Assembly: GCF_003634935.1 (NCBI RefSeq)
Contig: NZ_RBXO01000001.1
Span: 682,001-746,000 of the forward strand
Direction: 5' to 3'
DNA length: 64,000 bases
Source: Saccharothrix australiensis
GTDB lineage: Bacteria > Actinomycetota > Actinomycetes > Mycobacteriales > Pseudonocardiaceae
Positions 1 to 64,000 of the stretch are shown piece by piece (the stretch's first letter is position 1; each line of letters begins with the position of its first letter). Both the position numbers and the translations under genes were made by a program. The notes beneath the pieces are model-generated. The model did no database searches. It saw only the letters and a program-made list of their open reading frames with translations, and was not told the origin of the DNA.

Positions 1-75
1 GGACGACCCCCACCTGGACGCGTGAACGCGGACGCGGAGGTCTCAATCGGATAACTGACCGGTACGGTAGGCGCC

Positions 76-1773
76 ATGACCGGGCGAGGCACGTCGCAGG
101 ACGACGAGCGGCAGGATCACGGTCGTGGCTCCGGGCGACTGCTGCTGGTGGCGGCACTGGCGCTCGCGCTGGGCGCCGCGGCGGTGCTGGTGCTGAGCGA
201 CAACGCCCGCTGGCTGCGGCTGGCCGTCGTCGCCGCCCTGTGGGCGGCGCTGGTCGGGGCGTTCCTCGCGGCCCGCTACCGCCGCCAGGCCGCCGACCGC
301 GAGGACGAGGTCGCCGACCTCCAGTCGGTGTACGAGCTGGAGCTGGAGCGCGAGGTCGCCGCCCGCCGCGAGTACGAGCTGGAGATCGAGGCGGAGACCC
401 GCCGGCAGGTGCGGGAAGAGGCGAAGGACGACCTGGAGGCGCTGCGCGGCGAGCTGCGCGCGCTGCGGGAGAACCTGGAAGCCCTGCTCGGCGGCGAGGT
501 CCTGGTCGAACGGGTGGCGCTGCGCGCCGAGTCGACGCGGATGCGCTCGCTGTCGGACCAGTCGCGCCTGATGGGGCTGGCCGACCAGCGGGTCATCACC
601 GCGGGCGGCGCGAAGACGACCGTGAAGAAGGCCGCGGAGAAGCCCGCGGCGGACCGGACGGAGCTGATCGAGCGGGTCGCGCACGAGGCGGCGCGCAAGG
701 AGCAGGTCCGGCGCCCCGAACCCGTCCGCCCGGAGCCCGCGCGCCGCGAGTCCGGCCAGCCGGTGCGCCGCGAGCCCGCCCGCGCGGACCGGCAGCGGCC
801 CGCCGTCGTGGCCCGGCCGGGCGCGCCCGACCCGACCGAACGCGTCAGCCGGGCCGACCTGGCGGGTCGCCTGAACCCGGCGGGCCGCCCGGCGGAGCCG
901 ACCCGCCGCGTCGAGCCCGCCGCCGGTCGCGGCGCGGACGCGCAGGCGGACCCGCCGGTCGGCGGTCCGCCCCCGGCCGAACCGGCGCGGGCGGACACCC
1001 CGCGCGCCACCGCGCAGGCCGACGTGCCGCGGCCGGACCCGGCTCGGGTGGACTCCGCGCGCACGGGTTCGGCGCGGACCGACTCGGCGCGGGTGGACCC
1101 GGCGCGGGTCGACGCCGTGCGCGCCGAGACGCCCCGCAAGGCCGAGCCGGCCAGGACCGAGCACACCATCCAGCGGCGCAGCCGGATCGCCGAGCGGACC
1201 GAGATGATCAGCCGCGACGCCCTCGCCGCCGACCAGGCCGCCCGCCGAGGCTCGCCCGCCGACCAGGACGGCGGCCACCGCGCCGCGCCGCCCGCCGAGG
1301 CGACCGGCGCACGCGCGGTGCCCGCCGCGGCGCGGACCGGCGGGTTCCGCCCGGTGGACCCGGATCGGGCCGAGCAGGCCGGCGGCCACCGCGTGGCGCC
1401 CGCAGCCGGGGAGACGCCCCGTCCCGGCCGGACCGCCCGCGCGGAGGCCGGTGGTCGTCGGCCCGCGCCCGCGGCCGGTCCGGCCGGCGGGTTCCGGTCG
1501 GTGGGCGAGGGGGGCGGCGAGCCGACGGCCGGTCGGCGCGCGGCCGAGGAGAGCGGGTACGTGCCGGTCGAGCCCGAGCCCTCCGCCGGCGGGCACGCGG
1601 CCGAGGAGGGCGGCGGTCGGCGGCGTGCCGAGGACCGGTCCACCCGGCGCGGTGCGCCCGAGCCGGTCGAGCCGGCCGGCGCGCACGCGGACGGCAAGTC
1701 GGTGAGCGAGCTGCTGGCCGCGTTCGGCGGGGCGGAGTCGCCGCGGCGTCGCCGTCGGCGCGGCGGGGACTGA
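76..1773 (+). CDS. DUF6779-type membrane protein with disordered tail
   Basis: The 565-residue product has two hydrophobic segments (about residues 21-41 and 47-64). A charged coiled coil rich in Glu/Arg follows (about 70-140), then a very long low-complexity Pro/Ala/Arg tail. I recognise the N-terminal part as the DUF6779 family of Pseudonocardiales; its function is unknown. The topology (two membrane helices, cytoplasmic coiled coil, disordered tail) suggests a scaffold at the membrane, which is inference. Around residues 315-360 the tail contains an internal degenerate repeat of the type xSAR/xPAR. The ATG has no clear Shine-Dalgarno sequence, so translation may be leaderless. The GC-rich tail also creates long spurious frames on both strands. 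Confidence 0.8.
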   Translation: MTGRGTSQDDERQDHGRGSGRLLLVAALALALGAAAVLVLSDNARWLRLAVVAALWAALVGAFLAARYRRQAADREDEVADLQSVYELELEREVAARREYELEIEAETRRQVREEAKDDLEALRGELRALRENLEALLGGEVLVERVALRAESTRMRSLSDQSRLMGLADQRVITAGGAKTTVKKAAEKPAADRTELIERVAHEAARKEQVRRPEPVRPEPARRESGQPVRREPARADRQRPAVVARPGAPDPTERVSRADLAGRLNPAGRPAEPTRRVEPAAGRGADAQADPPVGGPPPAEPARADTPRATAQADVPRPDPARVDSARTGSARTDSARVDPARVDAVRAETPRKAEPARTEHTIQRRSRIAERTEMISRDALAADQAARRGSPADQDGGHRAAPPAEATGARAVPAAARTGGFRPVDPDRAEQAGGHRVAPAAGETPRPGRTARAEAGGRRPAPAAGPAGGFRSVGEGGGEPTAGRRAAEESGYVPVEPEPSAGGHAAEEGGGRRRAEDRSTRRGAPEPVEPAGAHADGKSVSELLAAFGGAESPRRRRRRGGD

Positions 1774-1779
1774 GCGCGG

Positions 1780-1897
1780 GCGCTGAGCGGGCCGGTGAGG
1801 ACCCGGCGCGGTGCTGAGCAGGCCGGTGAGGACCCGGCGCGGGTGCCGAGCGGTCGGTCGGTGGGGACTGAGCGCGAGTGCTGAGCGGGTCGGCGCG
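1780..1897. repeat. 31-bp tandem repeat between convergent genes
   Basis: Two 31-bp units (1780-1810 and 1811-1841) differ at only a few bases; both contain ggccggtgaggacccggcgc. A degenerate third copy runs to about 1897. The array fills the gap between the stop of the DUF6779 gene and the convergent stop of the nuoD-like gene. No gene or T-tailed terminator is visible. Confidence 0.7.
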
Positions 1898-1899
1898 GT

Positions 1900-2973
1900 C
1901 TACTTGTCGATGTCGCCGACCACCACGGCGAACGAGCCCAGCACGGCGGGCAGGTCGTCCACGCGGGTGCCGGGCAGCAGCGCGGACAGCGCCTGCACGT
2001 TGTTGAACGACGGCGTCCGCAGCTTGAGCCGCCAGGGCGTCTTCTCGCCGCGGGACGACAGGTGCACCCCGGAGACGCCCAGCGGCGCCTCCACCCGCGT
2101 GTACACGGAACCCTCGGGCGCCTTGACCGCCTTGGGCAGCCGCAGGTTCACCGGACCGCCCGGCAGCCGGTCCAGGCACTCGCCGGCCAGCCGCACGGAC
2201 TGCCGCACCTCGTCGACCAGGCACCGCACCCTGGCGAGCGCGTCGCCCTCGGTCCGCACGACCGGCGTCACGGTCAGGTCCCGGTAGCCGGGCAGCGGGT
2301 CGTCGCGGCGCAGGTCGAGGTCCACCCCGGACGCCCGACCGATCGGGCCGGTCACCCCGTGCGCGAGCGCCGCGTCCTGGCCCAGCACCCCGAGCCCGGC
2401 CAGCCCGTCGGGCACCGGGCCGGGGTCCACGGTGGACAACGCGGCGCGGACGCGGTCGGTCCACCCGGCGGGCACGTCCTCGCGCAGCCCGCCGATGCGG
2501 TTGAACATGAAGTGGATGCGCCCGCCGGACGCCTCCTCCAGCACCGCCTGCACGGCCTCCCGGCCGCGGGCCGCGGCCGGGCCGGTGAGCGGGGCGAGGA
2601 AGACCAGGTGCGCCATGACCCGGTTCAGCTCGCACAGCAGGGCGCGCAGCACTTGGGCGCGAGGAGGGACGTCCATGCCGGTCATGCGCTCGACCGCCAG
2701 CGCGACGGCCAGCTCGTTGCAGAACGCGGCCAGCCAGTCGTGGCGGTTGGCCAGCGTCAGCACCTGCCGGTAGTCGCGGACCTCGAACAGCTTCTCCGCG
2801 CCCCGGTGCAGGTGCCCGACGAGCGGTTCGGCGGCGGTGATGACCTCGTCGTCGCGGACGGTGAGGCGCAGCCGGTACGCGCCGTGCGCCGACGGGTGCA
2901 GGGGGCCGAGGTCGACCACCCGGTCCACGCCCAGGTGGCGGGCACCGGCCCCGACGCCAACGGTGATCTCCAC
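1900..2973 (-). CDS. Orphan NADH-quinone oxidoreductase subunit D-like protein
   Basis: The 357-residue product resembles NuoD/49-kDa subunit of complex I and the related [NiFe]-hydrogenase large subunits, but no other nuo gene is nearby. The N-terminal [11 protein letters not shown] corresponds to the GPQHPAAHG signature of NuoD, and [13 protein letters not shown] to GLLHRGTEK. Arg57 in HLHRG aligns with the arginine of mammalian NDUFS2 (Arg85 of the mature protein) that NDUFAF7 dimethylates. The GTG start (2971-2973) is chosen because homology begins right there; the open frame runs on upstream without similarity. It lies 17 bp downstream of a DUF1203 gene and two genes from a MidA-family methyltransferase, probably in one operon. 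It is shorter than usual NuoD (about 400 residues or more) and may be the nuoD2-like paralogue of actinomycetes. Confidence 0.8.
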
Positions 2974-2990
2974 GGCCCCATGCTCGCACG

Positions 2991-3437
2991 TCAGTCCGCG
3001 GTGACGGAGAACAGGAAGCACCCGTGCGACGCGCTGCGCACCTGGACCTCGACCACGCCGGGCTCGTCCAGCAGCCCGGTGATCCGCTCCGCCAGCTCGT
3101 CGGGGGCGGCGACCCCGCCGTCGTGGATGCGGCCCTCGGCGTCGTAGGCGCGGACGGTCCGGTGGTTGTGGCGCAGCGCCTCGGGCAGCTCGTGCGGGTC
3201 GTCCGGGCCGGCGCAGGGCAGCGCGTGCGCGAAGACCGGTCCGAGCTCTTCGTACGGGCCCCGGCCCGCGCTCGGCGCGTACCGGAACAGCACGACCGGC
3301 TCGCCGGCGACGGCCTTGCGGAGGCAGCACCGCAGGGGCGCGCCGACCTGTTCGTCGCGCAGCTCGTGGAACTCGTCCGTGCCGGCCAGCTTCCTGGCGC
3401 GGTCCAGCACGTCCGTGGGCAAGGCGTGGATCATCAT
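2991..3437 (-). CDS. DUF1203 family protein
   Basis: The 148-residue soluble protein has the pattern I associate with DUF1203: LRCCLR near residue 36, then GEPVVLFRY, a [12 protein letters not shown] block, RAYDAEGRI, and a C-terminal [13 protein letters not shown]. The biochemical role of the family is not known to me. It sits between the MidA-like methyltransferase gene (97 bp upstream) and the nuoD-like gene (17 bp downstream), so it may belong to the same transcription unit. There are no membrane segments or signal peptide. The start is the first of two adjacent ATG codons. Confidence 0.8.
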
Positions 3438-3499
3438 GGCCGCCAGCCTGGTCGGCGGTCGCGCGCCGGGCCGGCGGTCTTCGGACGTGGCGACCGGGC

Positions 3500-3531
3500 G
3501 CCTGGCAGGTCGGGTGCCTGGCAGGTCGGGT
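3500..3531. repeat. Perfect 16-bp tandem duplication
   Basis: The unit gcctggcaggtcgggt occurs twice head to tail (3500-3515 and 3516-3531). It lies immediately 3' of the MidA-like gene, in the gap before the DUF1203 gene. Confidence 0.85.
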
Positions 3532-3533
3532 GC

Positions 3534-4448
3534 TCAGCCGAGGGGCCGCCACGCGGGCAGCGGCGGGAGCAGGTCGGACACCGCGACGCCGACCCCGTGC
3601 AGCAGCCACCCGAACGAGCCGAGCCCGCCCACCGCCCGCAGCTCCGCGACCCGCGCCGCCCTGGCGGCCGACTCCAGCCACGCCATGCCGGTCCCCTCGG
3701 CGGACGCGACCAGGCCCAGCGCCGCCAGCGCCGCCCGCTGCGACACCAGCACCCGGTCGCCGCCCGCCGCCTCCGCGCACGCGTCCAGGGCCACGTGCGC
3801 GGTCAGGTCGCACGACCCGTCGAACACCGGCGTGACCTGCCTGCCGCCGCGGTAGGCGGCGAACGTGCCCGCGCGGTACCGGCCCGCGGCCCGGTCGGCC
3901 CGCAGGTGCCCGTAGTCGATGGCCAGCGCCGCCCCGCGCACCCGCGACACGGCGTCCGCCCAGGCCGCGTCGCGGGGCGCGCCGATCTCCGCGCGCCACC
4001 CCGGCCGCAACGGCCACCAGCGCGCCAGCCACGGGTCGTCGTGCGGCCCGACGACCAGGGGGCACGGGATCGCGTCGAGCCACTCGTGCCCCACCAGCAG
4101 GCCCTCCACGCGGTCCGGCAGGGCGTCGGTCCACCGGACGCCGGGCAGCGCGCGGGGCGGCCCGAGGTCGACCGCCGTGACGCGCAGGCGGCGGCCGAGC
4201 GACGGCGGCGCGAGGGAGCGGACCGCCGCCGACAGCTCGCCGCCGCCCGCGCCGACGTCCACGAAGTCCACGTGCGCGGGCCGACCGAGCGCGAAGTCCA
4301 CCCGATCGAGCAGCACGAGCAGCGCTTCCGCCAGCTCAGGGCCGATCAGCGGCGCGGTGCGGAAGTGGTCGGCGGGCACCGCGCCGCGCCGGAAGAAGCC
4401 CTCCGGGCCGTAGAGGGCAACGCGCCACGCCGCTTCCGAGTCCCGCAT
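3534..4448 (-). CDS. SAM-dependent methyltransferase, MidA/NDUFAF7 family
   Basis: The 304-residue product shows the MidA (PF02636) layout. GPEGFFRRG and [18 protein letters not shown] lie at the N-terminus, followed by the SAM-binding [14 protein letters not shown]. Then come GHEWLDAIP (usually NELLDALP), a central [34 protein letters not shown], and a C-terminal [15 protein letters not shown]7, the mitochondrial member, methylates an arginine of the NuoD homologue NDUFS2. Finding this family two genes from an orphan NuoD protein is therefore suggestive (inference). The gene is divergent from the PrsW gene with only 30 bp between starts. NELLDALP has become HEWLDAIP, so the catalytic environment may be altered. 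Confidence 0.82.
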
Positions 4449-4478
4449 CGGTCAAGTGTCCCTTTAAGGTTGCACACT

Positions 4479-5654
4479 GTGACCGCCTACCCTGCCCGCA
4501 AGCGCGCCAACCAGCGCCGCTGGACCGTCCTGCTGCCGGTCGTCGGCCTGATCGCGCTGGGCGTCTGCGGACTGGTGCTGTTGGCCCTGGGCACCAGCAA
4601 GATCGGCGCGGGGCCCATCCTGGTCGGCGCGGTGGCGGCGCTGGTGCCGGTCGCGGCGGTGCTGGGCGCGTTCCTGTGGGTGGACCGGTGGGAGCCGGAA
4701 CCGGCGAAGATCCTCTTGCTGGCGTTCGCCTGGGGCGCGTGCGGCGCGACCATCACCTCGCTGGTGTTCAACCAGACCGCGCACGTGCTGGGCGAGCTGA
4801 TCAACGACGGCGACGGGTCGACGTTCGCCGCCGTCGTGGGCGCGCCGATCGTGGAGGAGGCGACCAAGGCGGCGTTCGTGATCGCGCTGTTCCTGCGCCG
4901 CCGCGAGGAGTTCGACGGCGTGGTGGACGGCATCGTCTACGCGGGCGTCACGGCCGCCGGGTTCGCGTACACCGAGAACATCTACTACTTCGCGCGGGTG
5001 TTCGTCGACAGCGGGCTCGGCGACCTGTCCAGCGGCGTGGTGGCGCTGTTCATCCTGCGCGGCGTGCTGTCGCCGTTCGCGCACCCGCTGTTCACGGCCA
5101 TGACCGGCATCGGGATCGGCATCGCGTCCATGACCGCGAACCGGCGGGTCCGCGTGGTCGCGCCCGTCCTGGGCTACCTGGGCGCGGCCGGGCTGCACTC
5201 GCTGTGGAACTTCTCCACCACCGTGGGCACCGGGTCGACGTTCATCAACCTGTACTTCCTGATCATGGTGCCGGTGTTCGCCGGCACGGTCTGGCTGGTG
5301 GTCTGGCAGCGCCGCCGCGAGCAGCGGATCGTCGCGGGCCAGCTCCCGGAGATGGCCGCGCGCCGGTGGATCGCGTCCAGCGAGGTGACGCTGCTCGCGT
5401 CGTTGCAGGGCCGCCGGCGGTGGCGGCGGGCCGTGCGCCGCAAGGTCGGGGACCAGGCCGCGCGGGCCGTGGCCGGGTACCAGGTGGCCGCGACGGAACT
5501 GGCGTTCCTGCGGCACCGGATCGCGCTGGGCACCGCGGGGCACGAAGCCGACCGACGGCACGAGGTGCTCTTGGAAGCGCTCATCACCGCACGTCAGGCC
5601 GCTGTGGACGCACCCGGTGCGCTCAAGGCGGCGGGTGGTGTTCGTCGCAGTTGA
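4479..5654 (+). CDS. PrsW family intramembrane metalloprotease
   Basis: The 391-residue polytopic membrane protein has all four PrsW signatures: EE in APIVEEATKA, TENIYYF, FAHPLFT, and a final GLHSLWNF. In this family the glutamates and histidines are thought to form the metalloprotease centre, and PrsW of Bacillus cleaves an anti-sigma factor. No sigma/anti-sigma pair is next to it here, so the substrate is unknown. The C-terminal ~110 residues are cytoplasmic, basic and helical, and could regulate the enzyme. The GTG at 4479 is chosen because the hydrophobic domain starts about 20 residues later and the upstream frame is non-coding. Confidence 0.85.
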   Translation: MTAYPARKRANQRRWTVLLPVVGLIALGVCGLVLLALGTSKIGAGPILVGAVAALVPVAAVLGAFLWVDRWEPEPAKILLLAFAWGACGATITSLVFNQTAHVLGELINDGDGSTFAAVVGAPIVEEATKAAFVIALFLRRREEFDGVVDGIVYAGVTAAGFAYTENIYYFARVFVDSGLGDLSSGVVALFILRGVLSPFAHPLFTAMTGIGIGIASMTANRRVRVVAPVLGYLGAAGLHSLWNFSTTVGTGSTFINLYFLIMVPVFAGTVWLVVWQRRREQRIVAGQLPEMAARRWIASSEVTLLASLQGRRRWRRAVRRKVGDQAARAVAGYQVAATELAFLRHRIALGTAGHEADRRHEVLLEALITARQAAVDAPGALKAAGGVRRS

Positions 5655-5742
5655 CGGCTGGCGCGGCGAGCGCGGGATTACGCTCGCGCCCGTCGTCCGG
5701 TACCCGCCACGGGACTGGAACGCCATTGGAGGAGTACGTCGC

Positions 5743-6636
5743 ATGGACGCGACCCCCCGCCCCGCGCGGCTGGCCGTCGGAGTGATCTCGGCCGGTCGGG
5801 TGGGCTCGGTGCTCGGCGCCGCCCTCACCAGGGCGGGCCACGTCGTCGGATCGGTGTCGGCCGTGTCCCGCGCGTCGCTGCGGCGCGCGGAGGAGCTGCT
5901 GCCGGACGTGCCGGTGCTGCCGCCGCCGGAGGTCGCCGCCGCCGCCGACCTCGTGCTGCTGGCCGTGCCGGACGACGAGCTGGCCGGGCTGGTGCGCGGG
6001 CTCGTCGCCACCGGGTCGCTGCGGGCCGGGCAGATCGTGGTGCACACCAGCGGCGCGCAGGGCGTCGAGGTGCTCGCGCCCGCGGCGGACGTCGGCGCGC
6101 TGTGCGTCGCGCTGCACCCGGTGATGACGTTCACCGGCCGCGCCGAGGACGTCGAGCGGATGACCGCCTGCTCGGTCGGGGTGACCGCCGCCGACGGCGA
6201 CGACGCGGCGTGGCACGTCGGCGAGGCGCTCGTGGTGGAGATGTCCGCCGAGCCCGTGCGCGTGCCGGAAGCGGTCCGCCCGCTGTACCACGCGGCGCTG
6301 GCGCACGGCGCGAACCACCTGATCACCCTGGTCGCCGACTGCGCGGACCTGCTGCGCTCGGCGGGCATCGCCGACGCCGAGCGGGTGCTCGGGCCGCTGC
6401 TGTCAGCCGCCCTGGACAACGTGCTGCGGCACGGCGACCGCGCGCTGACCGGACCGGTCGCCCGCGGCGACGCCGGCACCGTCGCCAAGCACCTGCGCGT
6501 GCTCGCCGCCGAGGGGCCTGAGACGCTTGCCCCGTACCGAGTTCTCGCGCGCCGCACCGTCGACCGCGCACAGGCCGCCGGGCTGCTCAAGCCCGAACCG
6601 GCAGCCGACGTCCGCACCACCCTTGAGGACCGATGA
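5743..6636 (+). CDS. Rossmann-like and DUF2520 domain oxidoreductase
   Basis: The 297-residue product has an N-terminal NAD(P)-binding Rossmann fold ([17 protein letters not shown]; GxGxxG degenerate to SAGRVG) and a helical DUF2520 C-terminal half ([25 protein letters not shown]). It starts at an ATG behind a good Shine-Dalgarno (ttggaggag) and overlaps panC by 4 bp (ATGA). The co-operonic panC, panD and coaX suggest a role in pantothenate supply. The missing step would be ketopantoate reduction, normally done by PanE, and the fold fits a NADPH-dependent reductase. That assignment is inference. Confidence 0.85.
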
Positions 6637-7523
6637 CCAAGCCGCTCACCAAAGACGACTACGCGCCCGACGACGTCACGGTGCACCGTGACCCGGACCG
6701 GCTGCGGCGCGTGGTCCGCGCGCTGCGCGCCGCGGGTCGCAACATCGCGCTCGTGCCGACGATGGGCGCGCTGCACGCGGGCCACCGGAAGCTGATCCGG
6801 GAGGCGCACGTCATGCAGAACACCGTGGTCGTGGTGTCGATCTTCGTCAACCCGACGCAGTTCGGTCCGAACGAGGACTTCGCCGCCTACCCCAGGACGT
6901 TCGAGTCCGATGTGGACGTCTGCCGCGAGGAGCGGGTCGGCCTGGTGTTCGCGCCCGCGGCGGAGGACGTGTACCTGCCCGGCGCCACCGTGACGGTGTC
7001 GCCGGGGCCGCTGGGCGACGAGCTGGAGGGCGCGTCCCGGCCGGGGCACTTCGCGGGCGTGCTGACCGTGGTGTCGAAGCTGTTCAACATCGTCCAGCCC
7101 ACGTACGCGGTGTTCGGGGAGAAGGACTACCAGCAGCTCACGCTCATCCACCGGATGGCGCGCGACCTGAACTTCCCCGTGGACGTGGTCGGGGTGCCGA
7201 CGGTCCGCGAGGCGGACGGGTTGGCGCTGTCCTCCCGCAACCGCTACCTGTCGGAGGCCGAGCGCGCCGCCGCGACGGCGCTGTCCGCCGCCCTCGTCGC
7301 CGGCGCGCACGTGAGCGGGCAGGGCGCGGACGCGGTGCTGGGCGCGGCGTCCGCGACGCTGGCCGCCGAGCCCGCGGTCGACCTGGACTACCTGGAGTTG
7401 CGCGCCCCCGACCTCGGGCCCGCGCCGGAGAACGGCGACGCCCGGCTCCTGGTCGCCGCGCGCGTGGGCGCCACCCGATTGATCGACAACATCGCGGTGC
7501 TGCTCGGCACCGGCGACGAGTGA
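6633..7523 (+). CDS. panC: Pantothenate synthetase (pantoate--beta-alanine ligase)
   Basis: The 296-residue cytoplasmic enzyme joins pantoate and beta-alanine with ATP to give pantothenate. Visible hallmarks are [15 protein letters not shown] (HxGH nucleotide motif), [44 protein letters not shown] (KMSKS-like loop), and a C-terminal YLELRAPDL. Length is normal for the family. The start ATG overlaps the stop of the DUF2520 gene (ATGA), and panD follows after 11 bp, so the genes are translationally coupled. Confidence 0.96.
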
Positions 7524-7534
7524 GGGGAACCCCG

Positions 7535-8029
7535 ATGTTCCGCACCATGCTCAAGTCGAAGATCCACCGGGCCACGGTGACCCAGGCCGACCTGCACTAC
7601 GTGGGCTCGGTGACGGTGGACGAGGACCTGATGGACGCCGCCGACCTCCTCGCCGGCGAACAGGTCGCGATCGTGGACGTGACCAACGGGGCCCGGCTGG
7701 AGACCTACGTCATCCCCGGCGCGCGCGGCACCGGCGTGATCGGGATCAACGGCGCCGCGGCGCACCTCGTGCGGCCCGGCGACCTGGTGATCCTCATCGC
7801 GTACGGCCAGATGGACGACGCCGAGGCGCGGTCGTACGCGCCGAAGGTCGTGTTCGTGGACGCCGGGAACAAGGTCGTCGAGCTGGGGGTCGACCCGGCG
7901 CGCGCGCCCGAGGGCTCCGGGCTGGTGAGCGGCGCGGCGGTGGAGCCCGTCGCGGAGGCGGCGGAGACCACGGCGTCGGAGACCGAGGACGCCACGGCGC
8001 TGGACGCGCTGATCCAGGCCGAGAACTGA
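7535..8029 (+). CDS. panD: Aspartate 1-decarboxylase
   Basis: This pyruvoyl enzyme makes beta-alanine from aspartate for PanC. The N-terminus [16 protein letters not shown] and the self-processing site Gly24-Ser25 (HYVGSVTVD) are intact, as are [13 protein letters not shown] and [10 protein letters not shown]. The ATG at 7535 is preferred to an in-frame GTG at 7520 because all PanD proteins begin this way and tgagggga lies upstream. The protein has 164 residues; about 40 C-terminal residues (Ala/Glu-rich, acidic) extend beyond the core of about 120. Such tails occur in actinobacterial PanD. Confidence 0.96.
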
Positions 8030-8062
8030 GCGGGTGCCGCGCCGGGGCACCGCTTCCGCGGC

Positions 8063-8158
8063 GCGTCCCGACCACCGCGTCCCGACCACCGCGTCTTGGC
8101 CACCGGTCTTGGCCACCGGTCTTGGCCATCGAGTCTTGGCCATCGAGTCTTGGCCACC
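8063..8158. repeat. 13-14 bp tandem repeat, seven units
   Basis: Seven units follow one another: gcgtcccgaccacc twice, then gcgtcttggccacc, ggtcttggccacc, ggtcttggccatc, gagtcttggccatc and gagtcttggccacc. The array fills the gap between panD and coaX and ends about 25 bp before the coaX ribosome-binding site. It can be read through in frame with coaX, but the coaX start lies downstream. It looks like a small VNTR. Confidence 0.85.
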
Positions 8159-8197
8159 GCGTCCGGGATACTGCGTCCTGAACAGAGAGGGAAGTCC

Positions 8198-8983
8198 GTG
8201 CTGCTCGCCATCGACGTCGGCAACACCAACATCGTCCTGGGGTTGTACGACGGCACCGGGGACAAGGCCGCGCTCGTGCGCGACTGGCGGATGCGCACCG
8301 ACGCCCGGATGACCGCCGACGAGCTGGCCCTGACCATGCGCGGGCTGCTCGGCGAGTACGCGGACAAGATCACCGGCATCTCGGCGCTGTCCACGGTGCC
8401 CGCGGTGCTGCGCGAACTCCGGGTGATGCTGGGGCGCTACTACTCCACCGTGCCCAAGGTGCTGGTCGAGCCCGGCGTGCGCACCGGGGTCCCGCTGCTG
8501 GTGGACAACCCGAAGGAGGTGGGCTCGGACCGCGTGATCAACACGCTGGCGGCGCACCACCTCTACAGCACCGCGTGCGTGGTCGTGGACTTCGGCACCT
8601 CCACGAACCTGGACGTCATCTCCGCCAAGGGCGAGTTCCTCGGCGGCGCGCTCGCGCCGGGCATCGAGATCTCCGTGGACGCGCTGGCCGCCAGGGCCGC
8701 CCAGTTGCGGAAGGTCGAACTCGTCCGGCCCCGGTCGGTGATCGGGAAGAACACCGTCGAGTGCCTCCAGTCCGGCATCGTGTACGGGTTCGTGGGGCAG
8801 GTGGACGGGCTCGTGCGCCGGATCGTGGACGAGTTGCAGGTGACCGAGCCGGGGCCGGTGACGGTGATCGCGACGGGCGGGTTGGCACCGCTGGTGGTCA
8901 CGGAGTCGGCCGCGATCCAGGGGCACGTCCCGGACCTGACGCTGCTCGGGTTGAGGCTGGTGTTCGAGCGCAACATGCGGTGA
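8198..8983 (+). CDS. coaX: Type III pantothenate kinase
   Basis: The 261-residue enzyme phosphorylates pantothenate, the first committed step to CoA. Motifs are LLAIDVGNTNIVLGLYD (phosphate-binding, with the essential Asp), NPKEVGSDRVINTLAAH, VVVDFGTSTNLDV (ATP/Mg site) and GGALAPGIEIS. Type III kinases are ASKHA-fold proteins that are K+-dependent and not CoA-inhibited (family knowledge). The GTG at 8198 follows agagaggga, and the protein family starts right there; the upstream frame is only repeat sequence. It is the last gene of the pantothenate cluster. Confidence 0.95.
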   Translation: MLLAIDVGNTNIVLGLYDGTGDKAALVRDWRMRTDARMTADELALTMRGLLGEYADKITGISALSTVPAVLRELRVMLGRYYSTVPKVLVEPGVRTGVPLLVDNPKEVGSDRVINTLAAHHLYSTACVVVDFGTSTNLDVISAKGEFLGGALAPGIEISVDALAARAAQLRKVELVRPRSVIGKNTVECLQSGIVYGFVGQVDGLVRRIVDELQVTEPGPVTVIATGGLAPLVVTESAAIQGHVPDLTLLGLRLVFERNMR

Positions 8984-9036
8984 TCCGAGAGTCGGAGCGG
9001 TGCCGAGTCGAAGAGAAGCCCTCGCCGCGCGGGGTG

Positions 9037-9789
9037 TCAGGTGCGGATGGCGCGCTCGACGTGAGTCCTGAGCGGCACGTCGAACTCGCCCTCGGCCGTT
9101 TCGGGTTGGGAGAGCAGGAAGTCCAGCATCCGCTGTCGGAGCGCCTCGCGTTCGTCCTGCGGCATGACGATGGCGTGCGAGTAGGTGTCGACCGTGGCCG
9201 CCAGGGTTTCCGCCGTCCTGCGGTGGGTGTGGGGGAACGTGCGGGTTTCCGCGTCCTTGAACAGTTCGTGGTCGGGGATCGACCGCACGGCGGTGTCCAG
9301 CGGTTCGGTGCCGCCTCGGGTGATCCGGTTGAACTCCGCCACCCACGGGACCTCGACGTCGTCGCCGTTCCACAGGCCCGCCAGGACGCCGCCGGGGCGC
9401 AGGACCCGCGCGATCTCGGGCAGGGCCCGCGCGGGGTCGAACCAGTGGAACGCCTGGCCGACCAGGACGGCGTCCACTGTCGCGTCGGGGAGCGGGATGC
9501 GTTCGGCGGTGCCGGGCAGGGCCCGGACGCCGCCGTGCCGCCGCACCAGTTCCGACAGCATCGACTCGTCGGGTTCCACCGCCGTCACGTGGTGGCCCTC
9601 CGCGACGAGCCCGCCGGTGAGCTTGCCGGTGCCGGCGGCGAGGTCCAGCACCTCGTGGGCGCCGGGGCCCAGTGGTGACAAGGCCCACCGGATGGCGGGC
9701 GCCGGGTAGTCCGGGCGGTGTTCGGCGTAGGCGTGGGCGTGTGCTCCGAAGGAGTTCGCCCGGCGAGTCCTCAGGTCATCACTCGTCAC
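9037..9789 (-). CDS. Class I SAM-dependent methyltransferase
   Basis: About 250 residues with the methyltransferase motif I VLDLAAGTGKLTGGL, motif II AVEPDESML, and post-I GTAERIPLPDATVDAVLVGQAFHWFD. ARVLRPGGVLAGLWN follows, as in UbiE/Methyltransf_11 proteins. The substrate cannot be deduced; proteins of this type are often annotated as methyltransferase domain proteins of unknown target. Three GTG codons are possible starts (9810, 9798, 9789). The last is chosen because homology (RANSFGAHAHAYAEHRPDYP) follows about 8 codons later and gggga precedes it. The gene is divergent from lysS. Confidence 0.82.
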   Translation of the reverse strand: MTSDDLRTRRANSFGAHAHAYAEHRPDYPAPAIRWALSPLGPGAHEVLDLAAGTGKLTGGLVAEGHHVTAVEPDESMLSELVRRHGGVRALPGTAERIPLPDATVDAVLVGQAFHWFDPARALPEIARVLRPGGVLAGLWNGDDVEVPWVAEFNRITRGGTEPLDTAVRSIPDHELFKDAETRTFPHTHRRTAETLAATVDTYSHAIVMPQDEREALRQRMLDFLLSQPETAEGEFDVPLRTHVERAIRT

Positions 9790-9851
9790 CGTCCCCACGA
9801 TAGTGAGCACCGGTTCGAATCCCCGAGAGGTCTTTACGTACCCTTCCCGGC

Positions 9852-11363
9852 GTGAGTGAGCAGCCTGCCAACCCCTCCGCGACCAGTGACGACGATCTGC
9901 CCGAGCAGCTGCGGGTGCGCCGGGAGAAGCGGGCGCGGTTGCTGGAACGCGGGGTCGACCCGTATCCGGTGGAACTGCCGCGCACGCACACGTTGCGCCA
10001 GGTGCGGGAAGCGCACCAGGGGCTCGAACCCGATGTGGCGACCGGCGAAGTGGTCGGCGTCACGGGGCGCGTGATGTTCATCCGCAACACCGGCAAGTTG
10101 TGCTTCGCGACGCTGCGCGAAGGCGACGGCACCGAACTCCAGGCCATGCTGAGCCTCGACGGGGTCGGCGCGACGGCCCTGGCGGAATGGAAGTCCGACG
10201 TCGACTTGGGCGACCACGTATTCGTGCGCGGCGAGGTCGTCACGTCGCGGCGCGGCGAACTGTCCGTGCTGGCGGCGGAGTGGCGGCTGGCCGCCAAGGC
10301 CCTCCGCCCGCTGCCGGTCGCGCACAAGGAACTGGCCGAGGAAACCCGCATTCGGCAGCGGTACGTCGACCTCATCGTGCGGGAGCAGGCCCGGAACACG
10401 GTGCGCGACCGGGCGGCCGTGGTGCGGTCGTTGCGGGACTCGTTCCACCGCCGCGGATTCATCGAAGTCGAGACCCCGATGTTGCAGACGTTGCAGGGCG
10501 GTGCGTCGGCCCGCCCGTTCGTGACGCGCTCCAACGCGCTGGACATCGACCTGTTCCTGCGGATCGCCCCGGAGCTGTACCTCAAGCGGTGCGTCGTGGG
10601 CGGTATCGAGAAGGTCTTCGAGATCAACCGCAACTTCCGCAACGAGGGCATGGACTCGTCGCATTCGCCCGAGTTCTCGATGTTGGAGTACTACGAGGCG
10701 TACGCGACCTACGACACCAACGCCGTGCTGACCCGCGAGCTCGTCCAGGAGGCCGCGCTGGCGGTCGCCGGCCTTCACGTGGTGACGCTCGCCGACGGCG
10801 AGGAGTACGACCTCGGCGGCGAGTGGACGACGCTGGGCATGTACGAGTCGCTGTCCGAGGCGGTCGGCGAGGAGGTCGCGCCCGGCACGCCCGCGGAGCG
10901 CCTGCGGGCGCTCGCCGACCGGGTGGGGCTGGAGGTCGACCCGGACGCCGGCCACGGCAAGCTCGTGGAGGAGCTGTGGGAGCACCTGGTCGGCGACCGG
11001 CTGCACGCGCCCACGTTTGTCCGTGATTTCCCCCTGGAGACCTCGCCGCTCACCCGCCAGCACCGCACCCGGCCGGGGGTGGCCGAAAAGTGGGACCTGT
11101 ACGTGCGCGGATTCGAGTTGGCCACGGGATACTCGGAGTTGGTCGACCCGGTCGTGGAGCGGGAGCGGCTGGAAGCCCAGGCGCGGCTCAGCGCCGCCGG
11201 GGACGCCGAGGCCATGCCCGTGGACGAAGACTTTCTGCGATCGCTGGAGTACGGAATGCCACCGAGCGGTGGCGTGGGAATGGGCATCGACCGACTGCTG
11301 ATGGCCATCACCGGTCTCGGTATCCGGGAGACGATCCTGTTCCCCCTCGTACGACCTGAATGA
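9852..11363 (+). CDS. lysS: Lysyl-tRNA synthetase, class II
   Basis: The 503-residue protein has an N-terminal OB-fold anticodon-binding domain (residues about 60-155; [19 protein letters not shown]). The class II catalytic core follows: motif 1 around [15 protein letters not shown], motif 2 [23 protein letters not shown], and motif 3 [11 protein letters not shown]. It charges tRNA-Lys in the cytoplasm. The start is a GTG, 62 bp from the divergent methyltransferase start. lsr2 follows after 115 bp, the same neighbour as in mycobacteria. Confidence 0.96.
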
Positions 11364-11478
11364 AGTAACTTCTCGGACTCCGGTCTGCGCATTGCGGTAC
11401 TTGTGCGCTAACCTGCACTCGACAATGCTTTGGTCGCGGTCGGGGAACACCGCGCATTCGGAGTCCAGGAGGATACGC

Positions 11479-11826
11479 ATGGCGCAGAAGGTCACCGTGA
11501 CCCTGGTCGATGACCTGGACGGCGGGCAGGCTGAGGAGACGGTCGGCTTCGGTTTGGACGGCGTGTCCTACGAGATCGACCTTTCTTCGAGCAATGCGGG
11601 CAGGCTCCGCGACGCCCTCGCCGACTTCGTCGCCAGCGCTCGCAAGGCGGGCGGTCGCAAGCGCGGTCCGGGTCGCCCGGCCGGTGTGAAGGCGGCACGT
11701 CCGGCGTCGGCCGATCGCGAGCAGAACCAGGCGATTCGGGAGTGGGCCCGCAAGCAGGGGATGAAGGTGTCCGATCGCGGGCGCATCCCCGCCGAGGTGC
11801 TGGAGGCATACCACCAGCAGGGCTGA
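11479..11826 (+). CDS. lsr2: Lsr2 nucleoid-associated protein
   Basis: The 115-residue H-NS analogue of actinobacteria bridges AT-rich DNA and silences xenogeneic genes. The N-terminal dimerisation domain ([16 protein letters not shown], then [14 protein letters not shown]) is followed by a basic linker ([12 protein letters not shown]) and a C-terminal DNA-binding domain ([22 protein letters not shown]). The RGR here is the AT-hook-like minor-groove motif. The ATG lies behind a strong aggagga, and a longer upstream frame has no similarity. Two hairpins follow the gene. Confidence 0.97.
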
Positions 11827-11840
11827 GCCTGAAGGCCCTT

Positions 11841-11860
11841 TGCGTGGCGCACGCCACGCA
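11841..11860. terminator. Short hairpin after lsr2
   Basis: tgcgtggc and gccacgca form an 8-bp perfect stem with a 4-nt loop (gcac). It lies 14 bp after the lsr2 stop and in front of a stronger hairpin. Confidence 0.5.
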
Positions 11861-11874
11861 ATTACGTCAATCTA

Positions 11875-11908
11875 CGAAGGGGTGCCGGTTTCGACCGGCA
11901 CCCCTTCG
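11875..11908 (+). terminator. lsr2 terminator, 15-bp stem with UUCG loop
   Basis: The arms cgaaggggtgccggt and accggcaccccttcg pair perfectly around ttcg, an extra-stable tetraloop, and a short T tract (gggttt) follows. The structure is symmetrical, so it could also stop transcription coming from the opposite fhuF-like gene. Confidence 0.85.
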
Positions 11909-12109
11909 CGGGTTTGCGGGCCCGCCACCGGTTGCTTTTCCGGGACGGTTCGGTGCGCAATCGTCACGGCGTGGTGATCAAGTGATCGGTACAGAAGAAC
12001 CGATCGCGGGGCGAGCAGATGTCGGACGTCGGACGGTGAAGTGCGCAACGATCTCGCGGGGTGCTGCTGTTCGGCTGTGGACCGACGGGCGGGGGACGCG
12101 CCGAACGGA

Positions 12110-12958
12110 CTAGGCGGCAGGTCCGGCGGCTTCGTCCCGGCACACCCGCGGGCACGTGGCGCACGCCTCCGCGGCGGGCAGCGCGAAGTGGAAGCAGCAG
12201 CTCTCCCGGCGGCGCGTCCACCCGGCGTCGGTGGCGCGCAGCGTCGACCCCGAGGTGAACGGGTCCTGCTTCGCGGGCAGCAGCAGCGCCGAGTCGGCCA
12301 CCCCGGCGGCCTCGTCGCCGGCCAGCAGGCCGGCCGTCCAGGCGGCGGAGTCGAGGGCGTCGGTGGCGGCGGCCCACAGCTGGCGGCGGCCGAACCGGAC
12401 GGTCGGGCCGAAGGAGGCCACGAACCGGGACGCGTGCGCGGCGAACCGCGCCCGCAGGAGGGCGGCGAGGGCGTGGTCGTCGGCGACGACCGTGGCCGCC
12501 GGGTGGTCGGCGTCGGGGTCGTCGGGCAGGCAGGCGAACCCGTCGGCCAGCACCGCGAGGCCCACGACGTGCGGCCGGTCGTGCTCCGCGACGTGGATCG
12601 CCACGTCGGAGGGCCGTAGTGACGGCACGCGGCGCGACTGGTGGAACAGCGCGCCGCCGAGCAGCCCGACGGCGCCCAGGTACCAGCTCATCACGTAGCC
12701 GCCGGTGGTCCGGTCCGGCGCCGCGCCGTACTGGGCGCGCAGCCAGTCGGCGAGCGTGGCGCGCCACGCGCCGAACCTGTCCGGGTCGGTCATGAACGCC
12801 TCGGTGACCACCCACCCGGTGCCGGCGCCGGGCTCGCCCGCGGTGCGCGGGAGGCCGTAGCGGACTTCACACCATTGGGCGAGTGCGTCCGCCCGAGTGA
12901 CGGAACCGGCGATCGGCGTGCGCGCGTCGCGTGCTGGTGCCTGCACCGGTACGGTCAT
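12110..12958 (-). CDS. FhuF-like ferric/siderophore reductase ([2Fe-2S])
   Basis: The 282-residue protein ends in RRESCCFHFALP...ACATCPRVC. This gives the C-C-x10-C-x2-C pattern that binds the [2Fe-2S] cluster in FhuF, which reduces iron in ferric siderophores in the cytoplasm. The rest is a poorly conserved helical FhuF-like domain (TTGGYVMSWYLGAVGLLGGALF). The ATG at 12958 is used because an iron-box-like operator lies just upstream; an earlier in-frame start would put that box inside the gene. It is flanked by lsr2 and clpC, where mycobacteria have no such gene, so it appears inserted between them. Confidence 0.82.
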   Translation of the reverse strand: MTVPVQAPARDARTPIAGSVTRADALAQWCEVRYGLPRTAGEPGAGTGWVVTEAFMTDPDRFGAWRATLADWLRAQYGAAPDRTTGGYVMSWYLGAVGLLGGALFHQSRRVPSLRPSDVAIHVAEHDRPHVVGLAVLADGFACLPDDPDADHPAATVVADDHALAALLRARFAAHASRFVASFGPTVRFGRRQLWAAATDALDSAAWTAGLLAGDEAAGVADSALLLPAKQDPFTSGSTLRATDAGWTRRRESCCFHFALPAAEACATCPRVCRDEAAGPAA

Positions 12959-12985
12959 GGCAGAAGGTCCTCGCGTGGGTTCGAA

Positions 12986-13004
12986 TGAGGCTTGCCTAAC
13001 CTTA
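12986..13004. promoter_or_regulatory. IdeR/DmdR-type iron box
   Basis: tgaggcttgcctaacctta matches the actinobacterial iron-box consensus TTAGGTTAGGCTAACCTAA at 14 of 19 positions, counted by eye. It ends about 28 bp upstream of the fhuF-like ATG, a position that would block transcription when iron is plentiful. Confidence 0.75.
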
Positions 13005-13073
13005 TAGAGGTTCACCCGTCCCAGCGGTACCTCGTGACACCGGTCACGCTGGGTCCCGTCGGGCGGCCGGAGG

Positions 13074-13092
13074 TGTTCGCGCTGAGCGGACA
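13074..13092. promoter_or_regulatory. Possible ClgR operator upstream of clpC
   Basis: The dyad tgttcgc-N5-gcggaca (6 of 7 arm positions symmetrical) contains CGC-N5-GCG, the core reported for ClgR, the activator of clp genes in actinobacteria. It lies about 200 bp upstream of clpC. CGC-N5-GCG alone is frequent in GC-rich DNA, so the call rests on the extended arms and the location. Confidence 0.4.
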
Positions 13093-13285
13093 CCGCCCGA
13101 TCCGTGGAATCTGCCTGGCAGATCACGCGTTGGTACCGGTGTCAGAGATCCCCGAAGGTGACTGCACGCGAACGGGAACTGAGAGTGTCGGGGCTGACGA
13201 CTACAGTGGTCCCACGGTGCCGCGCTCTCCACGGTATGCCAGTGGTGAGCCCGAGGACCGCCGGCGCAGCAGTCAGGGAGTGCGA

Positions 13286-15844
13286 ATGTTCGAAAGGTTC
13301 ACCGACCGCGCGAGGCGGGTGGTTGTCCTGGCCCAGGAAGAGGCCAGGATGCTCAACCACAACTACATCGGCACCGAGCACATCCTCCTGGGTTTGATCC
13401 ACGAGGGTGAGGGTGTCGCCGCCAAGGCGCTGGAGTCGTTGGGGATCGCGCTGGAGGGCGTCCGCCAGCAGGTCGAGGAGATCATCGGCCAGGGCCAGCA
13501 GGCCCCGTCCGGCCACATCCCCTTCACCCCGCGCGCGAAGAAGGTGCTCGAGCTGTCGCTGCGCGAAGCGCTGCAGCTCGGCCACAACTACATCGGCACG
13601 GAGCACATCCTGCTCGGCCTGATCCGCGAGGGCGAGGGCGTCGCCGCCCAGGTCCTGGTCAAGCTGGGCGCGGACCTCAACCGGGTCCGCCAGCAGGTGC
13701 TCCAGCTGCTGTCCGGCTACTCCGGCGGCAAGGAGCCCGCCGAGTCCGGTGGTCGTGGTGAGGGCACCCCGTCCTCGTCCCTGGTCCTCGACCAGTTCGG
13801 GCGCAACCTGACCGCGAGCGCGCGGGAGGGCAAGCTCGACCCGGTGATCGGGCGCACCAAGGAGATCGAGCGGGTCATGCAGGTGCTGTCCCGCCGCACC
13901 AAGAACAACCCGGTCCTCATCGGCGAGCCCGGCGTCGGCAAGACGGCCGTCGTCGAGGGGCTGGCGCAGATGGTCGTCAAGGGCGAGGTGCCCGAGACGC
14001 TCAAGGACAAGCAGCTCTACACCCTTGACCTGGGCTCGCTGGTCGCGGGCTCCCGTTACCGCGGTGACTTCGAGGAGCGCCTGAAGAAGGTGCTCAAGGA
14101 GATCCGCACCCGCGGCGACATCATCCTCTTCATCGACGAGATCCACACGCTGGTGGGCGCGGGCGCGGCCGAGGGCGCGATCGACGCGGCCTCGATCCTC
14201 AAGCCCATGCTGGCCCGCGGCGAGCTGCAGACCATCGGCGCGACGACGCTCGACGAGTACCGCAAGTACGTCGAGAAGGACCCCGCGCTGGAGCGCCGGT
14301 TCCAGCCGATCCAGGTCGGCGAGCCGTCGCTGGAGCACACGATCGAGATCCTCAAGGGCCTGCGCGACCGGTACGAGGCGCACCACCGCGTGTCGATCAC
14401 CGACTCGGCGCTGGTCGCCGCCGCCACGCTGGCCGACCGGTACATCAACGACCGGTTCCTGCCGGACAAGGCGATCGACCTCATCGACGAGGCGGGCGCG
14501 CGGATGCGCATCCGCCGGATGACGGCGCCGCCGGACCTGCGCGAGTTCGACGAGAAGATCGCGGACGTGCGGCGCGAGAAGGAGTCCGCGATCGACGCGC
14601 AGGACTTCGAGCGGGCCGCCAAGCTGCGCGACTCCGAGAAGCAGCTGCTCGGCCAGAAGGCCGAGCGGGAGAAGCAGTGGAAGGACGGCGACCTCGACGT
14701 CGTCGCCGAGGTGGACGACGAGCAGATCGCCGAGGTGCTGGCGAACTGGACCGGCATCCCGGTGTTCAAGCTCACCGAGGAGGAGACCACGCGTCTGCTC
14801 CGCATGGAGGACGAGCTGCACAAGCGGATCATCGGCCAGGTCGACGCGGTCAAGGCCGTGTCGCAGGCGATCCGCCGCACCCGCGCCGGCCTGAAGGACC
14901 CCAAGCGCCCGTCCGGCTCGTTCATCTTCGCCGGCCCGTCCGGCGTCGGCAAGACGGAGCTGTCGAAGGCCCTGGCGAACTTCCTGTTCGGCGAGGACGA
15001 CGCGCTCATCCAGATCGACATGGGCGAGTTCCACGACCGGTACACCGCGTCGCGGCTGTTCGGCGCGCCTCCCGGCTACGTCGGCTACGAGGAGGGCGGC
15101 CAGCTCACCGAGAAGGTGCGCCGCAAGCCGTTCTCCGTGGTGCTGTTCGACGAGATCGAGAAGGCGCACCAGGAGGTGTACAACACGCTGCTCCAGGTGC
15201 TGGAGGACGGCCGCCTGACCGATGGCCAGGGCCGGACGGTGGACTTCAAGAACACCGTCATCATCTTCACGTCCAACCTGGGCACGTCGGACATCTCGAA
15301 GGCCGTCGGCCTGGGCTTCACGTCCGGGCAGGACACCGCGTCGAACTACGAGCGGATGAAGAACAAGGTCAACGACGAGCTGAAGAAGCACTTCCGCCCG
15401 GAGTTCCTGAACCGCATCGACGACATCATCGTGTTCCACCAGCTGACGCAGGACGAGATCATCAAGATGGTCGACCTGATGATCGCCCGCGTCGAGACGC
15501 AGCTGAAGAACAAGGACATGGCGATCGAGCTGACCGACCGGGCGAAGAAGCTGCTGGCCAAGCGCGGCTTCGACCCGGTGCTCGGCGCCCGTCCGCTGCG
15601 CCGGACGATCCAGCGCGAGATCGAGGACCAGCTGTCGGAGAAGATCCTGTTCGGCGAGATCCAGCCGGGCCAGATCATCATCACCGACGTCGAGGGCTGG
15701 GACGGCGAGTCGGAGGCGGACGACAAGGCGCACTTCGTCTTCCGCGGCGAGTCCAAGCCCCTCGGGGTGCCGGACGCGCCTCCGGTCGACCTGGCCGCGT
15801 CGTCCGGCGGTGACGCCGGCGAGTCGGACGCGGACTCGGCCTGA
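13286..15844 (+). CDS. clpC: AAA+ unfoldase ClpC of the Clp protease
   Basis: The 852-residue Hsp100 protein feeds proteins to ClpP. It has two Clp-N repeats ([13 protein letters not shown] appears twice, near residues 25 and 100) and a first AAA+ domain with Walker A GEPGVGKT near residue 213. A middle/UVR coiled coil follows (about 415-485), then a second AAA+ domain with GPSGVGKTE near 550 and a C-terminal D2-small domain with [19 protein letters not shown]. The ATG at 13286 matches the universal [17 protein letters not shown] start; the longer frame upstream is the promoter region. The C-terminal tail after about residue 815 is acidic and variable. Confidence 0.97.
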
Positions 15845-16115
15845 CGGGTCCGGAGCCGGGCCTGCGGGTCCGGCTCGACCCGACGGGTCCGGAGTCGCGC
15901 TTGGCGGGTCCGGTTCGGCCTGGCGGGTCCGGAGTCGCGCCTGCGGGTCCGGTTCGGCCTGGCGGGTCGGGCTCGGCCACGACGGGCCGATCCGACGGCT
16001 CGGGCTCGCGCCGACCGGTCGGGCTCGGCCTGACGGGTCGGGCTCGCGCCGACCGGTTGGGCTCGGCCTGACGGGTCGGGCACGAGCCGACGGGAACGGG
16101 TCGGGCTCGGCCTGA
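15844..16115. repeat. Degenerate ~18-20 bp GC-rich tandem repeats
   Basis: About 14 degenerate units of the type ggcgggtccggttcggcct / gacgggtcgggctcggcct follow one another directly after the clpC stop. Two longer blocks are almost identical, so the array probably expanded by slippage and unequal exchange. Confidence 0.8.
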
Positions 16116-16128
16116 CGGCAGAAGCTGA

Positions 16129-16158
16129 AGCGCCTCCTGGGAACGCCCAGGGGGCGCT
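16129..16158 (+). terminator. clpC terminator beyond the repeat array
   Basis: agcgcctcctggg and cccagggggcgct form a 13-bp stem with one G-T wobble and an aacg loop, followed by ttt. It lies about 285 bp after the clpC stop, with the repeat array in between, so the array would be in the clpC 3' UTR. Confidence 0.75.
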
Positions 16159-16367
16159 TTCGCATCTCCGGGCAGAGGTCTCGGGGCATCGGCGCAGGTC
16201 AGAGGAGCCGAACTGAACCGAACCACGCCCAGCCCGACCATGCACGACTCTCAGCCGGCAGGGCCGAAACCGTCGTGGTCGGGTGCTTGGATGCACGCAG
16301 GGGTTCCCAACTCGGGGGGACGCCTGCTCAAGCCCGCCCTTGCCGCGGCCTGGCGCGTACTGCTTGC

Positions 16368-16665
16368 CGGTGGTGTACGCGTTCGGCGGCGGAAGGCGCG
16401 TGCGGGTGGTGCTCGCCTTCGGCGGAGGTTCTGCCTGGGGCGCGCCTTCGGTGGAAGGTGCGTGTCCGTGGTGCGCCGTCGGAGGACCGCTGCGTGTCCG
16501 TGGTGCGCGCGTTCGGCGGGAGGTGCCTGCCTGTGGTGCGGTCCCAGGCGGAGGGCGCCTGCCTGTGGTGCGGTTCCCGGCGGAGGTGCCTGCCCGTGGT
16601 GCGGTCCCCGGCGGAAGGCGCGTGCTCGTGGCGCGTGCCTTCGGTGGAGGCTGCTTCGGCAGCGG
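16368..16665. repeat. Degenerate 31-36 bp minisatellite, about nine units
   Basis: Units share the core ctgcctgtggtgcggtcccn(n)ggcggaggg, or cgtgtccgtggtgcgc with a cttcggcggaagg tail. The middle three copies are most alike. The array lies just 3' of pcp. There are no unique spacers, so it is not a CRISPR array. Confidence 0.75.
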
Positions 16666-16669
16666 GACC

Positions 16670-17299
16670 TCAGTGCAGCGTGCCGGCCGTGGTGCGCAGG
16701 TCGGTGGTCCGGTTGATCGTCGTCCGGATGATCAGCTCCAGCGCGCGGGTCGTCGTGCCGATCTCCAGGCTCGGAGCGTCGTCGTGCCCCTGCTCCGGCG
16801 CGTAAGGCACGTGCACGAACCCGCCCCGGACACCGGGGAACTCCGTCGCGACCAGGTGCATCAGGCTGTAGAACACGTGGTTGCACACGAACGTCCCAGC
16901 GGTGTGCGACACGGCCGCCGGGATGCCCGCGTCCAGCAGCGCCGCCGTGCAAGCCTTCACCGGCAGGGTCGCGAAGTACGCCGCGGGTCCGTCCGCCACG
17001 ACCGGCACGTCGATGGGCCGGCGGCCGGCGTTGTCCGGGATGCGCGCGTCGTCGAGGTTGATCGCCACCCGCTCCGGCGTCACCGCGTTCCGACCGCCCG
17101 CCTGCCCGACGCAGATCACCACGTCCGGCGCGTGCCGCACCACCGAGTCGCGCAGCACCGCCGCCGACGTCCCGAACTCGCACGGCAACTCGACCGCCTC
17201 CAGCTCGTACCCCCGAGGCGTGACGCGGCGGACCGCGTCCCAGGACGGGTTGGCGGCCTCGCCCCCGAACGGCTGGAACCCCGTCAGCAGAACTTTCAC
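16670..17299 (-). CDS. pcp: Pyroglutamyl-peptidase I
   Basis: The 209-residue cytoplasmic cysteine peptidase (C15) removes N-terminal pyroglutamate. Recognisable parts are the N-terminal VLLTGFQPFGGEAANPSW, the glutamate region VICVGQAGGRNAVTPERVAINL, the nucleophile in AGTFVCNHVFY, and the histidine in FVHVPYAPEQ. All three catalytic residues are present. The gene is divergent from the EEP-family gene with 18 bp between starts, and its stop abuts the minisatellite tract. Confidence 0.93.
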   Translation of the reverse strand: MKVLLTGFQPFGGEAANPSWDAVRRVTPRGYELEAVELPCEFGTSAAVLRDSVVRHAPDVVICVGQAGGRNAVTPERVAINLDDARIPDNAGRRPIDVPVVADGPAAYFATLPVKACTAALLDAGIPAAVSHTAGTFVCNHVFYSLMHLVATEFPGVRGGFVHVPYAPEQGHDDAPSLEIGTTTRALELIIRTTINRTTDLRTTAGTLH

Positions 17300-17317
17300 T
17301 CGGGCAGACTAGAGGCC

Positions 17318-18289
17318 GTGGCCGACATCGAGGAACGCCGACCGCGAAACAAGGCCACGACGTTCCTGCTGGTGCTCGCCGCCGCAGCGTTCGTCGTGGC
17401 GTCCGCGCTCCGCCTGCTGGGCATCGACGGCACCCGGCACATGGTCGCGACGACGGCCCTCGTCCCCTACTTCACGGCGGCCGGCGTGCTGCTGGGCGCG
17501 ATCGCCCTGCTGGCGCGGCGGTGGTTCGTCGGCACGGTCACGCTGCTCGTCGCGCTGGTGCTGGTGGCGGCCGTCGCGCCGCGCGCCTTCCCGGACGCCC
17601 GGCCCATCGGGGTCGGGCAGGAGGTCCGGGTGATGGCGGCCAACCTGCTCGTGGGCAAGGCCGACGCGGAGGTCCTGGTGGCCGCGGTCCGCGACCACGC
17701 GGTCGACGTGCTCGCGCTCCAGGAGCTGAGCCCGGCGATGGTGGTCGACCTGGAGCGCGCGGGCCTGGACGAGGTGCTGCCCCACCGCGTGTTCCTCGCC
17801 GAGCCGGGCGCTTCGGGGTCGGGCATCGCCTCGCGGTACCCGCTGACCGCGCGCGACCTGGCCGGGCCGAGCACGCTGCGCCAGGCGGGCGCGCTGGTCG
17901 CCCTGCCCGGCGCCGACCTGGAGGTCGTGTCGGTGCACCCGCTGCCACCGGTCACGCCGGACGGCCCGGAACCCTGGCAGCGCGACATGGCGGGCCTGCC
18001 CCGGCCGGACCTGAACGGCCCCTACCGGGTGCTCGCGGGCGACTTCAACGCCACCCTGGACCACGTCGGCCTGCGCCGGCTGCTCAACCACGGCTACGTG
18101 GACGCCGCCGACCAGGTCGGCGCGGGGCTGGACCCGACGTGGCCGGCCGACGCGGTGTGGCCGCCACCGGTCGTCATCGACCACATCCTGGTGGACGACC
18201 GGTGCCCGGTGGACACGTTCCAGGTGGTCGACATCCCCGGCAGCGACCACCGCGCGATCGTCAGCCAGTTCGTCGTGCCGGCTCGGTGA
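17318..18289 (+). CDS. Membrane-anchored endonuclease/exonuclease/phosphatase family protein
   Basis: The 323-residue protein has three N-terminal membrane helices (about residues 13-33, 46-65 and 68-86). A C-terminal EEP domain follows, with VRVMAANLLVGKAD, DVLALQELSP (metal-binding Glu), GSGIASRYPL, VVSVHPLPP, VLAGDFNATLD (catalytic Asp/Asn), IDHILVD and a final GSDHRAIVSQF. The domain probably faces outside. Members hydrolyse phosphodiesters in nucleic acids, phospholipids or inositol phosphates, and the substrate here is unknown. The GTG start follows agaggcc. Its 3' end overlaps the tail of the sir2 pseudogene on the other strand. Confidence 0.85.
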   Translation: MADIEERRPRNKATTFLLVLAAAAFVVASALRLLGIDGTRHMVATTALVPYFTAAGVLLGAIALLARRWFVGTVTLLVALVLVAAVAPRAFPDARPIGVGQEVRVMAANLLVGKADAEVLVAAVRDHAVDVLALQELSPAMVVDLERAGLDEVLPHRVFLAEPGASGSGIASRYPLTARDLAGPSTLRQAGALVALPGADLEVVSVHPLPPVTPDGPEPWQRDMAGLPRPDLNGPYRVLAGDFNATLDHVGLRRLLNHGYVDAADQVGAGLDPTWPADAVWPPPVVIDHILVDDRCPVDTFQVVDIPGSDHRAIVSQFVVPAR

Positions 18290-18709
18290 GCGCCGCCGGC
18301 GCGCCCATCGGCCGCGACACCCCGCGCCCGTGCCGCACCTCGGGCTCGCGCGGGTCGATCCTGATCAGCGCACCGGAGGCGGCACCGGCCAGCTCCGCCT
18401 GCCGCCGCACGCTCGGCACCGCGAGGCCCGCGCCCAGTTCGAGCACCACCAGGTCGCGCACGCCGCGCCGCCACGCGGTCAGCTCGTCCAGCGCGCGTCG
18501 GCTGCGGTCGGGCAGCCACGACCAGTCGCCGAACATGAGGATGTTGGGCCGCGCGAGGCCACCGCAGGTGCGGCACGCGGGTAGCGGCGACGCGGCCCGC
18601 ATGGTCGCCGGGTCGACCTCGCGCCCGCGCACACCGGCACCGCGCCGGCGTTCGCGATCAGCTCGGCGACCCGGTCGAGCCCCGTGTCGGTGGTGGCCTG
18701 GTCAGGCAC
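18261..18709 (-). pseudogene. Sir2 family deacetylase, internally deleted
   Basis: The 5' part (from the GTG at 18709) encodes LDRVAELIANAGAVPVCAGA, the start of a sirtuin. After about 30 codons the similarity jumps to another frame at EVDPATMRA...ACRTCGGLARPNILMFGDWSWLPDRS and runs to the natural end PREPEV...GVSRPMGA. From family knowledge about 110 residues are missing, including the NAD-binding GAGMGxDSGxPDFRG, the catalytic His and one zinc Cys pair. With both a deletion and a frame change, no functional enzyme is possible. Confidence 0.8.
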
Positions 18710-19013
18710 CCTTCGGGTCGGAGCTGAGCACGACCTCGAACTCCAGCAGGTCCGACCCCGTGCCGACGGGCTTGGCCCGCTCGCCCGAGTGCGCCTCGCG
18801 GGCGCCGCTGCCGAGCCAGTTCCGGAAGTCCTCGTCGGTCTCCCACTGGGTGACGACGAAGTACCGCTCGTCGCCCGCGACGGGGCGCAGCAGCTGGAAG
18901 CCGAGGAACCCGGCCGCCGAGTCCACCGCGCCGAGCCGTGCGGCGAACCGCTTCTCCAGCTCGGGGCCCGAGCCGTCGGGGACGTGGATCGCGTTGATCT
19001 TCACAACCGCCAT
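18702..19013 (-). CDS. mhuD: MhuD-type heme-degrading monooxygenase
   Basis: The 103-residue ABM-fold protein closely follows mycobacterial MhuD. It has MAVVKINAIHVPDG, GPELEKRF, GFLGFQLLRPV, ERYFVVTQWE and LLEFEVVL. The residues that bind or ruffle heme in MhuD (Asn7, Trp66, His75) are at exactly the same positions. MhuD opens heme to mycobilin without releasing CO (family knowledge). The gene stands alone between the sir2 pseudogene and the M1 peptidase gene. No iron box is obvious upstream. Its stop overlaps the sir2 start by 8 bp. Confidence 0.88.
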   Translation of the reverse strand: MAVVKINAIHVPDGSGPELEKRFAARLGAVDSAAGFLGFQLLRPVAGDERYFVVTQWETDEDFRNWLGSGAREAHSGERAKPVGTGSDLLEFEVVLSSDPKGA

Positions 19014-19067
19014 GCCACCGACGTTAGCACCGGCCCGACGAACCGCGCCGCGCCGAGCCGGGTGGTG

Positions 19068-20543
19068 TCAGCGCCGCAGGCCGCCCGGCCACAGGTGCTC
19101 GTCGGGCGGCAGCTCGTCGCCCCGGAACCACGCGCCGAAGAACGCGTCCAGGTCCTGCCCGGACGCCTGCTCGACGTGCGCCTCGAACTCCGGCCACGAC
19201 GCGTTGCCGTCGCGGTGCTCGGCCGTCCAGGTCCGCAGCACCCGGTCGAACGCCTCGTCGCCGAGCAGGCGGCGCAGGGCGTGCACCGCGAGCTGCCCCT
19301 TGTCGTAGACGCCCCGGAACTCGTTCCCCCGGCCCATGTCGTACAGCTTGCGGTTCCAGTACTCCGCCGAGTCGTCGGTCCGGTCGATCTCCGCCCGGTA
19401 CCGCGCGTCGAGGTCGACACCCTCCTTGGCCTCCGCCCACTGCCACTGGGCGTAGCTCGCGAAGCACTCGTTCAGGCAGATGTCGGCCCACGACCGCAAC
19501 GACACCGAGTCGCCGAACCACTGGTGGGCGTTCTCGTGCACGATCGTCTCCAGGTCCGCCCACCCGGCGTACACGGGGCGCGTCTGGGTCTCCAACGAGA
19601 AGCCGATGTTGTCGGACAGGAAGATCCCGCCCGCCGACCGGAACGGGTACGGCCCGTACTTGTCGGCCAGGAACGCCAGGACCTCGGGCAGCCGCCGCTG
19701 GTCCTCGCGCGCGCCCAGCGCGCCCGGCGCGTAGGCGTCCACCACCGGGGTGCCGTCCGGCAGGGTCGACCGGTCGATCGTCCACTTGTCGATCGCCACC
19801 GTGGCCAGGTAGGTCGCCAGGGGCTGCGGCGCGTGCCACCGGAACGTCGTCCAGCCGCCCTCCTGCGAGCTGCCCTCCTCGACGCCGTTCGACACCACCG
19901 ACCAGCCGTCCGGCACGCGCGCGGTGAGCTTGAACGACGCCTTGTCGCGCGGGGTGTCGTTGGCCGGGAACCAGGTGGTCGCCGAGTGCGGCTGCCCCGC
20001 CGCGAACGCGCCGCCGGACGCCGAGACCTGCCAGCCGTTGCGGCCCAGCGCCCGGTCCTCGATCAGGGTCGGCTCACCGCCGTAGACGACGGTGACGACG
20101 AACTCCTCGTCCTTGCGCACCGGCGCGGCGGGCGTGACGACGAGTTCGTGGTCGCCCTCCTGGCTGAACCCGGCCGGCACGCCGCCGACCGCCACCTCGG
20201 ACACCGCCAGCCGGTGCAGGTCCAGGTTGAACCGGCTCAGGTCGTCGGTCGCGACCGCCGTGATCAGCGCCTTGCCGTCCAGCTTCCGGGTGGCCGGGTC
20301 GTACCCGATGGTCACGTCGTAGGCGCTGACGTCGTAACCGGTGTTGCCGTCCTCCGGGTAGTACGGGTCGCCCGCGCCCGGACCGCCCCGCGCGTCGACC
20401 ACCGGGGGAGTGCCGGTGGTGGTGGGCGCGGCGGTCGGCGTCGGCTCGGGTGGGCCGGGCACCCTGGCGACCAGCACCCCGGCGACCGCCAGCGCCACGG
20501 CCGCGACGAGCAGGTAGGGGCGTGCCTTGGGGCTGATTGCCAT
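19068..20543 (-). CDS. Membrane-anchored M1 family metallopeptidase
   Basis: About 491 residues: one N-terminal membrane anchor (residues about 7-26), a Pro/Thr-rich linker, the M1 N-terminal beta domain and a gluzincin catalytic domain. The zinc site is complete, with HENAHQWFGDSV supplying HExxH and LNECFASYAQW supplying the third ligand. It is shorter than PepN and lacks the large C-terminal helical domain, like other secreted actinobacterial M1 enzymes. ATG 20543 is chosen; an ATG five codons upstream would leave only 2 bp to the divergent hydrolase start. Confidence 0.9.
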   Translation of the reverse strand: MAISPKARPYLLVAAVALAVAGVLVARVPGPPEPTPTAAPTTTGTPPVVDARGGPGAGDPYYPEDGNTGYDVSAYDVTIGYDPATRKLDGKALITAVATDDLSRFNLDLHRLAVSEVAVGGVPAGFSQEGDHELVVTPAAPVRKDEEFVVTVVYGGEPTLIEDRALGRNGWQVSASGGAFAAGQPHSATTWFPANDTPRDKASFKLTARVPDGWSVVSNGVEEGSSQEGGWTTFRWHAPQPLATYLATVAIDKWTIDRSTLPDGTPVVDAYAPGALGAREDQRRLPEVLAFLADKYGPYPFRSAGGIFLSDNIGFSLETQTRPVYAGWADLETIVHENAHQWFGDSVSLRSWADICLNECFASYAQWQWAEAKEGVDLDARYRAEIDRTDDSAEYWNRKLYDMGRGNEFRGVYDKGQLAVHALRRLLGDEAFDRVLRTWTAEHRDGNASWPEFEAHVEQASGQDLDAFFGAWFRGDELPPDEHLWPGGLRR

Positions 20544-20560
20544 GCCGACATGATGCACGC

Positions 20561-21304
20561 ATGAGCGTCGTGGAGTTCGGCGGATCGGGACCGGGCATCC
20601 TGCTCCTGCACGGCCTGATGAGCCGCGCCACCACGTGGTGGACGGTCGCGCGGTGGCTCAAGCCCTACGGCCGCGTGGTCGCGGCGGACGCCCGCGGGCA
20701 CGGCCGCAACCCGCGACGCGGTCCGTTCCGGACGGAGGACTTCGTCGCCGACGCCGCGGCGCTGATCGAACGGCTCGACCTCGCGCCCGTCGTCGTGATC
20801 GGGCACTCGATGGGCGGCCTGCACGCGTGGGCGCTCGCCGCGACCCGCCCGGACCTGGTGCGGGCCGTGGTGGCGGAGGACGTCGTGCCGGACAACCGGG
20901 GCCGGACGGTGGACGAGTGGCGCCCGTACTTCGAGTCCTGGCCGGTGTTCGAGTCGCTCGCGCACGTCCGGTCGGTCGTGCCGGTGCCGCACGTCGAGGA
21001 GCTGTTCGAGGAGCGCGCCGACGGCTACCACCTGATCGCGCGGCTGGAGGACCTGTACGAGATCGCGGCCGAGTGGGGCGAGCGGTCGTACTGGGACTTC
21101 GTGGACGCCATCCGGTGCCCCACGCTGACCGTCGAGGCGGGGCGCGGCGGCCTGCGGCCGGGGCAGATGGCGGAGGTGGCGCGGCGCACGGGCGGGCACC
21201 ACCTGCTGGTGCCCGAGTCGGGCCACGTCGTGCACGCCGAGGCGCCGGAGGTCTACCGGGGCGCGGTCGAGGCTTTCCTCAGCGGGTCGATCACGCCGGT
21301 CTGA
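20561..21304 (+). CDS. Alpha/beta hydrolase
   Basis: The 247-residue alpha/beta hydrolase has the oxyanion motif LLLHGLMSRATTW, the nucleophile elbow IGHSMGGLHAW and the catalytic His in PESGHVVHAEAPE. It probably corresponds to the hydrolase next to mhuD in mycobacteria (Rv3591c-like; judged from position and fold, not an alignment). The substrate is unknown. The start is 17 bp from the divergent peptidase start, and the 3' end overlaps the convergent LigT-like gene by 52 bp. Confidence 0.85.
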   Translation: MSVVEFGGSGPGILLLHGLMSRATTWWTVARWLKPYGRVVAADARGHGRNPRRGPFRTEDFVADAAALIERLDLAPVVVIGHSMGGLHAWALAATRPDLVRAVVAEDVVPDNRGRTVDEWRPYFESWPVFESLAHVRSVVPVPHVEELFEERADGYHLIARLEDLYEIAAEWGERSYWDFVDAIRCPTLTVEAGRGGLRPGQMAEVARRTGGHHLLVPESGHVVHAEAPEVYRGAVEAFLSGSITPV

Positions 21305-21774
21305 GTGTCCACGACGGACACCTCGCGGACCTTGGCGCGGATGGGCTCCACGGGGTGCACCGCGGCGAACGCCCGCACGAGCGCGGCGTCGTCAACGCCG
21401 TGCCGCAACGTGCAGTGCGGTACCCAGTTGCCCGGCAGGTAGTACGCGTTGGGGTCCTTCACCCGACCGGCCAGGACGTCGTGGATCGCCGAGTGCACGG
21501 CGAGCAGCTCGCCGTCCACGACCGCGCCGAGCTGGAGCACGTTCTCGGCGGTGGCGAACACGCCCAGGGTGTGCAGCCACAGGTCGGGCACCCACAGCCG
21601 GGACAGGTCCTCGCGCAGCTCCGCCCGCACCTTCGGCCCGATCGCGCCCGCGACCGCGAAGGTCAGGTGCGGCGGGTACTCGAACGTCGCGCCGACCTTC
21701 CGCCACAGGTCCCGGACCCGGGCGTCGGCCTCCTCGTCGAAGAACACCACCAGCGCGTGCACGTCAGTGTTCAC
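21253..21774 (-). CDS. 2'-5' RNA ligase/phosphoesterase (LigT-like) family protein
   Basis: The 173-residue 2H-superfamily protein has both HxT motifs, PPHLTFAV near residue 35 and VPHCTLRHG near residue 118. Together they form the phosphoesterase active site that acts on 2',3'-cyclic phosphates. Cellular substrates are unknown. The start codon overlaps the end of mutY by 11 bp, so the two are translationally coupled. The 3' end overlaps the convergent hydrolase gene. Confidence 0.85.
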   Translation of the reverse strand: MNTDVHALVVFFDEEADARVRDLWRKVGATFEYPPHLTFAVAGAIGPKVRAELREDLSRLWVPDLWLHTLGVFATAENVLQLGAVVDGELLAVHSAIHDVLAGRVKDPNAYYLPGNWVPHCTLRHGVDDAALVRAFAAVHPVEPIRAKVREVSVVDTQTGVIDPLRKASTAPR

Positions 21775-22633
21775 CCGGCAGCGCGAACAACCCGTCGGCG
21801 GTCTGCTCGACCAGCCCGTCCACCAGCAGCGAGTGCAGGCACCGGTCGCGCTGGCCCGCGTCGGACCAGACGGCGTCCAGGCGGGCCTTGCCGACCGGTT
21901 CGGACGTGCCGCGCAGGACGTCCAGCAGCAGCCCGCGCACCTGCCGGTCGGTGCCCGCGAACTTCTGCACGGCCTTGGCCGGCCCGGCGTAGGCGGGGCG
22001 GCCGTTGCGCTGCCACGCGCAGGTGTCGAACACCGGGCAGTCCGCGCACCGGGGCGTGCGGGCGGTGCAGACGAGCGCGCCGAGCTCCATCAGGGCCGCC
22101 GAGTACGTGGCGGCGCCCTCCTCCGGCAGCAGGGCCGCCACGTCGGCCAGGTCCCTGGTGGTGGACGGCGGCCCGGCGTCGGCCGCGCCGTGCGCGGCCC
22201 GCGCCACCACGCGTCGCACGTTCGTGTCCACGACCGGGCACCGCTTGCCGTACGCGAAGGCGGCCACCGCGCGGGCGGTGTACGCGCCGATGCCCGGCAG
22301 GGCGAGCAGGGTGTCGACGTCGTCCGGCACCACGTCGCCGTGGTCGGCCGCGATGTCGACCGCGGCGGCGTGGAGCCGCAGCGCGCGGCGCGGGTAGCCG
22401 AGCTTGCCCCACGCCCGCAGGACCTCGCCCTGGCTCGCGGCGGCCAGGGCGGACGGCGTCGGCCAGCGCTCCAGCCACTCCCGCCAGACCGGCTCGACCC
22501 GTGCGACCGGTGTCTGCTGGAGCATGATCTCGCTGACCAGCACGCCCCAGGCGGTGCACTCGGGCCGTCGCCAGGGCAGGTCGCGGGCGGTCTCGGCGAA
22601 CCAGTCGAGGAGGGTCTGCGCGTCGAGGCTCAT
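21764..22633 (-). CDS. mutY: A/G-specific adenine DNA glycosylase
   Basis: The 289-residue repair enzyme removes adenine mispaired with 8-oxoG. Catalytic Glu35 lies in VSEIMLQQTPV, the helix-hairpin-helix in LPGIGAYTARAVAAFAYG, and the catalytic Asp in VVDTNVRR. The [4Fe-4S] loop C-x6-C-x2-C-x5-C is present (CTARTPRCADCPVFDTC). The C-terminal 8-oxoG-recognition domain of longer MutY proteins is reduced, as is usual in actinobacteria. Confidence 0.95.
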   Translation of the reverse strand: MSLDAQTLLDWFAETARDLPWRRPECTAWGVLVSEIMLQQTPVARVEPVWREWLERWPTPSALAAASQGEVLRAWGKLGYPRRALRLHAAAVDIAADHGDVVPDDVDTLLALPGIGAYTARAVAAFAYGKRCPVVDTNVRRVVARAAHGAADAGPPSTTRDLADVAALLPEEGAATYSAALMELGALVCTARTPRCADCPVFDTCAWQRNGRPAYAGPAKAVQKFAGTDRQVRGLLLDVLRGTSEPVGKARLDAVWSDAGQRDRCLHSLLVDGLVEQTADGLFALPGEH

Positions 22634-22697
22634 AGCGGTGGCCAGTGTTCCAGAACCACCCGCTCGGGTGAGCAGCGCCGCCGGGAACGCCCCGCGC

Positions 22698-23189
22698 TCA
22701 GACGACCTCGGTCAGCTCACCGGTGTGCACGTCGTAGACGAACCCGCGCACCTGGTCGCGGTGCGGCACGAACGGGCTGTGGCGCAGGCGGTTCATCGAG
22801 TTGCGCACGCTGTCCTTGACCTCGCGGAACGCCTCGACCGACCAGGTGGGGCGCATACCCGCGTCGTGCTCCAGCTCGTCCTTGAACTCGTCCTCGGTCA
22901 CCAGCTCCAGCCCGCAGTTGGTGTGGTGCACCAGCAGCACCTCGCGGGTGCCGAGCTTGCGCTGGCTCAGCGCCAGCGACCGGATCATGTCGTCGGTGAC
23001 GACACCGCCCGCGTTGCGCAGCACGTGGGCCTCGCCCTGCTTCAGCCCGAAGATCTCGAAGACGCGGATGCGGGCGTCCATGCAGGTCAGGATCGCCACC
23101 CTCATCGAGGGCTTCGGCGAGGAGCGGTCGCCGGGAACCGCGTTGCCCAACTCGGCGTTGCGCCGCAGCAGCTCGTTGATCGATGTCAT
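22698..23189 (-). CDS. Beta-class carbonic anhydrase
   Basis: The 163-residue zinc enzyme hydrates CO2 to bicarbonate. Zinc ligands and the catalytic dyad are visible: Cys36, Asp38 and Arg40 in LTCMDAR, then His89 and Cys92 in HHTNCG. This corresponds to the CanB type (Rv3588c-like) found near mutY in mycobacteria. The ATG at 23189 lies behind gggaggt; the longer frame upstream is not coding. Confidence 0.93.
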   Translation of the reverse strand: MTSINELLRRNAELGNAVPGDRSSPKPSMRVAILTCMDARIRVFEIFGLKQGEAHVLRNAGGVVTDDMIRSLALSQRKLGTREVLLVHHTNCGLELVTEDEFKDELEHDAGMRPTWSVEAFREVKDSVRNSMNRLRHSPFVPHRDQVRGFVYDVHTGELTEVV

Positions 23190-23332
23190 GGCCACCTCCC
23201 TGGTGTTCCCCGGGATTGGAACCTCGACTCCCGGGTAGCGGCAAGCGAATCGGACGGGGATCACGTCCACCCCATCGGATGACGTGCGGCTACCTTACTA
23301 TTCCAGGGCGCTTGGCTACCTTCGGTCACGTG

Positions 23333-24031
23333 ATGGAGCCGAACGGCCCGTTGCCGCCGGCGGTGTACCGGCGGCGGCGAGCGCTGGCCGCCGGGGGCTC
23401 CGGGCTCGCGTTCGCCCTCGCGCTGTGGTCGGTCGGCGTGCTCATCAGCCGGAGTGAGCCGGCGGTGCCGGCCGCGCCGGCGACCGCGCCGTCCTCCAAG
23501 CCGCCCGCGTCGGCCACCGCCGCGTCGCCCGCCGCGCCGTCCCCGTCCGCCGCGCCGTCCCACGCGTCGTCCTCTGTGCCGTCCTCTGTGCCGTCCCCGC
23601 CGCCCGCCCCGGAGCCGTCGCCCGCGCCGCCGGCCGGTCCGCCGCCGCCGTGCGAGGACGCCGGGCTGGTCGTCCGGGCCGCCGTGGCGAAGCCGTCGTA
23701 CCCGGCGGGCGAGCCGGTCAGGTTGGCGATCCTGGTGTCGAACCCCGGTCCGCCGTGCGTGGAGGACATCGGCCGGTCGGTGCGCGAGCTGGTGGTGACC
23801 ACGGCGGACGGCGCCACGCGCCTGTGGTCGAGCAACGACTGCTTCGCCACCGAGGGGACGGAGGTGCGCGTCCTGCGGCCGGGCGAGGTGTTCGAGTACG
23901 GGCTGGAGTGGCTGGGCGGCACGTCGGAGCCGGGCTGCGCGAAGCACACCCGGCTGGGGCCGGGGGACTACCTGCTCACCGCGCGGGTGGCCGGGAAGTC
24001 GAGCGACCCGGTGGTGTTCCGGATGACCTGA
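23333..24031 (+). CDS. Membrane-anchored proline-rich extracytoplasmic protein
   Basis: The 232-residue protein has one membrane anchor (about residues 15-35), a Pro/Ala/Ser-rich linker (about 38-104) and an Ig-like beta domain with four cysteines. The domain includes PPPPCEDAGLVV, SNPGPPCVEDIG, SNDCFATEG and EPGCAKHTR, probably giving two disulfides. It is predicted to be exported. By its place next to the carbonic anhydrase gene it may match the membrane protein beside disA/canB in mycobacteria (Rv3587c); this is inference. GTG 23330 and ATG 23333 are both possible starts. Function unknown. Confidence 0.75.
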   Translation: MEPNGPLPPAVYRRRRALAAGGSGLAFALALWSVGVLISRSEPAVPAAPATAPSSKPPASATAASPAAPSPSAAPSHASSSVPSSVPSPPPAPEPSPAPPAGPPPPCEDAGLVVRAAVAKPSYPAGEPVRLAILVSNPGPPCVEDIGRSVRELVVTTADGATRLWSSNDCFATEGTEVRVLRPGEVFEYGLEWLGGTSEPGCAKHTRLGPGDYLLTARVAGKSSDPVVFRMT

Positions 24032-24047
24032 CGCCCGACCGGCCGCG

Positions 24048-25151
24048 TCACGGGCCGAACCAGCGCTCCTCCACCACGCCGCGCGGCGCGGCGGCCGTGG
24101 TGCCGACCACCAGCTCCGTGGCCAGCGTGACCGAGCGCGGCCGGGTGCGCTCCGCCGAGTCCAGTAGCAGCTTGCCCGCCGCCCGGCCCTTCTCCAGCAC
24201 GGGCTGGCGGACGGTGGTGAGCCCGGCCTGCTCCGCCTCCCGGATGCCGTCGAACCCGGTGACCGTCAGGTCGTGCGGCACGTTGAGGCCGCGCTTGCGC
24301 GCCTCGCCGAGCGCGCCGAGCGCGAGGATGTCCGAGGTGCAGATCAACGCGGTGATGCGCGGGTCGCGGTCGAGCACCTGGGCCGCCGCCGACGCGCCGG
24401 ACGCGATGGTGTGGTCGAACCGCTCCACCACCGGCACGCCCGCCCAGTCGACGCCCGCCTCGGTGAACGCCTCGGCCAGCCCGGCCAGCCGGGCCCGCTG
24501 CACGTGGAAGTGCGCGGACCGCCTGCGCTCGGGCGTCACGTAGCCGTCGTTGCGGTCGCGGGCCAGCCGCATGCACACCACGCCGATGCGCCGGTGGCCG
24601 AGGGAGATGAGGTGCTTGGCCAGCGCGTTCATCGCGGCCTGGTCGTCGATGCCCACCCGGTCGACGTTGCCCAGGTCCGGCTGGTCGCACACCACCGTGG
24701 GCACCGGCCGCTCCAGCACCGCCGCCAGGTGCGGGTCGTCGTCGGGCACCGAGTACACGACGAACCCGTCCACGCCGGCGCGGTGCACGGCGGCCACGTC
24801 CTCGCGCTCGGGGTTCGCCGGCACCAGCAGCAGGCCGGTCCCGGCGTCCTCGCACGCCAGCGCCAGGCCCTCCAGGAACCCGATCGCCGCCGGGTCGCGG
24901 AACGCGTAGGACAGGTTCTCGGTGAGCAGGAGGCCCACCGCACCCGCCTTCCGCGTCCGCAGCGACCGCGCCACCGGGTCGGGGCCCGGGTATCCGAGTC
25001 GTCTCGCTGTCTCCAACACCCGGCGTCGCAGCTCCGGCGAGAGCTGGTCGGGACGGTTGTACGCGTTGGACACCGTTGTCCGGGAAACACCCAGCTCCGC
25101 CGCCAGTGAGGCGAGCGTCGCGGGGCGTCGCACATGCATCGACCGCGCCAT
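24048..25151 (-). CDS. LacI family transcriptional regulator
   Basis: The 367-residue regulator has an N-terminal helix-turn-helix (TLASLAAELGVSRTTVSNAYNRPDQLS), the hinge helix RRLGYPGPDPVARSLRTRK and a periplasmic-binding-like sensor domain (LICTSDILALGALGEARKRGLNVPHDL). The hinge motif differs from the common RPN(A/R)ARxL form. No transport or enzyme gene is directly adjacent on its strand; the partner may be the upstream LacI/ABC group. The ATG at 25151 is preferred to an upstream start at 25178 because a perfect palindrome overlaps that stretch. Confidence 0.88.
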   Translation of the reverse strand: MARSMHVRRPATLASLAAELGVSRTTVSNAYNRPDQLSPELRRRVLETARRLGYPGPDPVARSLRTRKAGAVGLLLTENLSYAFRDPAAIGFLEGLALACEDAGTGLLLVPANPEREDVAAVHRAGVDGFVVYSVPDDDPHLAAVLERPVPTVVCDQPDLGNVDRVGIDDQAAMNALAKHLISLGHRRIGVVCMRLARDRNDGYVTPERRRSAHFHVQRARLAGLAEAFTEAGVDWAGVPVVERFDHTIASGASAAAQVLDRDPRITALICTSDILALGALGEARKRGLNVPHDLTVTGFDGIREAEQAGLTTVRQPVLEKGRAAGKLLLDSAERTRPRSVTLATELVVGTTAAAPRGVVEERWFGP

Positions 25152-25165
25152 GAAGTGACCGTAAC

Positions 25166-25176
25166 GGTTCAGAACC
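25166..25176. promoter_or_regulatory. 11-bp palindrome, possible LacI autoregulatory site
   Basis: ggttcagaacc is a perfect odd palindrome (ggttc-a-gaacc). It lies 15 bp upstream of the LacI-family ATG on the minus strand, where a repressor would block its own promoter. Confidence 0.45.
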
Positions 25177-25267
25177 AATTACAGAAGTGGGGGTGATGCG
25201 CATCCCTGGTGGAAGCCATCGGCGCAGGTAGTCCAGGGTCGACCACCTGGAACATGGTCCAGACCAA

Positions 25268-26317
25268 TTAGGCGGGCGGTGGCGGCGCGGTGGACTCCCG
25301 GACGACCAGCCTCGGGCGGAACACGCGGGTGTAGTTGCCGGCCGGCCTCCTGCGCCGGTCGGGGTCCAGCCGGTGCACCAGCTCGTCCACCGCCGCCGTC
25401 GCCATCTCCTCGATCGGCTGGGCCAGCGTGGTCAGCGACGGCGAGCAGTACGAGGCGAGCGGGATGTCGTCGAAGCCCACCACCGACAGGTCGCGCGGCA
25501 CGGACAGGCCGCGCCGGTGCGCCTCCCGCAGCACGCCGATAGCCATGTGGTCGGACGAGCAGATCACCGCCGTCGGCCGCACCGAGTCCAGCAGGGCCGC
25601 CGTCGCCGCCGCGCCGCCCTCCGGCCCGAACGGCGCGTGCGCCACGTGCTCCGACCCGGCGGGCAGCCCGTCCTCCTCCAGCGCCGCCGCCCACCCGGCC
25701 CGCTTGAGCCGCGACGGCAGCGACCGCGCCGGGCCGGACACGAACCCGATCCGGCGGTGGCCCAGCTCCACCAGGTGCCGGGTCGCCGCGTAGCCGGCGT
25801 GCTGCTCGTCCACGGTCACGTCCGGCACGTCCAGCGACGGCGTCACGCCGTTCAGGAACACCATGTGCACGCCGTCGGCGAGCAGCTTGGCGTAGTAGCT
25901 GGGGCGCGGCGCCTGGCCGAGCGGCACCTCCACGTTGGTGATCTCGGGCGACACGAACACCATGCCCTCGACCCCGCGCGCGAGGAGCATCCGCACGTAC
26001 TCCTCCTCGCCCATCGCGGCGCTGCCGGTGGCCCGCGTGTTGCACAGCAGCGACGAGTAGCCCAGCCGCGCGGCGCGCACCTCCAGCGCCTCGGCGAACG
26101 CCGGGAACACCGGGTTGGACAGCTCGGGCACGAGCAGCCCGATCACCCCGGTCCGCTGCAACGCGCCCAGGCCGCGCGGCGTGTAGGGCATCTCCGCGAG
26201 CACCGCCAGCACGCGCTGGCGCGTCTCCTCGTTGACCCCGGCCCTGCGGTTGAGCACGCGGCTGACCGTGGAGATGCTCACCCCGGCCGCCCTCGCGATC
26301 TCGGCCAGACCGGACAC
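25268..26317 (-). CDS. LacI family regulator of the adjacent carbohydrate ABC operon
   Basis: The 349-residue protein has the typical helix-turn-helix GLAEIARAAGVSISTVSRVLNRRAG, the hinge YTPRGLGALQRTG and a sugar-binding sensor core. A GTG at 26317 behind gaggagga is the start. The gene is divergent from a carbohydrate-uptake operon (solute-binding protein, two permeases), which it probably represses; the sugar would be the inducer. LacI operators usually contain a central CpG, and TTGCAA-type sites lie in the intergenic region. Confidence 0.9.
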   Translation of the reverse strand: MSGLAEIARAAGVSISTVSRVLNRRAGVNEETRQRVLAVLAEMPYTPRGLGALQRTGVIGLLVPELSNPVFPAFAEALEVRAARLGYSSLLCNTRATGSAAMGEEEYVRMLLARGVEGMVFVSPEITNVEVPLGQAPRPSYYAKLLADGVHMVFLNGVTPSLDVPDVTVDEQHAGYAATRHLVELGHRRIGFVSGPARSLPSRLKRAGWAAALEEDGLPAGSEHVAHAPFGPEGGAAATAALLDSVRPTAVICSSDHMAIGVLREAHRRGLSVPRDLSVVGFDDIPLASYCSPSLTTLAQPIEEMATAAVDELVHRLDPDRRRRPAGNYTRVFRPRLVVRESTAPPPPA

Positions 26318-26370
26318 CGTTCCTCCTCGCGCGACGACCGTGGGGCGACGTGCAGCCTGCCGGTCCAGGA

Positions 26371-26503
26371 AAGGTTTTGCAACGCCCGCTGCGACATTCG
26401 CCCACCCGGCCGCCTCCGTTGAGGCTGGATCGCGGCGAGGGGCTTGACCCCTCCCCGCCGCGGGTATGGGATTCGCGTCGACGGCTCCACAACTCCTTGC
26501 AAG
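26371..26503. promoter_or_regulatory. Carbohydrate ABC operon promoter with TTGCAA sites
   Basis: Two motifs recur: ggttttgcaacgcc near 26371 and the palindrome cttgcaag at 26496-26503. A promoter-like ttgacc (26444-26449) with tatggg 15 bp on lies between them. The same cttgcaa core is found before the msiK-like ATPase gene, suggesting one regulon. Confidence 0.5.
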
Positions 26504-26545
26504 ACCCTCATCGCGATGAGGCCGGCAGGAGGGACGACAGCGACG

Positions 26546-27802
26546 ATGCGACGCACCACCCTCGTGAACGCCCTGGCCGCGGGCATGGCCGCCGCGCTCG
26601 CCCTCACCGCGTGCGGCGGCGGCGGCGGACCCGCGGGCGACAGCGGCGAGGTCGTCTTCTGGGACACCAGCGGCCCCAACGAGAGCCCCGTGTTCGGCGC
26701 CATCGCGCAGGAGTGCGCCGCGCGGGGCGGTTACCGGGTCAGGACCGAGGTGGTCGCTTTCGACCAGGCGCTCAACAACTACAAGACCGCCGCGCAGGGC
26801 GGCCAGGGCCCCGACGTGCTGCGCGCCGAGGTCGCCTGGGTGCCGCAGCTGGCCAAGCTCGGCTACCTCGTCGACCTGACCGGCACGGAGCCGGGCAGGG
26901 ACACCGGCGACTTCCTCGCCACCCCGCTGGGCTCGACCAGGTACCAGGACAAGTCCTACGGCGTGCCCCAGGTCACCGACTCGCTGGCGCTGTTCTACAA
27001 CCGGAAGCTGCTCGCCGACGCGGGCGTCGAACCGCCGCGGACCTGGGACGAGGTCAAGGCGGCGGCGGTCAGGCTCGGCGGGGAGAAGACCTTCTTTCTC
27101 AACAACGACGCCTATTACGCGCTGCCGTTCATCTACGGCGCGGGCGGCGACCTCGTGGACGCGTCCGCCAAGAAGATCGTCGTCAACTCGCCGGAGAACG
27201 TGCGGGCGCTCCGGACCGCCAAGGGCCTGCTCGACGCCAAGGCCGCGACCACCGCCCTGGACCCGGCGAACTCGTACCACAACATGCAGGCCGCGTTCTC
27301 CGCCGGCGAGGTCGCGATGGTGGTGAACGGCCCGTGGTCGGTCGCCGACTACCTCAAGGGCCCCGCCTTCGCCGACCCGGCGAACCTCGGCATCGCGCCC
27401 GTGCCCGGCGAGGAGGCGGGCAAGGGGTCGGCGCCGGTGGGCGGCCACGACTACGTCGTCCGCCAGGGCACCAGGGCGAAGGAGTCCTCGATCCGGTTCG
27501 TCTCCTGCATGAGCAGCACCGCCTCGCAGGTGCGGGTCGCGAAGGAGCTGGGCCTGCCGCCGACCCGCAAGTCCGCCTACGCCGACCCCGGGGTGCAGGC
27601 CAACGCGATCGTCTCCGCCTTCCAGCCGGTGGTCACCGCCGCGCACGCCCGCCCGTGGATCCCGGAGGGCGGTCAGCTGTTCGACCCGCTGAAGATCGCC
27701 TACGCCGACGTGCTGGCGGGCGCGAAGGACGCCGAGGCCGCGCTGGACGAGGTCGCGAAGGCGTACCAGGACCAGGTCGTCACCGACTACCGCATCGGCT
27801 GA
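26546..27802 (+). CDS. Carbohydrate ABC transporter substrate-binding lipoprotein
   Basis: The 418-residue family-1 binding protein has a lipoprotein signal peptide ending in ALTACGGG. The SBP fold is shown by VVFWDTSGPNESPVF, GPDVLRAEVAWVPQLAKLGYLVDL, YGVPQVTDSLALFYNRKLLADAG and a MVVNGPWSV block like that of MalE proteins. It should capture a di- or oligosaccharide at the outer membrane face. The ATG lies behind caggaggga. Two permease genes follow; the sugar is not evident from sequence alone. Confidence 0.92.
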   Translation: MRRTTLVNALAAGMAAALALTACGGGGGPAGDSGEVVFWDTSGPNESPVFGAIAQECAARGGYRVRTEVVAFDQALNNYKTAAQGGQGPDVLRAEVAWVPQLAKLGYLVDLTGTEPGRDTGDFLATPLGSTRYQDKSYGVPQVTDSLALFYNRKLLADAGVEPPRTWDEVKAAAVRLGGEKTFFLNNDAYYALPFIYGAGGDLVDASAKKIVVNSPENVRALRTAKGLLDAKAATTALDPANSYHNMQAAFSAGEVAMVVNGPWSVADYLKGPAFADPANLGIAPVPGEEAGKGSAPVGGHDYVVRQGTRAKESSIRFVSCMSSTASQVRVAKELGLPPTRKSAYADPGVQANAIVSAFQPVVTAAHARPWIPEGGQLFDPLKIAYADVLAGAKDAEAALDEVAKAYQDQVVTDYRIG

Positions 27803-27853
27803 CGCCGGGCCGCGCGCCGGCCACCCACCCGCCGCCGACGAGAGGAGGCGACC

Positions 27854-28771
27854 GTGCGCAGGTTCCTGGACCGGCACTGGTACGCGTACGCGATGGTGCT
27901 GCCGGTGGTGGTGGTCATCGCCGCGCTCGTGCTCTACCCGTTGGCGCAGGGCGTGTTCTTCACCTTCACCGACATCAACGAGGGCAACATCGCCAACCCG
28001 GTCCTCGACCGGGCCGCGACCTACACGGGCGTCGGCCTGACCAACTACCTGAACGTGCTCTCCGGCGACCCCAGCTTCGGCTCGTTCTGGTCGACGCTGG
28101 TCCGCACGCTGGTCTGGACGTTCGGCTGCGTGCTCGGCCACTACGCCATCGGGCTCGGCCTGGCGCTGCTGCTCAACCGGCCGGTGCGGGGCCGCGCCGC
28201 CTACCGGGTGCTGCTCATCCTGCCGTGGGCCGTGCCCGCGTTCATCAGCGCGTTCGCGTGGAAGTACATGTTCAACGCCCAGTACGGGATCATCAACCAG
28301 GCGCTGCGCGCGGTCGGCCTGCCGGACCCGGTGTGGCTCGGCCAGTCCGACTGGGCGCTGGTCGCGGTCGTGGTGGTCAACGTCTGGCTGGGCGTCCCGT
28401 TCATGATGGTGGCGCTGCTGGGCGGCCTCCAGGCCATCCCCGGCGACCTGTACGAGGCGGCCGAGGTGGACGGCGCGTCGCCGTGGCAGCGGTTCCGGCA
28501 CGTGACGCTGCCCGGCCTGCGGTCGGTGTCCGGGACCGTCGTGCTGCTCGGGACCATCTGGACGTTCAACATGTTCGCCGTGATCTACCTGATCACCGGG
28601 CCGAACCCGAACACCCGCATCCTGGTCACCTACGCGTTCGAGCGGTTCTTCTCCGGCGCTTCCCGCGACTACGCGATCGCGTCGACCTACGGGGTGCTGA
28701 TCCTGTCCGTCCTGCTCGTGTTCGCGGGCGTCTACCGGCGGGCGCTGCGCCGGCAGGGTGAGGTGTGGTGA
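27854..28771 (+). CDS. Carbohydrate ABC transporter permease (MalF type)
   Basis: The 305-residue permease has six predicted membrane helices and the EAA loop EAAEVDGASPWQRFRHVTLPGLR that contacts the ATPase. A GTG start follows gagaggagg. It overlaps the next permease gene by one base (TGATG), so both subunits are coupled. Confidence 0.93.
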   Translation: MRRFLDRHWYAYAMVLPVVVVIAALVLYPLAQGVFFTFTDINEGNIANPVLDRAATYTGVGLTNYLNVLSGDPSFGSFWSTLVRTLVWTFGCVLGHYAIGLGLALLLNRPVRGRAAYRVLLILPWAVPAFISAFAWKYMFNAQYGIINQALRAVGLPDPVWLGQSDWALVAVVVVNVWLGVPFMMVALLGGLQAIPGDLYEAAEVDGASPWQRFRHVTLPGLRSVSGTVVLLGTIWTFNMFAVIYLITGPNPNTRILVTYAFERFFSGASRDYAIASTYGVLILSVLLVFAGVYRRALRRQGEVW

Positions 28772-29655
28772 TGTCCGCGCCGGTCGCCACCCGGGCGCCC
28801 GCAGCCCGCCGCGCCCGCGGGCGGCGGTCCAGGGTCGCGAGCGTCGCGCTGCACGCCGCGCTGGTCACCGCGTCGCTGATCGCCGTGTTCCCGGTGTTCT
28901 GGGTGCTCGTGACGTCGTTCAAGCCGGACGCGCGGGCCGTCGAGACGACGCCGCGGCTGTTCAACGAGTCCGGTGTGGACAACTACGCGCGCGTCCTGTC
29001 CGGCGAGAAGGGCGACTTCCTGGCGTGGTTCGGGAACTCGGTGCTCATCGCCGTGCTGACGACCGCGGTCTCGGTGTTCCTGTCGGCGACCACCGGTTAC
29101 GCGGTGTCCCGGTTCCGGTTCCCCGGCAAGCGCCCGCTGATGCTGTCCTTCCTCGTGGTGCAGATGTTCCCGTTCGCGGTGCTGATCGTGCCGCTGTACA
29201 ACATCCTGCTGTCGCTGGGGTTGCAGGGCACGAGCCTCGGCCTGGTGCTGGTCTACTGCACGACGGCGGTGCCGTTCTGCACGTACATGCTGAAGGGCTA
29301 CTTCGACACCATCCCGACCGACCTGGACGAGGCGGGCCGGGTGGACGGGCTGTCGCCGTTCGGGGTGTTCTGGCGGCTGGTGCTGCCGCTGGCGCGGCCG
29401 GGGCTGGCGGTGACCGCGTTCTACGCGTTCCTGACGGCGTGGGGCGAGGTGGCGTTCGCGTCGGCGTTCCTGTCGGCGGCGGACGAATCGAAGACGCTCG
29501 CGGTCGGGTTGCAGGTGTTCGTGCAGCAGAACCGGACCGAGTGGGGCCACCTGGCGGCGGCGTCGATCCTGGTGGCCATCCCGGCGGTCGTCGTGTTCTA
29601 CCTGGTGCAGCGCTTCCTGGTGACCGGCCTGTCGGCGGGCGCGGTGAAGGGCTGA
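28771..29655 (+). CDS. Carbohydrate ABC transporter permease (MalG type)
   Basis: The 294-residue permease has six predicted helices and the EAA motif DEAGRVDGLSPFGVFWRLVLPLARPG. The N-terminal ~20 residues are basic and Ala-rich. The start ATG shares its A with the stop of the MalF-type gene; two upstream in-frame GTGs are less likely. No glycosidase follows, unlike many sugar operons. Confidence 0.93.
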   Translation: MSAPVATRAPAARRARGRRSRVASVALHAALVTASLIAVFPVFWVLVTSFKPDARAVETTPRLFNESGVDNYARVLSGEKGDFLAWFGNSVLIAVLTTAVSVFLSATTGYAVSRFRFPGKRPLMLSFLVVQMFPFAVLIVPLYNILLSLGLQGTSLGLVLVYCTTAVPFCTYMLKGYFDTIPTDLDEAGRVDGLSPFGVFWRLVLPLARPGLAVTAFYAFLTAWGEVAFASAFLSAADESKTLAVGLQVFVQQNRTEWGHLAAASILVAIPAVVVFYLVQRFLVTGLSAGAVKG

Positions 29656-29691
29656 CCGCGTGGGCGGCACTGGACCAATGCACCCGTTCCC

Positions 29692-29706
29692 GTAAGCGCT
29701 TGCAAT
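29692..29706. promoter_or_regulatory. LacI-type operator before the ATPase gene
   Basis: gtaagcgcttgcaat contains the symmetrical core aagcgctt, with an extended near-palindrome of the tgcaagcgcttgca type typical of LacI-family (CRE) sites. It lies about 45 bp upstream of the msiK-like ATG and shares cttgcaa with the SBP promoter. Confidence 0.6.
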
Positions 29707-29750
29707 GCCTAACGTGGCGGCAAAGCCCGGTAGTGAAAGGTGCGTTCCAC

Positions 29751-30851
<1,101 letters not shown>

Positions 30852-30866
30852 CCACCGTCCTCCGTC

Positions 30867-30901
30867 CGAGGGCCACCTCCCCGCGCGGGAGGTGGCCCTC
30901 G
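30867..30901 (+). terminator. Terminator of the ATPase gene, 15-bp stem
   Basis: cgagggccacctccc and gggaggtggccctcg pair perfectly around cgcgc. There is no T tract, as is common for actinobacterial terminators. Confidence 0.8.
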
Positions 30902-30979
30902 ACGCGTCGTGGACCCGGCGTGAACACCACGAACACCCGGTCGGTGGACACCCCGGTGGCGGAGCGTTCTAGACTGAAC

Positions 30980-31006
30980 TCGACAACGGTTTCCATTGCC
31001 TATAGA
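30980..31006 (+). promoter_or_regulatory. Zinc ABC promoter with Zur-like dyad
   Basis: tcgaca (30980-30985) and tataga (31001-31006) form a -35/-10 pair with 15-bp spacing. Between them lies the imperfect dyad caacggtttccattg (CAAnGG...CCnTTG), similar to actinobacterial Zur boxes. The dyad fills the spacer, as expected for a repressor. Confidence 0.5.
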
Positions 31007-31029
31007 TCAGCCAGTCGAGGAGCCCGACC

Positions 31030-31998
31030 ATGACCGTCCGTAACGCGATGCTCGGCGCGGTCGCCGCCGTGACCGCCGCCGTCGCCCTCACCGCCTGCGG
31101 CGGCGACCCCGCCACGCCCGCGGCGGACGGCAGGATCAAGGTCGTCACCTCGACCAACGTGTGGGGGAGCGTGGTGCGGGCGGTCGGCGGCGACGCGGTC
31201 GACGTCACCGCGATCATCAACGACCCGTCGGGCGACCCGCACTCCTACAACAGCAAGCCGTCCGACGTGGCCGCGGTGAAGGACGCCCGGCTCGTCGTGT
31301 TCAACGGCGGCGGCTACGACGACTTCTTCGCCTCCCTGCTCACCGCCGAGACCGAGGGCGCGCGGAAGATCGAGGCGTTCCCGCTGTCGGGCAAGGCGTC
31401 CGACCACGAGGAGCCCAAGCACGAGGAGCCGGGGCACGAGGAGCCGGGGCACACCGGAGAGGCGCACGGCCACGACCACGGCGTCAACGAGCACGTCTGG
31501 TACGACCTCGGCACGGTGCGCAAGGTCGCCGACCAGGCCGCCGCCGACCTGGCGGGCATCGCGCCCGACAAGAAGGACGCGTTCACCGCGAACGCCGCCG
31601 AGTTCGGGCGGCAGCTCGACGAGCTGCACCGGCGGGTCGAGGGCGCGGCCAAGGGCGGGAAGGTCCTGGAGACCGAGCCGGTCGCGCACTACCTCCTCGA
31701 CGCCGCCGGCGCGCAGGACGCCACGCCCGAGACGTTCAGCGAGGCCGTGGAGGGCGAGACGGACATCCCCGCCGCCGCGCTCGCCGAGGTCACCCGACTG
31801 GTGGAACAGAAGCAGGTCGTGGCGGTCGTCCACAACGTGCAGACGGAGAACACCGCGGTCAAGCAGGTCGTGGAGAAGGCCCGGCAGACCGGTGTGCCCG
31901 TGGTGGAGGTCACCGAAACGCTGCCGGAGGGCGTCACGGGTTACCTTGACTGGATGACGAAGCAGGTGGACGCGCTGACGGGCGCGCTGCGCGGATGA
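31030..31998 (+). CDS. znuA: Zinc ABC transporter substrate-binding lipoprotein
   Basis: The 322-residue A-1 family protein has the lipobox LTACGG and metal-site histidines in NDPSGDPHSYNSKP, the GVNEHVWYDL region and EPVAHYLL. A His/Glu-rich acidic loop (about residues 119-153, with HEEP repeats and HGHDHG) is typical of zinc rather than manganese binders. The znuC- and znuB-like genes follow with overlapping codons. Regulation by Zur is suggested by the upstream dyad. Confidence 0.9.
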   Translation: MTVRNAMLGAVAAVTAAVALTACGGDPATPAADGRIKVVTSTNVWGSVVRAVGGDAVDVTAIINDPSGDPHSYNSKPSDVAAVKDARLVVFNGGGYDDFFASLLTAETEGARKIEAFPLSGKASDHEEPKHEEPGHEEPGHTGEAHGHDHGVNEHVWYDLGTVRKVADQAAADLAGIAPDKKDAFTANAAEFGRQLDELHRRVEGAAKGGKVLETEPVAHYLLDAAGAQDATPETFSEAVEGETDIPAAALAEVTRLVEQKQVVAVVHNVQTENTAVKQVVEKARQTGVPVVEVTETLPEGVTGYLDWMTKQVDALTGALRG

Positions 31999-32813
31999 CC
32001 GCACAGGTGACGGACACGCCCGTGCGCGGCGCCGTGGCGCTGCGCGGCGCACGGCTGTCCTATGGGGACCGGGTGCTGTGGGACGGGCTGGACCTCGACG
32101 TCGCGCCCGGCGAGTTCGTCGCCGTGCTCGGGCCCAACGGCTCGGGCAAGACCAGCCTCATGCGCGTCCTGCTCGGCCTCCAGCCGCTGTCGGCGGGCAC
32201 CGTGCACGTCGCCGGCGGGAACCGCCGCATCGGGTACGTGCCGCAGCAGCGCGCGGTGGACCCGTCGCTCACGCTGCGCGGCCGAGACCTGGTGGGCTTC
32301 GGCCTCGACGGGCACGGCTGGGGCCTGGGCTGGCGCAACCGGCGCACCCGCCGGGCCAGGGTGGACGAGGCGCTGGCCGCCGTGGGCGCGACCCGGTACG
32401 CCGACGAGCCGGTCGGCCTGCTGTCCGGCGGGGAGCAGCAGCGCCTGCGGGTGGCGCAGGCCCTGGTCGGCGACCCCGCCGTGCTGCTGTGCGACGAGCC
32501 GCTGCTGTCGCTCGACCTCGCGCACCAGCGGGTGGTCAGCGACCTGATCGACCGGCGGCGGCGCGCCGCGGGCACGGCGGTCCTGTTCGTGACCCACGAG
32601 ATCAACCCGATCCTGCCGCTGGTCGACCGGGTGCTGTACCTGGTGGACGGCCGGTTCCGGATCGGCGCCCCGGCCGAGGTGATGACCTCGGCGGTGCTGT
32701 CCGAGCTGTACCGCACGAACGTCGAGGTGGTCCGGGTGCGCGACCAGATCCACGTGGTCGGCGCGCAGCACGTGTGCGAGGACGAGCCGCACCACGTGGC
32801 GGATGAGGGCTGA
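31995..32813 (+). CDS. znuC: Zinc ABC transporter ATPase
   Basis: The 272-residue ATPase has Walker A GPNGSGKTS, Q-loop YVPQQRAV, signature LLSGGEQQRLRVAQA, Walker B VLLCDEPLLSLD and switch His FVTHE. It overlaps the znuA stop (ATGA) and the znuB start (TGATG). The C-terminal ~35 residues, with several His and a Cys, may contact metal (inference). Confidence 0.92.
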   Translation: MTAQVTDTPVRGAVALRGARLSYGDRVLWDGLDLDVAPGEFVAVLGPNGSGKTSLMRVLLGLQPLSAGTVHVAGGNRRIGYVPQQRAVDPSLTLRGRDLVGFGLDGHGWGLGWRNRRTRRARVDEALAAVGATRYADEPVGLLSGGEQQRLRVAQALVGDPAVLLCDEPLLSLDLAHQRVVSDLIDRRRRAAGTAVLFVTHEINPILPLVDRVLYLVDGRFRIGAPAEVMTSAVLSELYRTNVEVVRVRDQIHVVGAQHVCEDEPHHVADEG

Positions 32814-33652
32814 TGGAGAACTTCTTCGACCTGTCGCTGACCTTCGAGCTGCTCGGGTACGGGTTCGTCCGGCAGATGCTGATCGCGGGCGCGGTGCTCG
32901 CCGTGGTCGCGGGCCTGCTCGGGCCGCTGGTGGTGACCCGCAAGATGGCGTTCGCCGTGCACGGCACGTCCGAGCTGGCGTTCACCGGCGCGGCGGCGGC
33001 GCTGCTGGTCGGCGTCGGCGTCGGGTACGGCGCGCTGGCCGGCGCGGTCGTGGCGGCGCTGCTGCTGGGCCTGCTGTCGCGGCGCGACTCCGACCGCGAC
33101 TCGGTGATCGGCGCGATCCTGGCGTTCGGCCTCGGGCTGGGCGTGCTGTTCCTCTACCTCTACAAGGGACGGTCGGCGAACAAGTTCGGCCTCCTCACGG
33201 GCCAGATCGTCAGCGTCGGTTCCACGGACCTGTGGCTGCTGGTCGGCTCGTCGGTCGCCGTGCTGGCCGTGCTCGCGGTCATCTACCGGCCGCTGCACTT
33301 CGCCTCGGTCGACCCGGCGGTGGCGACGGCCCGCGGCGTCCCGGTCCGCGTGCTCTCGGTGGTCTTCGCGGTGCTGGTCGGCGTGGCGACGGCGCTGAGC
33401 GTGCAGGTCGTCGGCGCGCTGCTCGTGCTGTCCCTGATGATCACGCCCGCCGCCGCCGCGACCCGCGTGACGGCGTCGCCGGTCAAGGCGACCGTGCTGG
33501 CCGTGGTGTTCGCCGAGGCGGCGGTGCTGCTGGGCATCCTGCTGTCGCTCGCGCCGGGCGTGCCGGTGAGCGCGTTCGTCACGGCGGTGTCGTTCCTGAT
33601 ATACCTCGTGTGCCGAGCTTTCGGCCGTGCGCGGTCGCGCGCGGACGCCTGA
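32813..33652 (+). CDS. znuB: Zinc ABC transporter permease
   Basis: The 279-residue ABC-3 family permease has about eight predicted helices, with FVRQMLIAGAVLAVVAGLLGPLVVTRKMAF at the N-terminus and the RGVPVRVLSVVFAVLVG coupling region. It overlaps znuC by one base. A 9-bp-stem hairpin (ccaccaggt/acctggtgg, 33663-33689) follows and may end the operon. Confidence 0.93.
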   Translation: MENFFDLSLTFELLGYGFVRQMLIAGAVLAVVAGLLGPLVVTRKMAFAVHGTSELAFTGAAAALLVGVGVGYGALAGAVVAALLLGLLSRRDSDRDSVIGAILAFGLGLGVLFLYLYKGRSANKFGLLTGQIVSVGSTDLWLLVGSSVAVLAVLAVIYRPLHFASVDPAVATARGVPVRVLSVVFAVLVGVATALSVQVVGALLVLSLMITPAAAATRVTASPVKATVLAVVFAEAAVLLGILLSLAPGVPVSAFVTAVSFLIYLVCRAFGRARSRADA

Positions 33653-33806
33653 CACCGGCCGTCCACCAGGTGGGACGGCGACCTGGTGGCGCAGCGGCGC
33701 GCCCGCGGTCGGACTTGCGCAGGTCAGCGCCCGTGACCCGGTCGAACGGGGTGGCGTAACCGGCGCGTAACGGTCCGTTCGCGATCGGTGACCCAGACTG
33801 TGCCGC

Positions 33807-34541
33807 ATGAGCAGCGCACCGGAGCGGCGCCTGCGGGCCGACCGGGCGCGCCAGGCGGCCGACGTGATCCGCAGGCAGGTCGTCCAACGGTCCTACCCGG
33901 ACGGCGTCCTGCCCGACGAGCGGTTCCTCGCCGCCGAGTTCTCCGCGTCCCGCAACACCATCCGCGAAGCGCTGGCCCTGCTGCGGGAGGAGGGCCTGAT
34001 CGAGCGCGTGCCCGGCGTGGGCACCGTCGTGGTGACCGAGAAGTGCGTGCACGGCCTCGACCGGCTGATGGGCCTCGCCGAGACCCTGCACGAGCAGGGC
34101 GAGGTCACCAACGACATCCGCGCCGCCGGGCCGATCAGGCCGCCCTCGTCGGTCGCGCGGCGGCTCCGGCTCGCCGACGGCGAACCGGTGGTCTACGTCG
34201 AACGCCTGCGCCGGCTCGACGGCCTGCCGCTGTCGCTCGACCTGACCTACCTGCCGGTGGACGTCGGCGCGCCGCTGCTGGCGCAGGACCTGCGCAACCA
34301 CGACATCTTCTCGCTCATCGAGCAGACCTCCGGGCAGCGGCTCGGCGCCGCCGACGTGGCGCTGGAGGCGGTCAACGCCGACCTGCACTCCGCGACCGTG
34401 CTGGAGGTGCCCAGGGGCGCGGCGCTGCTGGTGGTGGAGCGGCTGAGCCACTTCGCCGACGGCCGCCCGGTCGACCTGGAGTTCATCCGGCTGCGCGGCG
34501 ACCGGTTGACGATGCGCGCGGTGCTGGATCGCCGCGACTGA
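33807..34541 (+). CDS. GntR/HutC family regulator
   Basis: The 244-residue regulator has a winged helix (VIRRQVVQRSYPDGVLPDERFLAAEFSASRNTIREAL) followed by a UTRA ligand-binding domain (ARRLRLADGEPVVYVERLRR, then VLEVPRGAALLVVERLSHF and VDLEFIRLRGDRL). It lies 61 bp upstream of and co-directional with the ferredoxin/ABC/flavoprotein operon, which it most likely controls. UTRA proteins bind sugars, amino acids or other small effectors; the effector here is unknown. Confidence 0.88.
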   Translation: MSSAPERRLRADRARQAADVIRRQVVQRSYPDGVLPDERFLAAEFSASRNTIREALALLREEGLIERVPGVGTVVVTEKCVHGLDRLMGLAETLHEQGEVTNDIRAAGPIRPPSSVARRLRLADGEPVVYVERLRRLDGLPLSLDLTYLPVDVGAPLLAQDLRNHDIFSLIEQTSGQRLGAADVALEAVNADLHSATVLEVPRGAALLVVERLSHFADGRPVDLEFIRLRGDRLTMRAVLDRRD

Positions 34542-34602
34542 CGTCTCGGCAGGCTCGGGCGCCCGAAGGCGGCGCGCCCACGAGAAGGGGAGCACACCCG
34601 TC

Positions 34603-34830
34603 ATGGCCCTGGTGAACCACCGCGTCGACGTGCCGGTGACGATCGACGAATCGCTCTGCGTGGCCGGCTGCCGGCTGTGCGTGGACATGTGCCCGCTGGA
34701 CTCGCTGGCCATCCACCCCGAGACCGGCAAGGCGCACATGCACGTGGACGAGTGCTGGTACTGCGGTCCGTGCGCCGCGCGGTGCCCGACCGGCGCGGTC
34801 CACATCAACATGCCCTATTTGCTGCGGTGA
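34603..34830 (+). CDS. 2x[4Fe-4S] ferredoxin, AprB-like
   Basis: The 75-residue protein has two four-cysteine clusters: CVAGCRLCVDMCP (C-x3-C-x2-C-x3-CP) and CWYCGPCAARCP (C-x2-C-x2-C-x3-CP). The first cluster has x3 between its first two cysteines instead of x2. This spacing and the small size resemble the ferredoxin core of APS reductase beta subunits. It is the first structural gene of an operon that ends in an AprA-like flavoprotein, so it is probably that protein's electron-transfer partner. Confidence 0.88.
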   Translation: MALVNHRVDVPVTIDESLCVAGCRLCVDMCPLDSLAIHPETGKAHMHVDECWYCGPCAARCPTGAVHINMPYLLR

Positions 34831-34844
34831 GAGGAGTTCCGGCG

Positions 34845-36185
34845 ATGCGCAAGCTCCTGGCCGTGGCGCTGCTCGCGGCCGTGTCGGTGCCGGCGTGCGG
34901 CACGGGCGGGGCGTCCGGCGACGCCGTGCCGGTCGTGATCGGGTACCAGTCCAAGACCATCAACACGGTGACCGCCGGAACCCTGTTGCGGGAGAAGGGT
35001 TTCCTCGAACGGAGGCTCGCGGGCCTGGGTGACCGCACCGGCCGCCGGTACGAGGTCGTCTGGCAGGACTACGACACCGGCGCGCCGATCACCGCGCAGA
35101 TGGTCGCGGGCAAGGTGGACATCGGGTCGATGGGGGACTACCCGTTGCTCATCAACGGCTCGCGCACCCGGCAGCGCGGCGGCGAGGGCAGCCGGATGGT
35201 GTCGGTCACCGGCTACAACGCGCGCGGCGCGCTGAACATGGTGGTGGTGCGGCCGGACTCGCCCGCGCGCACGCTCGCCGACCTGGCCGGGCGGAAGGTG
35301 TCCACGAGCGTCGGGTCCGCCGGGCACGGGACGCTGGTGCGGGCGTTGGGCGGCGTCCAGGTGACGGTGGAGAACCACCAGCCGTCGGTCGGCGCGTCGG
35401 CGTTGCAGGGCGGCGGGGTGGCGGCGCTGTCGCAGTTCGTGGCGTGGCCGGGGCAGCTCGTGTTCGCGGGGCAGGCCAAGGTGCTCTACGACGGGGCGGC
35501 CTTGGACTTCCCCACGCTGCACGGCGTCGTGGTGCGCGGGCCCTTCGCCGCGGCGCACCCGGACGTGCTGGCGGAGTTCCTGCGGGCGCAGCTCGACGCG
35601 ACGGAGTACCTGCACCGCGCCCCGTTGGAGGCCGCGGAGGTCGTGGCCCGCGTGACGGGCCTGCCGCCCGAGGTGGTCTACCTCTACAACGGACCGAACG
35701 GCATCGCGACGTTCGACCTGTCGCTGAAGTCCGTGCTGCGCGCGGCGTTGCGGGACGACGTGCCGCTGCTGCGCTCGATCGGCGACATCGAACCGCTCGA
35801 CGTCGACCGGTTCGTCGACGACGGACCGCTGCGGTCGGTGTTCGCCGGCACCGAGGACCTGGTCAATCCGGCGCGCGTGACCGGCGTCGACCCGGTGTGC
35901 GGCGTCGAGGTCGGCGACCCCGCCACGGCGGGCGAGGTGTGGTTCGAGGGCGAGGCGGGCACGCGCCCGGCGGCCACGCCGGACTGCCTGCTCCGGCAGG
36001 TCAAGCAGGCGGGCCGCGCGGTGCGGGCGGCGTACGTGCCGGACGCGGCGACGGGCACCCGGTGGTTCGCCGAGCACTCCTTCTGGGTGCGCGACGGCGA
36101 CCGGCTGCTCCCGTTCACGACGGAGGCCGCCGCGGCCGAGCGCGGTCCGGTGCTGTCCTACGAGCAGGCGTTGGCGGAGGCGTGA
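34845..36185 (+). CDS. SsuA/NMT1-type binding lipoprotein with NosL/YHS-like C-terminal domain
   Basis: Of the 446 residues, 1-18 form a lipoprotein signal (VPAC, Cys18) and about 24-335 an SsuA/NMT1-like binding domain (VVIGYQSKTINTVTAG, GKVDIGSMGDYPLL, VKYxxx-free). The last ~100 residues are different. DPVCGVEV (349-356), Cys381 in TPDCLLRQVKQAG, AAYVPDAATGTRWF, SFWVRDGDRLLPFTTEAAAAERGPVLSYEQAL together resemble NosL, the copper-binding accessory lipoprotein, and its YHS-like Cys motif. Such a fusion is unusual and hints that the ligand or partner enzyme involves metal. This reading is from memory of the families and should be tested. Confidence 0.75.
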   Translation: MRKLLAVALLAAVSVPACGTGGASGDAVPVVIGYQSKTINTVTAGTLLREKGFLERRLAGLGDRTGRRYEVVWQDYDTGAPITAQMVAGKVDIGSMGDYPLLINGSRTRQRGGEGSRMVSVTGYNARGALNMVVVRPDSPARTLADLAGRKVSTSVGSAGHGTLVRALGGVQVTVENHQPSVGASALQGGGVAALSQFVAWPGQLVFAGQAKVLYDGAALDFPTLHGVVVRGPFAAAHPDVLAEFLRAQLDATEYLHRAPLEAAEVVARVTGLPPEVVYLYNGPNGIATFDLSLKSVLRAALRDDVPLLRSIGDIEPLDVDRFVDDGPLRSVFAGTEDLVNPARVTGVDPVCGVEVGDPATAGEVWFEGEAGTRPAATPDCLLRQVKQAGRAVRAAYVPDAATGTRWFAEHSFWVRDGDRLLPFTTEAAAAERGPVLSYEQALAEA

Positions 36186-36958
36186 TGCCGGGTCGGTGGG
36201 TGCTGCGGGCGGTCTCGCTCGCGGCGGGACTGGCGCTGTGGCAGGTGTTGACGGCCACCGGCGCGCGGGTGTGGCTGCGGTTCGACCAGCTCCCGACCGT
36301 GGTGGAGGTGGCGGAGCGGTTCGCGCGGCAGGTGCGGCTGCCGGAGTACTACGAGGACCTCGCGAGCAGCCTGGCGCGGATCGGGTCCGGCTTCCTGCTC
36401 GCGGCCGTGCTCGGGACGGCGCTCGGCGTCGCGGTGGCGCGGTCCCGGCTGCTGGGCGACGTCCTGGGACCGGTGCTGGAGGTGGTGCGGCCGATACCGG
36501 CGATCGCGCTGGTGCCGATCGCGATCCTGCTGTTCCCGACCGACGAGCAGGGCATCGTGTTCATCACCTTCGTGGCCGCGTTCTTCCCGATCCTGGTCAG
36601 CACCCGGCACGCGGTGCGCGCGCTGCCGACGAGCTGGGAGGACGCGGTGCGCACGATGGGCGGCGGCCGGTGGCAGGTGCTGGTCAAGGTCGTGCTGCCG
36701 GGCACGCTGCCCGGCGTGTTCGGCGGCCTCTCGGTCGGCATGGGCGTGTCGTGGATCTGCGTCATCTCCGCGGAGATGATCTCCGGGCAGTTCGGCGTCG
36801 GCTACCGCACCTGGCAGGCGTACACGGTGGTGGACTACCCCGGCGTGATCGTCGGCATGGTCACCATCGGCCTGCTGGGCTGGCTCACGTCGGCCGCGGT
36901 GGAGCTGCTCGGCCGCCGCGCCACCCGGTGGCTGCCCCGGCGGGAGGCGCGGTCGTGA
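36185..36958 (+). CDS. SsuC/TauC-type ABC transporter permease
   Basis: The 257-residue BPD permease has six predicted helices and an EAA-like loop EDAVRTMGGGRWQVLVKVVLPGTLPGV, and belongs to the nitrate/sulfonate/taurine type. The helix PIPAIALVPIAILLF is highly characteristic. It overlaps the binding-protein gene (TGATG) and the ATPase gene (GTGA), so all three transporter parts are coupled. Confidence 0.92.
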   Translation: MPGRWVLRAVSLAAGLALWQVLTATGARVWLRFDQLPTVVEVAERFARQVRLPEYYEDLASSLARIGSGFLLAAVLGTALGVAVARSRLLGDVLGPVLEVVRPIPAIALVPIAILLFPTDEQGIVFITFVAAFFPILVSTRHAVRALPTSWEDAVRTMGGGRWQVLVKVVLPGTLPGVFGGLSVGMGVSWICVISAEMISGQFGVGYRTWQAYTVVDYPGVIVGMVTIGLLGWLTSAAVELLGRRATRWLPRREARS

Positions 36959-37617
36959 GCGTGCTGGTCGAGGGGCTGACCGCCGGGTACGGCCGGTCGC
37001 CGGTGCTGCGGGACCTGGACCTCCGGGTCGCCGACGGCGAGCTGCTGGTCGTGGCCGGGCCGTCCGGGTGCGGCAAGTCGACGCTGCTGCGGGTGATCGC
37101 GGGCCTGCTGCCCGCCACGTCGGGGCGGGTGCTGGTGGGCGGCGTGCCGGTGCGCGGCGCCTCGCGGGACCGGGCGGTGGTGTTCCAGGACGACGGGCTG
37201 CTGCCGTGGCGCAGCGCGCTGAAGAACGTGGAACTGCCGCTGGCGTTGCAGGGCGTGTCCACAGTGGAGCGACGGGAGCGGGCGCGCGGCTGGCTGGACC
37301 GGGTCGGGCTGGCCGGCTTCGAGCGGTACCTGCCGCGCGAGCTGTCCGGCGGGATGCGCCAGCGGGTGCAGCTCGCCCGTGCGCTCGCGCAGGGGCCCGA
37401 GGTGGTGTTGATGGACGAGCCGTTCGGCGCGCTGGACGCGCGGACCCGCTCGGCGATGCAGGGGCTGGTGGTCGAGGTGCTGCGGGAGACCGGGACGACG
37501 ACGATCTTCGTCACGCACGACGTGGACGAGGCGGTGCTGCTGGGCGACCGGGTGGTGGTGCTCGGCGCGGGCGAGGTCGACGTGCGGCGCGAGGCGATCC
37601 TGGAGGTGTTGGGATGA
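36955..37617 (+). CDS. SsuB/TauB-type ABC transporter ATPase
   Basis: The 220-residue ATPase has Walker A GPSGCGKST, Q-loop VFQDDGLLPWRSALKNV, signature LSGGMRQRVQLARA, Walker B VVLMDEPFGALDA and H-loop FVTHDVDEAV, the profile of nitrate/sulfonate importers. A GTG start overlaps the permease stop, and the stop overlaps the flavoprotein ATG. Confidence 0.93.
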   Translation: MSVLVEGLTAGYGRSPVLRDLDLRVADGELLVVAGPSGCGKSTLLRVIAGLLPATSGRVLVGGVPVRGASRDRAVVFQDDGLLPWRSALKNVELPLALQGVSTVERRERARGWLDRVGLAGFERYLPRELSGGMRQRVQLARALAQGPEVVLMDEPFGALDARTRSAMQGLVVEVLRETGTTTIFVTHDVDEAVLLGDRVVVLGAGEVDVRREAILEVLG

Positions 37618-40244
37618 TGGAGATCCCCCCGGTGGCACAACGGGTTCCGCTGTCCTGCGACGTGCTGGTGATCGGCGGCGGCACGGCCGGGTCGATGGCC
37701 GCCCTCACCGCCGCCGAGCACGGCCGGTCCGTGCTGCTGCTGGAGAAGGCGCACGTCCGGCACTCCGGCGCGCTGGCGATGGGCATGGACGGCGTCAACA
37801 ACGCCGTCATACCGGGCAAGGCGTCGCCCGCCGACTACGTCGCCGAGATCACGCGCGCCAACGACGGGATCGTGGACCAGCGGACCGTGCTCCAGACCGC
37901 GACCCGCGGGTACGCGATGGTGCGGCGGCTGGAGCGGTACGGCGTGAAGTTCGAGAAGGACGCGGCGGGGGAGTACCACGTCCGCCAGGTGCACCGGTCC
38001 GGCTCGTACGTGCTGCCGATGCCCGAGGGCAAGGACGTGAAGAAGGTGCTGTACCGGGTGCTGCGCGAGCGGTCCGTGCGGTCGCGCGTCCGGATCGAGA
38101 ACCGCGTGATGCCCGTGCGCGTGCTCGTGTCGGGCGGGCGCGCGGTCGGCGCGGCCGGGTTCAACACCCGCACCGGCGAGTTCGTGACGGTGTCGGCGGG
38201 CGCGGTGGTCCTCGCGACCGGCGCGTGCGGCCGGCTCGGCCTGCCCGCCAGCGGCTACCTCTACGGCACCTACGAGAACCCGACCAACGCGGGCGACGGC
38301 TACTCGATGGCCTACCACGCGGGCGCCGAGCTGTCCGGCATCGAGTGCTTCCAGGTCAACCCGCTGATCAAGGACTACAACGGACCCGCGTGCGCGTACG
38401 TGGGCAACCCGTTCGGCGCGTACCAGGTCAACGCGCTGGGCGAGCGGTTCGTGGACTGCGACTACTGGTCCGGGCAGATGATGGCCGAGGTGGCGGCGGA
38501 GATCGCGTCCGACCGCGGCCCGGTGTACCTGCGCACCACGCACCTGCCGGAGGAGTCCGTCGCGGCGCTGGAGAACATCCTGCACACCACGGAACGACCC
38601 ACGCGCGGGACGTTCCACAGCGGACGCGGCCACGACTACCGCACCCACGACGTCGAGATGCACATCTCCGAGATCGGGCTGTGCGGCGGGCACTCCGCGT
38701 CCGGCGTGTGGGTGGACGAGCACGCGCGGACGACCGTGCCCGGCCTGTACGCGGCGGGCGACCTCGCCTGCGTGCCGCACAACTACATGCTGGGCGCGTT
38801 CGTGTTCGGCGACCTGGCGGGCGCGGACGCCGCCGCCTCCGCCGTCGCGCCGGGCGAGCTGCCCGAGGACCAGGTCGCCGAGGCGCACGAGCTGGTCTAC
38901 CGCCCGCTGCGCAACCCGGACGGCCCGCCCCAGCCGCAGGTCGAGTACAAGCTGCGGCGGTTCGTGAACGACTACGTGGCCCCGCCCAAGACCGGGACGC
39001 GGCTGGAGCTGGCGCTGGAGGCGTTCGCGCGGATGTCGGGCGAGATCGCCGGGATGGGCGCGCGGACACCGCACGAGCTGATGCGGTGCGCGGAGGTGAC
39101 GTTCATCCGGGACTGCGCGGAGATGGCCGCCCACGCGTCCCTGACCCGCGCGGAGAGCCGGTGGGGCCTGTACCACGAACGGGTGGACTTGCCGGCGCGG
39201 GACGACGCCGAGTGGTTCTACCACCTCAACCTGCGCAAGGGCGCGTCCGGCGGGATGGAGTTCGTCAAGCGCCCGGTGGCCCCCTACCTGGTGCCGGTGG
39301 ACGGCCTCACGCCGCCCGCCGGCGAGGTCGAGGTGCTGGCCGGGCGGTCGGTGTCGGCGCCGCCCACCGCGGCGACGCCGGCGCGCGGACCGGTGGGCGG
39401 CGGGTCCGCCCGCCTGCTGGAGCTGCTGGCGCTGGCCGACGCGCAGCCCGACCTGGCGGCGATCGAGCCGCACCTGGCCGACCCGGACCCCGCCGTGCGG
39501 CGCGCGGCCGTCGCGCTGCTGACCGAGGTGGTGCCGCCCGGATTCGAGTTCGCGCTGGTCACGGCGATGGCGGACGAGGACGCGGAGGTGCGCGCGGCGG
39601 CGGGCGCCGGGCTGCGGGAGCTGGTCGAGGTCGTGCCGGCCGGTGCCGAGCTGCGCCGGGCCCTGGCCACGTCGCCGTCGCGGGCGGTGGCGCTGGAGGT
39701 GCTGTGGGCGCTGCGGCTCGGCGACGAGCCGACCTACGCCGCGGCCCTGGACGACCCGTCGCCGGCCGCGCGGCTGGCCGCGGTGCGCGGCCTGGTGGCG
39801 GTGCGGGCGGTCGACGCGCTCGCCAGGGCGGCGCGGGACCCGGAGCGCGAGGTGCGGGTGCGGGCGGCCGAGGGACTGGGCGGCCTGCGGGCCGGGCCGG
39901 ACGTGCTGGTCGAGCTGGCCGGCGACCCGGACGAGCTGGTCAGGGCGGCGGCGCTGGAGGCGGGCGCGGGGTTCCCGGAGCTGCGCGAGCCGGCCCGCGC
40001 GGCGCTGTCCGACCCGGCCTGGCGGGTGCGGGTGGGCGCGGTGTGGGCCGTGGGCGCGCCGGAACCGGTGGTGGGCTGCCTGGACGACGTCGACCTGGAC
40101 GTTAGGAAAGCCGCGGCGCGGGTACTCGCGCGGTGGGCCGATCGGCCCGAGGTCGCGGATGCGCTGGAACGGGCGCTGGATGACACGGACGCGGACGTGC
40201 GCGCCTACGCGCGCCAAGCCCTCCGCGCGGCCGGAGGGAGGTGA
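37614..40244 (+). CDS. AprA/fumarate-reductase-type flavoprotein with C-terminal HEAT repeats
   Basis: 876 residues. Residues 17-26 form the FAD-binding VLVIGGGTAG; HSGALAMGMDGVNN is like the AprA flavin region, and GLYAAGDLACVP is the second FAD motif. Where succinate dehydrogenases have QFHPT, this protein has QVNPLIKDYNGPACA (Asn249), closer to AprA, so it is not a simple fumarate reductase. The capping and helical regions run to about 570. Then Pro/Ala-rich linkers and roughly eight HEAT-like repeats (600-876; PDLAAIEPHLADPDPAVRRA...) follow. The operon gives it a two-cluster ferredoxin and a sulfonate-type importer. It probably oxidises or reduces a small imported (possibly sulfur) compound; the HEAT part may scaffold a partner. 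Substrate unknown. Confidence 0.82.
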   Translation: MMEIPPVAQRVPLSCDVLVIGGGTAGSMAALTAAEHGRSVLLLEKAHVRHSGALAMGMDGVNNAVIPGKASPADYVAEITRANDGIVDQRTVLQTATRGYAMVRRLERYGVKFEKDAAGEYHVRQVHRSGSYVLPMPEGKDVKKVLYRVLRERSVRSRVRIENRVMPVRVLVSGGRAVGAAGFNTRTGEFVTVSAGAVVLATGACGRLGLPASGYLYGTYENPTNAGDGYSMAYHAGAELSGIECFQVNPLIKDYNGPACAYVGNPFGAYQVNALGERFVDCDYWSGQMMAEVAAEIASDRGPVYLRTTHLPEESVAALENILHTTERPTRGTFHSGRGHDYRTHDVEMHISEIGLCGGHSASGVWVDEHARTTVPGLYAAGDLACVPHNYMLGAFVFGDLAGADAAASAVAPGELPEDQVAEAHELVYRPLRNPDGPPQPQVEYKLRRFVNDYVAPPKTGTRLELALEAFARMSGEIAGMGARTPHELMRCAEVTFIRDCAEMAAHASLTRAESRWGLYHERVDLPARDDAEWFYHLNLRKGASGGMEFVKRPVAPYLVPVDGLTPPAGEVEVLAGRSVSAPPTAATPARGPVGGGSARLLELLALADAQPDLAAIEPHLADPDPAVRRAAVALLTEVVPPGFEFALVTAMADEDAEVRAAAGAGLRELVEVVPAGAELRRALATSPSRAVALEVLWALRLGDEPTYAAALDDPSPAARLAAVRGLVAVRAVDALARAARDPEREVRVRAAEGLGGLRAGPDVLVELAGDPDELVRAAALEAGAGFPELREPARAALSDPAWRVRVGAVWAVGAPEPVVGCLDDVDLDVRKAAARVLARWADRPEVADALERALDDTDADVRAYARQALRAAGGR

Positions 40245-40266
40245 CCGGCCGCCCCGGCGCGGCCGC

Positions 40267-41724
40267 TCAGGCGGAGCGGGTCACCTCGGGCTCGTCGACG
40301 CGCGGCGCGGGCAGGCGGCGCGGGTGGAGGTCGATGCCGGCGACGCGGACCTGGTTGCGGCCGTTCTCCTTGGCCGTGTAGAGCGCCGCGTCGGCGCTGT
40401 GGTGCGCGGCCATCAGGCAGTCGCCGTTGTCCGGGACGACGGCCACGCCGATGGACGCCGAGATGGCCCGCACCTCCGGCCCGTCCTCGGTGAGCGGCAG
40501 GTTGCGCCCGCGCAGGGTTACGGTGTTGCGGTGCTTGTCGGTGGTCACGACGGACATCTCGGCGATGGCCTCCCGGACGCGCTCGGCGATCGCCGTGCCC
40601 TGGGTCAGGCCCGTGTCGGCCAGCACGACGACGAACTCCTCGCCGCCGTCGCGGCCCGCCACGTCGCCCGGCCGCAGCTTCTCCCGCAGGATGCGGCCCA
40701 CCTCGGCCAGCACCGCGTTTCCCGCCGGGTGGCCCCAGGTGTCGTTGATGCGCTTGAAGTGGTCCAGGTCGATCGCCAGCACCGCCACCGGCTGCCCCGC
40801 GTGCCGGCAGCGCTCGGTCAGCCTGTTCGCGTGCTCGCTGAAGCCGTTGGTGTTGAACAGGCCCGTCCGGTAGTCGGTGTGGGCGTCCTTGGTCAGCTGG
40901 AGGTGCGCCTTGTGCTGCTCCGCGACCAGCCGCTCCAGGTGCGCCTGGCGTTCCGACGCGCGGTGCAGCAAGGCGTTCACCAGGATCACCGGCACGGCCA
41001 GCAGCAGCGGCGCGACCCAGTGCGTGGCGACCAGCATCCCGAGCATCGCGCCGACGCCCAGCGTCGTCATCTCCAGCATGTTGTCGTTGCGGGAGCCCAG
41101 CGAGTCCACGAACCGGGTCTGCGGGTTGACGATCTTCAGCGCCACCGTCATCAGCAGCACCTGGACGAACCAGTACAGCGCCGCGACGACGACCAACATG
41201 GACAGCAGCGCCAAGTCCATCAGGAACTGACCCGAGGCCGCCAGGGACAGTCCGGAGAGGTGCACGGCGGCGTTCGCGAGCACCGTGCTCGCCACGATGT
41301 GGGCGGAGGTGAACACGAACCGGTACGGCTGCCGCCGGGCGATCGGCCACAGCACGATCCGCAACCACACGGCCACCAGCACGGCCATCGCCGCGGGCAG
41401 TACGATCGCCGCCGCGAAAGTCCAGACCGACGTGAGGTCGAAGTACGGACCGGCGGATTCGTCCCGGCGCGATTCCTCGGCCCGGCGCACGATCGTGAGG
41501 TGGACGGTGACGGCCAGCACGAGCGCGGCGAACCGGAACCACTCCGTGGTCGTGGTGGAACCGAGCGTGGGCAGCAGCCAAATGGCGGCGATCGCCACCG
41601 CCAGTTCGACGGAAAGGATGTACGCGATCGCGGTACGGCGCAAGGACCAAAGGTCCCAGTTCCGACTCAGACGCCACGTGACTGTCGCGGACGGCTCGTG
41701 GTCAGGCAAACTGTTCTTCACCAC
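40267..41724 (-). CDS. Membrane diguanylate cyclase (GGDEF)
   Basis: The 485-residue protein has an N-terminal membrane domain of about eight helices (residues 28-255, sensor type not recognised) and a C-terminal GGDEF domain. The catalytic motif is GGEEF (an active form). RPGD lies five residues before it, the I-site that gives product inhibition by c-di-GMP. IDLDHFKRINDTWGH and SIGVAVV are also as expected. It should make c-di-GMP from GTP. It is convergent with the flavoprotein operon, with 22 bp between stops. Confidence 0.93.
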   Translation of the reverse strand: MVKNSLPDHEPSATVTWRLSRNWDLWSLRRTAIAYILSVELAVAIAAIWLLPTLGSTTTTEWFRFAALVLAVTVHLTIVRRAEESRRDESAGPYFDLTSVWTFAAAIVLPAAMAVLVAVWLRIVLWPIARRQPYRFVFTSAHIVASTVLANAAVHLSGLSLAASGQFLMDLALLSMLVVVAALYWFVQVLLMTVALKIVNPQTRFVDSLGSRNDNMLEMTTLGVGAMLGMLVATHWVAPLLLAVPVILVNALLHRASERQAHLERLVAEQHKAHLQLTKDAHTDYRTGLFNTNGFSEHANRLTERCRHAGQPVAVLAIDLDHFKRINDTWGHPAGNAVLAEVGRILREKLRPGDVAGRDGGEEFVVVLADTGLTQGTAIAERVREAIAEMSVVTTDKHRNTVTLRGRNLPLTEDGPEVRAISASIGVAVVPDNGDCLMAAHHSADAALYTAKENGRNQVRVAGIDLHPRRLPAPRVDEPEVTRSA

Positions 41725-41826
41725 GTCCCCCTACACTCATGCCGCCGCAGCGCGCTGACCCGCCGGCGCGGCGTCGGCCTTACGGCCCCCCTTGGTACCC
41801 AAGTCGCGCGTAGAGGAGTGTCTGCC

Positions 41827-41847
41827 ATGCGTAACCGCGAGTGGTGA
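41827..41847 (+). other. Micro-ORF of six codons with good ribosome-binding site
   Basis: gaggag (41813-41818) lies 8 bp before atg cgt aac cgc gag tgg tga (MRNREW). It sits alone in the 235 bp between the diguanylate cyclase and MFS genes, both on the other strand. It could be a leader peptide remnant or chance; no downstream gene on its strand is visible. Confidence 0.25.
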
Positions 41848-41959
41848 CCCCATCCGCTCTCCTTGAGCCCGGTCCGAAACTTCACCGTACGTGCGTGCGT
41901 TCTCGCGGAGAGCACACGAACGCCTCGTCATGGGAATCGCCGTTCATGATGAGTCCGTT

Positions 41960-43189
41960 TCATGTGGTCACCGTGTTCGGGTCGCTCTTCGCCCGTGCGC
42001 GGTTCCAGGCTACGGTCGCCTGCCCCGCGAGGAGCACCCCGACGACGCCCGCGCCGGCGAGCGTCGCCGTCACCGACCCGACCGCGTGCGCCACCACGCC
42101 GGCGAGCGCCATGCCGCCTCCCTGGCTGCTCCGCAGCGCCGTCCGCGCGATGCCGTGGGCCCGCCCGCGGTAGGCGTCCGGGACGATGCGCATCCACGCC
42201 GACCTGGCGGGCGTGTGGTACGCGCCGGCCATGCCGGCCACCACGAGCAGGGCGATCGTCCAGGTCAGGTTCGGCTGGAGCGCGAACATGACCAGCGGCG
42301 CCAGGGACAGTATGGCGAGCGGGCCGATGAGCCGCTCGCGTTTCGCCGGATCGCGGACGAGGCGGAACAGCACGGCGACGCCCAGGACGTTCGCGGCCGG
42401 CTCGATGGCCAGGATGAGGCCGACGGCCCACACCGCGTCCAGGCTCGCGGCCAGCGGCACGGCGAGCCCCTCGGGCACCATCGCGATGCCGGCCAAAAGG
42501 CGCATACCCATAAGAGAGCGCAACCGCGGCTCAGTGACGAGCAGCGCGAAAGCTCCCTTCCCGCCTTCGGCTTCCCGAAGCGCCCGGCCGCGCGGGTCGG
42601 CGGCCGGGCGGGACCGCACCGACAGCTGCACCAGGACCGCGACCAGCACGAACGTGGCCGCGTCCAGCACCAGCGCCAGGCGCGGCCCGGTCTCCGTCAC
42701 GAGGAAGCCCGCCGCGGCGAGACCGGCCATCTGGGCGACGTCCACCGAGGTGCCGAACAGCGCGACGCCGTCGTCGTAGCGCTTGCCCGGCAGCACGGAC
42801 GGGAGGCTCGCCTCCTGCGCGGACAGGAAGGGGGAGGCGACCATGAGGACGAGGACCAGCAGGACTATCATGATCCACAACGGCACGCCGGGCAGCGCCA
42901 TCAGGCCGACCAGCGCGGCCTGGAGCCAGGCGCAGCAGATCATCACCGTGCGGCGCGGGTACCGGTCGGCGACCCAGCCCAGCAGCGGCCCGGACACCAG
43001 GGACGGGAGCAGCGTCAGCGACCAGGTGAGGGCGGTCCACGCGGGCGACTTCGTGCGCTCGAACACCAGGAGTGACAGCGCCACGGCCGCGAGCTGGTCG
43101 CCCGCGGTGGACACCGTCGAGCCGATCCACAGCCCGCGGAACTCGCGGTTGCCCACGAGGGCGCGGATGGTCCCCCCGGAAGTCACCAC
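41960..43189 (-). CDS. MFS transporter
   Basis: The 409-residue transporter has 12 predicted helices and the loop 2-3 motif GWVADRYPRRTVM (G-x3-D-R-x3-RR). It resembles the MFS_3/enterobactin-exporter-like group used for drugs or siderophores. A GTG start follows ggagga. No regulator is directly adjacent. The substrate is unknown. Confidence 0.88.
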   Translation of the reverse strand: MVTSGGTIRALVGNREFRGLWIGSTVSTAGDQLAAVALSLLVFERTKSPAWTALTWSLTLLPSLVSGPLLGWVADRYPRRTVMICCAWLQAALVGLMALPGVPLWIMIVLLVLVLMVASPFLSAQEASLPSVLPGKRYDDGVALFGTSVDVAQMAGLAAAGFLVTETGPRLALVLDAATFVLVAVLVQLSVRSRPAADPRGRALREAEGGKGAFALLVTEPRLRSLMGMRLLAGIAMVPEGLAVPLAASLDAVWAVGLILAIEPAANVLGVAVLFRLVRDPAKRERLIGPLAILSLAPLVMFALQPNLTWTIALLVVAGMAGAYHTPARSAWMRIVPDAYRGRAHGIARTALRSSQGGGMALAGVVAHAVGSVTATLAGAGVVGVLLAGQATVAWNRARAKSDPNTVTT

Positions 43190-43544
43190 TCCTCCAGGTC
43201 GGTCGGCCCCGTTGAGTGAGTCACGTTACCCCCACCCGAAGTAACAATTATCCCGGTTAGCACGGTAGAAGCTGCTGGTTGTGCAATCTCTGTCCTACCA
43301 CAGTGTGTACCCGAACGGACCAGATCAGTTACATAAAGTAGTTACAATGGGGAAAAGTACCTCACCCATTCTTGACAGTTGACGGTACGTGGCCCGACGT
43401 GGGCAATGCCCGCCTACCCTGCGTCAGGGCGACCTCCATTGGTCGTCGCGCGGCCGGCCCGGACGGGCCGGCGCGTTCGTGCGGGGCGCCGAGCCGTCGG
43501 CCGCGCCGGTTCGGCAATTCCCGCCCAGCCGTGCCGGTCGATCA
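43190..43544. other. 355-bp AT-richer intergenic region without a supported gene
   Basis: This is the least GC-rich stretch of the core part. It holds a gttac-N11-gtaac inverted repeat (43225-43245), gataat on the minus strand as a possible -10 of the MFS gene, and ttgacagttgac near 43374 on the plus strand. Small frames lack similarity. The lower GC suggests acquired or regulatory DNA. Confidence 0.5.
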
Positions 43545-44966
43545 TCAGAACTGGTAGTACAGGAACGGGCTGAACGTCCCGCTCGCGACCAGGATCGCCG
43601 CATAGCCGACGCCCAGCGTCATCAAGGACACCCTAGCGGCTACCGCGATCCGGTCCCTGGAGGACTCCAGGTACGGCCCGGTCACGGGGTGGGCGGGCAG
43701 GACGACAATCGCCAGCGCGAGCACCAGCAGCAGCACCCGCTGATTGGTCGCGGCGGCGGCGACGGCTTCCCCGAGTCCGCCGAAATCGGGCACGAGCAGG
43801 TGCCCGATGATGGTGAACGCGTCACCCAGGTCGGCTGATCGGAAGAACACCCAGCCGATTACCACGAGCAACATCGTCAGCGTTCGACGGACAATTCGGG
43901 CACGCGTCGCGGTCGGTGCCGAATCCCATCCGAAACGGCGTTCCAGAACCAGCAGCGCGCCGTGGAACAAACCCCACGCGAGGAACGTCCAGTTCGCGCC
44001 GTGCCAGAAACCGGTGAGCACGAAAACGATCGCCAGGTTCCGGTAGGTGCGCAGCACACCGCCCCGGTTGCCGCCCAGCGGGATGTAGACGTAGTCCCGG
44101 AACCAGCGGGACAGCGACATGTGCCAGCGCCGCCAGAACTCGGTGATGGTCACGGAGGAGTACGGGCGCGCGAAGTTCTCCGGCAGCCGGAACCCGAGCA
44201 TCCGACCCAGGCCGATCGCCATGTCCGAGTACCCGGAGAAGTCGAAGTACAGTTGCAGCGTGTAGCCGATCGCGCCGAGCCAGGCGATCGCGGAGGTCAT
44301 CCGGTCGTCGGGCGTGGCGAAGCAGGCGTCGACCAGCGGTGCCAGCGAGTCGGCGATGACGACCTTCTTGCACAGGCCCAGCGCGAACCGCGGGAAGCCC
44401 GCCGCGATGTCGTCCCAGCGGTGCAGGCGGGGCTGCGGGAGCTGGTCGGAGATCTCCCGGAACCGGACGATCGGGCCGGCCACCAGTTGCGGGAACATCG
44501 CGATGTAGGTGACGAACGCGACCGGCTCCCGGAGGGCGGGCCGCTCGCCCCGGTAGACGTCCACCACGTACGAGATGTGGTGGAACGTGTAGAACGAGAT
44601 GCCGATCGGCAGCGCCAGGTGCACCACCGGCAGGTCCGCGCCGACCAGCGCGGCGATGTCGTGCAGCTGCTCGGTCGCGAACCCGAGGTACTTCCAGACC
44701 AGCAGGACGCCGAGGTTGACGCAGATCGCGCCGACCAGGACCAGCTTGCGGTCGCCCGGCGTGCCCGGTTCCAGGCGGCGGCCCGCGAGGTAGTTCAGGA
44801 CCATCGCGCCGAGCAGCAGGAAGGTCGTGCCGCCCGCGCCGGTGAAGTAGAAGAAGAGGCTGGCGACCGCCACCACGCCGTTGCGCCGACTCCGGGGTGC
44901 GACGAGGACGGTCGCGAGCACGACCGGCAGGAAGAACCACAGGAACAGCGGGGTGGCGAAGGACAT
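43545..44966 (-). CDS. MBOAT family O-acyltransferase (AlgI/DltB-like)
   Basis: The 473-residue polytopic membrane protein has the MBOAT core: SFYTFHHISYVVDVYRG, FPQLVAGPIVRF, YFDFSGYSDMAIGLGRMLGFRLPENF, FWRRWHMSLSRWFRDYVYIPLGGN and the catalytic His in TGFWHGANWTFLAWG. Such proteins transfer acetyl or other acyl groups to extracellular polysaccharides. The usual partner (an SGNH/AlgJ-like protein) is not adjacent, so the acceptor is unknown. ATG 44966 matches the family start. Confidence 0.92.
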   Translation of the reverse strand: MSFATPLFLWFFLPVVLATVLVAPRSRRNGVVAVASLFFYFTGAGGTTFLLLGAMVLNYLAGRRLEPGTPGDRKLVLVGAICVNLGVLLVWKYLGFATEQLHDIAALVGADLPVVHLALPIGISFYTFHHISYVVDVYRGERPALREPVAFVTYIAMFPQLVAGPIVRFREISDQLPQPRLHRWDDIAAGFPRFALGLCKKVVIADSLAPLVDACFATPDDRMTSAIAWLGAIGYTLQLYFDFSGYSDMAIGLGRMLGFRLPENFARPYSSVTITEFWRRWHMSLSRWFRDYVYIPLGGNRGGVLRTYRNLAIVFVLTGFWHGANWTFLAWGLFHGALLVLERRFGWDSAPTATRARIVRRTLTMLLVVIGWVFFRSADLGDAFTIIGHLLVPDFGGLGEAVAAAATNQRVLLLVLALAIVVLPAHPVTGPYLESSRDRIAVAARVSLMTLGVGYAAILVASGTFSPFLYYQF

Positions 44967-45098
44967 CGCGGGAGACCTTATCCGGCGGATGGACGTCGAG
45001 GTCACCGATCGGGTGACAAATCGCCCAGCGTCACATCCGGCGGGGTGCGGGCGGGCCGGCGTCGCCCCTCGGGGTGACGCCGGCCCGCACCGCGCGCC

Positions 45099-46070
45099 TC
45101 AGGGGCGGAGCACGTCCAATCGCCGCCGCCGCGCGACCTCCGCGAGCACCACGCCCGCCGCGACCGACGCGTTCAGCGACTCCACGCCCGCCGCCATCGG
45201 GATCGACACCGTCTGGTCGCACGTCTCCCGCACCAGCCGCGACAGGCCGCGGCCCTCCGAGCCGACGACCACCACCAGCGGGCCGGTGGCCAGGTCGAGG
45301 CCGTCGACGTCGACCGTCCCGTCCGCGTCCAGGCCGACGACCATCAGGCCCGCGTCGGCCCACTCGCGCAACTGCCGGGTCAGGTTCGTCGCCACCGCGA
45401 TCGGCATCCGCGCCGCCGTGCCCGCGCTGGTGCGCCACGCCACCGCCGTGATGCCCGCCGAGCGCCGCTGCGGCAGCACCACGCCGTGCGCGCCGAACGC
45501 CGCCGCCGACCGCACCACGGCACCGAGGTTGCGCGGGTCCGTCACGCCGTCCAGCGCCACCAGCAGCGGCGGCGAGCCGGACTCGCGGGCGATCCGGAGC
45601 AGGTCGCGCGGCTCCGCGTACTCGTACGGCGGCACCTGGAGGCCCAGGCCCTGGTGCATCGCGCCGCCGGTGATGCGGTCCAGCTCGCCGCGCTGCACCT
45701 CCAGCACCGAGATACCCCGGTCGGCGGCCAGTTGCACGGCCTCGGCGACGCGGTCGTCCGCGTCGATGCCCAGCGCCACGTACAGCGCGGTCGCCGGGAT
45801 GCCCGCGCGCAGGCACTCCACCACGGGGTTGCGCCCCGCGACGGTCTCCGGCGCGTTCTCGGCGGCCTTGCGGCGCTGCGCGCGCGCCTGCTCGGCCTTC
45901 GCGCTCGCCTGCGCCCGCCGGTACGCCGGGTGGTTGGGCCGTTCCGCGGCCTTCGGCGTCGGTCCCTTGCCCTGCAAGCCCTTGGACTTCTGCCCGCCGG
46001 AACCGACGACCGCGCCCTTCTTGGAGCCGGGGTTGCGCATGGCGCCCCGGCGTTTGGAGTTCCCTGCCAC
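45099..46070 (-). CDS. rlmB: 23S rRNA 2'-O-methyltransferase, SpoU/TrmH family
   Basis: 323 residues: a basic, disordered N-terminus (first ~75), the substrate-binding domain ([14 protein letters not shown]) and the SPOUT knotted core [31 protein letters not shown]. The C-terminal motifs are [11 protein letters not shown] and [20 protein letters not shown]. It methylates the 23S rRNA peptidyl-transferase loop (RlmB role by similarity). It directly follows cysS (4 bp), as in mycobacteria. Confidence 0.92.
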
Positions 46071-46074
46071 GAGG

Positions 46075-47463
<1,389 letters not shown>

Positions 47464-47551
47464 CCCGGTGATGGTACGGGCGTCAGCCGTCCGGGGTTGA
47501 ATCGCCCGCCCGATTGTGCATGCGCCGAATGCCCATGCCGCGTGCCCGCGA

Positions 47552-48172
47552 CTAAGCCACCCCGTGCTCGCGGAGCACCCGGAGCAGCGCGTCGGGCCGC
47601 TCGGCGGTCTCCAGCGGCGGCACGATCGCGACCCGGCAGCCGATCGCCGCCGCGCCGCCGTCGGCCTCCTCGCTGTCGCCGACCATCAGCGCCTCGGCCG
47701 GCTCGACGCCCAGCCGCTCGCAGGCGACCCGGAACACCGCCGGGTCCGGCTTCACGCTGCCCACCTCGTAGGACAGGACGAACTCGTCGACCAGGCCCTC
47801 GACGCCGTGCCGGGCGAAGACCGCCCGGACGTCCCACGCGATGTTGCTCACCACGGCGGTCGGCAGCCCGCAGCCGAGGGCCGCCGCGGTGTCCGGGTAG
47901 GGCTGCCAGTAGGGCGGGCTGCACAGCCGGTCGTAGAAGTCGCCGGGGTCCTCGGCGCCGACCGCGGTCAGCGCCTTCAGGTGCAGCTCGCGGTGCAGGT
48001 CGCCGTCGAGGTCGCGGCGCTCCCACTGCACGGGGTCGATGTCCAGGCCCTCCGCCACGCCGACCGGCGCGGTCAGCGCCCGCAGCAGGTCGGCGTGCTC
48101 GACCAGCGAGTCGTGCTCCAGGCGGAAGAGCGTGCCGGAGAAGTCGAAGAGGACGGCGCGGATCTTCGTCAC
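47552..48172 (-). CDS. HAD family hydrolase
   Basis: The 206-residue HAD protein has motif [14 protein letters not shown], a cap domain (about 15-90), motif II in [12 protein letters not shown], motif III lysine in [15 protein letters not shown] and motif [18 protein letters not shown]. Motif I has Ser in place of the second Asp that phosphatases use as the general acid, so it may be a haloacid-dehalogenase or phosphonatase type, or a weak phosphatase. The substrate is unknown. Confidence 0.85.
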
Positions 48173-48263
48173 GATGCCACGTTACGTGGTCTGGACCTCT
48201 CGGCTGAAGGTCCCGGAGCGCGACAGGACGCACGCCACACCCCCCGACCGCGCCGCGCGGCGG

Positions 48264-48659
48264 TCAGGCGGCGTTGCCGGTGACCTTCGTCGGCGTGACG
48301 CGCAGGACCACGCGGACCCTGTCCGGCGACTCCTCCGGGTACGGCCCGCCCAGGTACTTCCGCGCCAGGCGTTCCACGACGGAGCGGTCGGTGTCCTCGG
48401 TGATCGTCACGGTGCCCCGGATCTCCACGTACACCTCCGGCTTGTCCCGCTGCCACACGCTGACGCTCACCCGGGGGTCGCGGCGCAGGTTGCGCTCCTT
48501 CTGCCGGCCGCGCAGCGTGGAGAAGACCAGTTCGTCGCCGTCGCGCTCGATCCACATGACCGAGCTGTGCGGACTGCCGTCCGGGTTGATCGTGCTGATC
48601 GTGGCGTAGTTCCGGTCGTCCACCAGGGCACGGGTCGACGCGCTGAGAGTGATCGACAT
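48264..48659 (-). CDS. PPOX class F420-dependent oxidoreductase-like protein
   Basis: The 131-residue split-barrel protein has YATISTINPDGSPHSSVMWIERDGDELVFSTLRGRQKERNLRRDPRVSVSVW, typical of actinobacterial PPOX/F420-binding enzymes. It would use F420 or FMN to reduce an unknown compound. It lies 5 bp after ispF on the same strand, and ATG 48659 is the family start. Confidence 0.85.
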   Translation of the reverse strand: MSITLSASTRALVDDRNYATISTINPDGSPHSSVMWIERDGDELVFSTLRGRQKERNLRRDPRVSVSVWQRDKPEVYVEIRGTVTITEDTDRSVVERLARKYLGGPYPEESPDRVRVVLRVTPTKVTGNAA

Positions 48660-48664
48660 GCGGC

Positions 48665-49132
48665 TCAGGCTAGTGGAACGATCAACGCGGTCGCGATGGC
48701 CGCGACGCCCTCGCCGCGCCCGGTGAGGCCGAGGCCGTCCGTGGTCGTCCCGCTCAGTGAGACGGGGCCGCCGACGGCCGCCGAGAGCACCTGCTGCGCC
48801 TCCGCGCGGCGCTTGCCGACCTTGGGTGCGTTGCCGATCACCTGCACGGCCGCGTTGCCCACCCGGTACCCCTCGTCGGCCAGCAGGCGGCGCACCTCGG
48901 CGAGGAACTCGACGCCGTGCCTGCCCGCCCAGCGCGGGTCGCCGGTGCCGAAGACCGCGCCCAGGTCGCCCAGCCCCGCGGCGGACAGCAGGGCGTCGCA
49001 CAGGGCGTGCGCGGCGACGTCGCCGTCCGAGTGGCCCGCGCAGCCGTCCACGCCCTCCCAGAACAGGCCGGCGAGCCAGCAGTCCCGACCGCGCTCCACC
49101 TGGTGGACGTCCGAGCCGATGCCGACCCTCAC
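48665..49132 (-). CDS. ispF: 2-C-methyl-D-erythritol 2,4-cyclodiphosphate synthase
   Basis: The 155-residue MEP-pathway enzyme has the metal ligands Asp8 and His10 in GIGSDVHQ and His34 in [32 protein letters not shown] and the C-terminal [17 protein letters not shown] are also present. The GTG start overlaps the ispD stop by 4 bp. It cyclises CDP-ME-2P for isoprenoid synthesis. Confidence 0.95.
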
Positions 49133-49821
49133 GCCTGGCCTCCCACGAGCAGCGCCTCCGCGACCGCCAGGTCGAACGGGGTGGTGATCTTCAGGGCGTC
49201 CGGGTGGCCCGGCACCGTCGCGACCGGCACGCCGAGGCGCTCGACCAGCCCGGCGTCGTCGGTGGCGTGCCCGCCCGCCTCGTGCGCCCGCAGCAGGACC
49301 CGCGCGTCGAAGCCCTGCGGTGTCTGGACCACGCGCAGCGCCGACCGGTCCGGGGTGGCCACGACCACGCCGCCCGCGTCGACCTGCTTCACGGTGTCCG
49401 CCACCGGCAGCACCGGGATCACGGCCGGGTGACCGGCGGCGACCGCGTCGACCACGGCCTTCACCACACCCGGTGGGGTGAACGCACGGGCGGCGTCGTG
49501 CACCAGGACGATCGTCGTGCCGGGCAACTCGCGCAACGCGTGGAGCAGGGCCAGGCGCACGGAGTCCGAGCGCTCCGCGCCACCGGGCACGACGTGCACC
49601 GCCCCGCCGGCCGGGGCCAGCGGGGCGGTGACTTCGTTCACGACTTCCACGTCGGACGGCGGCGCGGCGACGACCACGTGCCGCACGCAACCGGCCTCGA
49701 ACAGGCCGCGCACCGCACGCGCCAGCAGCGGTACGCCACCGACCGGCACGAGCGCCTTGGGCATCCGGTGCCCCAACCGCTCACCCCGGCCCGCCGCGGG
49801 CACGAGCGCGACCACACCCAT
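49129..49821 (-). CDS. ispD: 2-C-methyl-D-erythritol 4-phosphate cytidylyltransferase
   Basis: The 230-residue enzyme starts with the nucleotide-binding [42 protein letters not shown] and [19 protein letters not shown] complete the active site. It makes CDP-methylerythritol from MEP and CTP. It is coupled to ispF and lies 39 bp after carD. Confidence 0.95.
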
Positions 49822-49860
49822 GTTCGCGGCTTCTGTTCTCCGTCGTGCGGGCGTCGAGGG

Positions 49861-50349
49861 TCAGGACGCGGTCGCGAGGACCTCGTCGAGGAGGACCTCC
49901 GCCTTGTCCTCGTCGGTGCCCTCGGCGAGCGCCAGTTCGCTAACCAGTATCTGTCGAGCCTTCGCCAGCATCCGCTTCTCACCAGCGGACAGTCCGCGAT
50001 CCTTCTCGCGCCGCCAGAGGTCGCGCACCACTTCGGCCACCTTGTTCACGTCGCCGGACGCGAGCTTCTCCAGGTTGGCCTTGTACCGCCGGGACCAGTT
50101 GGTCGGCTCCTCGGTGTGAGGAGCACGCAAGACCTCGAAGACCCGGTCGAGACCCTCCTGGCCGACGACGTCGCGCACGCCGACGATCTCGGCGTTGTCG
50201 GCGGGGACGCGGACCGTGAGGTCGCCCTGGGCGACCTTGAGGACGAGGTACTTCTTCTCCTCGCCCTTGATCACACGGGTCTCGATTGCTTCGATGAGAG
50301 CGGCACCGTGGTGCGGGTAGACGACGGTCTCTCCGACCTTGAAAACCAT
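49861..50349 (-). CDS. carD: CarD transcription factor
   Basis: The 162-residue essential regulator binds the RNA-polymerase beta lobe through its N-terminal Tudor-like domain ([19 protein letters not shown]). It stabilises open complexes with Trp85 (in [16 protein letters not shown], identical in position to mycobacterial CarD) and binds DNA through its C-terminal helical domain. An ATG follows aggggcagagga. It heads the ispD-ispF group on this strand. Confidence 0.96.
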
Positions 50350-50641
50350 GTGTCCTCTGCCCCTTTCGCTAACCCCATCCTAACACGCCGAGCAATCCCC
50401 TCTTCGGCGTCCGGAGATCAGTTAGCGCAGGTCAGGGCGGGCGAGGGGGGTTGACAAACCACCCGGTCGCGTGCAACGGACGGGGTGCGCGCGGCTCCAC
50501 TGTGGACGACTCGATCAGCTGTGGGGCACCACGTGAGGTGGTTGATCCGCCGCCCGGTTAGGCTCCTGGACTGGTGGTCGACCGGCCTCAACACCGGGTA
50601 CGGCCCGCCCAGCCAGCACACCGGAAGGAATCCGAGCAGCC

Positions 50642-51373
50642 GTGGGTCGCGCAGAGCAGAAGTTTCCAGCGCCTCGCCGCCTGGCCCTCGTGGCCGCGGC
50701 GGCGGCCGGCCTCGCCCTGGCCGTCGCGGGTTGCAGCGCAGGTCAGGTGACGCAGACCGACACGCAGGTCGCCGCGGTCAACGGCGCGAGCGGTGAGGCG
50801 GGCGCCATCGCGGTGCGGGACGCCCAGCTCCGGTTCCCGGTCGCGGAGGGCCACTACCGCGCGGGCGACGACGCGCCGGTGCTCGTGGTGATCGCGAACA
50901 ACGGCACGGACGCCGACAAGCTCATCTCGGTGACCAGCGACACCAGCGGCGCGGCCGAGGTGTCGGGCGACGCCGAGCTGGAGCCGGGCACGGCCATCTC
51001 GGCCGCCGCGGAGCAGGGCGAGGCGGACGGCCACGCGGCCACCACGACGCCGAAGTCGGGCTCGTCGTCCGCGCCGTCGACGGCCACCACGACCGCCTCC
51101 CCGGCGAGCGGGGCCACGACCACCACGCCCACGTCGCCGATCGGCGGCGTCAGCTCGGTGTTCCCGTCGAGGTCGGACAGGCCCTCGTCGTCGGCCGACA
51201 CCTCGGTGGAGCCCGGCAAGGTGCGGATCGTGCTCAAGGACCTCGCCAAGGAGCTGCGGCCCGGCCGGACGCTGAAGGTGACGTTCCTGTTCGAGAAGGC
51301 CGGCCCGGTGACGCTGGACGTGCCGATCGGCGCCACGCCCGAGCCGCGCCACGACGCACCGTCGGAGCACTGA
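50642..51373 (+). CDS. lpqE: LpqE-like lipoprotein
   Basis: The 243-residue protein has a signal peptide with lipobox AVAGCSAGQ. Its sequence GCSAGQVTQTDTQVAAVNG parallels mycobacterial LpqE. The beta-sandwich strands AIAVRDAQLRF, DKLISVTSDTSGAAEVSGDAEL, VRIVLKDLAKELRPG and VTFLFEKAGPVTLDVPI are like the PCuAC fold, but the Met/His copper ligands are not obvious. A Ser/Thr/Ala-rich insert of about 70 residues splits the domain, absent in LpqE (from memory). Divergent from carD, convergent with none, and followed by a terminator before radA. Confidence 0.8.
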   Translation: MGRAEQKFPAPRRLALVAAAAAGLALAVAGCSAGQVTQTDTQVAAVNGASGEAGAIAVRDAQLRFPVAEGHYRAGDDAPVLVVIANNGTDADKLISVTSDTSGAAEVSGDAELEPGTAISAAAEQGEADGHAATTTPKSGSSSAPSTATTTASPASGATTTTPTSPIGGVSSVFPSRSDRPSSSADTSVEPGKVRIVLKDLAKELRPGRTLKVTFLFEKAGPVTLDVPIGATPEPRHDAPSEH

Positions 51374-51457
51374 CCGGCGCGCCCCGGTCGACGGGCGCCG
51401 GCCGTCGGGCCCCGACCGCCGGGGTTCGACCGGTCGGGTGAACCGCACGCGTTCTTC

Positions 51458-51489
51458 GAGGACCCGCCACCACCGCGTGGCGGGTCTTC
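51458..51489 (+). terminator. Terminator between lpqE-like gene and radA
   Basis: gaggacccgccac and gtggcgggtcttc form a 13-bp stem with one G-T pair and the loop caccgc, then cgccttt. It lies about 85 bp after the lpqE-like stop. Confidence 0.8.
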
Positions 51490-51540
51490 GCCTTTCGGGG
51501 GCGCGCGGCGCTGTCGGTGGTGGTCGTTAGCCTGCGTGCC

Positions 51541-52917
51541 GTGGTGAAGAACGGTCGGGTCGCCAAGGCGACGAGCTACCGGTGCGCCGAGTGCGGCCAC
51601 GAGGTGGCCAAGTGGGTGGGGCGCTGCCCGGAGTGCCAGGCGTGGGGCACGGTCGAGGAGCGCGGCGTCACCCGGTCGGCGGGCACCCGGCTGGTGGCGG
51701 GCGCGCCCAGCTCGCCCGCGCGGCCGATCGGCGAGGTGGACGTCGAGTCGGCGCGGGCCAGGCGCACGGGCGTCGGCGAGCTGGACCGGGTGCTGGGCGG
51801 CGGCCTGGTGCCCGGCGCGGTGGTGCTGCTGGCGGGCGAGCCCGGCGTCGGCAAGTCGACCCTGCTGCTGGAGGTCGCGTACCAGTGGGCGGTGAAGGGC
51901 GCGGTGCCCTCGCTGTACATCACGGGCGAGGAGTCGGCCGGGCAGGTCCGGCTGCGGGCCGAGCGGACCGGGAACATCCACGGCCAGATGTACCTCGCCG
52001 CCGAGAGCGACCTCGCGGCGGTGTACGGGCACGTGGAGGCGGTCCGGCCGGGCGTGCTGATCGTCGACTCGGTGCAGACGATGTCCTCGCCCGAGGTGGA
52101 CGGCACGCCGGGCGGCGTCACGCAGGTGCGCGCGGTGACGTCGGGCCTGGTGGCGCTGGCGAAGGAGCGCGGGCTCCCGATCGTGCTGGTGGGCCACGTC
52201 ACCAAGGACGGCTCGGTGGCCGGTCCGCGCGTGCTGGAGCACCTGGTGGACGTGGTGCTCCAGTTCGAGGGCGACCGGCACTCCAGCCTGCGGCTCGTCC
52301 GGGGCATCAAGAACCGGTACGGGGCGGCGGACGAGGTCGGCTGCTTCGAGCTGCGCGACGACGGGATCGTGGGCGTGCCGGACCCTTCGGGGCTGTTCCT
52401 CAACCGGCGCGAGCAGGACGTGACCGGCACGGCGGTGACGGTGGTCGTGGAGGGCAAGCGGCCGATGCTGGGCGAGGTGCAGGCGCTCGTGACGCCCACC
52501 AACCTGCCGTCGCCGCGCCGCGCGGTCAGCGGGCTCGACTCGGCGCGGGTGGCGATGGCGCTGGCCGTGCTGGAGAAGCGCGGCCGGATGTCGCTGCACA
52601 ACAAGGACGTGTTCACCGCCACGGTCGGCGGGATGCGGCTCGTGGAGCCCGCGGTCGACCTGGCGGTCGCGCTGGCGGTGGCGTCGGCGGCGAGCGACCA
52701 GCCGTTGCCGCACGACCTGGTGGTGGTCGGCGAGGTCGGGCTGTCGGGCGAGCTGCGGCGGGTCAACGGCGTCGGTCGCCGGCTCGCCGAGGCGGCCCGG
52801 CTGGGGTACACGAAGGCGCTGGTGCCGCCGGACGCCGGCCCGCTGCCGCCGGAGACGCGGGCGCTGGTGGCGCACGACCTCATGGAGGCGCTGCAACTGC
52901 TCAAGCTGCGGAAGTGA
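51541..52917 (+). CDS. radA: DNA repair protein RadA (Sms)
   Basis: The 458-residue branch-migration helicase has the N-terminal zinc finger [24 protein letters not shown] and Walker [13 protein letters not shown]. The RadA-specific KNRYG motif lies in [13 protein letters not shown], and a Lon-protease-like C-terminal domain ([18 protein letters not shown]) completes it. It processes recombination intermediates. The GTG at 51541 is chosen; disA, the usual downstream neighbour, is not here. Confidence 0.95.
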
Positions 52918-52988
52918 GCCGGGCCGCCGTAGCCGTCGCACGGGCCTGACGGGTTCGCGCGGGCATCCGTCCGAACATGTGTTCGAAG

Positions 52989-53020
52989 TTGTCCACGGGT
53001 GTGGACAGCGCTGTGGACAA
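52989..53020. promoter_or_regulatory. Three clustered DnaA boxes
   Basis: ttgtccacg (52989-52997, plus), tgtggacag (53000-53008, minus; one mismatch) and tgtggacaa (53012-53020, minus; perfect TTGTCCACA) lie within 32 bp. TTGTCCACA is the preferred actinobacterial DnaA box. They are in the gap between the convergent radA and trehalase genes. Confidence 0.6.
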
Positions 53021-53030
53021 CCCCGGAAAG

Positions 53031-53075
53031 CCGGTGGGGCCGTGCCGCGAACGAGTCGCGGCACGGCCCCACCGG
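53031..53075. terminator. Perfect 20-bp inverted repeat between convergent genes
   Basis: ccggtggggccgtgccgcga and its exact reverse complement are separated by acgag. The stem can stop transcription from both radA and the trehalase gene. There is no T tract. Confidence 0.8.
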
Positions 53076-53088
53076 GTCGTTCGGCGCG

Positions 53089-55617
53089 CTACTTCGCCAG
53101 CAGCTGGGCGCAGCGGATCAGGCCCAGGTGGCTGTACGCCTGCGGGTGGTTGCCCAGCGAGCGCTCCGCGATCGGGTCGTACTCCTCGGGCAGCAGGCCG
53201 GTCGGGCCCGCGGCGTCGACCATCTGCGCGAACAGCTCCTCGGCCTCCGTGCGCCGCCCGGTGAGCAGGTAGGACTCGATCATCCACGCCGCGCACAGGT
53301 GGAAGCCGCCCTCGTCGCCGGGCAGCCCGTCGTCCCGCCGGTAGCGGTACACGGTCGAGCCCGAGCGCAGCTCGGCCTCGATCGCGGTCACCGTCGCCTG
53401 GAAGCGCTCGTCGGTCGGGTCGATCAGCCCGGACAGGCCCACGTGCAGGGAGGCCGCGTCCAGGTCGTCGCCGTCGTACGCGGTGGTGAACGACTGCGCC
53501 TCGTCGCTCCACCCGTGCTTGAGCACGTCGTTCGCGATGGTGTCGCGCAGCACGGGCCACGACGGGTCGATCACGCGGCCGTACGCCTCGGCCAGCGTCA
53601 CCGCGCGGTCCAGCGTCACCCAGCACATGACCTTCGAGTACACGTGGTGGCGCGGGGCGTGGCGCTCCTCCCAGATGCCGTGGTCGGGCTCGTGCCAGCG
53701 GCGGGCCACCGCCTCGGCCATCGCCTGCACCATGAGCCAGTCCTGGTCGGTCAGCTCGCCGCGCGCCGCCGCGAGCTGCGCCACCAGGTCCACCACCGGG
53801 CCGAACACGTCCAGCTGGACCTGCTGGTTGGCCAGGTTGCCGACGCGCACGGGCCGTGAGCCCGCGTAACCCGGCAGGGTGTCGATGACGGCCTCGGCGC
53901 CCAGCATGGCGCCCTGTAGCGTGTACAGCGGGTGCAGCCGCTCCGGGCCGGGCAGCGTGTCCAGCACGCCGTGCACCCAGCCCAGGAACGCCTCCGCCTC
54001 GCTCAGCGAGCCCACCGACACCAGCGCCTGCGCGGTCAGCGCCGCGTCGCGCAGCCAGCAGTACCGGTAGTCCCAGTTGCGGATGCCGCCCAGTTCCTCG
54101 GGCAGCGACGTCGTGGCCGCGGCCATGATCGCGCCGGTCTCGTGGTGCACCAGGCCCTTGAGCGTCAGCGCGGACCGCACGACGAGCTCCGACTCGACCG
54201 CGGGCACCTTCAGCGTGGCCGCCCAGTCCGACCAGAACGAGCCCGCGCGGGCCCGCCGCTCCGGCTCGCCGAGCGTGGACTCGGACAGGTCGTCCGTGCC
54301 GCACCGCAGCTCCAGCAGGATCGGGGAGCCCTCCCGGGGGCGCACCACGGCGGTCGCGGTCTCCTGGAGCCCGTCGGAGGTGATCTCCCAGTCGACGCCC
54401 GGCGACCGCAGCACCATCGGGTCCGACGTGCCGACGACCCGCAGGCCGTCGCGCTCGCGCAGCAGCCGCACCGGCACCTGCCCGAACTCGGGGCGCGGCG
54501 CGAACGTGACCACCGCGTCGGTCGAGCCCGAGACGCGCCGCACCAGGTCCGTGCGGTGCTTGGCCAGGTCGTGGTCCAGGTAGTCCGTCACCAGCAGGCG
54601 CGACCAGCGGGTCTCCACGATCATCGTGCCCGGCACGTACCGCTGGCCCAGCGGCAGCGAGCCGTGCTCCGGCTTGATCGAGAAGTGGCCCGCCGCCGGG
54701 CCGCCGAGCAGGTCGGCGAACACCGCCGCCGAGTCCGGCTCGGGGTGGCACAGCCAGTTCACGCGGGCGTCCGGCGTGAGCAGCGCGACGGAGCGCTCGT
54801 TGGCGAGCATGGTCAACCGCTCGATGGGCACCGCCTGGTCGCCGTGCAGCCAGGCCCGGCGCTCCTCCAGCAGGAACGCCAGCACGGTGGCGACGTCCAC
54901 GGTGTCGTCGATGTGGAAGCCGGCCAGCGACTCGCCGTCGCCGACCTTGATGCCCACGTCGGGCCCGCTCAGCCGGGCGAACGCCTTCTCGTCGGTGACG
55001 TCGTCGCCGACGAACACGGCGGCGGTCGCGGACACGCGGTGCCGCAGGACGTCCAGCGCGTGGCCCTTGTCCGTCTGCACGACGGCCAGTTCGACCACGG
55101 CCTTGCCCTCGGTCACCTGCACGCCGTCCCAGGTGCACGGGCCACCGCGCACGGCGTCCAGAACCCGCTCCCCCACGGTGGGTTCGGCGCGCCGCACGTG
55201 GACCGCGATGCTCGCGGGCTTGACCTCCAGGCTGACGCCCTCGAAGCCCTCGACGATCGTCTCCAGTTCGGCTTCCAGCCGGCGGTGCAGCGCTCGCGCG
55301 TCGGCGTCGAGCGCGTGCACGAAGCCGACGTCGAACTCCGATCCGTGCGAGCCGACCAGGTGCACTTCGGACGGCAGTCGGGACAGTGTCGCCAAGTCCC
55401 GCAGGGCGCGACCGGAGATCACCGCCGTCGTGGTCTCGTGCAGCCCGGCCAGCGAGCGCAGCGCGCCCACGGACTCGGGCAGCGGGCGGGCGTCCTCAGG
55501 GTTGGCCACGATCGGAGCCAGTGTCCCGTCGTAGTCGCAGGCGACCAGCAGGCGCGGTGTGCGCGCCAGTTGCACGATCGCACGGCGAAGATCGGCGGGG
55601 AGGGCCTCGGCGGTCAA
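53089..55617 (-). CDS. Fusion of trehalose-6-phosphate phosphatase and GH15 trehalase
   Basis: 842 residues. The first ~250 form an OtsB-type HAD phosphatase (VACDYDGTLAPI with Asp28/Asp30, VISGRALRDL, VGDDVTDEKAF). The rest is a GH15 glucoamylase-type trehalase, with an N-terminal beta domain (about 265-450; IERLTMLANERSVALL) and an (alpha/alpha)6 barrel containing GGIRNWDYRYCWLRDAALT and the C-terminal catalytic LLPEEYDP. One polypeptide could turn trehalose-6-phosphate into trehalose and then glucose. otsA is the next gene upstream, so synthesis and breakdown are linked. It ends against the 20-bp inverted repeat. Confidence 0.88.
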   Translation of the reverse strand: MTAEALPADLRRAIVQLARTPRLLVACDYDGTLAPIVANPEDARPLPESVGALRSLAGLHETTTAVISGRALRDLATLSRLPSEVHLVGSHGSEFDVGFVHALDADARALHRRLEAELETIVEGFEGVSLEVKPASIAVHVRRAEPTVGERVLDAVRGGPCTWDGVQVTEGKAVVELAVVQTDKGHALDVLRHRVSATAAVFVGDDVTDEKAFARLSGPDVGIKVGDGESLAGFHIDDTVDVATVLAFLLEERRAWLHGDQAVPIERLTMLANERSVALLTPDARVNWLCHPEPDSAAVFADLLGGPAAGHFSIKPEHGSLPLGQRYVPGTMIVETRWSRLLVTDYLDHDLAKHRTDLVRRVSGSTDAVVTFAPRPEFGQVPVRLLRERDGLRVVGTSDPMVLRSPGVDWEITSDGLQETATAVVRPREGSPILLELRCGTDDLSESTLGEPERRARAGSFWSDWAATLKVPAVESELVVRSALTLKGLVHHETGAIMAAATTSLPEELGGIRNWDYRYCWLRDAALTAQALVSVGSLSEAEAFLGWVHGVLDTLPGPERLHPLYTLQGAMLGAEAVIDTLPGYAGSRPVRVGNLANQQVQLDVFGPVVDLVAQLAAARGELTDQDWLMVQAMAEAVARRWHEPDHGIWEERHAPRHHVYSKVMCWVTLDRAVTLAEAYGRVIDPSWPVLRDTIANDVLKHGWSDEAQSFTTAYDGDDLDAASLHVGLSGLIDPTDERFQATVTAIEAELRSGSTVYRYRRDDGLPGDEGGFHLCAAWMIESYLLTGRRTEAEELFAQMVDAAGPTGLLPEEYDPIAERSLGNHPQAYSHLGLIRCAQLLAK

Positions 55618-55685
55618 CGCCCCTCCTCAAGACTCGGCGGGAAAGGTCGGGTGCGTGGTCTGAACCGATTCGGATGTCGTCCGGG

Positions 55686-57122
55686 TCAGACCGTAGACTG
55701 CGTACCCAAGGCGTCAAGGAACGAGCGAGCCCAGCGGTCGACGTCGTGCGTGAGGACTTGGCGGCGCAGCGCACGCATCCTACGGCGGCCTTCCGCCGGA
55801 TCGAGCGTGAGGGCGGCTTCGAGCGCGTTCTTGACACCGTCGAGGTCGTGCGGGTTGACCAGGAACGCGCTGGTCAGCTCCGCCGCCGCGCCCGCGAACT
55901 CGGACAGCACCAGCGCGCCGCCGAGGTCGTAGCGGCTGGCCACGTACTCCTTGCAGACGAGGTTCATGCCGTCCCGGACCGGGGTCACCACCATGACGTC
56001 CGCGGCGGTCATGAAGGCGGTCAGCTCGCGGCGGTCCACGGACTGGTGCAGGTAGTGCACGACCGGGTGACCGACGGTGGAGAACTCGCCGTTGATCCGG
56101 CCGACGGCCTGCTCGATCTCGCCGCGCATCTGCTTGTAGTGGTCGACCCGCTCGCGGCTGGGCGTCGCGAGCTGGATCATGGTCACCTCGGTCGGGTCCA
56201 CCCGGCCGTCGGCGATCAGCTCGTACAGCGCGCGCAGCCGGACGTCGATGCCCTTGGTGTAGTCCAACCGGTCGACGCCGAGCAGGATCTTCTTCGGGTT
56301 GCCGAGGTCGTCGCGGATCTGCCTGGCGTGCTGCTGGACGTCCTTGCTGCGCGCCAGCGCGTCCAGCCCGGCGGAGTCGATCGAGATCGGGAACGCGCCG
56401 ACCCGCACCGTGCGGTCGCCGACCTGGACCACGCCGGGCCGGGTGCGCACGCCGACCGCGCCGCGGCTGGGCTCCAGGCCGACCAGGCGGCGGGCCAGCC
56501 ACAGGAAGTTCTGCGCGCCGCCGGGCCGGTGGAAGCCGACCAGGTCCGCGCCGAGCAGCCCGCGGATGATCTCCGTGCGCCAGGGGAGCTGCATGAACAG
56601 CTCCACCGGCGGGAACGGGATGTGCAGGAAGAACCCGATCCGCAGGTCCGGCCGCAGCTCGCGGAGCATCGCGGGCACGAGCTGGAGCTGGTAGTCCTGC
56701 ACCCACACGGTCGCGCCCTGGGCCGCGACCTTCGCCGTCACGTCGGCGAACCGCTGGTTCACCCGCACGTAGGCGTTCCACCACCGGCGGTGGAAGGCGG
56801 GCGGCGCGACCACGTCGTGGTAGAGCGGCCACAGGGTGCCGTTGGAGAAGCCCTCGTAGTAGTCGCGCACCTCGGCCGCGCTCAGCGTCACCGGGTGGAG
56901 CTGGAGGCCGTCCTCCTCGAACGCCTCCACCTCGGCGTCCGCGATGCCCGGCCAGCCGATCCACGCGCCGCTGTGCGCGCGCAGGAACGGCTCCAGCGCG
57001 CTGACCAGGCCGCCGGGGCTGTGCTTCCAGCGCTGGGTGCCGTCGTCCAGGCGTTCCAGGTCAACGGGCAGGCGGTTCGCCACGACCAGGAAGTCCGCGC
57101 CGTTCTCGCCAATGCTGCTCAC
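55686..57122 (-). CDS. otsA: Trehalose-6-phosphate synthase
   Basis: The 478-residue GT20 enzyme makes trehalose-6-phosphate from glucose-6-phosphate and UDP- or other NDP-glucose. Motifs are [51 protein letters not shown] and the donor-binding [19 protein letters not shown] at 57122 follows aggagg with a good spacing. The fusion gene lies 68 bp downstream, so T6P made here can be used by the fused phosphatase/trehalase. Confidence 0.95.
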
Positions 57123-57256
57123 CGGGTAACGCCTCCTAGGGGATTCGCCTCGCCCGCACCCGAGGTTATCGGGAACGCCTGTTCCGGATGCCCTTCCGTC
57201 GCACCCGTCACACCGGGTACGAGCAGGTTGGACGCACATCACGCCCGACCGGACGC

Positions 57257-58657
57257 CTACTCCAGGCGACGCCTGGCCGGACGCAGTGGGCCGGACAAGC
57301 GGGGCCCTGCCAGCTTCCGCTCCAGTCTGCTCAATCCCGAGCGGACCGGCCGGCCGAGGAACTCGCCCAGCACCACGCCGCTGGCCAGCGCCAACGCCGT
57401 GCCCGCGGCCAGCACCAGGGTCGAGAGGCCGGCCGCGTCGCCGTCGATGGTGAGCTGGTAAAGACCGCGGTAGGTGGTCCAGCCGGGCAGCAGCGGCACC
57501 ATGCCCGCCACCGCGACCACGAGCGGCGGCGTGCGCAGCCGGCGGGACACCACCGCGCCGCCGAAACCCACGACCGTGGCGGCGACGGCGGCGCACGCGA
57601 TGGCGTTCGTGCCGGTGAGCGCCAGCAGGCCGTACGACGCGGTGCCGACCGCGCCCGCCGCCGCCGCGATCAGCAGGGCGCGGGGCTGGGCGTACGCGGC
57701 CAGCGCGAAGAACGCCGAGGTCGCCGCGCCCGCCGCGAACTGCATCGGCACGTCGGAGATCAGCGGCGGCAGCGGGTCGGCGGCGGACGTGCGCACGCCG
57801 AACTGCACACCCGCTCGCAGGGTGAGCGCGATGCCGGTGATCAGGCCCGCCGTGAGCAGGGCGATCTCGACCGTGCGGCCGGCGGCCGTGACGTTGTAGC
57901 CGGTGATCGCGTCCTGCACCGTGCCGACCAGCGACAGCCCGGACAGCAGCACCACGATGCCGGTGGCGATCAGCAGCGACGGGCGCACGTTCGGCAGCAG
58001 GTGCGTCGCGTGCAGGGCCAACGCGGTGGCGGACGCCAGCGCGCCGCCCACCACCTGCTGGAAGAAGAACGGCAGCGCGCGCCGGTTCAGGATCCGCCCG
58101 ACCCGGTCGATCATCGCCGTCACCAGGGCCGCGAGGACGGCCAGCACCGCGCCGCCGCCCACCAGGAACGCCACCGCCGCCGCCATGCCCGCCCACGCCA
58201 GCGTGGCCACCCAGCGGGGGTAGGGGTGGGGCTGCTTGCTGATCCGGTCCAGCTCGGCGTACGCGTCCTCGGCCTTGATCCGGTTGGCGGTGATCCGGCG
58301 GATCAGGTCCTCGACGGCCGCGAGCCGCGTGTAGTCCGAGCCGCGCGAGCGGACCACCCGCAGGGAGGTGATCGGGGCGGCCTCGGTGCCCCGGTGGCAG
58401 GACACGGTGATCGACGTGTAGATCACGTCGACCTCCGTGCGGGGCAGCCCGTAGGCGTCCGCGACGGCGATCACGGTGGCCGTGACGTCGGCGGCGGACG
58501 CGCCACTGGCGAGCTGCACCTCGCCCACGCGCAGGGCCAGGTCGAGTACCAGGTGGACGGTCGAGTCGTCCGGAAGGGACGGTCCCTCGACCGGTTGCCA
58601 CAGGCCGGGTGCGGTCCTGGGGTCGTGGTACCGCCTGCGTCGCAGCCGCACGGGCAT
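57257..58657 (-). CDS. Threonine/serine exporter family protein (ThrE type)
   Basis: The 466-residue inner-membrane exporter has the ThrE N-terminal domain ([50 protein letters not shown]). About ten helices follow, ending in a second ThrE-like part ([21 protein letters not shown]). It probably exports small amino acids by proton-motive force. An ATG follows gaggga. Confidence 0.9.
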
Positions 58658-58933
58658 CCCTCCTCGCTCACGGTCGAAGCCTGCGCCACGCCCGACGGTG
58701 TCATATTCGTCGCTGTGTCATGCGCCACGCCTGGTCGAGGTACCCAGTGCGGGTGATTCGATCACATTGGGTTCAGCTCTGTTGATACCGCTGGCCAGCG
58801 GTTTTAGGATTTTCCTGGACCACTCGGACGGGCACGCCACCTCCGGATGGACCAATGGCGGCACACGGTGAGCAGACCGTTCGCCGCAGGTAGCACCCCG
58901 TGCGGACGCTTACGATGTTCCCGGCCTACCGCC

Positions 58934-59009
58934 GCGCCGGTGTAGCTCAATTGGCAGAGCACTCGCCTTGTAAGCGAAAGGTTAGGGGTTCAAGTCCCCT
59001 CACCGGCTC
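58934..59009 (+). tRNA. tRNA-Thr (anticodon UGU)
   Basis: The 7-bp acceptor stem (gccggtg/caccggc) is perfect. The D arm (gctc...gagc), the anticodon loop cttgtaa with anticodon TGT, the T arm (agggg ttcaagt cccct) and an encoded TCCA end are present. The anticodon stem has a C-A mismatch at its first pair. The gene borders an integrase remnant and was probably the attachment site. Confidence 0.93.
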
Positions 59010-59020
59010 CACACAGCCCC

Positions 59021-59039
59021 TGACCAGCCACGACGGCTG
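59021..59039 (+). terminator. tRNA-Thr terminator hairpin
   Basis: accagcc and ggctggt form a 7-bp stem with loop acgac, followed by a single t. It lies 12 bp after the tRNA end. Confidence 0.6.
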
Positions 59040-59112
59040 GTTCGGGGTGGGGCTCGACCTCGGCGGACCCAAGCACAGCGCTCGGTGACACTCCGCTTGG
59101 AGGGTTCGAGCG

Positions 59113-59547
59113 TGTCGAAGACGATCACCCACCCCGGTGGTGACTGGGGCCTGCACGCGCGTGGCTGGTACCGCGCGTTGAAGGCTCACAACAAGTCGGA
59201 CAACACCGCACGCATCTACGTGTACGCGGTGCGGCAGCTCGGCGACTGGGCGCTCGCGCAGCCGAGCCGCTCGAAGCCGACGACATCACACCGGACCACA
59301 TCAACGAGTTCACGGCACAACTGATCGACAAGACGTCGGCGGCGAACGCGCACACCAACTACCGGGCGTTGCGGACCTTCTTCAAGTGGCTCGTCGAGGT
59401 CGAGGAAGAGATCGACCGCTCGCCGATGGACCGCACGAAGCCGCCGCGCGTTCCCGAGCAGCCGGTGCCGATCGTGAGCGACGACGGCGTCAGCGGGCTG
59501 CTGAAGGTGTGTTCCGGCAAGGGTTTCGAGTCGGTCCGTGCTTGACA
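59113..59547 (+). pseudogene. Tyrosine integrase, frameshifted and truncated
   Basis: From the GTG at 59113 the frame encodes the N-terminal SAM-like core-binding domain (WYRALKAHNKSDNTARIYVYAVRQLGDWAL). After about residue 50 a one-base indel near 59264 shifts the frame. EADDITPDHINEFTAQL then follows, and NYRALRTFFKWLVEVEEEIDRSPMD, PRVPEQPVPIVSDDGVSGLLKVCSGKGFE continue until SVRA-stop at about 59547. The catalytic domain (R-H-R-Y) is missing. It sits 104 bp from tRNA-Thr, the normal place for an integrase of an integrative element. Confidence 0.85.
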
Positions 59548-59829
59548 CCGGCGCAGCGCGCCTTGCGCGCCAAGCTCGCCGCCCATGCCTCATGGGCCAA
59601 CACGGAAGATCGGACAGCCCGGACGGAAGCCGCTCGAAAGGCGGCCTCAGATCGTTTCCTGCGAGAGGTCGACCCCGAGGGGGAGCTGCCGCTCGCCGAG
59701 CGTGTCAGGCGAGCGGAGAGTGCACGCAAAGCCCACATGGCCCGGCTTGCCTTGCTGAGCGCACAGTCTCGGCGTCGTGGCGGCGCATCGGGTCGTTCGA
59801 CAGGTCGAGAGGAACACGCGAAACGCTGA
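59542..59829 (+). CDS. Small conserved basic protein of actinobacterial elements
   Basis: About 95 residues with LTPAQRALRAKLAAHASWANTEDRTARTEAARKAAS, FLREVDPEGELPLAERVRRAESARKAHMARLALLSAQSRR. I recognise this Arg/Ala-rich helical family from phage and conjugative-element regions of actinomycetes; function unknown. TTG 59542 is a possible start but has no good ribosome-binding site. The integrase remnant runs into this gene, so its original 5' end may be lost and it could be a fragment. Confidence 0.55.
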   Translation: MTPAQRALRAKLAAHASWANTEDRTARTEAARKAASDRFLREVDPEGELPLAERVRRAESARKAHMARLALLSAQSRRRGGASGRSTGREEHAKR

Positions 59830-59913
59830 GAGGGTGCCCTGGGCACCCCCTCGCATCGTCGATGCAGACGGATGGGACGCTGCCGACCACCCCTGAGCGT
59901 TGTCGGCGTGGTC

Positions 59914-60108
59914 CTAGCGCAGGCCGCGCAAGAACGCCGCGAAGGCCGTCCGAGGCGTATGCAGCACAGGGCCGTCCGGGTTCTTGCTGTCACGAACCGC
60001 AACCCGCGTCGCGTCGACGGCGATCTCGACGCACTGGCCTTGACCGCCGCTGTAACTGCTCTTGCGCCACGTGACGGTGCCAAGGCGGTTCGGGCCAAGC
60101 GTCCCCAT
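59914..60108 (-). CDS. DUF397 domain protein
   Basis: The 64-residue protein has the DUF397 pattern TWRKSSYSGGQGQCVEIAV, VAVRDSKNPDGPVLHTPRTAFAAFLRGL. Such small proteins are paired with XRE-DUF5753 regulators, as here (10 bp upstream), and form Scr1-like regulator pairs or toxin-antitoxin-like modules in actinomycetes. Confidence 0.9.
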   Translation of the reverse strand: MGTLGPNRLGTVTWRKSSYSGGQGQCVEIAVDATRVAVRDSKNPDGPVLHTPRTAFAAFLRGLR

Positions 60109-60118
60109 GTAGTTACTC

Positions 60119-60967
60119 CTAGTGAAGATCAGCGATCAGTCGATCGAGCATCGCCCGAGAGGCATCCTCGCTGAGAGCCTTGCTCTCGATCCGGCTGAAC
60201 GCGAGCGTATAAGTGTCGGACTTCTTGACGTAGTCCGCGCCGGTCAGCCACTCGATGTAGGCGATGGTGCTCTTGGCACGTTCGAGGTAGAGCAGGGTGA
60301 ACGGGTAGCCGATCGCGGGATGCGGACCTGCGTCGAGCGGCACGACGCGGAACGAGACGTGCGGCAGCTCGGAGAGAGCGCGAAGCCGTTCGAGCTGGCC
60401 CCGCATGACGGCAGGCGTCCCGACTCGTCGGATCAAGGCTTCCTCGCCGACCACGACCCACACGGCCGGGGCGCTGGGCTGGAACAGGGCGTTGCCGCGC
60501 CGCTCTCGATCCTCCGCGATCGGTCCGACTTCGGCGGCGGAGATCACGACCGACTCGGCGAGGCACTCGCGGGCGTACGCGGCGGTCTGCACCTGACCGG
60601 GGATCAGGTCACCGGACCACATCCGGATCTCGTTCGCCGAGTGCGACAGCGATACGAACTGCTTGAACCAGTCGGGCACTCGTGAGGGCGCGACCTTGCG
60701 CCGGGCCTCGCGGGCGAGCTGCTCGACCTCGGCGGCCTGCTGGCCGGTGACGCCGTACAAGCTGAGCAGCTCGGCCACCTCTGCCTCGGTGGTCTTCAAC
60801 CCGCCGTTCTCGACCTTGTTCAGCTTGGTTCGGTACCACTTCGGCAGGCGTTCCTTGAGCTGCGTCTCGACCTGTTCGAGCGACATGCCGGTGCCCTCGC
60901 GGAACTCCCGCAGCCTGTCGCCGAGCAGCAAGCGTGCGACTACTGGGCCGGGCTCGTCCTCCGTCAT
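60119..60967 (-). CDS. XRE family regulator with DUF5753 (Scr1-like)
   Basis: The 282-residue protein has an N-terminal helix-turn-helix (LGDRLREFREGTGMSLEQVETQL, RTKLNKVENGGLKTTEAEVAELL). The DUF5753 domain follows, with ARECLAESVVISAAEVGPIAEDRERRGNALF, AVWVVVGEEALIRRVG, VSFRVVPLDAGPHPAIGYPFTLLYLE. It is paired with the DUF397 gene. ATG 60967 is chosen, since a longer frame crosses the operator-like palindrome region. Confidence 0.9.
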   Translation of the reverse strand: MTEDEPGPVVARLLLGDRLREFREGTGMSLEQVETQLKERLPKWYRTKLNKVENGGLKTTEAEVAELLSLYGVTGQQAAEVEQLAREARRKVAPSRVPDWFKQFVSLSHSANEIRMWSGDLIPGQVQTAAYARECLAESVVISAAEVGPIAEDRERRGNALFQPSAPAVWVVVGEEALIRRVGTPAVMRGQLERLRALSELPHVSFRVVPLDAGPHPAIGYPFTLLYLERAKSTIAYIEWLTGADYVKKSDTYTLAFSRIESKALSEDASRAMLDRLIADLH

Positions 60968-61029
60968 GCCGATCAGTGTCTCGGAGTGGCTGTCAGTCAA
61001 CAGGATTCTCCCATTCGGAGGTCTTACCA

Positions 61030-61045
61030 ACTTGCTTAAGCAAGT
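61030..61045. promoter_or_regulatory. Perfect 16-bp palindrome upstream of the XRE gene
   Basis: acttgcttaagcaagt reads the same on both strands. It lies 63 bp upstream of the XRE gene start and between that gene and the plus-strand gene at 61185, a likely operator for the XRE protein. The GC-poor sequence stands out in its surroundings. Confidence 0.65.
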
Positions 61046-61184
61046 GGCACTATCAAACAGAAGCTACGGGTTGAGTCAACCACTTGCGCACCCAACCTGT
61101 ACGCAGAGCTGCGGGGCCGGAGGTCGTGACGCCAACCGGTCCGCCGGTCCCGCGTTCCACGTGCGCACAAGAAGGGGGTTGGCC

Positions 61185-61472
61185 GTGTTGCAGCTTGAGG
61201 CGGTCCTGGTGACCGCGGGATGGGTGCTTGGCCCGTTCTGTCTCGCCTTGCTGTTCCTGCGGTGGTTGCTGTCCGGTTCGTCCGGGCAACACGGGAACGC
61301 GGGAGATGGCGCGCTGTCGGTCTCGCGCCTGCGGCAGCAGCTCGAAGAGGAGGGTGCCGCACTCGCCTACGGGGCTCACGCAACATCTTCGAAGCTGGCG
61401 AGCGTGCACTCGCTGCGGCGACCTGGGGGCCGCTGCGATCCGGTGTGCTGCTCGCTCGACGAGGTGGCGTAG
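61185..61472 (+). CDS. Small membrane-associated protein
   Basis: 95 residues with one N-terminal hydrophobic segment (about 5-25; VLVTAGWVLGPFCLALLFLRWLL) and a soluble tail with several Cys. A GTG at 61185 follows aagaaggggg. The stop is followed at once by the HTH gene, whose ribosome-binding site overlaps it, so both are probably co-transcribed. Family not recognised. Confidence 0.55.
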   Translation: MLQLEAVLVTAGWVLGPFCLALLFLRWLLSGSSGQHGNAGDGALSVSRLRQQLEEEGAALAYGAHATSSKLASVHSLRRPGGRCDPVCCSLDEVA

Positions 61473-61475
61473 GAG

Positions 61476-61700
61476 ATGGCTAGGACGATCAAGTTGAGGG
61501 CGAGGGCCTTCAGGAAAGCGGCGATCTTGGCCGGCTACGCGTCGGACTACGGGCTGGCGAAGGCGATGGAGGTCAACCGGTCCACGGTGGCACGGGTGCT
61601 CAATGGCGAGCTTCAACCGGGTCCGTTATTCATAGGCGGCGCGTTGACTGCGCTTGCGCCGATGCAGTTTGACGACCTGTTCGAGGTTGTTCCCTTCTGA
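61476..61700 (+). CDS. Small helix-turn-helix protein
   Basis: The 74-residue protein has AAILAGYASDYGLAKAMEVNRSTVARVLNGELQPGPLFIGGAL, an XRE-like helix-turn-helix. Similar short regulators are common in conjugative elements and prophages of actinomycetes. An ATG follows taggag. Confidence 0.78.
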   Translation: MARTIKLRARAFRKAAILAGYASDYGLAKAMEVNRSTVARVLNGELQPGPLFIGGALTALAPMQFDDLFEVVPF

Positions 61701-61775
61701 AGGGTGGTCTCGGACGACTGGGCTTCCCTGCTGGCAGGGAATTGGTGAAACCTATTCGTGGAAGGGTGTGGGTAA

Positions 61776-61982
61776 TTGAGTATCGCGTCACGGCCCGATA
61801 TCACGCTCTCGGTCGGCTTCGATCGTGAGACAAGGATCGAGCACCGGCTCGGGGTGGAAGGGGCGGTGTTCTCCTTTCCGGGCGGGTTTGTCGAGCTGAT
61901 TTTCGACGAAGGAGCGTTGGAGCGGATGATAGCTCAAGGGGTGGAAGCGCTGGCCGTCATGCGGGATCACACGGCGGACTAG
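61776..61982 (+). CDS. Small hypothetical protein
   Basis: 68 residues, acidic, with a beta-rich middle (EGAVFSFPGGFVELIFDEGALERMI). TTG is the only start in frame and follows ggaaggg by about 10 bp. It lies between the HTH gene and the radical SAM gene and could be a small partner of the latter; no core-peptide features such as a Cys- or Ser/Thr-rich end are visible. Confidence 0.45.
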   Translation: MSIASRPDITLSVGFDRETRIEHRLGVEGAVFSFPGGFVELIFDEGALERMIAQGVEALAVMRDHTAD

Positions 61983-62206
61983 TGGGGTCGCCTGTACTGG
62001 GCGACTGAAAGGAACTGTCGAACGCCGCTGCTGGCACCGTCAGCCCGTCAGGTTCGGACTCGTGTCTCTGGCGGGCTGGCTGCGCTCAGTGGCGCTCGTG
62101 CTGGGCGTTCGAGCACGTCCGGTCACGATGTCGCCTTTTTGGCGGTACGTGTCAGTTCGAGCCCTCGGCAATGTGGGTACGGCTTACTTGATCGGGAGCT
62201 TTCGAG

Positions 62207-63086
62207 TTGAGCGACCTTTCTTTCGTGTGGTTGGAGATCACCGGAAAATGTCAATTGCGGTGTACGCACTGCTACGCTGAATCCGGGCCGCAGGGCACCA
62301 ACGGCCTGATGGTCAAAGCGGATTGGGAAAACGTCATCGACCAGGTGGCCGGCTTAGGTGCCGCAATGGTGCAGTTCATCGGCGGCGAGCCGACCTTGCA
62401 CCGGGACTTGCCCGCTCTTGTGAGGCACGCGCGTAGTCGGGGGCTGCAAGTCGAGGTGTTCACCCAACCTCGTACACATCTCGCCGCAGCTCTGGGACGT
62501 GTTCGCGCAGCCTGGCGTACAACTCGCGACGAGCTATTACAGCGACCGTGCCGACGAGCACGAGCGCATCACCAAGGGCCGCGGTAGCTACACGCGCACC
62601 AAGACCAACATCATCGAGGCACTGCGCCGGTCAATCCCGCTTCGTGTCGGGGTGATCGACCTCGGTGACGGGCAGCGGGTCGAGCAGGCGCGCGACGAGC
62701 TTGCGGCGCTGGGCTTCGATGGTGAGGTGCGCGTCGACCACCTGCGCGGAGTAGGTCGCGGGTTTCGTGCCACGGCGCCCGACACGTCACAACTGTGCGG
62801 GCAGTGCGGCGACGGCAAGGTCGCTGTTGCTCCCGACGGTTCCGTGTGGCCGTGCGTGTTCTCACGCTGGCTGCCGGTCGGTAACGTGCGGGTCGACCCC
62901 CTTGTTGAGATCCTGAACGGACCGGCCATGCCGGCTACAACGGCGGCGCTGGCCGAGCAGTTCGCCCACGTGTCGCCCTGCGTGCCGAACATGTGCGACC
63001 CGCAGTGCGGGCCGAGCTGTAGCCCGGCGTGCAGTCCCGCGAACAACTGCACGCCCAAGGGGAAGTGCGTCCCGACCGAATACTGA
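62207..63086 (+). pseudogene. Radical SAM/SPASM protein with frameshift and Cys-rich tail
   Basis: The 5' frame (TTG 62207) encodes LEITGKCQLRCTHCYAESGP with the CxxxCxxC cluster motif and FIGGEPTLHRDLPALV. An extra C in ttcacccaacct (about 62466) breaks the frame. Removing it joins EVFTNLVHISPQLWD to the downstream frame, with QLCGQCGDGKVAVAPDGSVWPCVFSRW (SPASM) and a tail CVPNMCDPQCGPSCSPACSP...C...C. It could be a sequencing or mutation indel. Such enzymes modify peptides or small molecules. AAA ATPase and a phosphotransferase-like gene follow. Confidence 0.8.
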
Positions 63087-63099
63087 TCAAGGACACGCC

Positions 63100-63849
63100 A
63101 TGCTCGCCCGTCGCGCGTACATCCCCGACGAACTGCTGCCCTCCGAGGCAACCGACTCGTGGCCGTGGCCGCTCACCGTGCCGTGCGTGGCGCAGTTGGC
63201 CGAGGAAGGCATGACCTTCGAGCGGCCGATCACGTTCCTGGTCGGGGAGAACGGGTCGGGGAAGTCCACCCTTGTCGAGGCGTTCGCCGAGGCGTGGGGA
63301 CTGGACGCGCGCGGCGGGCGAGCGGGGCGCAAGTACGTCAACGACCGGCCGAAGACCCCCCTTGGTGAGCTGCTCCGCTGGGAGACCACGAGCGCGGGGG
63401 TCCGCCACAAGAGCGGTGCGCGGACCAAGCGGCGGGGGTACTTCCTTCGTGCCGAAACCGCGTTCGGGTTCATGGAAGCCGTCAGTGGGATGCGCGGCTA
63501 CTGGGAAGAGGACACCAGCGAGATGAGCCACGGCGAGGGCTTCCTCACCGTGCTGTCGACCATGTTCCGCGAACCCGGCTTCTACCTCATGGACGAACCC
63601 GAGGCGGCACTGTCGTTCAAGTCCTGCCTGCGGCTGGTCAGCCTCCTGCACGACCTCGGTGAATCCGGCGCGCAGGTGATCTGCGCGACCCACTCGCCGA
63701 TCCTCGCCGCCACGCCCGGCGCCGACATCATCGAGGTGGGCGACGACGGGTTCCGGCGAACCAAGTGGGCAGACCTCGAACTGGTCGACCACTGGCGCCG
63801 GTACATGAACAACCCCACCGCCTACCTGCGGTACATCACCGAAGAGTGA
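63100..63849 (+). CDS. AAA family ATPase (SMC/RecF-like)
   Basis: The 249-residue protein has Walker A LVGENGSGKSTLVEAF, an ABC-like signature MSHGEGFLTVL, Walker B FYLMDEPEAALSF and an H-loop ICATHSPILAAT. It is a predicted ABC-type ATPase of the AAA_23/RecF group and has no membrane domain. The ATG follows aagga, 13 bp after the radical SAM gene, and the next gene follows in 11 bp. These genes travel together in actinomycete elements as far as I recall. Confidence 0.85.
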   Translation: MLARRAYIPDELLPSEATDSWPWPLTVPCVAQLAEEGMTFERPITFLVGENGSGKSTLVEAFAEAWGLDARGGRAGRKYVNDRPKTPLGELLRWETTSAGVRHKSGARTKRRGYFLRAETAFGFMEAVSGMRGYWEEDTSEMSHGEGFLTVLSTMFREPGFYLMDEPEAALSFKSCLRLVSLLHDLGESGAQVICATHSPILAATPGADIIEVGDDGFRRTKWADLELVDHWRRYMNNPTAYLRYITEE

Positions 63850-63860
63850 GAGGCGCCGAG

Positions 63861-64000
63861 GTGACGGTCGACACCGGCGAAGCCGACGCGCGATTCCGGC
63901 AGTGGATGCGCGACAACCTCGACCGCGCCGCCGAACATTTCGGGTTGGTCGTGACCGGCGAGCCGCTGCTCGGCTGGGTCGATCGGTCGATCGGCGCTCC
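63861..64000 (+). CDS. N-terminus of a conserved protein, cut by window end
   Basis: About 46 residues are visible: TVDTGEADARFRQWMRDNLDRAAEHFGLVV, GEPLLGWVDRSIGA. Similar starts occur in actinobacterial proteins next to AAA ATPase/radical SAM genes, sometimes called phosphotransferase-like. The GTG at 63861 is chosen for agagg seven bases upstream; another GTG at 63846 overlaps the ATPase stop. Confidence 0.55.
   Translation, partial: MTVDTGEADARFRQWMRDNLDRAAEHFGLVVTGEPLLGWVDRSIGA

Follow-up and report, generated by a model that had tools for sequence, protein, structure and literature searches.

A conserved six-gene cassette of actinobacteria that looks like a system to import organic sulfur compounds and free their sulfur with an AprA-like flavoprotein

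In the dissimilatory APS reductase AprBA, the residues of AprA that contact sulfate are Asn74, Trp234, Arg265 and His398, as listed in an excerpt of PMC2211403. An FAD-containing alpha subunit of the same fold occurs in the PAPS reductase of Methanothermococcus thermolithotrophicus (8a8o), which keeps the Arg of AprA and whose small beta subunit carries two [4Fe-4S] clusters and an electron-transfer Trp. A flavoprotein and a ferredoxin, with ABC-transporter-like genes nearby, also serve organosulfur use in the AsfA/AsfB system: excerpts of PMC4267179 describe asfAB as a reductase-ferredoxin pair and report that asfA mutants lose aromatic sulfonate use, and the requirement of asfA/asfB for arylsulfonate use is stated both there and in an excerpt of PMC2864759. 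Here we describe a locus of Saccharothrix australiensis with likenesses to these systems and to the importers SsuABC and TauABC.

The locus consists of six genes, all on the + strand, at positions 33807–40244 of the window, by which we mean the whole 64,000-nt stretch of DNA that was analyzed (positions 682,001–746,000 of contig NZ_RBXO01000001.1). The first gene (33807–34541) codes for a GntR/UTRA transcriptional regulator (PF07702, 5.9e-32; PF00392, 3.1e-15) and is followed, after 61 bp, by the gene for a 75-aa ferredoxin with eight Cys and two [4Fe-4S] motifs (34603–34830; PF12838, 2.2e-10) and, after another 14 bp, by that for an SsuA/TauA-type substrate-binding lipoprotein (34845–36185). 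The remaining genes overlap by 1, 4 and 4 bp in succession and encode an ABC permease of the NtrB/SsuC/TauC type, as judged by profile matches (36185–36958), an ABC ATPase with a GTG start, whose best NCBIfam profile is of the TauB type (PRK11248; 36955–37617), and an 876-aa flavoprotein fused to HEAT repeats (37614–40244). The AprA/PAPS-reductase-like FAD core of the latter spans 37614–39308 (NF010374, NF006131; 8a8o_A, 4.3e-57) and its HEAT-repeat tail (residues about 600–872) spans 39411–40229 (PF13646, 1.8e-22). The interval 33500–40500, searched for RNA elements against Rfam, had no match with E ≤0.1.

All six genes occur in the same order and on one strand in 76 of 80 related actinobacterial loci from other genomes, these being the best-scoring 80 of the 575 confirmed matches of a species scan; in the other four, the missing genes fall past a contig end. 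The six-gene cassette, which many soil bacteria carry as a unit, is therefore more than a chance assembly, and the operon of GntR regulator, ferredoxin, importer and HEAT-fused flavoprotein announced by the original prediction is real. It had also been considered that the genes might occur separately in other genomes: the flavoprotein cassette travels together and only the transporter is found apart, without such a flavoprotein beside it in 5 of its 17 places (396 genomes). Family members are present in several actinobacterial genera, such as Mycobacterium, Nocardia, Streptomyces and Nonomuraea, and the family is already catalogued (NF010374) as fumarate reductase/succinate dehydrogenase, a name that is, to judge by sequence, a misnomer; hence the claim that such an enzyme would be new in an aerobic actinobacterium was too strong. 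Among the papers listed by full-text literature searches, none deals with the six-gene cassette. Plasmid copies widen the family to Pseudomonadota and Cyanobacteriota, and in those loci of Proteobacteria and Cyanobacteria that were read the HEAT part is a gene of its own, that of Rhizobium (L100) matching positions 633–896 of NF010374 (2.5e-26). As read by eye from first residues, the cassette of one locus (L042) is interrupted by a transposase-like gene, and that of another (L065) contains an insert of several genes, including an asparaginase-like gene and another binding-protein gene.

The flavoprotein passed the cut-offs of NF010374 (PRK13800; 1500.6 vs 1196 bits, residues 2–872 on positions 1–897 of 898) and NF006131 (855.4 vs 587 bits), and scored below that of the curated AprA profile TIGR02061 (124.9 vs 641.75 bits). 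Its closest solved kin by sequence are PAPS reductase alpha (197 bits) and AprA (99 bits), followed by NadB (73 bits) and SdhA (65 bits), 8a8o being the best match in both sequence and fold. In an alignment with two SdhA-like proteins from the same genome, the stretch QVNPLIKDYNGPACA occupies the position of QFHPT in SdhA, an Asn-Pro substitution that had been correctly anticipated; Asn-Pro-Leu replaces His-Pro-Thr, and Arg is absent from both places where SdhA has the two Arg that, together with the QFHPT His, we take to be the active-site residues of SdhA/FrdA. A fumarate reductase or succinate dehydrogenase was ruled out by the absence of the catalytic His and both active-site Arg; placement among the ordinary enzymes of this kind, which the original prediction had set against itself, thus fails, and the NCBIfam name does not appear to be supported by the residues of the protein. 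A Foldseek search with the flavoprotein model returned PAPS reductase and AprA at ranks 1–4, with succinate dehydrogenase and fumarate reductase chains close behind, and is taken as support only, the catalytic part of the model being poor (pLDDT <50 at residues 204–279 and 323–365, over the pocket), whereas the HEAT tail was modeled as helical repeats with pLDDT mostly >90. The proposed affinity to AprA is hence borne out by sequence kinship and by the missing residues, and weakly by the fold search.

The residues of the AprA pocket are only partly retained. Asn62 and His360, equivalent to Asn74 and His398 of AprA, are invariant in the 113 rows of the alignment (93 actinobacterial and 20 plasmid), and the same 113 rows have Tyr220 in place of Trp234 and, unlike 8a8o, Leu251 in place of Arg265. 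The last two changes indicate that the flavoprotein does not simply perform APS chemistry, and a plain APS/PAPS reductase was discarded on these grounds; the protein is predicted to be AprA-like and not an APS reductase. The cassette also differs from 8a8o by the HEAT domain and the coupled importer, and it is borne mostly by aerobic bacteria, in contrast to the methanogen source of 8a8o.

As in the beta subunit of 8a8o, the ferredoxin of the cassette is small and combines two [4Fe-4S] motifs with a Trp. In alignment A3, the eight Cys are kept in 31 of 31 rows and Trp52, situated in the second motif, in all 30 family rows. The ferredoxin matched AprB and PAPS reductase beta with phmmer and, from the printed match ranges, W52 corresponds to residue 47 or 48 in AprB and to residue 42 or 43 in PAPS reductase beta; it would thus be the AprB-type electron-transfer Trp (Trp48 in AprB, Trp42 in PAPS reductase). 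The matches and the conserved Trp agree with the AprB-like partner that had been suggested, even though its 75 aa contrast with the 150–166 aa of AprB, and the combination typical of AprB-containing enzymes, an FAD subunit plus a partner with two [4Fe-4S] clusters, is present at the level of sequence.

The binding protein (NMT1) has SsuA as its best PDB match (3.6e-12), although it did not reach the cut-off of the curated SsuA profile TIGR01728 (107 vs 163.5 bits). With its AlphaFold model (pLDDT 90.8), Foldseek ranks 1–8 were all TauA/SsuA. A sulfonate-type binding fold is therefore coupled to the redox genes, in line with the sulfonate/nitrate-type importer of the original prediction, and both this fold and the ATPase resemble those of SsuABC/TauABC. 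The binding protein differs from these in its additional NosL-like C-terminal tail (residues about 360–446; 35922–36182), a well-modeled domain that, like the recurrent upstream motif described below, is an addition to the original prediction. The NosL profile PF05573 matched 7 of 37 A2 members at E up to 1 (best, 0.0016), the window protein being unmatched. Ten further binding proteins gave five matches with E ≤0.1, of which only that of L105 exceeded the Pfam cut-off (2.9e-6); the binding proteins of four sulfatase-linked loci and one glycosidase-linked locus were not among the five. Because of this tail and of matches of the permease and the ATPase to the SaoP/SaoA profiles, below cut-off, import of organometals (SAO) was considered, and it was rejected, as several members lack the two cysteines of the tail.

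Relatives of the importer and regulator adjoin an S1-type sulfatase in five loci from two lineages, accompanied by a formylglycine maturase in four and by a SulP carrier in four, and another importer relative has a glycosidase together with a sugar kinase next to it. Of the five sulfatase-linked binding proteins, one nests among the flavoprotein-linked ones in the tree (98/93) and four group in a clade apart, so that the ligand of these four may differ. TauE/SafE-like genes are found near plasmid copies in 7 of 20 loci, and FdxA and ferredoxin-NADP reductase are present in one cluster, both pointing to a reductive direction. A profile made from seven TauE/SafE-like proteins was run over the 1.7 Mb of the 80 actinobacterial loci and detected no such (sulfite-exporter) gene. 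Among the seven plasmid cases, two come from A. baumannii, whose TauE/SafE-like gene belongs to a sulfide-response operon according to an excerpt of PMC7315123.

Upstream of the regulator gene there is a two-part motif, CAGGTCA-N25-TGGCGTAAC (33720–33760, + strand). GGCGYAA occurs in 67 of 77 upstream regions, with 91 matches vs 2.75 in base-composition shuffles. The two-part pattern has a single match in its own genome, at this locus, and so has the pattern when reversed as a control; each of the two gave 14 matches over 20 genomes, and only two of the four same-genus cassettes (our own and G404) show the pattern near the flavoprotein gene. A regulon defined by the motif was consequently discarded, and we retain the motif as a candidate operator only.

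Taken together, these observations suggest that the cassette takes up an organic compound containing sulfur and liberates this sulfur by means of electrons. The best explanation, which we hold with somewhat less than even confidence, is that it scavenges sulfur by importing an organosulfur compound, from which sulfite is then released in a ferredoxin-driven reaction; the asfAB pair offers a precedent. What the lipoprotein and the ABC transporter bring in would be an organic sulfo-compound; we consider a sulfate ester (R-O-SO3-) the most likely, though a sulfonate is only somewhat less probable. Electrons from the ferredoxin would reach the FAD of the flavoprotein in the cytosol by way of the ferredoxin Trp. 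The sulfur atom, bound by Asn62 and His360, would be attacked by N5 of the reduced flavin; the organic moiety would then depart, and the flavin-sulfite adduct would release sulfite for assimilation. The HEAT part may hold or assemble the complex and the GntR/UTRA protein may sense the ligand, with putative roles also for the NosL-like tail and the motif; substrate class, direction and sulfite product are what we infer. Several observations speak against this explanation: half of the sulfate contacts named for AprA, those of Arg265 and Trp234, are altered; the 80 actinobacterial loci yielded no sulfite-exporter-like gene; four of the five sulfatase-linked binding proteins stand apart in the tree, and one importer relative adjoins a glycosidase; the permease scores highest with NtrB, and some upstream motifs resemble, by eye, a nitrogen-regulator box; and the flavoprotein model is poor over the pocket. 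A more specific version, tentative and rather improbable as it stands, is that flavoprotein, ferredoxin and HEAT part together form a reductive sulfatase. Through flavin N5-sulfite chemistry, this complex would split imported organic sulfate esters at the S-O bond into an alcohol and sulfite, in place of the hydrolytic formylglycine sulfatase that accompanies a related importer in other bacteria.

About as doubtful as this version is a desulfonation (C-S) of the Asf kind, with the pair acting on imported aromatic or aliphatic sulfonates as an electron-transfer or desulfonating partner, perhaps of a monooxygenase encoded elsewhere. It has the precedent of asfA/asfB and of the binding protein being nearest to SsuA/TauA, and a monooxygenase and a transporter of the SsuA type are encoded after one plasmid copy. 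In Cupriavidus metallidurans CH34, the probable asfAB pair (at 928–930 kb; presumably Rmet_4334/5, with AsfA as Rmet_4334, assigned from gene position) also comprises a flavoprotein of the same superfamily adjoining a ferredoxin. However, this probable AsfA belongs to a separate sequence family (56.2 bits with NF006131, cut-off 587), its pocket residues differ and its ferredoxin is without a Trp at the place of W52, so that the cassette flavoprotein is not a direct member of AsfA. Two other flavoprotein matches on the CH34 replicon lie near 793 kb, adjoining a Cys-rich protein, a pair that we take to be TcuAB, and near 895 kb, where no ferredoxin with Cys motifs was found among the ORFs picked beside it. 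Further evidence against this reading comes from the sulfatase adjoining importer relatives, a family that is not known to cleave C-S bonds, and from the neighbor genes of the 80 actinobacterial loci, none of which is generally kept: the largest cluster (clusters being unannotated) covers 16 loci, and its 12 named loci are all mycobacterial.

The permease scored highest with the nitrate permease NtrB (139 bits), and several upstream regions show, by eye, GTAAC-N6-GAAAC-like boxes, which presumably resemble the sites of the nitrogen regulator GlnR; a role in nitrogen supply is thus conceivable, the substrate being a nitrogen-bearing or other small anion such as sulfamate, a nitro compound or a nitrate-like oxyanion, and the Aquabacterium copy adjoins an ammonium transporter and GlnK. 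We nevertheless regard it as unlikely, because eight sulfonate-binder chains outrank the bicarbonate and nitrate binders in Foldseek, the boxes are not evident by eye in the mycobacterial and nocardial copies, and copies from other phyla have, in some cases, neighbors that resemble exporters of sulfite or sulfate. Finally, that the flavoprotein works oxidatively, or oxidizes an organic acid merely supplied by the importer, would fit its FAD_binding_2 and Succ_DH_flav_C domains, its database name and the nearness of succinate dehydrogenase and fumarate reductase chains in fold, but is very improbable given the absent His and Arg, closest kin that reduce PAPS/APS, and the ferredoxin-NADP reductase in one cluster.

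The name now given to the family of the 575 matching stretches and the plasmid copies is at odds with the active-site residues. Should the enzyme prove to liberate sulfite from organic sulfur, this common family would be annotated correctly, APS-reductase chemistry would be linked to aerobic nutrient scavenging, and a non-oxygenase route would be added to soil sulfur cycling. Were it a reductive sulfatase, AprA chemistry would have moved from sulfate respiration into the sulfur scavenging of aerobes, which would reach sulfite without the ATP cost of sulfate activation.

Translation and profile searches confirmed the predicted operon on the plus strand at 33807–40244 of the window: the GntR/UTRA regulator gene comes first, with the ferredoxin gene 61 bp behind it and the SsuA-like binding-protein gene a further 14 bp on, and overlaps of 1, 4 and 4 bp join the binding protein and permease, permease and ATPase, and ATPase and flavoprotein genes. 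The original prediction took this operon to be uncharacterised and a redox enzyme of this kind to be new in an aerobic actinobacterium, which did not hold at the family level. The flavoprotein reached 1500.6 bits against NCBIfam NF010374 (cut-off 1196) and 855 bits against the HEAT-less NF006131 (cut-off 587), and its family is therefore already in the databases, entered as the flavoprotein subunit of fumarate reductase/succinate dehydrogenase. The operon is real, widely kept and misnamed. No description of the cassette was found among the papers listed by full-text searches of the open PMC library. Directly upstream (31030–33652) lies what appears by eye to be a zinc-type ABC importer, with closely spaced genes for a His-rich binding lipoprotein, an ATPase and a permease, and 3′ of the operon a convergent gene (40267–41724, minus strand) appears by eye to code for a GGDEF-type membrane protein.

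A scan of one genome per species gave at least 575 confirmed matches, the best 80 of which were kept. Of these 80 loci, 76 carry the complete set of six genes in this order and on a single strand, and in the other four the absent genes would lie past the contig end, as expected of genes that travel together. The flavoprotein exceeded its cut-off in 12 of 396 evenly drawn actinobacterial genomes (own genome included), from 4 of 237 genera. Four of the 20 nearest genomes carry the cassette, all from the own genus, which contributes 12 of the 20 and in which presence is patchy. Rare, patchy presence together with the kept gene order points to an accessory unit with genes that remain linked. Locus L065 (Antrihabitans; 2127–6914) has a multi-gene insert between the ferredoxin and binding-protein genes, including an asparaginase-like gene and a second binding-protein gene.

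The closest PDB sequence was the alpha subunit of methanogen PAPS reductase (4.3e-57), followed by AprA (2e-27), with aspartate oxidase and SdhA below them. Foldseek placed PAPS reductase and AprA at ranks 1–4, with SDH and fumarate reductase chains close behind, using an AlphaFold model (mean pLDDT 70.7, pTM 0.53) that is poor in the cap and pocket. The catalytic His and two Arg of the SdhA active site are missing from the window flavoprotein; this absence and the PDB sequence ranking support the predicted likeness to AprA rather than to fumarate reductase or SDH. Comparison with the substrate pocket of AprA, following the residue roles given in the available parts of PMC2211403 and PMC10322725, gave a divided answer: Asn74, His398 and His446 are kept (as Asn62, His360 and His389), whereas Arg265 and Trp234 are replaced by Leu251 and Tyr220, and Phe448 and Trp144 by Tyr391 and Tyr132. 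The equivalences were read off the printed AprA alignment by manual counting; that of His398 was taken from the PAPS reductase alignment instead. Each of the seven window residues is unchanged throughout the 93 actinobacterial rows, the window's own included, and the 20 plasmid rows. Judged from these alignments, the pocket is tightly held and AprA-like, with changed substrate contacts.

The ferredoxin, with 75 aa, is half the size of AprB (150–166 aa). Its eight Cys were kept in 31 of 31 aligned rows, and a Trp right after the first Cys of the second motif occurred in 30 of 30 rows of the cassette's ferredoxin family, the remaining row, without it, being a probable AsfB. From printed match ranges, this Trp falls within one residue of AprB Trp48 and PAPS reductase beta Trp42, in agreement with the predicted AprB-like partner. 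The cassette is AprA/PAPS-reductase-like in kinship, in partner and in half of the named sulfate contacts.

A pairing of the same kind, flavoprotein plus ferredoxin, occurs in AsfA/AsfB. According to the accessible parts of the sources, asfRABC is needed for arylsulfonate use (reviews PMC4267179, PMC10441942) and includes a reductase/ferredoxin pair (PMC4267179), and Cupriavidus metallidurans has asfRAB on its second replicon, asfAB being Rmet_4334/5 (PMC2864759). This replicon contains one flavoprotein-ferredoxin pair, at 927.9–929.8 kb. Six TauD hits, ordered against the six tags in the accessible part of PMC2864759 with the hit at 10 kb assumed to be the highest tag, place Rmet_4334 near 923 kb, so that this pair is probably asfAB. 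The window enzyme is not AsfA and belongs to another family: the probable AsfA reached 56 bits against NF006131 and its pocket differs.

The binding protein has the appearance of a lipoprotein and was modeled with high confidence (pLDDT 90.8, pTM 0.88). The original prediction of a sulfonate-type importer agrees with its fold, for which Foldseek ranked TauA/SsuA proteins 1–8, a CmpABCD bicarbonate-transporter domain 9 and nitrate NrtA 45. A tail of ca. 90 residues appears to be NosL-like: 7 of 37 members of the aligned set matched up to E 1 (best 0.0016), and a further set of 10 binding proteins gave five matches with E no higher than 0.1, of which one passed the Pfam cut-off. The NosL profile did not match the window protein or any of the five binding proteins adjoining a sulfatase or glycosidase. 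Two tail cysteines are present in some members and absent in others, making a fixed metal site unlikely.

A tblastn search of plasmids matched 51 records, and many of the 50 listed were from Paraburkholderia, Rhizobium, Sinorhizobium, Mesorhizobium, Acinetobacter, Bradyrhizobium and cyanobacteria. We examined the surroundings of 20 records, two of them without annotation in the stretch. Window proteins matched in tblastn at these loci as follows: flavoprotein and ferredoxin in 20 of 20, permease in 19 (one weak), ATPase in 18 and binding protein in 18 (one partial). The Tsukamurella record has the actinobacterial fused form; the other annotated ones combine a flavoprotein of 567–589 aa with a ferredoxin and a HEAT-repeat protein encoded on its own, in most cases with ABC genes alongside, and GntR or Crp/Fnr regulators. 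Since the HEAT protein of Rhizobium locus L100 matches the NF010374 tail (2.5e-26), two partners that are adjacent elsewhere are fused in the actinobacterial protein. Several plasmid loci also contain DUF971 or Mrp/NBP35 proteins, which belong to Fe-S assembly families. FdxA is accompanied in Acidithiobacillus caldus by a large FAD oxidoreductase and in Methylobacterium radiotolerans (L116, 17371–18502) by a ferredoxin-NADP reductase; the latter pair would provide a ready NADPH electron supply. In three cyanobacterial loci (L104, L109, L111), a long gene (ca. 670 aa) annotated as a LysR substrate-binding domain protein and an Mrp/NBP35 gene adjoin the cassette.

TauE/SafE-like genes, a possible sulfite clue, occurred in 7 of the 20 plasmid loci (Aquabacterium, three cyanobacteria, Rhizobium N324 and two A. 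baumannii). Those of A. baumannii should be discounted for the cassette because their surroundings match the sulfide-response operon in the available part of PMC7315123. At L108 (A. baumannii; 3–4463), metallo-hydrolase, phosphatase-like, TSUP transporter and homoserine dehydrogenase genes a few kb from the cassette match the same operon as described there. No TauE/SafE-like profile match was found in the 80 actinobacterial loci, the best of the at least 575 matches, so this clue is valid only outside Actinobacteria; the 20 nearest genomes have 0 to 4 such genes each.

The cassette may instead have a nitrogen role, a possibility that arises from the sequences 5′ of the regulator gene. There, GGCGYAA was found in 67 of 77 loci, with 91 matches against 2.75 expected from shuffles keeping base composition only. 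A two-part pattern matched once in the own genome (33720–33760), as did its reversed control, and 14 times each over 20 genomes; among the four same-genus cassette genomes, only the own and G404 have it ca. 4 kb before the flavoprotein gene. Its second part, in Pseudonocardiales, resembles by eye the GlnR box consensus, as would be compatible with this role.

Of the cassette's parts, only the transporter also occurs separately: the binding protein was found at 17 places in 15 of the 396 actinobacterial genomes, and while 12 of these places have the flavoprotein alongside, 5 lack it. Three of these five have a GntR gene, a sulfatase, a SulP-like carrier and a related binding protein and permease, with a formylglycine maturase in the stretch read in two and a recognised ATPase in one. 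At another (L150, 2491–8689) the importer shares an operon with genes for a galactokinase-like GHMP kinase and a melibiase/GH31-like glycosidase, a hint that the ligand may be a sulfo-sugar or linked to a sugar. The last place is partial and close to a TauE gene, and no enzyme could be recognised there. Sulfatase and maturase were also present at the plasmid loci of Gordonia amicalis (L118) and Paraburkholderia (L119), with SulP in L119 and none annotated within the L118 stretch. Among the sulfatases, the L147 enzyme has a Pfam Sulfatase match and the L119 enzyme matches solved S1 structures, and a CTPTR motif without an obvious signal peptide was seen in the printed N-termini of the L118 and L119 enzymes. 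The sulfatase cassettes L118 (2579–4516) and L147 (4394–6316) have an additional DNA gyrase B gene beside the sulfatase or maturase gene, as if the sulfated import, or its product, inhibited gyrase.

The tree of binding proteins grouped the sulfatase-linked protein from Paraburkholderia with a flavoprotein-linked Variovorax protein (98/93) and united the four actinobacterial sulfatase-linked proteins in one clade (100/100), indicating that the enzyme partner changed at least twice. The substrates of sulfatases are sulfate esters, and provided that the ligand changed little across the swap, these would be the substrates of the flavoprotein too; for this reason we regard S–O cleavage as somewhat likelier than C–S cleavage. 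The evidence best supports a reading in which ferredoxin drives the release of sulfite from an organosulfur compound that the cassette imports, though with a little less than even confidence.
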